This document shows positions 1 through 35,935 of a stretch of 35,935 nt of DNA, piece by piece (positions within the stretch are counted from its first letter, which is position 1; each line of letters begins with the position of its first letter). Location: the NCBI GenBank assembly GCA_013538855.1, contig JABXJS010000001.1, forward strand, positions 1 through 35,935. The letters are read 5' to 3'. This DNA comes from Herpetosiphonaceae bacterium. GTDB taxonomy: Bacteria > Chloroflexota > Chloroflexia > Chloroflexales > Herpetosiphonaceae. The position numbers and the translations under genes were made by a program. Under the pieces are notes generated by a model. It saw nothing but the letters and a program-made list of their open reading frames with translations. It searched no databases and was not told where the DNA came from.

Positions 1-93
1 ACGGTTCCTTTCTTGGTTGGCACCACAAAGGATACCGCACGATTCGGCCGCCACACCGTTTACCCTGGCCCCAGGGAGTCCTGTGATCTACTG
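1..93. mobile_element. Putative insertion-sequence end (left window edge)
   Basis: Positions 79-93 read, on the minus strand, CAGTAGATCACAGGA. The same 15 bases occur on the plus strand at 35839-35853, so the two copies face outward from the window like the two terminal repeats of one element. After the 15 bases the outward sequences keep only scattered matches (T..CT.GGG), which suits an imperfect terminal repeat of about 25 bp. The repeat interrupts the lipoprotein gene here and the cyclase gene at the other edge. Outside the repeat, 1-78 shows no complete gene. A short plus-strand frame ends with a stop at 92-94 and could be a transposase tail, but I cannot assign a family. Confidence 0.5.
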
Positions 94-468
94 ATACTGA
101 CTAGTCGTAGCATCGAGCACCCACAAGTTATCACTGCGAACAAATAAAAGCTGCTGCCCACTGGGAGACCAGTTAAAGATGCGTAGATTGGTGGTAGAGG
201 TTACAGTCAGGGTTGTAGATAATGGAAGCAGCGGCCAATCAGGAGAATCAAGGGTCAATTCCAATGGATCAGGCGTTTTGCTCTGATGTACGACTGGTGT
301 CATAAGGATAGAACTCTCCAACGATGATGACTCTGATTGAGCTGGTAATGGCACTGCCAAGACAGGTGTTTTTATAATTGATTCGGAAGGCGGAGCAAAT
401 TTCTCGCCCACGCCACATCCAACAAGCATACAAGCCATAAGCACACACGCTACTACCCTTTTGCGCAT
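88..468 (-). CDS. Lipoprotein with beta-propeller-like start, truncated by repeat
   Basis: The start at 468 is preceded by GGAGG at 6-base spacing and gives a typical lipoprotein signal: a basic start (MRKR), a hydrophobic stretch and the lipobox LVGC with Cys18. It is therefore probably anchored outside the membrane. A Ser/Thr/Pro-rich linker follows, then residues about 103-126 resemble the first strand of a TolB/WD40-like blade (NWSPSGQQLLFVRSDNLWVLD). Propeller proteins normally have several more blades, but this frame stops at 88-90 with a TAG that lies inside the 15-base terminal repeat. I infer that an element inserted near position 93 and truncated a longer gene. Whether the 126-residue product is stable is unknown. 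An upstream start at 510 is open but lacks a ribosome site and would spoil the signal peptide. Confidence 0.6.
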   Translation of the reverse strand: MRKRVVACVLMACMLVGCGVGEKFAPPSESIIKTPVLAVPLPAQSESSSLESSILMTPVVHQSKTPDPLELTLDSPDWPLLPLSTTLTVTSTTNLRIFNWSPSGQQLLFVRSDNLWVLDATTSQYQ

Positions 469-534
469 AGCAACCCTCCGTAAAACGCTATCAATACGTA
501 TGGTGCACACATGGATGTATGCGCCACGAGCTGC

Positions 535-563
535 ACTTTAGCACACCAGCACGCTCCTAACAA
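535..563 (-). promoter_or_regulatory. Possible promoter of the truncated lipoprotein gene
   Basis: On the minus strand TTGTTA (558-563) and TAAAGT (535-540) are spaced by 17 bases, each matching the sigma70 consensus at 4 of 6 positions. The remaining non-coding stretch 469-719 shows nothing else clear. CGCTTGG and CCAAGCG near 660-705 could pair, but only across a long loop. Confidence 0.3.
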
Positions 564-719
564 CATGCATTCAGCATTGAACAGCTTGCACAGTGCGCGT
601 TATGCAGAATCCCAAACGCCCTTGTGCATATGCGATCAAGGGCAGGGTTGCACACGCTTGGAGGAGAAGCGAATACCCCAACCCCCAAGCGATTGTTATG
701 GATCGAGCTTACGGTCAGA

Positions 720-1448
720 TCACTCCGGCGGCGTGATGTCCTCCCACGCGGTGTGCCACTCCAGCGGCATCAGGCCGCCGATGGGCGCGAGGATGTGCGC
801 GGCGAGGGCCAGCAGCGCCGTCTTGCGCTCGGCGTGGTCGGCGGGCTGCAGGGCCGTGCGCACCAAGGCGGCGGCGGCGGCGTCCCACTGCGCCAGGTCG
901 GCGAGGCGGCGCTTGAGCTTGGCCTGCCAGCGGCCGCTGAGCTGATAGTGCGTGGCGAGCAGGTCGTCGATGATCGTGCAGGTGAGCAGCGTGGCCGTGG
1001 CCGCGTCGCTCGCCCCGATGTCGTCGAGGTCGCGCAGCCAGTCGGCGGGCGCATAGCACTTGCGCCAGATCAAGGCCGGGTCGAGCGGCGCAGGCCCTGC
1101 ATCCCACAGCCGCCGCGCCAGCGCCTGCATGCGCGCCACCGCGCCGTGCGGGTCGTAGACGCTGCGGCCAAAGCTGTACATGTGCTGATCGACGCCGCGC
1201 ACGCTGTCAAAGTAGCGCTCGACCTGCCAGGGTGGGTTGATGAACATCTCAACCTCCAGCCCAGCAACAAGCTGGTTGCGGCGCTGGCGCTGTGGGCGAT
1301 CGATCAGCACGTGCATGTCGAGGTCGCTGCTGGGGCTAGGCGTGCCGTGGATCAGCGAGCCAGTCACGAGCACGCCCAAAAGCTGTGGCCCAAACTCCGC
1401 ATGGAGCTGGGCCACCACCGTTTCAATTACCGCTTCTACGTTGCTCAC
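720..1448 (-). CDS. Nucleotidyltransferase-domain protein (DNA polymerase beta-like fold)
   Basis: A 242-residue protein starting with GTG at 1448. Residues 25-47 hold the nucleotidyltransferase signature: Gly30-Ser31 followed by Asp42-x-Asp44 (GS...SDLDMHV), with Glu67 as a plausible third carboxylate. These residues bind metal and nucleotide in the family that includes aminoglycoside nucleotidyltransferases, MNT antitoxins and many stand-alone enzymes. The C-terminal half is helical and unassigned. The substrate cannot be read from sequence. The start overlaps the stop of the sirtuin-like gene (GTGA), so translation is probably coupled; it is the last gene of a five-gene operon. No HEPN partner is adjacent, which argues against a MNT/HEPN toxin pair. 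Confidence 0.75.
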   Translation of the reverse strand: MSNVEAVIETVVAQLHAEFGPQLLGVLVTGSLIHGTPSPSSDLDMHVLIDRPQRQRRNQLVAGLEVEMFINPPWQVERYFDSVRGVDQHMYSFGRSVYDPHGAVARMQALARRLWDAGPAPLDPALIWRKCYAPADWLRDLDDIGASDAATATLLTCTIIDDLLATHYQLSGRWQAKLKRRLADLAQWDAAAAALVRTALQPADHAERKTALLALAAHILAPIGGLMPLEWHTAWEDITPPE

Positions 1449-2209
1449 TGCTGCTCGCCTGCCTCCTCGAACACATGCACAAGCTGCGGCACCAGCTCGC
1501 TGAGCGAGCCATGCACGGCGTAGTCGGCGAAGATGGTAAACGCCGATGGCGCGGGGTTGATGTCGATCACGAGCGCGCCGTTGCGCTTGGCGTGCAGCGG
1601 CAGCGACGCGGCAGGCTGCACCACCGACTCGGTGCCGATGCACAGAAAGACATCGCAGCTGGTGGCGGCGTCGGCCTCGCGCACGCGCTCCATGGGCACG
1701 CCCTCGCCGTAGAACAGCACATCGGGGCGCAGATAGCCGCCGGTGCGCGGGCAGCGCGGCGGCACATCGCGGGTGTCCCACTCCCACTCGCTGACCACGC
1801 CGCCGTCCTCGGAAGAGATAGTGCGGCGCAGGCAGCCGTGGAACTCGATCAGCTCGCGGCTGCCGGCCATCCAGTGCAGGCCGTCGATGGCCTGCGTGAT
1901 CAGCTTGAAGTGCGGCACGAGCTGCTCCAGGTCCACCAGCGCATAGTGCGCCTGGCTGGGCTGCGTCGGCTCGATCAGCTGCCGTCGATAGGCGAACCAG
2001 TCCCAGACCAGCTTGGGGTTGCGCATAAACGCCTCCACCGTCGCCAGCTCCTGTGGCTCATAGGCGGCCCAGCGCTCGTCGCGCGCCTGCGCCTCGCGGA
2101 ATCCCAAAACGCCGCACTCGCGCGACAGGCCGCCGCCGGTTAGCACGGTAATGGTGCGTGCCGAGTGCAGGCGCTCGAGCACGTGTGTAGGTAGATCAAG
2201 GTCGCTCAC
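1445..2209 (-). CDS. Sirtuin-family (Sir2) protein with degenerate NAD and zinc motifs
   Basis: A 254-residue single-domain sirtuin beginning with GTG. The Rossmann start reads TGGGLSRECGVLGFR (residues 24-38, canonical TGAGIS..SGIPDFR). The second motif is TQAIDGLH (105-112, canonical TQNID.LH), and His124 of the catalytic HG is kept. LRPDVLFYGE (160-169) and the late CIGTES motif are typical. Several key positions differ: GAG to GGG, the Asp of PDFR to Gly36, and the Asn of TQNID to Ala107. Only Cys126 and Cys153 remain where four zinc-binding Cys are expected. The family removes acyl groups from lysine using NAD+, but these losses make normal deacylation doubtful. It overlaps both neighbours by 4 bp, suggesting fixed stoichiometry with the pseudokinase and nucleotidyltransferase. 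Confidence 0.8.
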   Translation of the reverse strand: MSDLDLPTHVLERLHSARTITVLTGGGLSRECGVLGFREAQARDERWAAYEPQELATVEAFMRNPKLVWDWFAYRRQLIEPTQPSQAHYALVDLEQLVPHFKLITQAIDGLHWMAGSRELIEFHGCLRRTISSEDGGVVSEWEWDTRDVPPRCPRTGGYLRPDVLFYGEGVPMERVREADAATSCDVFLCIGTESVVQPAASLPLHAKRNGALVIDINPAPSAFTIFADYAVHGSLSELVPQLVHVFEEAGEQQ

Positions 2210-3690
2210 GGCGAACCCTCCTCTTGGAGCAAACTAAGTGCGACCCAGCCATCGAGTCGCCGATTATTATAGGTTGTTTCAATCCGAATCCAGGTGTTGC
2301 CATCTGCTGCGTGTACATCGTTTGGATCGGGCGCTGTCACGCGTGTATCTTTGGGCAGCGACTCTAGGATGGGCGCGCTGATGCTTGGTGCCGAGCACAC
2401 GTTGGTGTTCTCGACCAGCACCACATAGTTGATCGGCTGCGGCTTGGCATCGCCGGGCAGGTAGGCGCAGGCAAACTCGGGCAGCCATCCGCACGCCCAG
2501 GTCTTGGCCGCGCCGCTCTCGAACCAGTCGCGGCCAAAGGTGAAGCCCCAGTAGCAGCCGCCAGCGAGCACCACCAGCAAGATCAGTCCCACCACACGCC
2601 GCCGGATAAAGCTCAGACAGCCGCGCCGCCGCGCCTCGCGCCGCACCTCGCGCCGCACCTCTTTGCGCAGATCATCGCGCGAGAGCTGCTGCGGCGGCGG
2701 CTGCGGCGGCGGCATCACCGGCCGCGGCTGCTGCATCACGGGAGCGGCGGCCTGCGCTGACGGTGCGCTGCTCGGCGGCGGCAAGTCTTCCGTCGGGCGG
2801 CGGCGCTGGGTGATCGTGCGCCGCGCCTCGCGCATCGTATCGCGGATGGCGGGCATCGGGCGCACCAGCGGCTTGGTCGGAGCCTCCGCCGCCGCATCCA
2901 CTGCAGCAAGATCACGGGCCAGCGACTGCACATCCAGGGTGCGCTGAAACGGATCACGGGCGGCGGCAAGCTGCAGGGCTGCCGCCAGCGAGGGCATAAA
3001 GCTGACCATCTCGTTGTAGAGCGGCGGTACCTCATCGCTCACATGCTTCTGCTGCGCCGCCTGCGGGCTTTGATCGCCCCATGGCCGCTGGCCCAGCATC
3101 ATCTCGTAGCCCAAGAGGCCCAGCGCATAGACCGTTGAGCGCTCAGATGGCGGCTCGCCGCGCACGCGCTCTGGCGCGCGATAGTAGGCCAGCTCGTCGC
3201 GCAGCTCCTGCTGGCTTAGCCACCACGGCTCGGCCAAGATTGGGCGGTTATCTGGCGTCACCAAAATCGCCCCCGAGGCGATCGGCGGCGTTGGCGTCTG
3301 CGTCGTGATCGTGATCGCCACCGCGCCAACAATCTGCCGCAGCATGCGCAGCGCATCGGGCAGCGCCAGCGGCAGCGCAGCGCGTAGCGGCCGCCCATCA
3401 ACCTCCTCGGTAACCATGTACGGCCGCCCGGCCACATCGCCCTGGTCGAACACATCGAGCAGCGCCGGGTGCGCCCGCTTGGCCAGCCCTTGGGCCTCCT
3501 CGGTAAAGCGGCGACGCAGCGCCTCGTTCTCCTGCAGGTCCGGCCGCAAAATGTGCACGAGCACCGGTCGGCCTAGGCGCTCATCGCTGGCCCGGAACAC
3601 TTGCGCCAGCCGATTGTCGCCCAGCCGACTAAAGATCCGATAGCGGTTGTGCAAGAGTGGTAAATTTGGTTGCGCAGGTTGTGTGGTCAT
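2206..3690 (-). CDS. Membrane-anchored pseudokinase with extracytoplasmic SH3b domain
   Basis: A 494-residue protein laid out as a Ser/Thr receptor kinase. A kinase-like domain (about 17-270) is followed by a Pro/Gln-rich linker, an Arg-rich stretch just inside the membrane, one transmembrane helix (about 364-384) and a C-terminal bacterial SH3 domain (about 423-492). The fold is visible from the RYRIFSRLGD start, the YYRAPERVRG segment and YALGLLGYEMMLGQRPW. The catalytic set is missing: the ATP lysine is His46 (VLVHIL), no HRD loop is seen, and the DFG position reads EPW. It should not phosphorylate and may act as a scaffold or sensor binding cell-wall material through SH3b. The ATG at 3690 overlaps the preceding stop (ATGA). 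A longer upstream reading frame exists but lies inside the acetyltransferase gene. Confidence 0.75.
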   Translation of the reverse strand: MTTQPAQPNLPLLHNRYRIFSRLGDNRLAQVFRASDERLGRPVLVHILRPDLQENEALRRRFTEEAQGLAKRAHPALLDVFDQGDVAGRPYMVTEEVDGRPLRAALPLALPDALRMLRQIVGAVAITITTQTPTPPIASGAILVTPDNRPILAEPWWLSQQELRDELAYYRAPERVRGEPPSERSTVYALGLLGYEMMLGQRPWGDQSPQAAQQKHVSDEVPPLYNEMVSFMPSLAAALQLAAARDPFQRTLDVQSLARDLAAVDAAAEAPTKPLVRPMPAIRDTMREARRTITQRRRPTEDLPPPSSAPSAQAAAPVMQQPRPVMPPPQPPPQQLSRDDLRKEVRREVRREARRRGCLSFIRRRVVGLILLVVLAGGCYWGFTFGRDWFESGAAKTWACGWLPEFACAYLPGDAKPQPINYVVLVENTNVCSAPSISAPILESLPKDTRVTAPDPNDVHAADGNTWIRIETTYNNRRLDGWVALSLLQEEGSP

Positions 3691-4142
3691 ACGCTCGCCC
3701 GAACATCGCGCCGCATAACAACATGCGGCCCGATCTCCGGTACATCGAAGGGTTCGCTGACAATCGTGTAGCCTAGCGCGGTGTACAGCGGAAGCGCCGC
3801 TACGCGGGCGTTGCACCAGATCAGCCGACAGCCAAAGCGCTCAGCGAGCGCCTGCTCCAGCCACTCCAGCAGCAGCCGGGCATAGCCGCGCCGCTGCTGT
3901 GTTTGGTCGGTCGCCACGCCGCGCAGCTGCCAGGCATCGGCCCGCTGCTCGCCAGGTGGCGGCTGATGAAAGGCCGAGGCGATGCACACCAGCTGCGCAT
4001 CCACAAACACGCCAACATGCAGCGTGTCGGCGGCAGCGTCGCCAGCGTAGACGAGGTCTTCTATCTGCTGATGCGGGCGGAGGATGCGCTGACGCAAGGG
4101 TCGGGTGGCCGCAGCATCAATTTCGCGCACTGTTGGATGCAT
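3687..4142 (-). CDS. GNAT-family N-acetyltransferase
   Basis: A 151-residue single-domain GNAT. The acetyl-CoA pyrophosphate loop reads QQRRGYARLLLEWL (R-x-x-G-x-A type) and is preceded by the usual beta-4 strand (WQLRGVATD). The C-terminal part (LPLYTALGYTIVSEPF) matches the last strands of the fold. The N-terminal LRQRILRP resembles a subgroup of small uncharacterised GNATs. The acceptor is unknown. The gene begins 3 bases after the methyltransferase stop and overlaps the pseudokinase start by 4 bp, so it is the second gene of the coupled operon. Confidence 0.8.
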   Translation of the reverse strand: MHPTVREIDAAATRPLRQRILRPHQQIEDLVYAGDAAADTLHVGVFVDAQLVCIASAFHQPPPGEQRADAWQLRGVATDQTQQRRGYARLLLEWLEQALAERFGCRLIWCNARVAALPLYTALGYTIVSEPFDVPEIGPHVVMRRDVRASV

Positions 4143-4145
4143 AGA

Positions 4146-4844
4146 TCAATCTTCCCACGGTTTGACCGCTAAGACTAAATCATAGGTGCCTGGCTGCCAC
4201 GGGCGTATCTCCCACTCCGCGCAGCCAAGCTGCTGAAGAAACGCCACCATACGTGATGCTGTCCAGGCCTTGCCCGGCAGCCAGCGCGCATGGCGCGGCG
4301 TCCAGGTGCTGATCAGCAGGGTTCCGCCGGGCTGCAGCACACGCCACATCTCGCGCAGCGCCCGCCGCGGTCGCGGAAAGTACTCCAGCGCTTCGAGACA
4401 CGTCACCGCGCCAAATGTGCCGCTCGCCCAGCGACGTAGCTCGTCGCCTGAGCCTGCGAGCCAGACAACGCGCCCGCTCAAGCCCGCTGCGCGCGCCTTG
4501 GCCGCCGCCCGCTCAAGCATCGCTGGCGTCAGATCCAGCCCATAGATCGCGCCAGTATACCAGGCTTCGCCCGCCAGCAGCAGCGGCACACGCCCGGTGC
4601 CTGTCGCCACATCCAGCAGCGCCGCCTGCGGTCGCCCAAGCAAGGCCACCCGCAGCGGGCCAAGCAGATGCACATGGTCATGGCGCGTCACTGGCGCGCG
4701 CACACGATCGTACACGCCAGCCCCTAGACGATAGATCAGACGCACCACCGGACGACCAAAGTAGGTGCCTTCGCCGATCACGATCATCCAGTAGAAAAGC
4801 GCCAGTGCAACAGCGCTGCCAACAATCCAGCCAATCAGCTTCAT
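4146..4844 (-). CDS. Membrane-anchored class I SAM-dependent methyltransferase
   Basis: A 232-residue protein whose first 25 residues form one hydrophobic helix (IGWIVGSAVALALFYWM), followed by a Methyltransf_11-type Rossmann domain. Motif I is LLDVATGTG (residues 77-84). The acidic residue that ends strand 2 is in YGLDLTP, motif IV lies around TCLEALEYFPRP, and LQPGGTLLIST is the post-IV strand. Such enzymes often methylate lipids, quinones or small molecules, but the substrate is not visible. It is the first gene of the operon. No ribosome-binding site precedes the ATG; instead a TATAAT box ends 7 bases upstream, so the mRNA probably begins at or next to the start codon. Confidence 0.8.
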   Translation of the reverse strand: MKLIGWIVGSAVALALFYWMIVIGEGTYFGRPVVRLIYRLGAGVYDRVRAPVTRHDHVHLLGPLRVALLGRPQAALLDVATGTGRVPLLLAGEAWYTGAIYGLDLTPAMLERAAAKARAAGLSGRVVWLAGSGDELRRWASGTFGAVTCLEALEYFPRPRRALREMWRVLQPGGTLLISTWTPRHARWLPGKAWTASRMVAFLQQLGCAEWEIRPWQPGTYDLVLAVKPWED

Positions 4845-4850
4845 CAGCCG

Positions 4851-4859
4851 ATTATAGCA
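4851..4859 (-). promoter_or_regulatory. Extended -10 promoter of the methyltransferase operon (leaderless start)
   Basis: On the minus strand TGCTATAAT (4859 down to 4851) is a perfect -10 box with the extended TGn element. The A of the ATG (4844) lies 7 bases beyond it, where transcription would start. No convincing -35 box is seen around 4874-4880, which is acceptable for extended -10 promoters. Confidence 0.6.
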
Positions 4860-4905
4860 TACCGCATCGGCTATGCCATGTGCCTGCCGCCGCCGTCAGC
4901 GCCGC

Positions 4906-5685
4906 CTACGTCCAGCGCAGCTCGCAGACCGGATAGCGCTCCACTGGCACAAATCCGCTCGTCCGCGCCAGCCGCTGCGAGGCGCGATTCTGCACGGTTG
5001 TCTCCCACACTGGCCGGATGCCGCGCGCAATACAGGCGTCAAGCAGCGCCTGCGTCACGAGCCGCGCATAGCCGCGCCGCCGCTCAGCCACCGCATAGGT
5101 CGCCACGTCGATCATCGCCGCGCCATCAAGCTGAAAGCCGTTCAGGCGTGCCTGCGCCAGCAGGTCGTCGCCGCGGCGGAGCTGAAAGGCCAGCGTGCGC
5201 ACCTCGGTGTAGCCACGAGGCTGAGGCTGGCTCGGCTCCAGCAGCGGCAGCTCCGCCGCGACAATCTCCGCACCATCCGGCAGCTCGATAGCTCGTCGTG
5301 CCGCACGATAGCGCTCAGCATCAAACCAGAAGGTCTGCTCAAGATGAAACTGGGGCCGAAACTCGGCCAGCGCCGCCTCAACCGCCGCCAGCACGGCAAA
5401 ATCCGCCGCTGCATAGATCTCAAATCGCTGCTGCGCCGCCAGCGTTGGCTGCACTGCGCCGACAAAGACCGCGCGCAGCTCGGCCTCCAGCGCTGCCGCC
5501 GCGCCTGCCACATAGGCCCAGCGGCCTGTCGCCCACACCAGCGCCGCTGTCGGCGACGCCTGATCATCCACAAAGACCCGCCCAGGATACACGCCTGCCA
5601 GCACCGCCCGCGCCGGCAGCAGCCACCAGCCCGAGGCAAACAGCCCGCGCGCACGCCAAAAATCCGGCTTTCGCAGCTCGTCCAC
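4906..5685 (-). CDS. GNAT acetyltransferase with N-terminal extension
   Basis: A 259-residue protein. The GTG at 5685 has AAGGAG 5 bases upstream, and the resulting start (VDELRKPDFWRARGL) fits the family. The first ~150 residues form an alpha/beta domain without a clear motif. The last ~100 carry a GNAT fold with the acetyl-CoA loop AERRRGYARLVTQALL and the C-terminal segment RTSGFVPVERYPV. Architecture and length resemble the GNAT_acetyltran group (PF12746 type), but I cannot confirm membership. It lies 61 bases upstream of the methyltransferase, which has its own promoter, so it is probably a separate unit. The frame remains open for 142 codons upstream of the GTG through GC-rich repeats; I regard that as non-coding. 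Confidence 0.65.
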   Translation of the reverse strand: MDELRKPDFWRARGLFASGWWLLPARAVLAGVYPGRVFVDDQASPTAALVWATGRWAYVAGAAAALEAELRAVFVGAVQPTLAAQQRFEIYAAADFAVLAAVEAALAEFRPQFHLEQTFWFDAERYRAARRAIELPDGAEIVAAELPLLEPSQPQPRGYTEVRTLAFQLRRGDDLLAQARLNGFQLDGAAMIDVATYAVAERRRGYARLVTQALLDACIARGIRPVWETTVQNRASQRLARTSGFVPVERYPVCELRWT

Positions 5686-5902
5686 ACGGTCTCCTTGCCG
5701 CTTGGCGCACGCACAGCAAGTCACTGTCCAGCAGCACCACTCGGCGCAATCAACGCTTGTGCGCGCGAACCGGCGACCCTTGGGTGACCAGCGCCGCCGC
5801 GTGCGCGCAACCACCAGCGCATCGTTTCCAAAAACAGGGCTGCCCAGCACCGACCAGCCCGCGCGCCGTAGCCGCATCGACCCTGACGGGTACCCGGCCA
5901 GT

Positions 5903-6067
5903 CCGCCCGTCAGCCGCGATGGCCCTGCGCCGCGTTCCCTTCCACCGCCAGCGTGCGGCCACCAGTCGCTGAGCCTTGCAGAACCAAACCGTCGGTGATC
6001 GCCGCCCGCCCGCGCGCCGTAGCCGAGGTCACGCAGCCCGCCCGTCAGCCGCGATTGCCCTGCGCCG
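5903..6067. repeat. 165-bp direct repeat, copy 1
   Basis: Matches 6175-6339 at an offset of 272 bases with about four mismatches over 165 bases. The copies contain GC-rich sub-units that also occur partly at 5861-5938 and 6142-6212, so the region looks like a small, uneven tandem array. It lies between a minus-strand acetyltransferase and a plus-strand gene, where both promoters would be expected. Confidence 0.85.
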
Positions 6068-6174
6068 TGCGCGCTATCCACCCGCTTGCTGGCTGCCCTG
6101 CACTGCCGCATTCTGATGAACCAGACCGCCTGCCTTCACCACCCGCCCGCGCGCCGTAGCCGAGGTCACGCAGC

Positions 6175-6339
6175 CCGCCCGTCAGCCGCGATGGCCCTGC
6201 GCCGCGTTCCCTTCCACCGCCAGCGTGCGGCCGCCAGTCGCTGAGCCTTGCAGAACCAAACCGTCGGTGGTCGCCGCCCGCCCGCGCGCCGTAGCCGAGG
6301 TCACGCAGCCCGCGCGTCAGCCGCGATGGCCCTGCGCCG
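6175..6339. repeat. 165-bp direct repeat, copy 2
   Basis: The second copy of the unit at 5903-6067. The differences are single-base changes, including A/G in the GCGGCC(A/G)CCAG segment and in GGTG(A/G)TCGCC. Confidence 0.85.
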
Positions 6340-6445
6340 CATGCTATTCCGCGAGCACGTGGTGGCCGCCTATCGCCAGCGCTCCCGGCTCCAGCGCATA
6401 TGTGCTAAACTAAGTACCTTGAGCCGACTAGCCCAAGGAGCAATC

Positions 6446-7120
6446 ATGCCCCGTAAGCGTCGCCGCACATATGCAGGCATTCAGCCGCCGGAGCTGCCAA
6501 GCGCCGCATCAAGCAGCGATCCGGCCCCACTTGGCGACACCGCGACCTACCAACAGCAAATCTTGAGCGGCTGGCAGTGTATTGGACAGACAGCCAACGA
6601 CGTGTTATTTGATCACGTGCGCTGTCAGCACAGCAACCTGAGCCAAAGCCAGCTGCGTCTGCTGCAGATTAGCGATGCCCGCTTTGAGACCTGCGATATG
6701 AGCCAGGCAGATTGGGAAAAAGCCCATCTCCAGCGCGTCGAGCTTGATGGCTGCCGCACTGTTGGCCTGAAGCTCATCGCAGCCCAGCTCGATAACTGCG
6801 TCTTTGTTGGCTGCCAGGGCGAGCTAGCCATCTTCTGGCAAAGCGAGTGCCGCGATGTGCGTTTTGAGGAGTGCCAGCTGCGCGAAGCCAACTTCGAGGG
6901 AGCCGACCTGCGCAATGTGGTGTTCAGCCGCTGCGACCTGCAAGGAGCCGATTTTCGCCAAGCCAACCTAGAGAACTGCGACCTGCGCGGCTCCAAGCTC
7001 GATGGCGTGCACATCGGCATCAAAGAGCTACAGGGCGCGATCATCGACCCCACGCAGCTGCTTCAGCTCGCCGGCCTGCTCGGCCTCGATGTGCGCCCGC
7101 CCGACGCTGACGACGAGTAG
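6446..7120 (+). CDS. Pentapeptide-repeat protein
   Basis: A 224-residue protein. AAGGAG sits 5 bases before the ATG at 6446, which fixes the start. After a basic tail (MPRKRRR) and a variable ~40 residues come imperfect pentapeptide repeats from about residue 50 to 200. The clearest run is LREANFEGADLRNVVFSRCD and the following LQGADFRQANLENCDLRG, with the usual A(D/N)LxX pattern. These fold as a right-handed square beta-helix. The class includes DNA mimics that protect gyrase as well as many proteins of unknown role, and nothing here picks one. It is transcribed alone, convergent with the acyl-CoA dehydrogenase operon and separated from it by a hairpin. Confidence 0.85.
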   Translation: MPRKRRRTYAGIQPPELPSAASSSDPAPLGDTATYQQQILSGWQCIGQTANDVLFDHVRCQHSNLSQSQLRLLQISDARFETCDMSQADWEKAHLQRVELDGCRTVGLKLIAAQLDNCVFVGCQGELAIFWQSECRDVRFEECQLREANFEGADLRNVVFSRCDLQGADFRQANLENCDLRGSKLDGVHIGIKELQGAIIDPTQLLQLAGLLGLDVRPPDADDE

Positions 7121-7127
7121 CGCACAG

Positions 7128-7156
7128 CAAGCCGCCGATCAATGATCGACGGCTTG
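7128..7156. terminator. Hairpin between convergent genes
   Basis: CAAGCCG (7128-7134) pairs with CGGCTTG (7150-7156), and inside it CGATCA (7136-7141) pairs with TGATCG (7143-7148), with one mismatch. There is no T-run on either strand. The position 8 bases after the pentapeptide stop suggests a terminator for the plus strand. Confidence 0.55.
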
Positions 7157-7232
7157 TGCAGCAAAGACCGATTGCCGATATGCATGTGCGCCACGGCGCA
7201 TGGACTGAGAGTGCCCCGGCCGCAGCTGCGCG

Positions 7233-8513
7233 CTACTTCAGCTCGCGCGAGCTAAAGCCAAGGATGCGGCGCGCGATGATCAGACGATTGATCTGGCCGG
7301 TGCCTTCGAAGATATCGTTGATCTTCGCATCGCGCATCCACTTCTCGAACAGCCACTCGCGTGAGTAGCCGAGTGGGCCAAGCATCTCGACCGCCTTCTG
7401 CGTGATGATGGTCGCCGCCTCGCCGGCCTTGACCTTGCACTCGGAGGCCTCGACCGTGTTCGGCTGGCCCATGTCCATCTGCCATGCGGCGCGCTGTGTC
7501 AGCAGCCAAGCGGCGCGATGCTGCGCCTCCAGGTCTAGGAAGTCGCGCTCGATAGCGCTCATCTCGTGGTAGGGCACATCGTCGCGCAGCTCGATGCCGG
7601 CCTCCAGCAGCTTCTCGCGCAGCAGCTCTAGCGTCGCGCGGGCGATGCCGAGCGCCGATGCCGCCACCGCCGGGCGCGTAGCATCAAACGTTTTCATTGC
7701 GCCCTTGAAGCCCTTGGGGGCATTCGCTGCATTGCTGGCCGTCTGCACCTCGGCGCTGCCGAGCACATTGGAGAGCGGAATGCGGCAGTTATCGAACAAG
7801 ATCGCCGCTGTATCGCTGGCGCGAATGCCCATCTTGTGCTCGAGCTTGGTGATCGTCATGCCTGGTGTGCCAGCCTCGACCACAAACGCCTTCATCCCAG
7901 CGCGGCCAGCCGTCGGATCGACCGTCGCCCAGACCACGACGAGGCCCTTGGACTCCTGCAGTGCCAAGCGGCCGCCGGTGCAGTAGATCTTCTCGCCGTT
8001 GAGCACCCACTCGTCGCCATCGCGCACGGCGGTGGTGCGAATGGCCGACGTGTCGGAGCCAGCCTGTGGCTCGGTCATCGCCATCGCGCCCCAGACCGGC
8101 TCCTCGCTCTCGGTGAAGCGGGCCAGGAAGCGATCCTTCTGCTCGGGCGTGCCTGCGGCGGCAACAGCCGCACCGCCAAGCGCACCGCCAGGCGTGGTCA
8201 GGTAGATGCCGGCGTCGCCCCAGGAGAGCGCCTCGATCAGGTGCACCATCAGCATATTGCCAATTGGTGCGCGCTTGGGCTTATCACCAGCAGCGTCGTC
8301 GCCGTCGCTCGCTTGGCTTTTCTTGGTGTCGTTGGCCCCGAAGAGCGGATTTTGGCGCATAATCGGCCAGAGCGCATTGATGTAGTCCCAGGGAATATCG
8401 TGCTCGTGCTCATCGAAGCTGCGCGAGATCGGCCGCATCACCTGCTCGGCGACCATCTGGGCCATCTGCGACTGTGTAGCGATGATGCCGGGTGTTTTAA
8501 ATTCAATCGCCAT
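7233..8513 (-). CDS. Acyl-CoA dehydrogenase (catalytically complete)
   Basis: A 426-residue FAD-dependent acyl-CoA dehydrogenase, which introduces the trans-2 double bond in fatty acyl-CoA oxidation and passes electrons to ETF. Family features are AMTEPQAGSD in the FAD/substrate region, the helical C-terminal domain and DIFEGTGQINRL near the end, where Glu403 aligns with the catalytic base of medium-chain enzymes. A charged insertion around residues 62-82 (KKSQASDGDDAAGDKPKR) is not usual. The ATG at 8513 has an AAGAGG site. It is the last gene of the SCP-2/dehydrogenase operon, 19 bases after its paralogue. Chain-length preference cannot be read. Confidence 0.88.
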   Translation of the reverse strand: MAIEFKTPGIIATQSQMAQMVAEQVMRPISRSFDEHEHDIPWDYINALWPIMRQNPLFGANDTKKSQASDGDDAAGDKPKRAPIGNMLMVHLIEALSWGDAGIYLTTPGGALGGAAVAAAGTPEQKDRFLARFTESEEPVWGAMAMTEPQAGSDTSAIRTTAVRDGDEWVLNGEKIYCTGGRLALQESKGLVVVWATVDPTAGRAGMKAFVVEAGTPGMTITKLEHKMGIRASDTAAILFDNCRIPLSNVLGSAEVQTASNAANAPKGFKGAMKTFDATRPAVAASALGIARATLELLREKLLEAGIELRDDVPYHEMSAIERDFLDLEAQHRAAWLLTQRAAWQMDMGQPNTVEASECKVKAGEAATIITQKAVEMLGPLGYSREWLFEKWMRDAKINDIFEGTGQINRLIIARRILGFSSRELK

Positions 8514-8532
8514 AACAACCTCTTTTCTAGAA

Positions 8533-9624
8533 CTAGACCAGCGCCAGGCCGTCGAAGGTGGCAAAGCCGCGCGCATTGCGCAGCCACAGCTCAACTGGGA
8601 ACTCGCGGATATAGCCGTGGCCGCCGAGGATCTGCACGGCACGATCGGTGACCATCAGCACCATCTTATCGGCCTGGTGCTTGGCCAGCAGGGCGGCGCG
8701 GATGGCTGGCTCGCCGTTATCGAGCTTCCAGGCGGCCTCCCAGGTCATCATGCGCGTGCCGTCGATCTCGACCAGCATTTCGGCGAGCATAAAGGCGATC
8801 GACTGGCGCTGGCCAATTGCCTCGCCGAAGGTCTGGCGATTGCGCGCATAGTCGAGGGCATACTCGTAGGCCCCGCGCGCCACGCCCACCGCCAGCGCCG
8901 CCAGCGCAACCTGCGAGCGCGCGTGGATGATACCAAAGTCGATGCCCGCCTCGCCGCCGAGCTTGGCCGTGGCCGGAACCTCAACGTTCTCGAGGGTGAT
9001 GCGGCTTAGCTCAAGGGCGCGCACGCCCATCAGCTTCTCGCGCTCGCCGACGGTGACGCCAGCGGCGCTTGTCGGCACGATAAACGCCTGCGTGGTATCA
9101 CTCTCGTTGGCGTAGACCAGGACATGCTCGGCGTTGGAGGCCAGCGGCACATACGCCTTGACGCCGCTCAGCACATAGCTGTCGCCCTTGCGCGTGGCGG
9201 TGGTGCTGAGCTTGCGCGGATTAAACAGCATCTGCGGCTCGAGCAGGGCGGCGGTGAGCGGTGGCAGCGTCTCTTCGCTGAACTGTGGCAGCCACGTTTG
9301 TTTCTGCTCCTCTGTGCCAGCGACCAAGATGGCCAGCGCAAAGGTTGCCGGTGCGCTCAGCGCTAGCGCTGTGGCCAGATCGCCCCAGCCTAGCTCCTCA
9401 AGCGCCAGCGCGCCGGTGACAGCCGACAGCTCGCCGAAGCCCGCATACTCCTCAGGAATGGACGAGCCAACGAGACCAAGCTCCCAGCCCTTACGCAAGA
9501 CATCGGCGGGAATCTCACCGTCTTCATCGGCCTCGCGGAATATCTCGCGCAGGCGATCTTTGGCGTAGCGCTTGAGGGTATCGACAATTAAGGATTGTTC
9601 TTCTGTTGGGGAAAACGAAATCAT
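8533..9624 (-). CDS. Acyl-CoA dehydrogenase paralogue, likely non-catalytic partner
   Basis: A 363-residue protein of the acyl-CoA dehydrogenase fold, starting at the ATG at 9624 with GAGGAG upstream. The N-terminal helical domain and the C-terminal QILGGHGYIREFPVELWLRN are clear. Two features are missing compared with its neighbour. The AMTEP.AGSD motif is replaced by AALLEPQMLFNP, and the region of the catalytic Glu reads ATFDGLALV (Asp358), with the chain ending immediately afterwards. It is about 60 residues shorter. Known heteromeric acyl-CoA dehydrogenases, for example in actinobacterial steroid breakdown, pair one active and one inactive chain, and I infer a similar pairing here. Confidence 0.82.
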   Translation of the reverse strand: MISFSPTEEQSLIVDTLKRYAKDRLREIFREADEDGEIPADVLRKGWELGLVGSSIPEEYAGFGELSAVTGALALEELGWGDLATALALSAPATFALAILVAGTEEQKQTWLPQFSEETLPPLTAALLEPQMLFNPRKLSTTATRKGDSYVLSGVKAYVPLASNAEHVLVYANESDTTQAFIVPTSAAGVTVGEREKLMGVRALELSRITLENVEVPATAKLGGEAGIDFGIIHARSQVALAALAVGVARGAYEYALDYARNRQTFGEAIGQRQSIAFMLAEMLVEIDGTRMMTWEAAWKLDNGEPAIRAALLAKHQADKMVLMVTDRAVQILGGHGYIREFPVELWLRNARGFATFDGLALV

Positions 9625-9702
9625 AGCTGGCTCCTCATGGACTGATGGGGGACAACACCGAGGCAGTGCGGATGGGCCAGGCGACGCATCCGCACAAACC
9701 AC

Positions 9703-10164
9703 CTACATCAAACTGCCCAGTTTCATCAAGAAGGCCATGTCGCCCTTGAACTTGAGCTTGCCGGTCATAAAAGCCATCTGGCTGTTGAGCTCGCCGCGCA
9801 GGACTTTGTCGAAGTCTTCGGCCTTCATCATCAGCGTTACCTCGGGGGTTTCAACGCCGTTGAAGACGATCGTTGAGTTGGCGACGTCGCCGTCGTCTTT
9901 GGTCAGCTCAAGATTGAGCTTGCCCTTCGTGTTGCGCATTTTTTCCAGGCGGCTCTCGTCCATTTTCTCAGGGGCAAACATCGCCGCTGGCCCAACCACA
10001 GAGCCGCTCTGCATCGCCTGCCAGTCGGCTTCGCTCATCGTGACCAGCGCGACCGGGTTCTCGGCGGTGCCTGCGGTGACGTTGAGCGCGCCATCGGCTG
10101 GCTGAGCGCTATACATCGTGCCATCAATGTTGTACTGGACAGTGTAGTCGAGGTTCTCTGCCAT
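9703..10164 (-). CDS. SCP-2 sterol-transfer-like domain protein
   Basis: A 153-residue cytoplasmic protein. The start at 10164 follows AAGGAG at 8-base spacing and lies about 67 bases downstream of a clear promoter. The second half (GELNSQMAFMTGKLKFKGDM) matches the conserved end of the SCP-2 domain, which holds a hydrophobic tunnel for fatty acyl or sterol-like ligands. Family members occur alone in many bacteria next to lipid-oxidation genes. Here it heads an operon with two acyl-CoA dehydrogenases, so presenting acyl substrates to them is a reasonable inference. An upstream in-frame ATG at 10236 is rejected because it lies before the predicted transcription start. Confidence 0.8.
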   Translation of the reverse strand: MAENLDYTVQYNIDGTMYSAQPADGALNVTAGTAENPVALVTMSEADWQAMQSGSVVGPAAMFAPEKMDESRLEKMRNTKGKLNLELTKDDGDVANSTIVFNGVETPEVTLMMKAEDFDKVLRGELNSQMAFMTGKLKFKGDMAFLMKLGSLM

Positions 10165-10237
10165 CGAGTGTGCTCCTTTGCATAGTGATGCAGACGTTGC
10201 TTTGGGAGGGATTGCAGTCATGACATGCTGCGTCATT

Positions 10238-10265
10238 ATTATACTCTCATTTGGTTATGACGCAA
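10238..10265 (-). promoter_or_regulatory. Sigma70-like promoter of the SCP-2/acyl-CoA dehydrogenase operon
   Basis: On the minus strand TTGCGT (10260-10265) and a perfect TATAAT (10238-10243) are spaced by 16 bases, with the SCP-2 start about 70 bases downstream. Together with 10266-10474, where I see no supported gene, this fills the gap up to the apaG terminator. Confidence 0.7.
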
Positions 10266-10474
10266 CGTTGCCATAAATTTCACAAGAAACCATGCAGCCC
10301 TGAGCAATCCCGCTTTAACGAGCGGACAACCACGGCTGCGGCTACGCTGCGCAGGCCAGCCAGCATGCAGCGCTGGTCATCATCATGAAGCGAAGACCGC
10401 CCTAGAGCAAGCACCGGCTGCTGTGGCCCAAGCCACCTGGTCAACTCATCGGCAACGCGGGGAGCGCAAACCAC

Positions 10475-10505
10475 AAAAAAGCGCCGCTGGTGTAATCAGC
10501 GGCGC
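10475..10505 (-). terminator. Intrinsic terminator after apaG
   Basis: GCGCCGCTG (10481-10489) and CAGCGGCGC (10497-10505) form a perfect 9-bp stem with a 7-base loop. On the minus strand it is followed by six T (10480-10475). It lies 20 bases past the apaG stop and closes the five-gene operon. Confidence 0.9.
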
Positions 10506-10525
10506 ATACGACAGCCAGGCGCAGG

Positions 10526-10924
10526 CTACTCGTCGGGAGCATCCAAGGCGAAGCGCGGCACCTGGGCCTCAAACAGGGTATCATCGTTGTTGATGAAGCG
10601 GTAGGCACCCTCCATCCAGCCGTGCGGCGACTTCAGCACACAGAAGCTGCTGTACTCGTGGGTGTCGCCAGGGGCCAGCACAGGCTGCTCGCCGACGACG
10701 CCGTCGCCGCGCACCTCGTGCTCCTCACCGATGCTGTCATAGATGCGCCAGTAGCGCGTCAGCAGCTGTGACGTGCGGCGACTGGTATTCTCGATACGCA
10801 CCAAATAGGCAAACACATAGCGCTGCACAAGCGGCTCCGAGTGCTCGGGCATAAAAAGCGGGCGCACCGTGATGCGCATGCCCTGGGTCTCGCGGTAGAA
10901 AAACGGTCGTTGCTGCGTACTCAT
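10526..10924 (-). CDS. apaG: ApaG-domain protein (DUF525)
   Basis: A 132-residue protein close to the usual ApaG length of about 125. The conserved core GDGVVGEQPVLAPGDTHEY and the following FCVLKSPHGWMEGAYRF are diagnostic of the DUF525 fibronectin-like fold. ApaG is linked by genetics to Ap4A and Co2+/Mg2+ phenotypes in enterobacteria, and its exact role is unsettled. It starts 20 bases after the hydrolase stop and is the final gene of the operon. Confidence 0.9.
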   Translation of the reverse strand: MSTQQRPFFYRETQGMRITVRPLFMPEHSEPLVQRYVFAYLVRIENTSRRTSQLLTRYWRIYDSIGEEHEVRGDGVVGEQPVLAPGDTHEYSSFCVLKSPHGWMEGAYRFINNDDTLFEAQVPRFALDAPDE

Positions 10925-10944
10925 AGGTAGGTCTCGCTCATCGC

Positions 10945-11748
10945 CTACAGCTGCCTGAGAAAGGCGCGCACCGACTGATTGGTCTTGTCGGGCTGCTCGA
11001 TAAAGTACACATGGCCGGCACCGTGGAATAGCTCTAGCTGGGCACCTGGGATGTGCTCGGCCAGCAGCTTGCCGTTACCAACCGGCACCAGCCGATCTTC
11101 GTCGCCGTGGTGAATGAGCGTCGGTGTAGCAATGGTGTGCAGGCGCGCCAGCGTATCGTGGCCGGTGATCGCCATCCACTGGCCCTGAAAGCCGTGGAGG
11201 GGAATACGGTTCTTCAAGCCCTCGCTGACGTACTCCTCGACCACCTCGGGGTGCTGCGCGGGGAAGTCAGGCGCGAAATTAAACTTAACGCTATCGCGCA
11301 TGACCTGCTCGGCCGTCTTGCCTGCGCCAGCGAGCATCAGCTCGAGCACCCAGCTTTCTGGCGAGATGGACTGCTCGCCGCCGGGGATGGTGCAGCCGAG
11401 GATCAGGCCCTGCACCCGCTCTGGATGCTGGAGCACAAGGTGCTGCGCGATCATGCCACCCATCGAGACGCCGTAGACGTGGGCCTGGGCGATGTCGAGG
11501 TGGTCGAGCACGGCCACCGCATCTGCGGCAAAGTTGGCCATCGAGTAGGCGGACATATCGGTGGGGGCGGACGAGCCGCCAGCGCCGCGATTATCAAAAC
11601 GAATCACATCGAAGTCCTGGCTCAGCGCTGGCACCTGGTTGCGCCAGCCGTTGAGCGTGCCGCCAAGGCCCATAATCAACAGCAGCGGCGGCCCTTTGCC
11701 GCTGCGCTCATAGTTCAGCGTCACGCCATTGGCCTCAAAGGTGGGCAT
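10945..11748 (-). CDS. Alpha/beta-fold hydrolase
   Basis: A 267-residue cytosolic hydrolase. The nucleophile elbow is GVSMGG, the acid is in HHGDEDRLVP and the catalytic His is in GAGHVYF, giving a complete Ser-Asp-His triad. The oxyanion region (LLLIMGLGGTLNGW) is normal. The closest recognisable types are 3-oxoadipate enol-lactonase-like and carboxylesterase proteins; the substrate is not visible. GGGAGG precedes the ATG. It lies 24 bases after the DUF2085 gene. Confidence 0.83.
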   Translation of the reverse strand: MPTFEANGVTLNYERSGKGPPLLLIMGLGGTLNGWRNQVPALSQDFDVIRFDNRGAGGSSAPTDMSAYSMANFAADAVAVLDHLDIAQAHVYGVSMGGMIAQHLVLQHPERVQGLILGCTIPGGEQSISPESWVLELMLAGAGKTAEQVMRDSVKFNFAPDFPAQHPEVVEEYVSEGLKNRIPLHGFQGQWMAITGHDTLARLHTIATPTLIHHGDEDRLVPVGNGKLLAEHIPGAQLELFHGAGHVYFIEQPDKTNQSVRAFLRQL

Positions 11749-11772
11749 ACAACCTCCCTAAAACACTAGCTC

Positions 11773-12666
11773 CTACATATTCATCGAGTTTTCAAGGGCG
11801 ATGCGCGCCCAGGCCAGCAGCCCGAACTCAGCGCCGGTGAGCACCAGCGCCACCATCGCCGGCCGCGCCAGCTGCACAACGCGCAGCACAGCACCCTCAT
11901 AGCGTGCGATCATCGCCACCACAATCAGGTTGACGACAAACATCACGCCGATGATGCCGAGCGTGCTAAAGATCGCCAGCGGATAGATCAGCAGGCTGGT
12001 GTTGAGCTGAATCAACGCAAACAGCGCCAGCTCGACGCCGAAGATCAGCGCCACCTCGCCCCAGCTTTTGATCACGCGCTGCTCGCGGCGCGCGTTCGAG
12101 CGCAGCGAAAGGTTGAAGGCATACAGCAGCAGCGTCGCCACCGTCATGCCCATCGCCAAGCCGGACAAGATGCGCAGGACTGGCTGCGGCTCATACAGGT
12201 TCAGCCCGCCGATATCCTTCAAGAGCGAGTTAAAGCCATCAACGCCCATCCACAGCACATTGAACAGCAGCAAGAGGCTAATTGAGCGCGGCGGCATGCG
12301 GGTGGCGCGCCCGCGCCCAAGCGCGATGAGAGTCAGCAGTGAGGCTAGAAACCCGCTATAGATGCCAGTGTTGCGCTGGCACAGCGGCATCTCAACGCCA
12401 GCGATGACCAGCGTGTGCTCCTGAGCGCAAACGCCGTGGACGATCCAGCCCAGGCGATCAACAAACGTGCCCGGCAGCAGCACCAGCGTGCCGATCAGCA
12501 GGGTCAGCAGCAGCCCCAAAAAGGCCCACAGGCCAGCGCGATCATCGCGGACAGGCTGTGGCGCTGGGCGGCGCGGCTGTAGCTCCTCGGCGCGCGTTTG
12601 GCGATTGGCCGCAACGCGCTGCCGCGCCTGCTCAAGCACGAGGCGATTAAGCTCTTCATCTGTCAT
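11773..12666 (-). CDS. DUF2085 multi-pass membrane protein
   Basis: A 297-residue integral membrane protein with a ~45-residue charged cytoplasmic N-terminus and about seven hydrophobic segments. The segment between the first two helices, HGVCAQEHTLVIAGVEMPLC followed by QRNTGIYSGF, is the hallmark of DUF2085. Its conserved Cys and His residues may bind metal or form a disulfide. No function is established for the family. The start overlaps the TlpA-like stop (ATGA), and the chain is longer than the core domain because of two extra C-terminal helix pairs. Coupling with two thiol-redox genes suggests, without proof, a role at the membrane in redox or metal handling. Confidence 0.75.
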   Translation of the reverse strand: MTDEELNRLVLEQARQRVAANRQTRAEELQPRRPAPQPVRDDRAGLWAFLGLLLTLLIGTLVLLPGTFVDRLGWIVHGVCAQEHTLVIAGVEMPLCQRNTGIYSGFLASLLTLIALGRGRATRMPPRSISLLLLFNVLWMGVDGFNSLLKDIGGLNLYEPQPVLRILSGLAMGMTVATLLLYAFNLSLRSNARREQRVIKSWGEVALIFGVELALFALIQLNTSLLIYPLAIFSTLGIIGVMFVVNLIVVAMIARYEGAVLRVVQLARPAMVALVLTGAEFGLLAWARIALENSMNM

Positions 12667-13220
12667 TGGCGACCTTGCCCATCCATATCGTTGAGGTACC
12701 GGCTCATCTGCGAGCGAGTCATCACCCCGATCTGCATACGCCGAACCAAGCCTTGCTTATCGATAAAAAACGAGGTCGGAATGGCGTTGGTCACGCCAAA
12801 CGCGGTGGAAACATCGCCGGTGCGATCAAGCAGCAGCGGAAACGACAGACCGTACTGTTGACCAAACTGCTCAACCAGTGTTGGCCGCTCGCGGCGGTTG
12901 ACCGCCAGCACCACCACATCGGAGCGCTCGTGGATCAGCGCCTCGAAGTCGGGCATCTCATGGCGACAGGGCAAGCACGTTGTCTCCCAAAAATTGATGA
13001 TAACGTTGGAGCCACGGTAATCGCTGAGCTTGTGCGGCTCGCCGTTGATTTGAAACGTTAGCTCGGGCACGACCTCGCCAGTCTCAACGCTGCCGCCAAC
13101 GACCGCTGGCTGCTCACCAAGGGTTACAGGGCCGCCGCTAGGTGTCGGGGTGGCCTGCTGCGCGCCACAGGCCAGCAGCACAAACAGCACAGCGGCGCTG
13201 ACTAATCCACGCCAAATCAC
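12663..13220 (-). CDS. TlpA/ResA-like thioredoxin-fold lipoprotein
   Basis: A 185-residue extracytoplasmic redoxin. It starts with GTG at 13220 behind AGGAGG. The signal sequence ends in the lipobox LLAC (Cys18), followed by a Thr/Pro-rich linker. The thioredoxin-like domain has the redox motif TTCLPCRHEMP and the cis-proline segment NAIPTSFFID, both normal for TlpA/ResA. Such proteins reduce or exchange disulfides outside the membrane, often for cytochrome c or copper sites. It sits between a glutaredoxin-like gene and DUF2085. Confidence 0.87.
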   Translation of the reverse strand: MIWRGLVSAAVLFVLLACGAQQATPTPSGGPVTLGEQPAVVGGSVETGEVVPELTFQINGEPHKLSDYRGSNVIINFWETTCLPCRHEMPDFEALIHERSDVVVLAVNRRERPTLVEQFGQQYGLSFPLLLDRTGDVSTAFGVTNAIPTSFFIDKQGLVRRMQIGVMTRSQMSRYLNDMDGQGRQ

Positions 13221-13234
13221 AACTATTCCTCCTT

Positions 13235-13255
13235 ATGCTATGGTGATCATAGCAT
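13235..13255 (-). promoter_or_regulatory. Hairpin between glutaredoxin-like and TlpA-like genes
   Basis: ATGCTATG (13235-13242) and CATAGCAT (13248-13255) form a perfect 8-bp stem with a 5-base loop, directly before the AGGAGG of the TlpA-like gene. There is no T-run, so it may stabilise or modulate the message rather than terminate it. Confidence 0.5.
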
Positions 13256-13259
13256 GATT

Positions 13260-13499
13260 TTACCCCTGCATTCGCAGCACTTCCGCGCTCACAGCAGCTG
13301 GGTCGAGCGGGGCATCCCATAGGCGCGTGCCAATTTTAAGCACTGGAATGCGCCATTTATATGCCTCATAAACCGCATGATCGTCTAGAATATTGATTAG
13401 TTGCAAATGAGCACCTGCCGCTGCCGCCAGCTCATCGAGCCAGGCAGTGGCATCCTCGCACAGATGACAGCCAGGCCGGATATAGAGGGTCCATTCCAT
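13260..13499 (-). CDS. Small glutaredoxin-like protein
   Basis: A 79-residue thioredoxin-fold protein. The start MEWTLYIRPGCHLCEDA carries the redox pair Cys11-x-x-Cys14, followed by the cis-Pro segment WRIPVLKIG and a C-terminal helix. This is the DUF836/glutaredoxin-like group rather than classical glutaredoxin. It should act in the cytosol as a thiol-disulfide exchanger. It heads the redox operon and is divergent from the hydrolase at 13541 with only 41 bases between them. No clear promoter could be read there. Confidence 0.82.
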   Translation of the reverse strand: MEWTLYIRPGCHLCEDATAWLDELAAAAGAHLQLINILDDHAVYEAYKWRIPVLKIGTRLWDAPLDPAAVSAEVLRMQG

Positions 13500-13540
13500 T
13501 GCGATGCTCTCACTTTCCTGGCCTCAGTAGAGGAGGCGTA

Positions 13541-14326
13541 ATGAACGTCAACGTTAATGGTACCACACTCGCATACGACGATGCAGGCAGCGGCGATCCG
13601 ATTGTGCTACTGCACGCATTTCCGCTCAGCCGGGCAATGTGGCGCGATCTCCAGAGCGCGCTTGCGCCCAACTACCGCGTGATCGCACCAGATATGCGTG
13701 GCCTTGGCGCGTCAGGCCAGGCCAGCTCGGCCAGCACCCAGGAGATGGCCGACGATGTTGCGGCGCTGCTTGACGCGCTCGACATCGAGCAGGCGGTGCT
13801 CATCGGGCTATCGATGGGCGGCTACGTGGCGCTTGATTTCACCCGGCGCTATCGTCGGCGCGTGCGCGGCCTGATCTTGGCCGACACCCGCGCCACACCA
13901 GACACCATTGAGGGCCGCGAGAGCCGCGAGGCGCTGGCCCAGAAGGTGCTGCGCGAGGGCAGCGCCGCCATCGCCGAGCAGATGCTGCCTGACCTGCTGG
14001 CCGCCAGCACCCACGCCAACAAGCCAGAGGTCGTCGCTCAGGTGCGGGCGCTGATCGAGCAAAACACACCAGCCGGGATCGCCACCGCCTCGCGCGGCAT
14101 GGCCGAGCGCACCGACTCACGCCCGTTTGTGCCCATGTTCGAGGTGCCTGCGCTGGTGATCGTTGGTGCCGACGATGCGCTCACGCCGCCCAAGCAGGCC
14201 GAGGCGCTGGCCGCCGCCCTGCCGCAGGGCCAGCTTGCCATCATCCCTGAGGCTGGACATCTCGCCAACATTGAAAACGCCAGCGCCTTCAATGCCGCTG
14301 TGCACGCGTTCTTAGCCCAGCTTTAA
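13541..14326 (+). CDS. Alpha/beta-fold hydrolase (enol-lactonase-like)
   Basis: A 261-residue hydrolase. The ATG at 13541 follows GGAGG and begins the canonical MNVNVNGTTLAYDDAGSGD; an earlier frame opening at 13499 lacks a ribosome site. The triad is Ser in GLSMGGY, Asp in GADDALTPP and His in EAGHLANIE. The pattern resembles 3-oxoadipate enol-lactonase (PcaD-like), but these hydrolases share motifs and no catabolic genes are next to it, so the substrate is open. It stands alone on the plus strand and ends at a strong hairpin. Confidence 0.83.
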   Translation: MNVNVNGTTLAYDDAGSGDPIVLLHAFPLSRAMWRDLQSALAPNYRVIAPDMRGLGASGQASSASTQEMADDVAALLDALDIEQAVLIGLSMGGYVALDFTRRYRRRVRGLILADTRATPDTIEGRESREALAQKVLREGSAAIAEQMLPDLLAASTHANKPEVVAQVRALIEQNTPAGIATASRGMAERTDSRPFVPMFEVPALVIVGADDALTPPKQAEALAAALPQGQLAIIPEAGHLANIENASAFNAAVHAFLAQL

Positions 14327-14332
14327 ACAGCA

Positions 14333-14367
14333 ACGAGCGCGGCGTGCTTGCTACACGCCGCGCTCGT
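14333..14367. terminator. Strong hairpin between convergent units
   Basis: ACGAGCGCGGCGTG (14333-14346) and CACGCCGCGCTCGT (14354-14367) form a perfect 14-bp stem with a 7-base loop. There is no T-run on either side. It lies 7 bases after the hydrolase stop and 19 bases from the end of the surface cluster, so it may serve both strands. Confidence 0.7.
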
Positions 14368-14385
14368 GAGCCGATGTACAGGAAT

Positions 14386-15717
14386 TTAGCCCGCCTGGAT
14401 GGCGACAGACTGCTGCAGCAGCGCCTCGCGCAGCGCTGGGTCGATGACAAAAGCCTTGCGCTTGCCGGTCAGCCCGCGCGGAATACGCTCCACAAAGTTC
14501 ACCTGCACTGACAGTGGCTCGTCAACCGGCCAGGCATCCTGCAGCTGCTGGCGCAGGCGCTCAGCCAGCTGTGGCTGCGCAGCGTGGTCCACACGCGGCA
14601 CAACCTTCAACTCGAGAGCACCTCGCCCCACCTGATGGATCTGATACTCGATCACATCGGAGCAGCGCAGCATGCTGCCAATCAGTGGAATGGCTAGGTG
14701 TGTGCGGCCACCGGCGATCACCTGATCATCGCGCCGCCCCTCGACCGACGCGATCACGGGATGCGCACGCCCACACGGACAGCGCTCGGCGCTGAGCATG
14801 GCCAGATCGCCAGTGCGGTAGCGCAGGAAGGGCATGGCCTTGTTGGTCAAGCCCGTCACCACGACTTCGCCAAGCACGCCTGGCGCTGCTGGCTGATCCG
14901 CGCTATCGAGCACCTCAAGGATGACATTCTCGGCCACCACGTGCAGCCGTCGCACGCGACACTCGAAGGCCATCTGATATAGCTCAAACGACGAGTACTC
15001 GTTGTAGGCTGGGCAGCCGAAGCGCTCCTCGATCAGCGCTAGCTCCTCGGGCAGAAAGCTCTCCGAGTTCAGCTCGATCATCTTCGCGCCAATCGAGCGC
15101 AGTGCCGCAGGCTCCGCGCCACGGGCCAGCACCAGCAGCGATGAAGGATAGCCACAGATCAGGTCTGGCTGGGCCTGCCGCAGCGCCGCTACCTGCTCCT
15201 CAATCGAGCCATTGATCGGCACATAGAAGCGCCGCAGCAGCCCGAAGCGCTCCAGCACAAGCGGCGTCTGAAACGGCTCCCAGCGAAAGTAGGCCCGGCG
15301 ATGCCAGGGGCGATAGCCCATCTCGGCATACTGGCGATAGGAAAGCGCCGTATACAGATCGTGGCTGTCACGATCATGGTACAGCTCTAGGCGCGCACCG
15401 CTTGAGCCGGAGGTGAAATCCTTGACGCTGTTGCGCTCATCGTAGCCCTGGGCGCGGGCAGCAGGCGTGCGCATATCCGGCTTCGCAACCGGCGGCAAGC
15501 GCTGCAGATCCTCCAAGCTACGAAAATCGGCAGGGCGTAGTCCCGCAGCATCGAAGCGCTGGCGCTGCAGTGGCACATTATGATATGCGTGGGCTACCAT
15601 CGCCTGCAGCTGGTGCAGCTGCTGCTGTCGAAGCGCCTCTAGGGACATCCACTGCTTGCGCAACACCTGCTGCGTAAGCCAAAGCTGCCGAGCCAGATGG
15701 TAGCCTACCGCGATCAT
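14386..15717 (-). CDS. PaaK/CapK-like adenylate-forming enzyme (copy 2)
   Basis: A 443-residue member of the phenylacetate-CoA ligase/CapK family of AMP-forming ligases. Visible features are DFTSGSSGARLELYHDR (ATP loop, from about residue 98), YRTGDLA, the CPCGRAHP metal-type motif and the C-terminal IPRGLTGKRKAFV with a Lys-containing adenylation segment. These enzymes activate a carboxylate as acyl-AMP. CapK relatives occur in polysaccharide clusters, where their substrate is mostly unknown. It overlaps the membrane-protein stop by one base (TGATG) and is the last gene of the cluster. A paralogue lies at 19521. Confidence 0.82.
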   Translation of the reverse strand: MIAVGYHLARQLWLTQQVLRKQWMSLEALRQQQLHQLQAMVAHAYHNVPLQRQRFDAAGLRPADFRSLEDLQRLPPVAKPDMRTPAARAQGYDERNSVKDFTSGSSGARLELYHDRDSHDLYTALSYRQYAEMGYRPWHRRAYFRWEPFQTPLVLERFGLLRRFYVPINGSIEEQVAALRQAQPDLICGYPSSLLVLARGAEPAALRSIGAKMIELNSESFLPEELALIEERFGCPAYNEYSSFELYQMAFECRVRRLHVVAENVILEVLDSADQPAAPGVLGEVVVTGLTNKAMPFLRYRTGDLAMLSAERCPCGRAHPVIASVEGRRDDQVIAGGRTHLAIPLIGSMLRCSDVIEYQIHQVGRGALELKVVPRVDHAAQPQLAERLRQQLQDAWPVDEPLSVQVNFVERIPRGLTGKRKAFVIDPALREALLQQSVAIQAG

Positions 15718-16421
15718 CAGACCTCCTTCGGCATCCAGCGCCCCAGCAGCCGCTCGCCCCAGCGGCGCAGTGGCAGAAACATCACCACTGCCGCCAGGAT
15801 CAAGTGAATGCTGATAAAGATCACCATCCCAAAGGCCGTCGGCGGCGATCCAGTAAAGACGATCACGTGCGAGGCCCAGTCGAAGGTCTCAGGCCGTGTG
15901 CCACCGGGCCACTGATACATCCACCAGAAGGTGAAGTCGTTCAGGCCCGAGATCAGGATAAGGATGCCAGCCAAGCCCAGCTTCAGCGCATGATCGCTGC
16001 GCCCGCCGCCAAGCCGGAAGGCAAACACCGCCAGCAGCACGGTGAAGGCATTCAGGAAGATCGCAAAGCGGTAGAAGAAGGCGAACTGGGCATTCTGCAC
16101 CTCGGCGCTCTGATCGGCCACGCCCATCAGCCGGAAGATCTCGATCACCAACTGCGAGTCAAGATAGCCCATATACAGCAAAAATGCACCAAGCAAAAAC
16201 CAGTGCGACCATGTGCGCTGGCGCGGAAACAGCGCGATTGTAAACACCGCCGAAACCAGCGGCGTCAGCTTGAACAGAAACTCGCCCAACCCATTGATGG
16301 TGCGATCCGGTGGCAGCACCAGCATCACCAGTGCCGTAATGCCGCCGCCAACCAACGCGGGCAACAGCCACGCCCAGCTCAGCCAGCGGGGGCGTACGAT
16401 TGAAGAAGTTGTCATTGTCAT
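15717..16421 (-). CDS. Multi-pass membrane protein of unknown function
   Basis: A 234-residue protein with about six to seven hydrophobic segments spread over its whole length and a basic C-terminus. I recognise no family. Polar spots inside the membrane region (GYLDSQLVIEIF, GLNDFTFWWMYQWPGG, TGSPPTAFG) are the best candidates for a functional site. The ATG at 16421 is chosen over a TTG 15 bases upstream; another ATG lies 6 bases further in. A stable hairpin (16428-16457) sits just before it. It is coupled to the second PaaK-like enzyme by a 1-base overlap, so the two may work together, for example on a membrane-bound acyl acceptor. Confidence 0.7.
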   Translation of the reverse strand: MTMTTSSIVRPRWLSWAWLLPALVGGGITALVMLVLPPDRTINGLGEFLFKLTPLVSAVFTIALFPRQRTWSHWFLLGAFLLYMGYLDSQLVIEIFRLMGVADQSAEVQNAQFAFFYRFAIFLNAFTVLLAVFAFRLGGGRSDHALKLGLAGILILISGLNDFTFWWMYQWPGGTRPETFDWASHVIVFTGSPPTAFGMVIFISIHLILAAVVMFLPLRRWGERLLGRWMPKEV

Positions 16422-16427
16422 GCTCTT

Positions 16428-16457
16428 AGCGGGCAACCTTGGGAAGGTATGCCCGCT
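16428..16457 (-). promoter_or_regulatory. Long hairpin in front of the membrane-protein gene
   Basis: AGCGGGCA-ACCTT (16428-16440) pairs with AAGGT-TGCCCGCT (16444-16457), giving a 13-bp stem with one bulged A (16449) and a GGG loop. It ends 7 bases before the ATG at 16421, so it could mask the initiation region or protect the downstream message. No T-run follows. Confidence 0.6.
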
Positions 16458-16496
16458 CTTATCATTTCACTCTATCGCCAAAAAAACCAGCGCCTG

Positions 16497-18335
16497 CTAT
16501 GCCTCAACGCCAGCGAGGCTCAGCTCCTGGGTCGTCTGTGTCTGAACGCCCTGGCGCTCCTTGTGCACAAAGAACGGCCCCAGCGCCAGCCCGTCAAGAT
16601 CAGTATTCATGAAGCAGCGAATCGCGTCATCAGGCGAGCACACAATCGGCTCGTTGTTGTCGTTGAACGAAGTGTTCACAACCATGGGCACGCCGGTGAG
16701 CGACTCAAAGCTCTTGATCAGATTCCAGTACTGGGGATTATCCTCACGGGTCACCGTTTGCACACGGGCGGTGCCATCGACGTGGGTGATCGCTGGCACG
16801 CAGTCGCGCTGATGCTCGAGCACATCGAACACCAGCAGCATCACCGGCGACGGATAGTCAGACACGAAGTACTCGCCAGCGCGATCGGCCAGCACCGATG
16901 GCGCAAACGGGCGGAACGGCTCACGGTGCTTAATCTTGGCATTCAGGCGCGGCTTGGACTCAAAGGAGCGTGGATCGGCCAGAATCGAGCGGTTGCCCAG
17001 CGCACGCGGTCCACACTCCATGCGGCCCTGGAACCAGCCAACAATCTTGCCATCGACAAGCTGCTGCGCAGTGTACATGGCGACATCGTCAGGTCGATCG
17101 TACACAATGCCCCGGCGCTGCAGAGCCGCCTCGATCTCGGCCTCGGTGTACTGCGGGCCAAGATAGATGTAGTTGCCAGTGTGGCGTGGCTCGCTCAGCA
17201 CAGCGTTGCTCACATACAGCGCTGCGCCGATGGCGGTGCCATCATCAGAGGCCGCTGGCTGTGCGAAGAAGTCCTCGAACGGTGTTTCCAGCAGGATGCG
17301 CCCATTCATCACGCTATTCAGGGCCACACCGCCGGCCACACACAGGCGCTTCAGGCCGGTCTCCTTGTAGAGCCAGCGTGCGATATGCAGTCCAGCCTCC
17401 TCCAGCGTGACCTGCAGGGCGTAGGCGATATCGGCATAGTGCTGCTCAACATCGCCGTCCTTGCTGCGTGGGCGCGGCGGACCGAACTCATCAATAAACT
17501 TCTGCGAGACCGAGTGCTTGCCGGTCTTATGAAAGTCAAACCAGCTCAGATCAAGCTCATAGGTGCCATCTGGCCCAAAGTTGATCAGCTGCTTAAACTG
17601 CTCCACATAGCGATCGGTGCCGTAGGGCGCAAGGCCCATCACTTTGCCCTCATCGGAGGTCGGATAGAAGCCCAAGTAGCCGGTGACGACCGAGTAGAGC
17701 GCGCCCAGCGAGTGGGGAAACTTCACGCGCCGCAGCTCGTGGATCTTGTTTTTGTGGCCGACGCCCAGGAAGGTGCAGGTGCCATCGCTGCCCAGGCCAT
17801 CGACGCTGAAGATCGCGGCATCCTCGAATGGCGAGATGAAAAATGCGCTGGCCGCGTGGCACAGGTGGTGATCGATCAGATGGACCTTGAACTTCACCGG
17901 CTGGCTATAGTTCAGCTCATCGCAGATCGTCTGCTTGAGCGTAAACGTGCGCTGGATGTGCAGCAGCACCGCGCCACCAACATCGTAGTCATCAAAGTGG
18001 CTCTGCGCACCATCGTTTTTAAGCGTCGAGAACAGGCCCCGTGCGGGCAGCGGCGACATTCCACGCAGCGCCGAGAGCGTGCCGGGGAAATAGCGCACAA
18101 AGTGCTTGGCCGCATGGCGCAGCTCATGCCAGCGCTGCCAGAAGTAGGCCACATGATCAACATCACCAAGCGTGATTCCCGCTGAGTCCAGACAGTACTG
18201 GATCGCCATTTTTGGAAAACCGCCAAAGTGCTTCTTGCGATTGAAGCGCTCCTCCTCAGAGAAGGCAACGATCTGCCCATCTTTGAGCAGTGCTGCCGCC
18301 GAGTCGTGATGTCGACTAATACCTAAAACGTACAT
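16497..18335 (-). CDS. Carbamoyltransferase (NodU/CmcH/TobZ family)
   Basis: A 612-residue O-carbamoyltransferase, which moves a carbamoyl group from carbamoyl phosphate, via carbamoyl-AMP, to a hydroxyl of a sugar or natural product. The Kae1-like N-terminal domain shows YVLGISRHHDSAAALL, the metal-binding HHLCHAASA (about residue 156), VDGLGSDGT, AGGVALNSVMNG and SDDGTAIGAA. The C-terminal domain shows CGPRALGNRSILADPR and NTSFNDNNEPIV. I place the start at the second ATG (18335), 10 bases after GGAGG; the ATG at 18344 would be only one base from it. It has its own promoter inside the cluster. Its acceptor would be the product of this cluster, so far unidentified. Confidence 0.9.
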   Translation of the reverse strand: MYVLGISRHHDSAAALLKDGQIVAFSEEERFNRKKHFGGFPKMAIQYCLDSAGITLGDVDHVAYFWQRWHELRHAAKHFVRYFPGTLSALRGMSPLPARGLFSTLKNDGAQSHFDDYDVGGAVLLHIQRTFTLKQTICDELNYSQPVKFKVHLIDHHLCHAASAFFISPFEDAAIFSVDGLGSDGTCTFLGVGHKNKIHELRRVKFPHSLGALYSVVTGYLGFYPTSDEGKVMGLAPYGTDRYVEQFKQLINFGPDGTYELDLSWFDFHKTGKHSVSQKFIDEFGPPRPRSKDGDVEQHYADIAYALQVTLEEAGLHIARWLYKETGLKRLCVAGGVALNSVMNGRILLETPFEDFFAQPAASDDGTAIGAALYVSNAVLSEPRHTGNYIYLGPQYTEAEIEAALQRRGIVYDRPDDVAMYTAQQLVDGKIVGWFQGRMECGPRALGNRSILADPRSFESKPRLNAKIKHREPFRPFAPSVLADRAGEYFVSDYPSPVMLLVFDVLEHQRDCVPAITHVDGTARVQTVTREDNPQYWNLIKSFESLTGVPMVVNTSFNDNNEPIVCSPDDAIRCFMNTDLDGLALGPFFVHKERQGVQTQTTQELSLAGVEA

Positions 18336-18362
18336 GGGGGTCATTCCTCCGATGCTGGGTAC

Positions 18363-18390
18363 TCTATATTCCCCAAATTAAGTGTTTCAA
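18363..18390 (-). promoter_or_regulatory. Internal promoter before the carbamoyltransferase gene
   Basis: On the minus strand TTGAAA (18385-18390) and TATAGA (18363-18368) are spaced by 16 bases. The start codon lies about 28 bases beyond the -10 box. It would let the last three genes of the cluster be expressed separately. Confidence 0.6.
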
Positions 18391-18404
18391 TAGACAGTAA
18401 ACCG

Positions 18405-19520
18405 TTACGATCTGGCGCGCTCGGCCTTCTCCATCAGCATGACCGGATCACGCGGTGGAGTGTCATCGGGGCCGCCGATAACCCGCCGCAGCGTGGGCTG
18501 AAGCATCTGGAACAGGCTGTTGAGCGGCGCTGGATGGGCGCGATAGCAGAACCAGCGCGTTTCCTGCTGGAAGCCATGGCCGCTCTTCTCCTTCTCGTTC
18601 GTCAAGCCACCGTAGATGGTGGTCACGTGCTGGTCGATATACCAGCGAATCATCTCGTCCATCAGCACAAAGTACAGATATGTCTGCCGCGAGACCGCAT
18701 AGTTCAGCCCGGCCATCGGCCACCAGACCGTATCGCCCTGGCGCGTGCAGCACAGAATGCCTTCGAGCTTGCCTTTGACGTAGCCACGGAAGATAAACAG
18801 GTGCCCAGGCTGTTCACGATCCCAGCCTGCCAGCATATCGGGGCCAAAGGGCATGGTTTCTTCGGTGTGGCCATGGCGGGCGTAGACCTGGAGCAGCAGC
18901 GGGTATAGCTCTTCGGACTCGCCGGGCCGCAGCGGGCCATGGTCGAAGGTGATCTCGTTCTCGACCGCCCGCCGCCGAATGCGCCGAATCTCCGCCCGAT
19001 CTTTGCTTGGCAGCTCAGCCAGATACTCATCATAGGTGATGCCTGGCCGCAGGTGCAGGATGGAGAACACCGGCTGCTCCGACATGGAGAAGCCATAGCG
19101 GCGCAGTGGCTCAATATCGCTGTCGGGCACGTTGCTGATCGCGTAGACGAGGCGCTGCTTGCGCCAGCACAGCTCGGCCATAGCCCGTTGAAAGTAGGGC
19201 AGAATGCGCTCGAAGCTCACATCTGAGCGCAGCAAAATACCTGGATTGTTCGAAGAGTAGGGCGCTGACAGCACCACAGACGAGCGCTTCAAGATCTTCT
19301 CGCGCACGCCGACGCGACTAAATGTCGCGTTGAGCGAGCCGGTGATAATCGCGGCGCAGCCAGCAGCGTCATAGAGCATAATGTAGCAGCGCTGCTGATC
19401 GCGCCATACTTTTTCAATCAGCCGCAGCCAGCTTGTGTGCATCACCAGGCAGTCGTCCGCTAGTCGATCCCACGCCTCGGTATCAATCGCATCAACCGAG
19501 TAACAGATGCGGTAGTCCAC
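18405..19520 (-). CDS. GNAT/FemAB-like acyltransferase (BioF2-type domain)
   Basis: A 371-residue protein made of two GNAT-like halves, as in FemABX aminoacyltransferases and the Acetyltransf_6 (BioF2-like) family. The second half shows the typical FIFRGYVKGKLEGILCCTRQ strand pair and MDEMIRWYIDQHVTTIYGG. The first half holds ILHLRPGITYDEYLAELPSK and an Arg-rich helix (DRAEIRRIRRRAVENE). FemABX proteins transfer amino acids from aminoacyl-tRNA to lipid II, and relatives in polysaccharide clusters may modify sugars; the donor here is unknown. It begins immediately after the stop of the first PaaK-like gene, so it is co-transcribed with it. Confidence 0.72.
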   Translation of the reverse strand: MDYRICYSVDAIDTEAWDRLADDCLVMHTSWLRLIEKVWRDQQRCYIMLYDAAGCAAIITGSLNATFSRVGVREKILKRSSVVLSAPYSSNNPGILLRSDVSFERILPYFQRAMAELCWRKQRLVYAISNVPDSDIEPLRRYGFSMSEQPVFSILHLRPGITYDEYLAELPSKDRAEIRRIRRRAVENEITFDHGPLRPGESEELYPLLLQVYARHGHTEETMPFGPDMLAGWDREQPGHLFIFRGYVKGKLEGILCCTRQGDTVWWPMAGLNYAVSRQTYLYFVLMDEMIRWYIDQHVTTIYGGLTNEKEKSGHGFQQETRWFCYRAHPAPLNSLFQMLQPTLRRVIGGPDDTPPRDPVMLMEKAERARS

Positions 19521-20858
19521 TTAGATCACCTCCGCACTGCTCAGCTGATAGGCGCGCGCTGCGTTATCAACCACCGAGGACTGCTTGACCTTGGAGACGA
19601 TACAGCGCAGCTTGCCTGTTCGTCCACGCTCAAAATCTTGCGTTAGCACAACATCAAGCTTGACTGGCTCGGCAAATAAATCGCGCAGTGTGGCAACGAT
19701 TGTCCCTGGCAGCGTCTCGACGTGCTCGGGCAGCACATTGAGATAGAGTTTGATATGATCAAGCTCTTCCTGCACCAACACATGCTCAAGCAGGCCCGGC
19801 ATGCTCTCAAAGGCGGGGTTGACGATGCGCGGGCTAAAGCGGCGGCCACTTGGCAGAATAATAAAGTCATCGACGCGGCCCTGGATCAGGCCCATGGTCG
19901 GAAAGCCCGAGCCACATGCGCAGCGCTCCACCTGGCCCACACGCCCAACATCGCCGATTGCATAGCGCAGCAGCGGCATTGCCGGATTGGTCAGACCAGT
20001 GATGATCAGATCGCCATCTTCACCGGGGGCCGCTGGCTTGCCATCGCGTAAAAACTCCACGAGCACATTATCGGCGGCAATATGATAGCGATGGGCTGGG
20101 CACTCGTAGGCCACATGATGGAACTCGAAGGTTGAGTAATCATCGAAGCAGTCGCAGTCGAAGGCCATGCGAATCGTATCGCGAATCCCGTCGGTCAACA
20201 GCTCAGAGTGCAGATGGATTGCGCGCGGGCGAATCCGCCGCAGCTCAGCCTCCGTCGCCACCTGGATGATCATCAGCAGGATGGAGGGATAGGCGGTAAT
20301 AAACTGCGGATTGATCTCCAGCAGCCGCTGCAAAAACGCACGCGCATCTTTCAGCTTAAGATCGATCTGCTGGCGCTGGCCAAGGCCAATGCGCTCCCAC
20401 GGCAGCGAGGGCAGCGGATCGAAGGCGGTATAGGCAACGCGGTACCAGGGCCGATAGCCAAGCTGCCACAGGTGCCGAAAGGCATAGGCAAAGTACATAT
20501 CATAGGCACCACGCGAGTGGTAGATATGCAGCACCTTGCCCGAGGAGCCAGAGGTTGGCTCAAACACCGTATTTTGCGGCGTATAGCCACGTGCCAGCAG
20601 CTCCGCTGAGGGCAGATGGCGGATCTCCTCTTTCGTCGTAATCGGCAGCTTCGACAGATCATCAAGCGATTGAATATCGGCTGGCGTCACGCCCACGTCG
20701 CTCAGCTTACGGCGGTAGAATGGACTATTATCCCACGCATGTTGGACCATCCACCGTAACCGCTGTGTTTGATAAGAACGAATTTGCTCTGGACTCAGCC
20801 GTTCATGAGACCACGCTCGCACGATGCCAGTGGCCTGGCGAGCTGCGTGCAACAACAT
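19521..20858 (-). CDS. PaaK/CapK-like adenylate-forming enzyme (copy 1)
   Basis: A 445-residue AMP-forming ligase of the phenylacetate-CoA ligase/CapK type. FEPTSGSSGKVLHIYHSRG holds the ATP loop (about residue 101), RYAIGDVGR and CACGSGFP follow, and the C-terminus has DFERGRTGKLRCIVSK with the expected Lys. AAGGAG lies 8 bases before the ATG. It is clearly related to the protein at 14386, but the two differ in the pocket region (HHVAYECP here, YQMAFECR there), so they may activate different acids. It lies between the ATP-grasp ligase and the FemAB-like gene, an arrangement that suggests successive acyl or amide couplings. Confidence 0.83.
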   Translation of the reverse strand: MLLHAARQATGIVRAWSHERLSPEQIRSYQTQRLRWMVQHAWDNSPFYRRKLSDVGVTPADIQSLDDLSKLPITTKEEIRHLPSAELLARGYTPQNTVFEPTSGSSGKVLHIYHSRGAYDMYFAYAFRHLWQLGYRPWYRVAYTAFDPLPSLPWERIGLGQRQQIDLKLKDARAFLQRLLEINPQFITAYPSILLMIIQVATEAELRRIRPRAIHLHSELLTDGIRDTIRMAFDCDCFDDYSTFEFHHVAYECPAHRYHIAADNVLVEFLRDGKPAAPGEDGDLIITGLTNPAMPLLRYAIGDVGRVGQVERCACGSGFPTMGLIQGRVDDFIILPSGRRFSPRIVNPAFESMPGLLEHVLVQEELDHIKLYLNVLPEHVETLPGTIVATLRDLFAEPVKLDVVLTQDFERGRTGKLRCIVSKVKQSSVVDNAARAYQLSSAEVI

Positions 20859-20921
20859 GCGACATACTCCTTAGGTAACTATGATTATCAAGCGGCGGCG
20901 CAACGATCGCTACGCCTGCCG

Positions 20922-22202
20922 TTAGTCGAGCTGCAGGGATACTGCGCCACGCTCAAGCTCCAGCAGCTCCAGCGGCTCATCCCAAACATAGTCCTGCTGC
21001 TGAAAACTGGCGTGGCCGGTCGGCGCTGGCTTGGACTGCTTCTGGCGGCCACGCAGGAGCATGCGCCATAGATCTGCCGAGAACACATAGTGGCCAAGCG
21101 AGACAAAGACGCCGAGCGTTGCCCGCCAGTCATCGCGCGACATCCCATCGTAGACGGTGTTGGGCGCGCGCAGCTGAAAGAACGGCGGGTCCATCTCAGC
21201 GCGCTTCGGATTGGTCACATAGTGCAGGAAGTCGCCAGGGAACAGCCAGCGGCAGCGCTTGCCGACATCGTAGGAGTGCACCTCGGGCACCGTCTCGCCG
21301 CGTGCGACACGATACAGCAGATGCGGGAAGTCGATGCCGCACGAGATCGCCAGCTGCACAGAGGCCCAGAAGCGTGGATTGACCTCCATAAAGTAGATCT
21401 CACCAGTCTCAGGGTTCATCATAAACTCGGCCTCGGCCAAGCCATACCAGCCGATCTCGCGCAGGAGCGCGACTGTCCGCTCCACCAGCGTGGGCATCCA
21501 CACGCTCTCCTGAACGGTGCTCAGACCGTCGCCAACCGGAAAGTGGCGAATTTCCTTTTGGGCAAACGAGCACACCACACGGCCCTGCTGATCGATGATC
21601 ACACAGACATCGAACTTCGTGCCGCTGGGGATGCACTCCTGAATCATCGGGTAGGGGTACTCGCGATGCACCTCATTCCACACATCGGCCACGCTCATGC
21701 CCGGGCGCACATAGGTAATGCCACGGCCAGCCGAGCTCGAGCGCGGCTTCACCACCACAGAGGTGCCGAGCATGCCCGCGTAGGCAGCGGCCTCCTCGGC
21801 ATTGCGCGGCAGATAGGTGCGCGGATGCGGAATGCCCAGGCGGCGTGCCACCTGGCTTAGGCGCGCCTTATCCAAGCCGTACACAACCTGCTGCGGCTCG
21901 GGAATAGGCATATGCGTAACCCGCATAAAATCTTCGTGATAGCGCGAGCAGAGCTGCAGCGTGCTATCATCGGCGGGAAAGAATACATCGTGACGATTCT
22001 GGCGCAGATAGTCGAGCATAAAGTCAACAAACTGCTCTGGCTGCTGCTGTGGATCTGGATAGATCACTCGCTCGCGGCAATAGCGTGAGAAAAACGCCGG
22101 CGATAGCCGGACAGCGCTACCTGCCGTCACCGGAATACCTTGACGACCGAGCGATTGACAAATAACGACAGACTTCCTTAAAAGAGCGTCGGTAACAAAC
22201 AC
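20922..22202 (-). CDS. ATP-grasp ligase (carbamoyl-phosphate-synthase-like)
   Basis: A 426-residue ATP-grasp enzyme, which joins a carboxylate to an amine or thiol through an acyl phosphate. The preATP domain begins MFVTDALLRKSVVICQSLGR, common to the stand-alone group in which the motif is xVTDxxxRKS. The ATP-grasp core has VVVKPRSSSAGRGITYV (about residue 147) and the metal-binding EIYFMEVNPRFW (about 272). The last ~120 residues are unassigned and end in an acidic tail. The start is GTG at 22202 with GAGG 8 bases upstream. Substrates are unknown; the neighbours suggest attaching an amino acid or other carboxylate to a surface-exported product. Confidence 0.8.
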   Translation of the reverse strand: MFVTDALLRKSVVICQSLGRQGIPVTAGSAVRLSPAFFSRYCRERVIYPDPQQQPEQFVDFMLDYLRQNRHDVFFPADDSTLQLCSRYHEDFMRVTHMPIPEPQQVVYGLDKARLSQVARRLGIPHPRTYLPRNAEEAAAYAGMLGTSVVVKPRSSSAGRGITYVRPGMSVADVWNEVHREYPYPMIQECIPSGTKFDVCVIIDQQGRVVCSFAQKEIRHFPVGDGLSTVQESVWMPTLVERTVALLREIGWYGLAEAEFMMNPETGEIYFMEVNPRFWASVQLAISCGIDFPHLLYRVARGETVPEVHSYDVGKRCRWLFPGDFLHYVTNPKRAEMDPPFFQLRAPNTVYDGMSRDDWRATLGVFVSLGHYVFSADLWRMLLRGRQKQSKPAPTGHASFQQQDYVWDEPLELLELERGAVSLQLD

Positions 22203-22219
22203 AAAAAGTTCCTCACTAA

Positions 22220-22237
22220 GTAACGAAATGCCGTTAC
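22220..22237 (-). promoter_or_regulatory. Inverted repeat before the ATP-grasp gene
   Basis: GTAACG (22220-22225) and CGTTAC (22232-22237) are perfect arms around 6 bases, immediately upstream of the GAGG ribosome site. It may be an RNA hairpin or an operator. The rest of the 130-base gap 22203-22332 shows no clear promoter. Confidence 0.35.
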
Positions 22238-22332
22238 CTACTACACTCTCAACTTCTCTCTCTATAGAAGACGTATCATCGGCACCCCAATTTCCTCAGA
22301 TTGAAACACCGAGGATTAAAGGCGACAGATGC

Positions 22333-23757
22333 TCAGACCACTTGCTGCGGCGTCGGATCACGGCGAATGATTCGCTGCACAATCAGCCAGTCCTGCTTGT
22401 TTATGGCCCCGCCCAAGAGCAGAACACCGATAAACGCGAGGCTCGCTAGTCCATAGAGCGCAATGTTGTTAGGGATGAGATGGAATAGGAGAACCATGCT
22501 CCCGAGCGCCAGCAGAGGAGTACAGAAGATGGTGAAGACGTGGCTCAGGTGCGCATGGCGCAGGAACGCGATCAGTAAAGTACCAGCCAAAATATATTGT
22601 GAGGCAGCGTAGGCCCACGGCACAGCCATGAGCGTGCCCCAGATGCTGGCGGCCAGCGTTATTGGCGTGGCCACCACGATACACACAAACAGCAGCCGTG
22701 CACACTGGCGCTGCTGGCCGATCGTTTCGAGCACATTCAGCAGCACTGTTGCGGCAAAGAGGCCCGGGATGCTCCAGCTCAACGTCTGCAAGATGGCGGC
22801 GGCCGAGGCATACTCGGCATCAAAGATACGAATAAGCACCGGCGCGCCAATATACAGGCTGCCAGCAATCGCGCAGCCGACGATCATCACATAGCGCAGC
22901 AGCGTGCTGGTCGTTGGGCCAACGAGATGAAACTCGCTGCGCGACTGGCGCACCAGCATTGGCAGCACGGCGGTGATCATCAGCAGCGGAATAACCGTTG
23001 TGATCAGCACCAGGTTATACACCGAGTTGAAGAGTCCGACCGCCGTTGGGCCTTGAAAAATCGTGATGCCCATAATCGCCACGCGATCAAACATCAGCAG
23101 CAGCACATAGTTGATGCCAAATGGAATCGACAGCTTGAAAATGCCGCTCAGCGCGCTCGCCTGAACGCGCAGCCGCTCGAATGCGACATAGCGACGCAAG
23201 AAAAAGACCGCGACGGCAAGCACGCTTAGTGTGGCGGCGGTGTAGAGCGGCGCAAGCACGTTGACGTCGCGCGTCAGCCATGTGAGCGGAATAACCGTCG
23301 CCGCAATCAGTATCATATTGATAAGCTGTAGCCCAGCCTGCATGCGCATACGCTCAAGGCCGCGCATCACCGAGCAGCACAGCATAAAAAACGACTGGAC
23401 GATGGCATACAGGCCCATCCACAGCGCCACCCACCAGTAGTTGTCTGTGAGCAGACAAAAAATGCTCACGACCAAGATCGCAAGCGGCAGCAGCAGCAGC
23501 TTGAGGGTAAAGCCATTGCTCAAAAGCCGCCCAAGCCGCTGTGGCGGGGCATGCGCAGCCTCGCGGATAAAAAAATCGTCGAGGCCAAAGTTCAACACAA
23601 CGCTGAAGATCGCGGAGAAGGCGAGTCCAGACGAGAGCACGCCGAACTTCTCTGGCCCAAGCGCGTTGATCATATACCAGGTGGAGATGAAGCTAATCAG
23701 CCGAACCCCAAGAAACCCCGCCAGCAGCGCCACAAAGTTAGAAAGTAGCTGTCGCAT
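22333..23757 (-). CDS. Wzx-type flippase (polysaccharide/lipid exporter, MOP superfamily)
   Basis: A 474-residue membrane protein with 12 to 14 hydrophobic segments and the N-terminal pattern of the polysaccharide_synt family (NFVALLAGFLGVRLISFIST, then GPEKFGVLSSGLAFS). Such proteins flip undecaprenyl-linked oligosaccharides, or other lipid-linked precursors such as lipid II, to the outer face of the membrane. The conserved Asp-rich spot FGLDDFFIRE is present in the second helix region. It follows the GNAT gene by 5 bases. It is the only transporter in the cluster, so the product is probably lipid-linked and exported, although no glycosyltransferase gene is present between 14386 and 24362. 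Confidence 0.85.
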   Translation of the reverse strand: MRQLLSNFVALLAGFLGVRLISFISTWYMINALGPEKFGVLSSGLAFSAIFSVVLNFGLDDFFIREAAHAPPQRLGRLLSNGFTLKLLLLPLAILVVSIFCLLTDNYWWVALWMGLYAIVQSFFMLCCSVMRGLERMRMQAGLQLINMILIAATVIPLTWLTRDVNVLAPLYTAATLSVLAVAVFFLRRYVAFERLRVQASALSGIFKLSIPFGINYVLLLMFDRVAIMGITIFQGPTAVGLFNSVYNLVLITTVIPLLMITAVLPMLVRQSRSEFHLVGPTTSTLLRYVMIVGCAIAGSLYIGAPVLIRIFDAEYASAAAILQTLSWSIPGLFAATVLLNVLETIGQQRQCARLLFVCIVVATPITLAASIWGTLMAVPWAYAASQYILAGTLLIAFLRHAHLSHVFTIFCTPLLALGSMVLLFHLIPNNIALYGLASLAFIGVLLLGGAINKQDWLIVQRIIRRDPTPQQVV

Positions 23758-23762
23758 TGAGA

Positions 23763-24362
23763 CTACACCAGCTCTTTCTGCAGGCGCAGCGAACGCGACC
23801 GACGTAGCAAAAGCCGCCCGAGCAGTGGAACATAGGAGCCATACAGCTGATAGCCACTCTTCTGAAACAAATTCAGTGAAGCTTGATTGGTTGGTTCAAT
23901 CAGCACCGTTGAAACGCGCTTGCGTTGATGCCGAGCATAGGCTTCGGCTGCGCTAACGAGCTGCTGAGCCACCCCACTCCGTCGATACGTTGAGTCAATT
24001 GCTACGCCGCTGATATAGATCTCCTCCCGCCCGATCGGCAGACTCGCCTGACGTAAAATCACGGTCATCTCGATTGCCTTCCACCAGCTTAAATGCTTGC
24101 GCATCAGTCGAAATGTGCGCCACCAGCCAACACTCGCTGCTTCTGAGCGATCAACAAACAACGTTCCAATAATGCGTCCAGCATCCTCAGCTACAAAAAT
24201 CCCTTCTGTAGGGGTAGCATGTGCTCGACGCCATTCGGACATCAAGGTAGTCACCTCGGCAGTTGATAAAGCCGCTAGTCGCTGACGAATAGCTGGAAAC
24301 ATGGTCATCGTGAAGGCCTCGATAGCTGGAATATCAGCATCTGTTGCTGTACGAATCAGCAT
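23763..24362 (-). CDS. GNAT-family N-acetyltransferase, first gene of the surface cluster
   Basis: A 199-residue GNAT. The acetyl-CoA loop is DSTYRRSGVAQQLVSAAEAYA (R-x-x-G-x-A), preceded by EEIYISGVAI, and LNLFQKSGYQLYGSYV is the C-terminal part of the fold. The end is strongly basic (LLLRRSRSLRLQKE), which may associate with the membrane. I use the ATG at 24362 (MLIRTATDADIP); a GTG 6 bases upstream is also possible and neither has a strong ribosome site. In polysaccharide clusters such enzymes acetylate amino-sugar nucleotides, but here the acceptor is not evident. Confidence 0.75.
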   Translation of the reverse strand: MLIRTATDADIPAIEAFTMTMFPAIRQRLAALSTAEVTTLMSEWRRAHATPTEGIFVAEDAGRIIGTLFVDRSEAASVGWWRTFRLMRKHLSWWKAIEMTVILRQASLPIGREEIYISGVAIDSTYRRSGVAQQLVSAAEAYARHQRKRVSTVLIEPTNQASLNLFQKSGYQLYGSYVPLLGRLLLRRSRSLRLQKELV

Positions 24363-24403
24363 GGTCACTCACGCTCGTTGACTATGATTGCTTCTGTATC
24401 TAC

Positions 24404-24437
24404 GATCACATATATGATCATTTTGGTTTTGATTCAA
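24404..24437 (-). promoter_or_regulatory. Weak promoter with an inverted repeat around its -10 box
   Basis: On the minus strand TTGAAT (24432-24437) and TATATG (24409-24414) are spaced by 17 bases, 4 of 6 matches each. GATCA (24404-24408) and TGATC (24415-24419) flank the -10 box as a perfect 5-bp inverted repeat. A start near 24402 would leave about 40 bases before the GNAT gene. Confidence 0.35.
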
Positions 24438-24718
24438 GACACTATGCTGCTGTTTGTTTGCCATCAGGACTGCAACCCGGACCACATTAATTGATAGACG
24501 GTATGGATGGATGGGCCTAGATGATTGTAGGATGTATCTGGCCCATGTGAGGGGGCTGTTGGAAGCCGATTACAAACCAGCAGACTGGATCGCACGATCA
24601 CAGCATTAGCAATTGAGCAAGCAGCGTAGAGCATCGTTGGCAGAATGTCTCGTCAATGCTAGGTCTACAAGGAAGATCACCGCTATCTCACGCGGCCATC
24701 TTATGTAGAGTAAAAAAC
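24438..24718 (-). other. Long non-coding leader of the surface cluster
   Basis: The stretch from 24363 to 24980 has no supported gene. Between the promoter at 24767 and the first gene at 24362 lies a leader of about 400 bases. ATGGGCC (24511-24517) and GGCCCAT (24540-24546) could form a 7-bp stem with a 22-base loop. I see no known riboswitch pattern. AT content is higher here than in the flanking genes. Confidence 0.4.
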
Positions 24719-24747
24719 AAAAAAATTGACTGGAGGATTACCTCCAG
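24719..24747 (-). terminator. Promoter-proximal terminator-like hairpin (attenuator candidate)
   Basis: On the minus strand CTGGAGG-TAAT-CCTCCAG (24747 to 24730) is a perfect 7-bp stem followed by TCAA, seven T, G and six T (down to 24712). It begins only about 13 bases after the predicted transcription start, so most transcripts would end at about 45 nt unless read through. Confidence 0.6.
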
Positions 24748-24766
24748 GGGTGAATGAATAAAATAT

Positions 24767-24796
24767 ACTATAGTCGAATAAAAAACATCTTGTCAA
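24767..24796 (-). promoter_or_regulatory. Consensus-like sigma70 promoter of the surface cluster
   Basis: On the minus strand a perfect TTGACA (24791-24796) and TATAGT (24767-24772) are spaced by 18 bases within AT-rich DNA. It is among the best-matching promoters in the window and points to the GNAT/flippase operon. Confidence 0.78.
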
Positions 24797-24906
24797 GCCC
24801 AGATTCCTATCGACAAATAAGACTAATGGACGATTGTTCTTGGTAGCGCTTCCAGCGCTAACAGAGCCAATAACCTCACAGCTGCGCTACCGACCGCTTG
24901 AAGCAT

Positions 24907-24956
24907 AAAAAAACAGCAGCCGCTAGAGTGAGTGGGTGCTCACTCCAGCGGCTGCT
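24907..24956 (-). terminator. Intrinsic terminator after the cyclophilin gene
   Basis: AGCAGCCGCT (24915-24924) pairs with AGCGGCTGCT (24947-24956), and GAGTGAG (24926-24932) pairs with CTCACTC (24939-24945) inside it, making a long stem with one mismatch. On the minus strand seven T follow (24913-24907). Confidence 0.92.
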
Positions 24957-24980
24957 TGTGGTAGGACTACTTAACTGAGT

Positions 24981-25739
24981 CTACTGGCCTTCTTCAATCG
25001 TAATGGTATACAGCTGATCGCCAGGAGCAGCGCCGGGATTGATCGACGGATCACGTGGCGTGATCTGCTGCAGCACATCCATGCCCGCAACGACCTCGCC
25101 AAAGATCGTGTAGCCCTGCGGCGGCAGGCCGACATTGCCATAGGTGATGAAGAACTGCGAACCGTTAGTGTCGGGGCCAGCGTTGGCCATGCCAACCACA
25201 CCGGCCTTGGTATAGTCAAGGCCGCTGCTTGCATCGTACTCGTTGGCAAACTCATAGCCTGGACCGCACAGACCGGTGCCGCTGGGGTCGCCAGTTTGCG
25301 CCACAAAGCCGGGGATCACCCGATGGAAGGTGATATTGTCGTAGTAGCCCTGCTGGGCCAAGAAGACGAAACTATTGACCGTGTTAGGAGCTGACTTCGG
25401 CAGCAGCTTGATCACCACATCGCCTTTGGCAGTTTTGAGGGTTGCGGTATAGCCCTTGCTGGTATCAATACTCATTGGTGGCGCGCTGTCAAACTGCATG
25501 ACATTCGCGCACGGCCCGCTCGCCGCAGGCGGTGCGGCCTGCTGCGTTGGTCGCGCATTGGCCGACGGTGCGGTCGGCTCAGGAGTAGTCACTCCCTCAG
25601 ATGTAGGCGTATCCGGAGTTGGTTGGGCTGCCCCAGCAACACTGGTAGGCCGCGTTTCGGCAGATGGTGTGGTCACATCGGCAGCACCACAGCCTGCCAG
25701 CAACACGGCTACCAGCAGCCCAAAGAACAATCGACGCAT
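24981..25739 (-). CDS. Cyclophilin-type peptidyl-prolyl isomerase lipoprotein
   Basis: A 252-residue extracytoplasmic protein folding catalyst. AAGGAG precedes the ATG at 25739 by 6 bases, and MRRLFFGLLVAVLLAGCG gives a lipobox LAGC. A Thr/Pro/Ala-rich linker runs to about residue 80. The cyclophilin domain (about 95-250) has FHRVIPGFVAQTGDPSGTG, with the catalytic Arg, and NGSQFFITY. The loop containing the second segment is slightly longer than in minimal bacterial cyclophilins. It is a single-gene unit with its own extended -10 promoter and a strong terminator. An alternative start 30 bases upstream would place charged residues before the signal and is less likely. Confidence 0.92.
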   Translation of the reverse strand: MRRLFFGLLVAVLLAGCGAADVTTPSAETRPTSVAGAAQPTPDTPTSEGVTTPEPTAPSANARPTQQAAPPAASGPCANVMQFDSAPPMSIDTSKGYTATLKTAKGDVVIKLLPKSAPNTVNSFVFLAQQGYYDNITFHRVIPGFVAQTGDPSGTGLCGPGYEFANEYDASSGLDYTKAGVVGMANAGPDTNGSQFFITYGNVGLPPQGYTIFGEVVAGMDVLQQITPRDPSINPGAAPGDQLYTITIEEGQ

Positions 25740-25778
25740 GGTGTACTCCTTAAAGAAATCTTTTCTCAACGTCGGGGG

Positions 25779-25787
25779 ATTATAGCA
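25779..25787 (-). promoter_or_regulatory. Extended -10 promoter of the cyclophilin gene
   Basis: On the minus strand TGCTATAAT (25787 down to 25779) is a perfect -10 box with TGn. The start codon lies about 33 bases past the expected transcription start. No clear -35 box is visible. Confidence 0.65.
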
Positions 25788-25842
25788 CGCTTGACTCGCG
25801 CACCTAAAAATCGCGCATCGTTAGGCAGAATCATAGAGAAGT

Positions 25843-25911
25843 CCTATAGAACCTATAGAAGATGGCTATGGCTAGGGATAGCTCTATCTCATACAATGAT
25901 CTACTATTGTA
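25843..25911. repeat. Short repeats upstream of korA
   Basis: CCTATAGAA occurs twice in tandem (25843-25851 and 25852-25860). Further on, TACAAT (25892-25897) and ATTGTA (25906-25911) form an inverted repeat with 8 bases between. These lie between the divergent cyclophilin and korA promoters and may be protein-binding sites. Confidence 0.4.
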
Positions 25912-25938
25912 CACGCACCGCCAAAGCCTGGAGCGCGG

Positions 25939-25967
25939 TTGCGAAAACCATCGTTTCGCAGTATCTT
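25939..25967 (+). promoter_or_regulatory. korAB promoter with operator-like inverted repeat in the spacer
   Basis: TTGCGA (25939-25944) and TATCTT (25962-25967) are spaced by 17 bases. Between and overlapping them, TGCGAAA (25940-25946) and TTTCGCA (25954-25960) are perfect 7-bp arms around 7 bases, a typical footprint for a dimeric repressor. The korA start is 46 bases past the -10 box. Confidence 0.6.
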
Positions 25968-26012
25968 TAGCACTAGGACGGCAAAGAAGCCCAATTAAGG
26001 AGATTATATTCC

Positions 26013-27848
26013 ATGGCAGTTGCAGATTATCAGACGGAGCCTCGGCCCGCTGAGATCGCCAATGGTGAAGTCAACGTTAATGATTTCTCGATCATCGTTG
26101 CGACCCCTAACGGTTCGGGTAGTCAGACGGCCAACAATACAATCATTCGGGCCTGCTTCAACATGGGCATCCCGGTTACCGGAAAGAACTTGTTTCCTTC
26201 CAATATTAAAGGCTTGCCCACGTGGTATTCGATTCGCCTAAGCAAAGATGGCTATCAGGCGCGCCGCTTTACCAAAGAAGTACTGGTGGCCATGAACCCG
26301 GCAACCTTTGGCGAAGATATTACGACCATCGCTCCGGGTGGAATTTGTTTGTACCCCGATGACTCACGGATGGAGTTGCCCCGCAACGATATCACGTACT
26401 ATCCTATGCCAGTCAAAGAGCTGGTGAAGCAGTCCGGTGTCGGCGCAGATTTGCGCGATTATATCGCTAACATGGTGTATGTCGGCGTTCTGGCCCACCT
26501 GCTTGGCATCGAGGTTGCCGAAATCGAGGCTGCGATCACGCGCCACTTTAAAGGTAAAACCAAGCCCATCCAAATTAACATGGGAGTGGTCAATGCCGCT
26601 GTCGCATGGGCGCAGAGCAACCTGAACACGCCGTGCCCCTTCCGCGTCGAGCGGATGGACAGCACCAACGGCATGATCATGCTCGATGGCAACTCGGCCG
26701 GCGCGCTCGGCGCGATCTTTGGCGGCGTCACTGTCGCAGCCTGGTACCCCATCACGCCCTCAACGAGTTTGATCGACGCCCTCAACGAGTACTTGCCACA
26801 GCTCCGCAAAGACGCCGATACCGGCGCACCAACCTACGCGGTCATTCAGGCCGAAGATGAGCTGGCCGCGCTCGGTATGGTCATCGGTGCCGGCTGGGCG
26901 GGCGCACGGGCGATGACCGCCACCTCCGGCCCTGGCATCTCGCTGATGTCCGAGTTCGCTGGCCTCAGCTACTTTGCCGAGGTTCCGGCAGTCGTTTGGG
27001 ATGTGATGCGCATGGGGCCAAGCACCGGTATGCCAACGCGCGTCTCGCAGGGCGACCTGACCGCCGCCTACTTCCTGAGCCACGGCGATACACACCACAT
27101 CTGCTTGCTGCCTGGCTCGCTGAAAGAGTGCTTCGAGTTCGGCCACGCCGCCTTCGATTTGGCCGAGCGCCTGCAGACGATTGTGTTCGTGCTCAGCGAC
27201 CTTGACCTAGGCATGAACCAGTGGATCTCAGAGCAGTTCGACTATCCCGAGCAGCCGCTGGATCGCGGCAAGGTGCTCGATGCCGACGCGCTCAGCAATC
27301 TGGAGAGCTGGGGCCGCTACCGTGATGTCGACGGCGACGGTATTCCGTACCGCACGCTGCCCGGCACCCAAAGCAACAAGGCGGCCTACTTCACCCGCGG
27401 CTCGGGCCACAACGCCGATGGCCGCTACACCGAGCGCTCCGATGAGTGGGTCGATAACCTTGATCGCTTGGCCCGCAAGTTCGATACGGCGCGCACAATC
27501 GTGCCCAAGCCCATCGAAACCACCCAGGCCGATGCCAAGATCGGGCTGATCTCGTATGGCTCCAACGATCCCGCTGTGGTGGAGGCGATGGACCGGCTCA
27601 GCGAACAGAATGTCAACTCCGGCTACCTGCGTGTGCGCGCACTGCCGTTCACTGCCGAGGTCGAGGCATTCATCCACAAGTACGAGCGCATCTATGTGAT
27701 CGAAAATAACTACAATGGGCAGATGGCCCAGCTGCTGCGGATGGACTATCCAGCCTTGGCAACCCGCATTGTGAGCCTCGCTAACTGCGATGGCCTTCCG
27801 CTCACGGCGCGCTGGATTACCGAATCCGTACTGGAACAGGAGCAATAA
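26013..27848 (+). CDS. korA: 2-oxoacid:ferredoxin oxidoreductase, fused gamma-alpha subunit
   Basis: A 611-residue subunit in which the gamma domain (about 20-200, with TPNGSGSQTANNTIIRACF and MGIPVTGKNLFPSNIKGLPT) is fused to the alpha (pyrimidine-binding) domain, starting near GNSAGALGAIFGG and YPITPSTSLIDAL. With KorB it oxidatively decarboxylates a 2-oxoacid, most likely 2-oxoglutarate, to the acyl-CoA and reduces ferredoxin; the reaction can also run in reverse. The two-subunit layout without a delta ferredoxin subunit is typical of KorAB. The assignment to 2-oxoglutarate rather than pyruvate or branched-chain acids rests on architecture only. AAGGAG lies 10 bases before the ATG. korB follows after 2 bases. 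Confidence 0.87.
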   Translation: MAVADYQTEPRPAEIANGEVNVNDFSIIVATPNGSGSQTANNTIIRACFNMGIPVTGKNLFPSNIKGLPTWYSIRLSKDGYQARRFTKEVLVAMNPATFGEDITTIAPGGICLYPDDSRMELPRNDITYYPMPVKELVKQSGVGADLRDYIANMVYVGVLAHLLGIEVAEIEAAITRHFKGKTKPIQINMGVVNAAVAWAQSNLNTPCPFRVERMDSTNGMIMLDGNSAGALGAIFGGVTVAAWYPITPSTSLIDALNEYLPQLRKDADTGAPTYAVIQAEDELAALGMVIGAGWAGARAMTATSGPGISLMSEFAGLSYFAEVPAVVWDVMRMGPSTGMPTRVSQGDLTAAYFLSHGDTHHICLLPGSLKECFEFGHAAFDLAERLQTIVFVLSDLDLGMNQWISEQFDYPEQPLDRGKVLDADALSNLESWGRYRDVDGDGIPYRTLPGTQSNKAAYFTRGSGHNADGRYTERSDEWVDNLDRLARKFDTARTIVPKPIETTQADAKIGLISYGSNDPAVVEAMDRLSEQNVNSGYLRVRALPFTAEVEAFIHKYERIYVIENNYNGQMAQLLRMDYPALATRIVSLANCDGLPLTARWITESVLEQEQ

Positions 27849-27850
27849 TC

Positions 27851-28900
27851 ATGGCAACCACAAAGACGCCTGCACGCCCACCAAAAGTAAATATTTTAGG
27901 GCTAGAACAGGTTGAGTATAAAGGCGCACCGTCGACGCTGTGCCCAGGTTGCGGCCACGACTCGATCTCGTCGCGCTTGGTCTCGGTGTTTTTTGAAATG
28001 GGCGTGCAGCCCTACAATGTTGCGAAGTTCAGCGGCATCGGCTGCTCGTCGAAAACGCCTGCGTACTTCTTAGGGCGCTCGCACGGCTTTAATAGCGTCC
28101 ACGGGCGCATGCCCTCAGTGGCCACCGGCGCACTCGTCGCCAATCGCAAGCTGATCGGCGTTGGCGTTAGCGGCGATGGCGACACTGGCTCAATCGGCTT
28201 TGGCCAGTTCAAGCATATGGTGCGGCGCAATGTGCCGATGGTCTACATCGTTGAGAACAACGGTGTCTACGGCCTGACCAAAGGTCAGTTCTCGGCGACC
28301 GCCGATGTTGGGCAGAAGCTGAAGTACGCTGGGCTGAACGAGCTGCCGCCGATCGATATCTGCGCCGAGGCCATCTTGGGCGGCTGCACCTTCGTGGCCC
28401 GCTCATTCGCTGGCGACCCACGCCAGGTCGAAGCGCTGATGAAAGCGGCGCTGAGCCATCGCGGCTTGGCCGTCATTGACATCATTAGCCCGTGTGTCAC
28501 CTTCAACAACCACGAGGACTCGACCAAGAGCTACGCCTACGGCAAAGAGCACGAGGAGCGCCTACACGACATGACCTTCATCCCTTCACGTGAAGAGATT
28601 ACGGTCGAGTACGAAGAGGGCGAAAGCAAAGAGGTCACTCTCCACGATGGGTCAAAGATCATGCTCAAGAAGCTTGAGGAGGACTACGACCCAACCAATC
28701 GCAGCCAGGCGCTGCTGCGCCTCAACGAAGCCCACGATCAGCAGGAGTTCATCACCGGCTTGATCTATGTGAAGCCCGAGGGTTCGCAGACAATCCACGA
28801 CCTGGTCGATCTAGGCGATGAGCCACTAGTCAGTCTGCCTGAGTCGAAGCTGCGCCCCTCGCGCGAAGCCTTCAACAACCTCATGCAGGAACTACTCTAG
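27851..28900 (+). CDS. korB: 2-oxoacid:ferredoxin oxidoreductase, beta subunit
   Basis: A 349-residue thiamine-diphosphate-binding subunit. The TPP motif starts at GDGD (108-111) and runs to ENNGVYGLT (Asn136-Asn137). Cluster ligands for one [4Fe-4S] are plausible at Cys31 and Cys34 (CPGCGH), Cys65 (GIGCSS) and Cys215 (SPCVTF). The C-terminal ~80 residues carry an acidic extension. It completes the KorAB enzyme and lies 2 bases after korA. A perfect 13-bp hairpin follows its stop. The enzyme is oxygen-sensitive in many organisms, though actinobacterial KorAB works in air. Confidence 0.9.
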   Translation: MATTKTPARPPKVNILGLEQVEYKGAPSTLCPGCGHDSISSRLVSVFFEMGVQPYNVAKFSGIGCSSKTPAYFLGRSHGFNSVHGRMPSVATGALVANRKLIGVGVSGDGDTGSIGFGQFKHMVRRNVPMVYIVENNGVYGLTKGQFSATADVGQKLKYAGLNELPPIDICAEAILGGCTFVARSFAGDPRQVEALMKAALSHRGLAVIDIISPCVTFNNHEDSTKSYAYGKEHEERLHDMTFIPSREEITVEYEEGESKEVTLHDGSKIMLKKLEEDYDPTNRSQALLRLNEAHDQQEFITGLIYVKPEGSQTIHDLVDLGDEPLVSLPESKLRPSREAFNNLMQELL

Positions 28901-28923
28901 TTTTCATCAGACTACAGGTTTTT

Positions 28924-28963
28924 CAACGCTCACGCAGCTTTTTCAGAGAGTGCGTGAGCGTTG
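28924..28963 (+). terminator. Terminator after korAB
   Basis: CAACGCTCACGCA (28924-28936) and TGCGTGAGCGTTG (28951-28963) form a perfect 13-bp stem with a 14-base loop, followed by TTTAG. It begins 24 bases after the korB stop. Confidence 0.82.
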
Positions 28964-28983
28964 TTTAGCATTGGGGCACTGCG

Positions 28984-29529
28984 ATGACAGCCGACCCTTC
29001 AAGCCCTACAGCACCACCAGCGCCACGCTCACGGAAACGGGCCATCGTTATGATTGTGCTGATGCTGCTGATCAGCGTCGCCCTGCTGCAGCTAGATTTT
29101 AGTGCACTTGGCAGCTACGGCTATCTAGGCGTGTTTGGTCTCGCGCTGCTTGGCAACGCCACCGTAATTATTCCTGCACCAGCCTTTATGACTGCCCTAG
29201 CAGCAGGACGCAGCTTAAATCCCTGGCTCGTTGGTCTCCTCAGCGGGGTTGGGGCCGGCTTAGGCGAAACCACTGGCTATATTGTAGGTCGCGAGGGCCA
29301 CACGATCCTCAATCAACAGCAGCGCTTTCAGTCAATTCGCCAGCAGGTGGAGCGGTTTGGGCCGTGGGCAGTATGCTTTTTTGCGGCCATCCCTAACCCG
29401 CTGATGGACATCGCAGGCATGGCGGCAGGCATGTTGCGCATGCCATACTGGAAGTACTTGATCGCCTGTTGCGCGGGAAAAACGCTGCGCTTTACACTCT
29501 TGGCATTCCTGGGGTATGCGGTAGGCTAG
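28984..29529 (+). CDS. VTT-domain (SNARE-associated/DedA-like) membrane protein
   Basis: A 181-residue membrane protein. After a Pro-rich cytoplasmic start and one helix (VMIVLMLLISVALLQL) comes the VTT core. It shows GNATVIIPAPAFMTALAAG, the amphipathic VGREGHTILNQQ segment and FFAAIPNPLMDIAGMAAGML, with the conserved Pro and Gly/Asp residues of the domain. VTT/DedA proteins are linked to lipid flipping and to membrane-potential or drug-tolerance phenotypes; a precise role here is unknown. The upstream terminator suggests separate transcription from korAB, but no clear promoter fits in the 20 bases left. The next gene starts 34 bases later on the same strand. Confidence 0.8.
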   Translation: MTADPSSPTAPPAPRSRKRAIVMIVLMLLISVALLQLDFSALGSYGYLGVFGLALLGNATVIIPAPAFMTALAAGRSLNPWLVGLLSGVGAGLGETTGYIVGREGHTILNQQQRFQSIRQQVERFGPWAVCFFAAIPNPLMDIAGMAAGMLRMPYWKYLIACCAGKTLRFTLLAFLGYAVG

Positions 29530-29563
29530 CTCAAACAGCCGCTGTTCGCAGCGAGGAGGAAGA

Positions 29564-30157
29564 ATGCGCGTCTATTTTATTCGTCACGGCCAGTCGCATG
29601 AGAATGCCGCCGATCTCCAGCGGCGTTTGTTTGTCGATGAGTTTCGCACATTGCTCAGCGAGTCACGCGACTCGGCGCTGACTGAGCTGGGCATCGAGCA
29701 GGCGCAGTCGGTTGGCATGCAGCTCAAGGAGTATGGCCTCAATCTGCTCTACTCGAGCCCGTTTCCACGCGCCTTCCATACCGCCAAGATTATCGCCGCC
29801 AGCACCGAGCTACCAGTGCAGGTAGTGACCGAGCTGCACGAAATTATTCCGCTTGTGCCCGCAGTGTTGCGCAAGCAGCGCTCGCGCAGCCTACGCTCGC
29901 TCTACATCCGCGGCTATCTACAGCAGCTCTGGCCCACGTTGCCCCATCATGGCGAGACGTGGTGGACCGCACGGCGACGCGCCGTCAATGTGTGGACAGC
30001 GCTCAGCCAAACTTGGCTACCCAGCAGTCGCGTGGCGATTGTCTCGCATCGGGCGTTCATCTGGACCACCCTACGCTACCTGCAGCGCTACACCGCGTGG
30101 CGCATCGTCAGCCGCGACCTGAGCAACGCCGGCGTCTCCGAGGTCGTGCTCGAGTAG
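29564..30157 (+). CDS. Histidine phosphatase (phosphoglycerate-mutase-like) family protein
   Basis: A 197-residue histidine phosphatase. The RHG motif is at residues 7-9 (VYFIRHGQSHEN), Arg in SSPFPRAFHTAKII is the second phosphate contact, and the second catalytic His is in VAIVSHRAFI (about residue 162). The family covers phosphoglycerate mutases, SixA-like proteins and many small-metabolite phosphatases; the insertion LRKQRSRSLRSLYIRGYLQ is basic and uncommon. GAGGAGGAAGA precedes the ATG. It probably shares a transcript with the VTT protein and ends 4 bases from the convergent glycosyltransferase, with no terminator in between. Confidence 0.84.
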   Translation: MRVYFIRHGQSHENAADLQRRLFVDEFRTLLSESRDSALTELGIEQAQSVGMQLKEYGLNLLYSSPFPRAFHTAKIIAASTELPVQVVTELHEIIPLVPAVLRKQRSRSLRSLYIRGYLQQLWPTLPHHGETWWTARRRAVNVWTALSQTWLPSSRVAIVSHRAFIWTTLRYLQRYTAWRIVSRDLSNAGVSEVVLE

Positions 30158-30161
30158 CATA

Positions 30162-31262
30162 TCAGCGCCGCTGGACCTGCTCCAGTGCCGCATACAGCCG
30201 CTCGGCCGCAGAGCGCCATGAAAAGCGCGCCGCCTGGGCCTGGGTGTGGGCGGCGAGCGTGGTACGCCATGCTGCATCGCGACAGATGCGCGTCAAAGCC
30301 GCCTGCCACGCTGGCAGCTCAAGCGGCAGCAGCACGCCGGCGGTACCAACTGCCTCGGGCAACGACGAGGTATTGGCAGCCAGCACCGGGGTGCCGCAGG
30401 CAAGCGCCTCTAGCGGCGGCAGCCCAAAGCCCTCATAGCGCGAGGGAAACGCCAGCGCCAGCGCACCGCTGTAGAGCGTGGGCAGATCAGCCTCTGGCAC
30501 ATCCGCCATCCGCATAACGCGCTGCTGGAGCGTTGACTGGTTGAGCAGCTGAGCGGTGCGCTCGTTAAACCAGCGCCCAGCGAGCACAAGCACAACATCC
30601 TCTGTCTGCGCTGCGGCCCATGCCTCAAGCAAAAAGGGAATATTCTTGTGCGGCTTATCTGAGGCCAGGTAGACGATATAGCGCGCAGGCAGACCGTAGC
30701 GCTCGCGCAGCGCATTGACCTCCGCAGCAGAGCGCGGATAAAAGTCTGCACTTACCCCAACTGAGGTGACGGTGATGCGCTCGGGAGCCATGCTGTAGAA
30801 CTGCGCCAAATCTGCTGCCGAAGAGTGCGACAAGGTGGTGACATGGGCCGAGCCAGCGATCGCCAGATGGTGCAGCAGGCGAATCTGCCAGCGCTTCTGG
30901 CGTGAAAACAGCTCTGGAACGCGCCATGAGATGGTGTCGTGAATGGCGGTAACGCTTGGACATGGCATCCACGCTGGTCGAATATAGTAGGGAAATAGGG
31001 CCACATCGACCTGCGCCCGCTGGGCAATCCATGGCACAACGGCATGCTGGGCAACACCGAACACAGCGGTGTCCATCAGCACCATGTGTGTGTTCCGCCG
31101 CAGCACCTCCAAGTCAAAGCCAGAGCGCGCCGACTTCATGAGCAGCGTCGTGAGCCGCGGGGCTTGCGGTAGCTGATTCAGCGCGCAGGCCATCTCGTAG
31201 GCATAGCGCGAGATGCCCGGGAAGTGGTCATCGACCGTGCGCAGATCAAACAAAATATGCAT
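30162..31262 (-). CDS. Glycosyltransferase, GT4-like (group 1)
   Basis: A 366-residue retaining glycosyltransferase of the GT-B fold. The N-terminal half starts MHILFDLRTVDDHFPGISRY, with the acceptor-site HDTISWRVPE. The C-terminal Glycos_transf_1 domain has YLASDKPHKNIPFLLEAW, FPSRYEGFGLPPLEALACG (the E-x7-E motif that binds the donor sugar) and SSLPEAVG. The start at 31262 gives the expected first strand; a TTG 24 bases upstream is possible. Donor and acceptor are unknown. It is in the same direction as the small protein and GT2 gene upstream, and all three may form one operon. It may serve the cluster at 14386-24362, which lacks a glycosyltransferase, but korAB lies between. Confidence 0.87.
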   Translation of the reverse strand: MHILFDLRTVDDHFPGISRYAYEMACALNQLPQAPRLTTLLMKSARSGFDLEVLRRNTHMVLMDTAVFGVAQHAVVPWIAQRAQVDVALFPYYIRPAWMPCPSVTAIHDTISWRVPELFSRQKRWQIRLLHHLAIAGSAHVTTLSHSSAADLAQFYSMAPERITVTSVGVSADFYPRSAAEVNALRERYGLPARYIVYLASDKPHKNIPFLLEAWAAAQTEDVVLVLAGRWFNERTAQLLNQSTLQQRVMRMADVPEADLPTLYSGALALAFPSRYEGFGLPPLEALACGTPVLAANTSSLPEAVGTAGVLLPLELPAWQAALTRICRDAAWRTTLAAHTQAQAARFSWRSAAERLYAALEQVQRR

Positions 31263-31310
31263 CGAAAAACCAGCCGCCTTCCTCAAACAACAGCATCTAC
31301 AACCGTGTAG

Positions 31311-31511
31311 CTAAACCGCACCTTGCGCTGCGTGAAGCTTCGCTAGCTCTGCCAGCAGCTCTTCGGCCTGGTGTATGTGGCCCTGGGCCGCAGACGTGTG
31401 CGCACAGGCGCGCGGAATCTCGCGGTCTCGAACGTGGGCGGCAGTTGTGTGCAGATGACGCGCTGCGCGCTCAAGCTGAGCGGTTCGCTCAAGTATATCA
31501 GGTGTTTCCAT
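31311..31511 (-). CDS. Small helical protein of unknown function
   Basis: A 66-residue protein, METPDILERTAQLERAARH onward, predicted to be almost entirely helical with a heptad-like pattern (LERAARHLHTTAAHV, then HIHQAEELLAELAKLHAA). It has no signal peptide or membrane segment. The ATG at 31511 has only a weak GAAG site. It lies 17 bases after the GT2 stop and 48 bases before the GT4 start, so it sits within a probable operon. I recognise no family, and the reading frame could also be fortuitous. Confidence 0.5.
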   Translation of the reverse strand: METPDILERTAQLERAARHLHTTAAHVRDREIPRACAHTSAAQGHIHQAEELLAELAKLHAAQGAV

Positions 31512-31528
31512 GAATACTTCAGCGCAGT

Positions 31529-32383
31529 CTAGGCCGCGCGATACCAGCCCCACACATAGCCGAGCGCGCCAACATAGCTGGTTAGCGCCTTCAGCGGCTT
31601 GAAGCCAGGCCGCCACGACGGTGCAGCAAACGAAAAGGGAATAAACACATTGAGTGGCAGAATCGCCGTGCGCATGGCCACATAGAGCGCTGCGTGCAGC
31701 GGCGTGCGCAGAAAGCGGCCGCGGGCGCGCTGCGGATCACGGCGAACCTCTTGGGCATGGCCAACACCGTACAGCCAGTGCTTGCGCAGCAGCTTCCACA
31801 GCGAGCCTGGCGCTGGATGCCACGTCCAGGTATGCGGCACTAAGATAAAGCGATAGCCAGCCCGCCGCACACGGGTAAAAAACTCTGTATCGACACCGCG
31901 AACCAGCTCATTGTTGAATCCGCCGACTTGATCGTAAACCGCGCGGCGCATTGCACAGCACGTGGTGGTAAGCTCACAGTAGAACGAAGGTGGATCGGGA
32001 TTGGACTCAAGCGGCTGATCGACCACCGCGTGCTCGATGCGCGGAATCTCGCGGGCGACCCAGCGCTGCCACCAGCCAGCATCAGGCGGAATGCGCTTCG
32101 CTGCGCCAGTCACGCCAATCGAGCTATCGTCCATCAGCGGGCGGACGAGCTGCTCAAGCGCATCAGCGTTGGCCAGCACAGCATCATCATCAATGAACAC
32201 AATGTAGGGAGCAGACGTGCGCGCTGTCGCAACATTGCGCGCGCGCCCATTGGGCCGGACAGCAATAGCGACCTCAAGCTCCGTCGGCTGCCACGTCTGG
32301 CGGGCGATTGATTGACGTAGCGCAGTGATTTCACCATCAAGCGAAGGAATAACGACTGCGATGGGCGGTTGATGTTGCGACAT
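31529..32383 (-). CDS. Glycosyltransferase, GT2 family
   Basis: A 284-residue inverting glycosyltransferase of the GT-A fold. IAVVIPSLDGEITALRQSI is the first strand, PYIVFIDDDAVL (Asp about 62-64) is the metal/nucleotide DxD region, and VGGFNNELVRGVDTEFFTRV is the acceptor-side ED-like motif. The C-terminal ~55 residues are hydrophobic (LPLNVFIPFSF and following) and may anchor it to the membrane. The start is uncertain: ATG at 32383 is used, but a GTG at 32398 is open and neither has a clear ribosome site. A promoter about 230 bases upstream fits its strand. Confidence 0.85.
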   Translation of the reverse strand: MSQHQPPIAVVIPSLDGEITALRQSIARQTWQPTELEVAIAVRPNGRARNVATARTSAPYIVFIDDDAVLANADALEQLVRPLMDDSSIGVTGAAKRIPPDAGWWQRWVAREIPRIEHAVVDQPLESNPDPPSFYCELTTTCCAMRRAVYDQVGGFNNELVRGVDTEFFTRVRRAGYRFILVPHTWTWHPAPGSLWKLLRKHWLYGVGHAQEVRRDPQRARGRFLRTPLHAALYVAMRTAILPLNVFIPFSFAAPSWRPGFKPLKALTSYVGALGYVWGWYRAA

Positions 32384-32398
32384 AGAGGATTTATTCAC

Positions 32399-32803
32399 AT
32401 CTGTCTCAATCCATTGAGCATGGCGAGCAAAAAGTTACATATGCTAGAAAACATTGTGTATTTATCGAGTACAATGCACGTAGTAGCACTCACTGCCGAT
32501 GTAGAATGCTTCTAGGCTTGCTAGCAGCCAATTGGTCACCATTATTTTGTAAAAAAGTAATTAAGAAAACTGCTAAGTGCACACCTGAGCTGCCGCTATC
32601 GTGTGATTGACGGACAAATTATAATAAAACTGATAGCATCTAGCAAAACATCAGTCAGCTATAAGTCAGCTATGCTAGAGAAAGTCTCCCCCTGAGCGTA
32701 TCGTCATGAGAGAGTGGCCAAGGTAGCCGAAGCAGAGCCGCGCTAAGATTGCCCACCCTGATCTTAGCAGGCTATCTCTTGCACTAGTACTCGAAGGATT
32801 CGC
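32399..32803. other. Divergent intergenic region between GT2 and cyclase genes
   Basis: No gene is supported. It is AT-richer than its surroundings and holds a minus-strand promoter (32618-32646). AGTCAGCTAT occurs twice 11 bases apart (32653-32662 and 32664-32673), and GCTAAGAT (32742-32749) with ATCTTAGC (32761-32768) can form an 8-bp hairpin in the cyclase leader. No convincing plus-strand promoter was found. Confidence 0.5.
32618..32646 (-). promoter_or_regulatory. Promoter of the glycosyltransferase unit
   Basis: On the minus strand TTGCTA (32641-32646) and a perfect TATAAT (32618-32623) are spaced by 17 bases. It implies a leader of about 230 bases before the GT2 start, so a closer promoter cannot be excluded. 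Confidence 0.5.
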
Positions 32804-35800
32804 ATGACACACTTTGCTCCTGATGAACATAATCTACTCCAGGCGAGCCTACCGCCGGAGCTGTATAGCGCCGCCATCAACCAGCCGAGCGAGTCAACCT
32901 TGCGCATGATCACAAGCTGGCTCCACGAGCGCATCATCGCGATCAGCCGCTTTGTGCCCACAGCTGTTGTGCGCTTTCATCTCGCCAATCCTCAGCCAGG
33001 TCTGGTGCATGGGTCACTGCGCCAAGGATCGCTGCTCTTTGCTGATCTATCCGGCTTTACGGCGCTCTCAGAGCACCTGGCCAGCCTAGGCAAAGAAGGC
33101 TCGGAAGAGATCACGCGGGTGGTCAACCGGCTGTTTGCCGCGCTCACCGAGCAGGTCGCACGCTATGGTGGCGATCTGATCAAATTTAATGGCGACGCGC
33201 TAACAGCCTTCTTCGACGCCGAGATCCTTGGCGCGCACCATGCCGAGTGGGCCGTTGGTGCGGCACAGATGATGCAGCACGAGATGCAGTCGGTCGGCAC
33301 GGTCGATACACGCCTGGGCCAATTTCAGCTCAGCATGCGCATCGGCGTGCACAGCGGCGATGCCTTTGTGGCCATGCTCGGCGATCAGCAGCATCAGGAG
33401 CTTGTACTGATCGGCGATGACGTCAATAAAGTGGCGCGGGCACAGGAAGTGGCGCGACCTGGCGAGGTGGTGGTCTCACAAGAGACCATCGCATTGATCG
33501 ATGGCACGCTGGTGCGCGATGAAGGGCACGAGTTTTGTGTGCTAGAGCCGGTGAATATCGCACCGCCGACGATCACACCAGGCCAACTGGAATTTCCACC
33601 AGATACCAATGATCGGCACGAGCTCATGCAGATGGTGGCGGTCTATGCAGCGCTGCGGCTCTTTCTACCGCAAAATCTGACCGAGCGCCAGCTGATCGAG
33701 GCCGACGAGCTGGCCACCGGCGGTCTACGGCTCGTGGCGGTGCTATTCGCACACATTGCCCCCTTCAGCCAAATCATCAAACAGCTCAGCGGCGACACAG
33801 CCCAAATCACCGAGCTGCTGAACCTGTACTACACGCGCATGCAGATGGTGATCAACCACTACGGCGGCGTGATCAACAAGCTCGATCTCGCACCTGACGG
33901 CGACAAGCTGCTGGCGATTTTCGGCGCACCAATCGCCCACGAAAACGACGCCGAGCTAGCGCTGCGGGCGGGCCTGACCATGCAAGAGGCGATCAACGAG
34001 ATCAACGTTCAGCTTTATCAGCACAGCACTGCGCTGCCGCTGCTTGATCAAAAAATTGGCATCAACCAGGGCCATGTGTTCGCCGGCCTCGTTGGCGGCA
34101 CCCAGCGGCGTGAGTATACGGTGATGGGCGACACCGTCAATATCGCCGCCCGCCTGATGAGCCAGACACCGCCAGGCGACATCTTAATTGGCCCGATGCT
34201 GCGCCGCACCAGCAGCACCGACTTTGAGTTTGAGACTCTGCCTCCGCTCCAACTCAAGGGCAAGCGTGAAATGATCGAGCCAGCGCGCATCATACGTACC
34301 TACAACGTGCGCCGCGAGTTTTCACGTGCGCCGCTGGTTGGACGCGACAGTGAGATTCAAGCGATCAAAGATGTCGCTAGCACAGCGCTGCGCGGCAACG
34401 GCCAGGCTATCGCCATTAGTGGCGAGGCCGGCATTGGCAAATCACGCCTGATCGAAGAGGCGCTCCAGTGGCTAACGCTGCACTCATTTGATAGCAGCGT
34501 CAATATTCCGCCATTTACACCGATCACGGTGGAGTGTCAGTTCTATGAGCAGACCACGCCCTTCGCGTCGGCCCGCGACCTGCTGCAGCAGATGCTGCGC
34601 ATTCGCACCGCCCAGAGCAGCAGTGAGCAAATGCAGCAGGTGTACAGGCGCATCGAGCAACTGACTCCAGAGCTAGCGCGCTTTGGCCCGCTGCTCAGCG
34701 ATGTGCTGCGCCTGCCGCTGCCAGATAGTGATCTAACGAGTGCGCTCACGCCGGAGCAGCGCCACCAACGCACCATTGACCTCGTCGAGGCGCTGATCGT
34801 CGCCAGTGCGAAACAAACCCCAACGGTTATTCTCTGGGATGATGTGCACTGGATCGACGCCTCCTCGCAGGAGGTGATTGATCGCCTTGTGCGCAGTGTG
34901 CAGCACGCCCCGCTGCTGCTGATCGTAGCCTACCGTCCGGAGCAAGAGCTGAGCGAGCGCTGGACGGCCAAAACCAATGCCTTCCATCTCAACGAGCTTG
35001 ATGAGACCGCACGGGTTGAGCTAGCCAGCAGCCTGCTCAACGGCTCGGTGCCAACAACGCTGCTGGAGCGCTGGCAGCAGGGCGATGAGCAGTTCTTCAA
35101 CCCGCAGGGCAACCCATTCTTTATTGAGGAGATGATCCGCACCCTGCTTGATCAGCAGATCTTGGTGCGCACAAACGGCCAATGGGAGCTACAGGGCGAT
35201 CTTGAGGCGCTGCCGACCACGATCGAGGGCGTGATCACCGCGCGCCTTGATCGGCTGGAGGCGCGCTATCGCGAGACGCTACAGATCGCCTCGGTGGTTG
35301 GACGACGCTTCCAGTACACTATTCTCAGCGGCATCACCCACGTCGATGACCTCACCGGCCACCTGCATCGCCTGATCAGCACCGATCTTGTGCTGCCAGA
35401 TCAGATCGCCACGGAGCTAGCATACCTCTTCAAACACACGCTGACCCGCGATGTCGCCTACGAGAGCATTCTCTATGCGCGACGGCGTGAGCTGCATCGC
35501 CGTGTGGCGCAGCGGATCGAGGAGGTCTACCACGACCAACTCGAAGAGGTGCTGGCGGTGCTGGCGCGGCACTATGCGCGGGCCGAGGACTGGGTGTACG
35601 CCATTCACTACTACACCGAGGCGGGCAAGAAAGCCCAGGACAGCTATGCCAACAAAGAAGCCAGCACCCACTATCAAACGGCCATTGAGCTGCTGCAGGA
35701 GATCAAGCAGCCAGCCGCCGAGCTACAGGTGGAGCTGTACGAGCGCCTGGGCTATGTCAACTTACAAGCAGGCCAGTACGACGAGGCGCTGCGCGCATTC

Positions 35801-35935
35801 AACACCGCACTTGAGCACCTACAAACAGTTACTAGCCCCAGTAGATCACAGGATTGGCTCGGGTGGCGTGTAGGGTCGGTACGGTGCGAGCGGGATAGCC
35901 CGAACCATGCCGTAGATGGCCGTTACGGCATCAAC
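32804..35935 (+). CDS. Nucleotide cyclase/AAA ATPase/TPR signalling protein (3' end cut by repeat)
   Basis: The frame is open from the ATG at 32804 to the window edge, 1044 codons, and the native sequence probably ends near 35838. The first class III cyclase domain (about 70-230) keeps both metal Asp (FADLSGFT, FNGDALTAFF) and the Asn/Arg pair of GDDVNKVARA. The second (about 305-470) has lost the first metal Asp (VLFAHIAPFS) but keeps VMGDTVNIAARL. Then come an ATPase of the STAND/AAA type with GEAGIGKSRL (about 540) and VILWDDVHWID, a helical region, and TPR-like helices (LGYVNLQAGQYDEALRAFNT). Such proteins occur in Chloroflexi and cyanobacteria as presumed cAMP/cGMP signalling switches. 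The last 32 codons lie in the terminal repeat and are not part of the original protein. Confidence 0.85.
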   Translation, partial: MTHFAPDEHNLLQASLPPELYSAAINQPSESTLRMITSWLHERIIAISRFVPTAVVRFHLANPQPGLVHGSLRQGSLLFADLSGFTALSEHLASLGKEGSEEITRVVNRLFAALTEQVARYGGDLIKFNGDALTAFFDAEILGAHHAEWAVGAAQMMQHEMQSVGTVDTRLGQFQLSMRIGVHSGDAFVAMLGDQQHQELVLIGDDVNKVARAQEVARPGEVVVSQETIALIDGTLVRDEGHEFCVLEPVNIAPPTITPGQLEFPPDTNDRHELMQMVAVYAALRLFLPQNLTERQLIEADELATGGLRLVAVLFAHIAPFSQIIKQLSGDTAQITELLNLYYTRMQMVINHYGGVINKLDLAPDGDKLLAIFGAPIAHENDAELALRAGLTMQEAINEINVQLYQHSTALPLLDQKIGINQGHVFAGLVGGTQRREYTVMGDTVNIAARLMSQTPPGDILIGPMLRRTSSTDFEFETLPPLQLKGKREMIEPARIIRTYNVRREFSRAPLVGRDSEIQAIKDVASTALRGNGQAIAISGEAGIGKSRLIEEALQWLTLHSFDSSVNIPPFTPITVECQFYEQTTPFASARDLLQQMLRIRTAQSSSEQMQQVYRRIEQLTPELARFGPLLSDVLRLPLPDSDLTSALTPEQRHQRTIDLVEALIVASAKQTPTVILWDDVHWIDASSQEVIDRLVRSVQHAPLLLIVAYRPEQELSERWTAKTNAFHLNELDETARVELASSLLNGSVPTTLLERWQQGDEQFFNPQGNPFFIEEMIRTLLDQQILVRTNGQWELQGDLEALPTTIEGVITARLDRLEARYRETLQIASVVGRRFQYTILSGITHVDDLTGHLHRLISTDLVLPDQIATELAYLFKHTLTRDVAYESILYARRRELHRRVAQRIEEVYHDQLEEVLAVLARHYARAEDWVYAIHYYTEAGKKAQDSYANKEASTHYQTAIELLQEIKQPAAELQVELYERLGYVNLQAGQYDEALRAFNTALEHLQTVTSPSRSQDWLGWRVGSVRCERDSPNHAVDGRYGIN
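35839..35935. mobile_element. Putative insertion-sequence end (right window edge)
   Basis: 35839-35853 reads CAGTAGATCACAGGA, the inverted counterpart of 79-93. The TPR repeat pattern of the gene stops at this point, although its frame happens to stay open. Inside the element, ATGCCGTA (35907-35914) and TACGGCAT (35924-35931) form a perfect 8-bp stem with a 9-base loop, and CGGG/CCCG (35891-35902) a smaller one. No transposase sequence is included, so the family is unknown. Confidence 0.5.

Follow-up and report, generated by a model that had tools for sequence, protein, structure and literature searches.

Bacterial pseudokinases were sorted into seven families in a 2025 review (PMC12599244). 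MviN of Mycobacterium, together with FhaA, provides the example of a membrane pseudokinase able to act as a recruiter (PMC12599244). For sirtuins, the consequence of losing a single conserved residue is documented in yeast Sir2, where the N345A substitution inactivates the deacetylase (PMC5673234).

The locus compared here with such systems lies in a 35,935-nucleotide stretch of DNA (hereafter ‘the window’), which makes up contig C42 in its entirety, in a genome of 6.3 Mb. An earlier note, made from the letters of this DNA, had described five genes joined by ATGA and GTGA overlaps and a 3-base gap. All of these elements were confirmed from the sequence at the positions it gave, and the gene families were assigned with Pfam/NCBIfam, as follows:

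4146..4844, minus strand: MT, membrane-anchored UbiE-like class I SAM methyltransferase, 232 aa (Methyltransf_11, E=2.9e-20)
3687..4142, minus strand: GNAT acetyltransferase, 151 aa (Acetyltransf_1, E=2.7e-10)
3687..3690, minus strand: ATGA overlap of the GNAT stop and PK start (sequence)
2206..3690, minus strand: PK, transmembrane pseudokinase, 494 aa (Pkinase, 1e-9; PknB-type kinase, 1e-42; Pfam/NCBIfam)
2206..2209, minus strand: GTGA overlap of the PK stop and SIR start (sequence)
1445..2209, minus strand: SIR, sirtuin of the pseudo-sirtuin clade, 254 aa (SIR2, PF02146, E=1.4e-31)
1445..1448, minus strand: GTGA overlap of the SIR stop and NTase start (sequence)
720..1448, minus strand: NTase, ANT-like nucleotidyltransferase, 242 aa (weak ANT(3'')/ANT(9) matches and a GS...DLD motif)

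The spacer between MT and GNAT was read in the sequence as three bases (4143-4145). MT begins with a hydrophobic helix (residues 6-24) that is present in its relatives too. The identity of the NTase is tentative, given that ANT-type models match it at an E-value of about 0.001, with the GS...DLD motif visible. A second GNAT gene, which the earlier note does not mention, is located before MT on the minus strand (5685-4906), with a gap of 61 bases between them.

PK comprises a kinase fold (residues 11-270), a proline-rich linker, a transmembrane segment at about residues 366-384 and an SH3-like domain (residues 420-490). An AlphaFold2 model computed from 24 sequences (pLDDT 85.7) contains a bilobal kinase fold, for which the best Foldseek match is PknB (2e-20), followed by a low-confidence linker, a long helix (residues 338-392) and a beta domain at residues 420-490; the profile match to PknB in the PDB is 3e-48. 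The SH3-like domain is predicted with a pLDDT of about 97. The SH3_3 model scores 21.5 bits in the window PK, against a Pfam cut-off of 27, and 37.1 bits in a relative. In most PKs lysine and arginine are more frequent before the transmembrane helix than after it, which by the positive-inside rule suggests that the kinase fold is positioned inside the cell and the SH3-like domain outside.

The catalytic motifs of this kinase fold have been lost throughout the group. The VAIK lysine is found in 0 of 40 orthologues (31 have His, 4 Ala, 3 Asn and 2 Tyr; one further orthologue of the 41 is not aligned at this position), the HRD aspartate in 0 of 41 (Pro in 40, Met in 1), and the DFG triplet is missing from all 41 orthologues, which come from 25 genera. 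An active paralogue included in the same alignment keeps all three. The segment corresponding to HRDxKPxN instead reads HPP[IV]SSxN (TPPI[AG]S in family f1, which includes Herpetosiphon), and P135, S139, W156 (a tryptophan in the DFG region) and a YRxPE motif are invariant. Judged by these residues, all 41 orthologues, which represent four families, are dead kinases. That all of them are dead and nonetheless have HPPISSxN and the invariant tryptophan in common points to a retained, non-catalytic function. The earlier note's description of a membrane kinase that is catalytically dead and bears a wall-binding domain is therefore borne out by the lost motifs, the transmembrane segment and the SH3-like domain that AlphaFold2 predicts.

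We searched 80 Chloroflexales genomes for PK, SIR, NTase, MT and GNAT, as well as for two neighbours met underway, and called genes in each of 60 regions taken from them. Genes were considered linked when located on the same contig and strand with gaps of <1.6 kb; because of contig breaks, the resulting counts are lower bounds. Four Chloroflexales families possess a cluster with the order MT-PK-SIR(-SIR)-F2-F3, in which SIR is a single gene or a tandem pair, F2 encodes a GNAT (Acetyltransf_3) some 205 aa long and F3 a nucleotidyltransferase (NTP_transf_5) some 182 aa long. Linkage of MT to PK holds in every one of the 22 genomes where the two co-occur (9 genera, 2 families), that of PK to SIR in 39 of 70 genomes (17 genera, all 4 families), of F2 to PK in 51 of 67 (20 genera), and of F2 to F3 in 43 of 48; one genome (G076) displays all five members (MT, PK, SIR, F2 and F3) together. 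The median gap is 30 bp between PK and SIR and 20 bp between SIR and F2. SIR is the sole gene family that adjoins PK in all four families, and as a rough control, most other PK neighbours vary by family and are not common to the families to such a degree. F3 is present in 48 of the 80 genomes, and MT in 23 of 80, from two families only. The sirtuin is absent from the PK cluster in six Chloroflexaceae genera (g7, g12, g14, g16, g23 and g26), indicating that it is dispensable, and in two genomes (G016 and G046) PK is separated from SIR-F2. We conclude that MT, PK and SIR are the core of a conserved Chloroflexales cluster, of which MT is an ancestral member.

The sirtuins of the cluster are canonical (GAG[IV]S, TQN, ELHG) in about half of the genera and degenerate in the others. 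The degenerate proteins form one clade (n=20; support 92/98) that includes the window copy. The asparagine of TQN was lost in one change on the sirtuin tree, in the PK-linked lineage, and is replaced by A, S or T in 20 of 20 clade members; the catalytic histidine has become asparagine in 16 of the 20, through two changes on the tree. GAG is altered to GGG in most members of the clade, and GTS is likewise changed in most. The window copy has GGG for GAG, TQA for TQN and GTE for GTS, and a single aligned cysteine of the usual zinc-site set. It keeps the catalytic histidine (EFHG for ELHG), and the change to asparagine seen in the Roseiflexus pseudo-sirtuin is absent from it, so that the prediction of inactivity depends on the TQN change together with the remaining substitutions. 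We equate the residue at the window's TQA position with yeast Sir2 N345 on the strength of the TQN motif and of established knowledge. In Roseiflexus, PK is followed by two tandem sirtuins, one active and one dead; in Herpetosiphon a degenerate sirtuin is followed by a canonical one, the nearest relative of which in the window's genome is found at the end of contig C233.

The degeneracy of these sirtuins does not figure in the earlier note, which had spoken of NAD-linked chemistry: the SIR2 domain and fold are present, and the chemistry itself appears doubtful in the window, where TQN reads TQA.

The selection acting on these genes was estimated as dN/dS (Nei-Gojobori). Values for Herpetosiphon are 0.071 for PK, 0.044 for the pseudo-sirtuin, 0.036 for the active sirtuin and 0.13 for MT; values for Roseiflexus pairs are 0.15-0.19 for PK, 0.10-0.11 for the active sirtuin, 0.046-0.073 for the pseudo-sirtuin, 0.12-0.15 for F2 and 0.06-0.07 for F3. 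Constraint on the pseudo-sirtuin is thus about equal to that on the active copy in Herpetosiphon and stronger in Roseiflexus, indicating that it is not decaying; the pseudo-sirtuin is under strong purifying selection. Since PK and the pseudo-sirtuin have both lost catalytic residues and yet are strongly preserved, they probably act as a sensor or scaffold and not as ordinary enzymes.

Our preferred reading, to which we assign a probability of roughly 0.4, is that the membrane pseudokinase acts as a scaffold or sensor that governs reversible protein acylation with its cluster partners. PK would then be a receptor and scaffold that performs no phosphorylation; through its outer SH3-like domain it would sense conditions in the cell wall or periplasm, and with its kinase fold it would hold and regulate cytoplasmic partners (one or two sirtuins, F2 and F3), with membrane-anchored MT as a further partner in two families. 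These partners would jointly set the acylation state of one or a few target proteins. A sirtuin that has lost its residues would serve as a binding or regulatory subunit instead of a deacylase, perhaps as a reader of acyl-lysine, NAD(H) or ADP-ribose, or as the partner of an active sirtuin. The analysis shows which genes are present and linked, the loss of kinase and sirtuin catalytic residues, vertical inheritance, purifying selection and the predicted folds; the physical complex, the sensing role, the acylation target and, by way of the positive-inside rule, the topology are our inferences. The chemistry of F2 and F3 may be unrelated to protein acetylation. The strongest objections to a scaffold are that the cluster sirtuin is missing in several Chloroflexaceae genera and that F2-F3 is separable from PK. 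The broader proposal, that a core of non-catalytic transmembrane pseudokinase and pseudo-sirtuin forms a signalling module coupling the envelope to protein acylation across the whole order, is possible but less likely than not.

The same objections lend weight to a rival explanation, in which housekeeping genes stay together under one promoter without taking part in a common mechanism: F2 and F3 would act on small molecules or in translation, SIR would belong to general metabolism, and PK would function independently in wall homeostasis in the manner of mycobacterial MviN. We regard such housekeeping synteny as quite possible, if short of probable. Its members do come and go (SIR is missing in several genera, and the counts for F3 and MT, at 48 and 23 of 80 genomes, are well below the total), and F2-F3 moves as its own pair in Herpetosiphonaceae. 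A shared promoter alone, however, fits poorly with linkage that persists over four families despite turnover of the flanking genes, or with a sirtuin that degenerated once, in the PK-linked lineage, and was strongly constrained afterwards.

The degenerate sirtuins might also be enzymes of altered chemistry (ADP-ribosyl transfer, NADase activity or removal of some other acyl chain) that PK places at the membrane. The fold of the window copy is predicted to be intact (AlphaFold2 pLDDT 92.9), the aspartate of TQxID is kept, and the Herpetosiphon copies, like that of the window, keep the catalytic histidine, all of which speaks for this reading. The replacement of the TQN asparagine in all 20 clade members, the loss of histidine to asparagine in 16 and the changes to GTS and GAG in most nevertheless make this explanation improbable.

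The window's own version of the cluster differs from that of most relatives. It carries the PK orthologue with MT and SIR on one strand (MT-PK-SIR), by which it belongs to the cluster, and it lacks F2 and F3; a separate F2-F3 pair is found on contig C25 of the same genome. A split of this kind characterizes family f1, in which MT-PK-SIR(-SIR) forms one locus and F2-F3 another (167 kb away in genome G007). The exact order MT-GNAT-PK-SIR-NTase was observed in no second genome among the 80 Chloroflexales searched. Within the same 80, homologues of the window GNAT occur in 14 other genomes, and strong homologues of the window NTase (E below 1e-15) in only 4 others, none of them adjoining PK. Profile comparisons revealed no kinship between the window GNAT and F2 past the superfamily, and detected no relation between the window NTase and F3. 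By these comparisons the window GNAT and NTase are lineage-specific local additions, unrelated to F2 and F3. We considered whether they are in-place replacements of F2 and F3 and rejected the idea, because the genome retains both genes elsewhere and the families do not match. The related notion of a private five-gene operon in one genome, whose own GNAT and NTase assumed the roles of F2 and F3, draws on a resemblance in fold class, the cluster containing a GNAT and an NTase both here and in relatives; with the F2-F3 pair kept on contig C25 there is nothing to replace, and with kinship ending at the superfamily we consider it very improbable.

These results recast the undescribed five-gene system that the earlier note had proposed. 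Among the genomes searched, the five-gene order occurs in this one only, with its GNAT and NTase homologues located elsewhere in other genomes, and that part of the proposal falls away. The joint neighbourhood of pseudokinase and sirtuin, in contrast, extends across genomes as a conserved MT-PK-SIR unit followed by a different GNAT (F2) and a different NTase (F3). The proposal of a hitherto undescribed system centred on these two proteins consequently holds, and is stronger than at first.

PK is present in 72 of 82 Chloroflexales genomes, and in 53 of the 56 good ones, as a single copy; in one further genome, G031, PK is cut by the contig end. A search of 400 genomes across the phylum gave a best match outside the order of 234 bits, with none above 235, against 312-677 bits for orthologues within it, a gap from which PK appears to be specific to the order. 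The PK tree groups by family, indicating vertical inheritance, and nearly all Chloroflexales have the cluster, the phototrophic models Chloroflexus and Roseiflexus among them. An anti-phage defence module, which the earlier note had allowed as one possibility, is therefore scarcely credible: four of the folds (kinase, Sir2, NTase and methyltransferase) are indeed represented in known defence systems, but a near-universal, single-copy gene with a vertical tree is neither patchy nor mobile, and PADLOC returned only generic kinase and methyltransferase matches, with no match for the Sir2, GNAT or NTase proteins.

The generic matches concern MADS (the MAD6 kinase and MAD2 methyltransferase) and PD-T4-6. 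The match to MAD6 reaches 66.5 bits against a curated cut-off of 460, and the other parts of MADS were not found among the cluster genes.

Among described proteins, PknB/PASTA-type kinases are closest to PK in fold and sequence and have the same layout of kinase, linker, transmembrane segment and outer domain. PK differs from them in lacking the catalytic lysine, the HRD aspartate and DFG, and in having an SH3-like domain in place of PASTA repeats. MviN (ActPs3), like PK, is a transmembrane bacterial pseudokinase of the Ser/Thr-kinase superfamily; it is a recruiter or scaffold in wall homeostasis and cannot bind ATP (PMC12599244). Unlike PK, it belongs to Actinobacteria, has an FHA partner (FhaA) and has other operon neighbours (PMC12599244), and PK, compared with ActPs3 by the review's description only, is distinguished by its SH3-like outer domain, its HPPISS motif and its sirtuin, GNAT and NTase neighbours. 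The GLW and ActPs1/2 families resemble PK in that all three catalytic motifs are degraded and several members are membrane-bound, but they are found mainly in Proteobacteria or Actinobacteria (PMC12599244); the motif that the GLW family has in the place of HRD is not that of PK, which has HPP there. The review describes no family with an HPP motif, an SH3 domain, a sirtuin neighbour or a Chloroflexota origin (PMC12599244). The window sirtuin and its clade share their fold and overall sequence with Sir2-Af1/CobB-type deacylases (Sir2-Af1, E=2.7e-47), and differ from them in the replacement of TQN by TQ[AST] and, in most members, of GAG by GGG and of histidine by asparagine.

In the open-licence PMC papers searched we found no published description of the cluster or of a system that pairs a pseudokinase with a sirtuin or pseudo-sirtuin. 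A pseudokinase scaffold is a known kind of protein, and there is a fair chance that the cluster, as a system, is new outright. Natural evidence that the kinase and sirtuin folds have non-catalytic roles in bacteria is rare, and it is provided here by a clade of dead kinases (41 of 41) and by a clade of sirtuins that lost the catalytic asparagine once and remained strongly constrained. The cluster also offers a concrete set of partners with which to ask what bacterial pseudokinases do and whether sirtuins can act as regulatory subunits.

The complete cluster, encoding the membrane-anchored methyltransferase (MT), transmembrane pseudokinase (PK), sirtuin (SIR), GNAT (F2) and nucleotidyltransferase (F3) in the order MT-PK-SIR-F2-F3, is found in a record labelled Candidatus Gracilibacteria (JAAUTF010000002.1; region L125). 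This record matches a genome assigned to Chloroflexales (G076), and its label looks wrong.

Variants of the cluster were observed in two Chloroflexales families. A DUF402 protein is inserted between F2 and the pseudo-sirtuin (a degenerate SIR clade) in three genomes of family f3 (L075, L098, L099), and in family f2 (L104-L108) PK-SIR is followed, in place of F2, by a gene whose product is a predicted PlsC-like acyltransferase. In those Chloroflexaceae genera in which the PK cluster has no sirtuin, a canonical sirtuin is located near a histidine phosphatase in a separate conserved neighbourhood (L081, L082, L084, L087, L091, L093, L094).

Four further features, one from a fetched Herpetosiphon region (L156) and three from the window, are as follows:

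L156:6611-7366, conserved membrane protein, after F3
4906-5685, minus strand, additional GNAT gene (GNAT_acetyltran, PF12746)
5930-6350, GC-rich stretch with recurring segments, flanked by the GNAT and pentapeptide-repeat genes
6326-7120, plus strand, pentapeptide-repeat protein gene

The Herpetosiphon membrane protein appears to have a putative sortase-like N-terminus. The additional GNAT gene lies 61 bases upstream of MT on the same strand and is possibly a component of the local transcript; no homologue of it was found among 60 fetched regions. Segments within the GC-rich stretch, for example CTGAGCCTTGCAGAACCAAACCGTCGGTG and CCGTAGCCGAGGTCACGCAGCCCG, occur two or three times. The pentapeptide-repeat protein resembles Qnr/MfpA-type proteins, with a similarity that lies under every curated NCBIfam cut-off.

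Follow-up and report, generated by a model that had tools for sequence, protein, structure and literature searches.

Flippases are usually coded together with their glycosyltransferases (GTs). The wps-3 locus of Actinoplanes missouriensis is presented in the available text of its description as a Wzx/Wzy-dependent locus with decoration genes of the FemAB/BioF2 type (PMC13390465). At L070, one of the loci of CapK homologues considered below, the CapK gene is flanked by Wzy, GT4 and GT2 genes. Clusters of a different kind have been described in Pantoea: as far as the available text of the source goes, the PNP-1 cluster of Pantoea ananatis is GT-free and encodes a NodU/CmcH carbamoyltransferase and its own exporter, and the seven-gene Eh318 cluster comprises a carbamoyltransferase, an ATP-grasp enzyme and an MFS exporter (PMC4010436).

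The window analysed here, a stretch of 35,935 bp which makes up the entire contig C42 of a Herpetosiphonaceae genome (6.3 Mb, 285 contigs), contains a block of eight genes that can be compared to each of these systems. With wps-3, as far as that locus is covered by the available text, the block shares a flippase and accessory transferases of the GNAT/Acetyltransf_6 type, and with L070 a flippase and an accessory PaaK-like ligase. However, both of these capsule or exopolysaccharide loci possess GTs and Wzy, which the block lacks, while the block, unlike either locus in the form described, combines two CapK genes with a carbamoyltransferase and is movable as a whole. The PF01943 flippase is the one hallmark of a Wzx/Wzy locus that we found; no GT, no priming transferase (PF02397) and no Wzy were detected by Pfam and NCBIfam among the eight genes in the window. 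The carbamoyltransferase has both Pfam domains and the conserved motifs of the NodU/TobZ/novobiocin family and scores more than 300 bits against solved members. Another protein shares with FemABX and with Sbb17/Sba18 of streptothricin-type antibiotics a predicted double-GNAT fold at 13-19% identity in the alignments; by its sequence-family scores (see below) it does not belong to FemABX, and no streptothricin scaffold genes were seen with the block. Where the PNP-1 and Eh318 clusters, according to the available text, have an MFS exporter, an aminotransferase-fold enzyme and a formyltransferase, the block has a flippase, CapK and FemX-like genes; from the PNP-1 set described there (aminotransferase-fold enzyme, SGNH hydrolase, formyltransferase, MFS exporter and carbamoyltransferase) it shares the carbamoyltransferase only.

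Gene content and organization of the block

Open reading frame calls together with Pfam and NCBIfam place eight co-directional genes on the minus strand between positions 14386 and 24368. In the direction of transcription, their order is GNAT, Wzx-type flippase, ATP-grasp, CapK2, FemX-like, carbamoyltransferase, membrane protein and CapK1. G005 and G003 denote the two other genomes of the family in which the block occurs.

24915 to 24956, minus strand: terminator-like hairpin of 18 pairs closing the upstream PPIase gene (hairpin scan)
24767 to 24796, minus strand: promoter-like TTGACA-18-TATAGT 5' of the GNAT gene (11 of 12 matches; suggestive only)
23763 to 24368, minus strand: GNAT acetyltransferase of 201 aa, opening the unit (PF00583, 8.6e-14; 39% identity to the G005 copy)
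22333 to 23757, minus strand: flippase of the Wzx/MOP type, 474 aa with some 12 hydrophobic segments (PF01943, 1.5e-18; 42% to the G005 copy)
20922 to 22202, minus strand: ATP-grasp ligase, carbamoyl-phosphate-synthase-like, 426 aa (PF02786, 5.7e-11; nearest solved chain 2pn1, 2.9e-13; 65% to G005)
19521 to 20858, minus strand: CapK2, 445 aa, adenylate-forming enzyme of the PaaK type (4.3e-42 to NCBIfam NF045666, under its cut-off; PaaK structure 4r1l, 9.8e-30)
18405 to 19520, minus strand: FemX-like protein, predicted double-GNAT acyl/aminoacyl transferase, 371 aa (PF13480, 9.8e-8; best folds FemX and Sba18/Sbb17)
16497 to 18344, minus strand: NodU/TobZ-type O-carbamoyltransferase, 615 aa (PF16861, 1.2e-72; PF02543, 5.5e-64)
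15717 to 16436, minus strand: membrane protein without known family, 239 aa (no Pfam/NCBIfam family; 59-63% identity in G005 and G003)
14386 to 15717, minus strand: CapK1, 443 aa, adenylate-forming enzyme of the PaaK type that closes the unit (3.3e-38 to NCBIfam NF045666, under its cut-off)
14333 to 14367, strand not assigned: terminator-like hairpin of 15 pairs, situated where CapK1 and the hydrolase gene converge (hairpin scan)

The original prediction of an eight-gene export cluster with a flippase and without a GT was thus confirmed by the protein families and, as outlined below, by the conserved gene order. With regard to its span, the predicted boundary at 14386 proved correct, while the other, 24796, is the first base of the promoter-like element and the first gene starts at 24368. 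This element and the two hairpins bound the block on either side, although overall the promoter scan found no more sites than shuffled sequences (4 compared to 5.4 expected). The intergenic gaps measure, in gene order, 5, 130, 63, 0, 60, 60 and -1 bases, and it might be inferred that the eight genes form a single transcript. In all three genomes with the block, CapK2 ends directly at, or 1 to 4 bases past, the start of the FemX-like gene, suggesting that activation and transfer are coupled. The membrane protein more likely starts inside this reading frame, near 16415; its structure model was too poor for use (pLDDT 53). A repeat search yielded no convincing long terminal repeat in or around the block.

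The carbamoyltransferase is the enzyme with the clearest affiliation. Both domains lie over their cut-offs (Carbam_trans_N and Carbam_trans_C, 217.2 and 243.5 bits), the motifs are kept in all three genomes, and among solved chains it matches the novobiocin carbamoyltransferase (9s2t, 1.2e-101), TobZ (3ver, 5.2e-90) and also GdmN; by the NCBIfam cut-off it is not NodU (162 compared to 1000 bits). Its predicted activity is the transfer of a carbamoyl group to a hydroxyl. The flippase scores 67.6 bits for PF01943 (cut-off 28.2). For CapK1 and CapK2, all best NCBIfam matches fall below the equivalog cut-offs, and with 115-120 bits against the PaaK equivalog TIGR02155 (cut-off 646) they are relatives of PaaK rather than PaaK itself. 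The motifs of CapK2 (TSGSSGK, GD, GR.DD and GRTGK) are kept in all three genomes, as are the adenylate-forming motifs of CapK1 with small changes, and those of the ATP-grasp enzyme and the GNAT are recognisable in both copies, with variation in the GNAT motifs and in one motif of the ATP-grasp enzyme. For the FemX-like protein, only PF13480 passes, whereas PF04339 (FemAB_like; 4e-4, 20.1 compared to 27 bits) and NF047883 (24.5 compared to 500) do not, and no meaningful sequence match was obtained among solved chains. Its structural model is weak (mean pLDDT 57.5), with residues 150-320 mostly better and the N-terminal half poor, but it aligns to FemX with Z 16.3 over 243 residues (rmsd 5.9) and to the streptothrisamine-binding Sba18 and Sbb17 with Z 15.9 and 15.7, in agreement with a predicted double-GNAT fold. 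As the donor of the transferred group, acyl-CoA and aminoacyl-tRNA appear equally possible; GNAT-fold transferases including Orf11 of BD-12 are described in the available text of PMC12945691 as aminoacyl-tRNA-dependent. These gene families support the originally proposed chemistry of acyl activation, of amide, ester and carbamoyl transfer, and of flipping.

Conservation of the block in the Herpetosiphonaceae

The block is present in three of nine genomes of the family, including its own; two of the nine, G001 and G003, have a completeness of just 75-76%. The same order was found for all eight genes in G005 and for all five visible genes in G003, and this shared order indicates that the grouping is more than chance. 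Protein identities between the carriers range from 75-78% for the carbamoyltransferase down to 39% for the GNAT. The contig of G005 ends 232 bases past the GNAT gene and that of G003 begins inside CapK2, so that the upstream neighbours in both genomes are out of view; no GT is present on these 14-kb block-bearing contigs.

The surroundings of the block differ in each case. Its neighbours are an alpha/beta hydrolase and a PPIase in the window, a transposase piece (PF02371, IS116/IS110/IS902 family) and META and RCC1 proteins in G005, and a Na/Ca exchanger and TerC in G003. The counterparts of the window flanks (10945-14326 and 24981-25769) are found together without the block in G002, G004, G005, G006, G007 and G008, all of the genus Herpetosiphon; in G005, the equivalent site thus lacks the block, which resides elsewhere in that genome. 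In the four inspected of these six loci, two related open reading frames lie between the flanks, which at L191, the locus on which Pfam was run, are carbonic anhydrases. The site in the window may accordingly have arisen by replacement and not by a clean insertion. The block is therefore conserved as a movable unit, occupying a different site in each of three genera of filamentous Chloroflexota. A gene for a metallo-beta-lactamase-fold hydrolase adjoins CapK1 in G003 and lies one small open reading frame from CapK1 in G005 (51% identity between the two copies). As this gene occurs in two of the three carriers and in no other of the nine family genomes, it may be a ninth, optional member.

Third-position GC content (GC3) is 0.66-0.79 in seven of the window genes (0.51 in the GNAT gene), compared to 0.32-0.49 in G005. 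Synonymous sites have thus diverged between the copies of retained proteins, which argues for selection and not decay. A recent transfer between the carrier genera is not favoured, since GC3 tracks the host and the carbamoyltransferases are about equidistant (75-78%), at distances comparable to those of core KGOR subunits near the block (77-81% identity).

Glycosyltransferases and homologues elsewhere

A GT4/GT2 pair is located at 30162-32398 on the same contig, 5.8 kb beyond the block, and had been proposed as a source of the missing GTs. This proposal was not supported. GT4 homologues occur in all nine family genomes, with or without the block (57-60% identity in seven of the eight other genomes, 37% in G001), and the gene order of 28984-32804 is kept at all three loci checked, in G007 without the block and in G003 and G005 with the block elsewhere. 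There is thus no specific link to the block, and we rejected the pair as part of the system. With co-occurrence tested for this one GT, no particular GT set was found to accompany the block. Lipid-linked glycans are probably available nonetheless, as the genome encodes four PF02397 priming enzymes and several Wzy-type genes, all on other contigs (all PF02397 and Wzy matches lie on contigs other than C42, C54 and C198), and also a GT-rich Wzx/Wzy locus on C268. Among the other PF01943 loci of the three carrier genomes, nine of 14 have GTs in the stretch read and five have none, so that a GT-less flippase is not rare by itself; two of these five are lone genes adjoining apparent queuosine genes.

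Searches beyond the family did not return the whole cluster outside the Herpetosiphonaceae. In a sample of 400 genomes of the phylum, CapK2 homologues of more than 60% identity were confined to its own genome and G005, and the FemX-like profile matched three genomes, the third at 4.2e-13. Strong matches to the membrane protein occurred in two of 301 genomes, with three more at the threshold. On plasmids, neither the FemX-like protein (E<=1e-3) nor the membrane protein (E<=0.1) was matched. A scan of genome contigs with strict patterns returned just one MAG contig, which does not establish a wider absence. The profiles for GTs, the FemX-like protein and the ATP-grasp enzyme were iterated on the same set of open reading frames; as the last two gathered just 3 and 5 matches, respectively, the absence of these proteins elsewhere carries little weight. 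An apparent CapK-carbamoyltransferase pair at L166 was rejected, since the CapK match is a hydrolase/AMP-binding fusion. ATP-grasp relatives in Halorussus and Haloprofundus (32-35%) lie near flippases and sugar genes, with no CapK or carbamoyltransferase match nearby. A literature search found no description of this gene combination.

Individual parts of the block are, judging from the neighbourhoods of their homologues, often glycan-linked when found singly. By six-frame counts, which excluded named plasmid loci, the short locus L045 and L035 from the block's own genome, a GT was present in 22 of 30 stretches around carbamoyltransferase homologues in the Chloroflexota (within 500 bases in 21) and in 17 of 28 around CapK homologues (within 500 bases in 12). 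On a Roseobacter plasmid, the CapK match lies inside a 2217-base coding sequence named glycosyltransferase. The proximity of GTs to these single homologues renders a glycan acceptor plausible. The original prediction had regarded the same genes in a capsule locus with several GTs as evidence against it; as all three occurrences are GT-free, this was not found for the whole block, whereas it often holds for single carbamoyltransferase and CapK homologues.

Possible functions of the block

The block probably decorates and exports a surface molecule. Tentatively, and at somewhat less than an even chance, we favour an accessory decoration-and-export cassette which acts on a lipid-linked glycan produced by GTs encoded elsewhere. 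The eight genes would be transcribed as one unit; CapK1 and CapK2 would activate two carboxylic acids to adenylates or CoA thioesters, the FemX-like enzyme and the GNAT would move acyl or amino-acyl groups onto amines, and the ATP-grasp enzyme would attach a further amide-linked group. The NodU/TobZ-type enzyme would O-carbamoylate a hydroxyl, and the Wzx-type flippase would move the decorated lipid-linked unit outward. The acceptor would most likely be a sugar or a short glycan carried by undecaprenyl phosphate, with priming and glycosyltransferases encoded elsewhere in the genome. The absence of a GT inside or adjoining the block in any occurrence speaks against such a glycan, as does the rule that flippases are normally tied to locally coded GTs.

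The main and close rival, a serious possibility although distinctly below an even chance, is a self-sufficient small-molecule or lipo-amino-acid pathway without a glycan, in which the CapK, FemX-like and ATP-grasp enzymes would build an acylated amino acid or short peptide that is capped by the carbamoyltransferase and exported by the MOP flippase. This would suit a block that is movable as a unit and GT-free in each of three occurrences, the metallo-beta-lactamase-fold hydrolase accompanying it in two of them, and a predicted FemX-like fold near Sbb17/Sba18, amino-acid transferases solved with streptothrisamine; PNP-1 and Eh318 provide, in the available text, a published precedent for GT-free carbamoyltransferase clusters with their own exporter (PMC4010436). 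Such a pathway is harder to reconcile with the lack of any scaffold-making enzyme (NRPS, PKS or aminotransferase) in the block by Pfam and NCBIfam, and with the carbamoyltransferase homologues of the phylum, which are mostly beside GTs. Flippases of PF01943 are, moreover, known for lipid-linked glycans. The more specific proposal that a Wzx-type flippase was recruited to a GT-free pathway, and that the eight genes alone make and export a carbamoylated, acylated amino-acid or peptide amphiphile, appears unlikely. That the block is the remnant of an ordinary Wzx/Wzy capsule locus minus its GTs might be suggested by the occurrence of single parts in capsule-type loci, but this is contradicted by conservation: the GT-free set is identical each time, and reading frames and motifs are intact in three genera despite very different GC3, so that we consider it highly improbable. 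Hardly any more credible is a single split locus of the block and the GT4/GT2 pair; the two share a contig at a distance of 5.8 kb, but family genomes that lack the block also have GT4, and the gene order around the pair is independent of it.

Under the favoured decoration of a lipid-linked glycan, the block would show how cells exchange envelope decorations as modules, separately from the glycan backbone; otherwise, it would point to a non-glycan flippase substrate. If the eight genes do make and export such an amphiphile by themselves, their product would represent a new class of flippase cargo, the genes for which move between sites in filamentous Chloroflexota.

Discussion

The site that holds the eight-gene block in the window is filled by a beta-carbonic-anhydrase pair in L191, a Herpetosiphon locus with the same flanking genes. 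GC content drops to 47.9% in window 24001-25000, as against 53-69% in the remaining 1-kb windows, and the AT-rich leader could be a seat of regulation.

L191:8204-9668, two beta-carbonic-anhydrase genes, at the position matching the block
Window 24369-24914, AT-rich leader (~550 b) preceding the first gene of the block
L024:2551-3402 and L025:6207-7073, metallo-beta-lactamase-fold hydrolase genes near CapK1
L023:13104-15320, Roseobacter litoralis plasmid CDS (2217 b) named glycosyltransferase, with an internal CapK-like region
L205:9314-10930 and L207:8875-10530, lone PF01943 flippase-like genes
Window 30162-32398, GT4 and GT2 gene pair, with VTT/phosphatase-type genes on one side and a cyclase-AAA-TPR gene on the other
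Window 32804-35935, large ORF, open at one end, that combines guanylate-cyclase, AAA_16 and TPR domains

Among the nine family genomes compared, the hydrolase accompanies CapK1, one of the block's two PaaK-type enzymes, in only two and was not found in the window's own genome. The Roseobacter CDS is probably a glycosyltransferase-CapK fusion. The lone flippase-like genes come from two genera, have no glycosyltransferases nearby within the stretches read, and lie next to genes that resemble those of queuosine synthesis.

The contig end interrupts the reading frame of the large ORF at 32804-35935. Locus comparison showed that the gene order of the GT4/GT2 pair is common to three Herpetosiphonaceae genomes, G003 and G005 (block at other sites) and G007 (block absent), and the pair therefore probably forms a locus for surface or lipid glycosylation that belongs to the family core.
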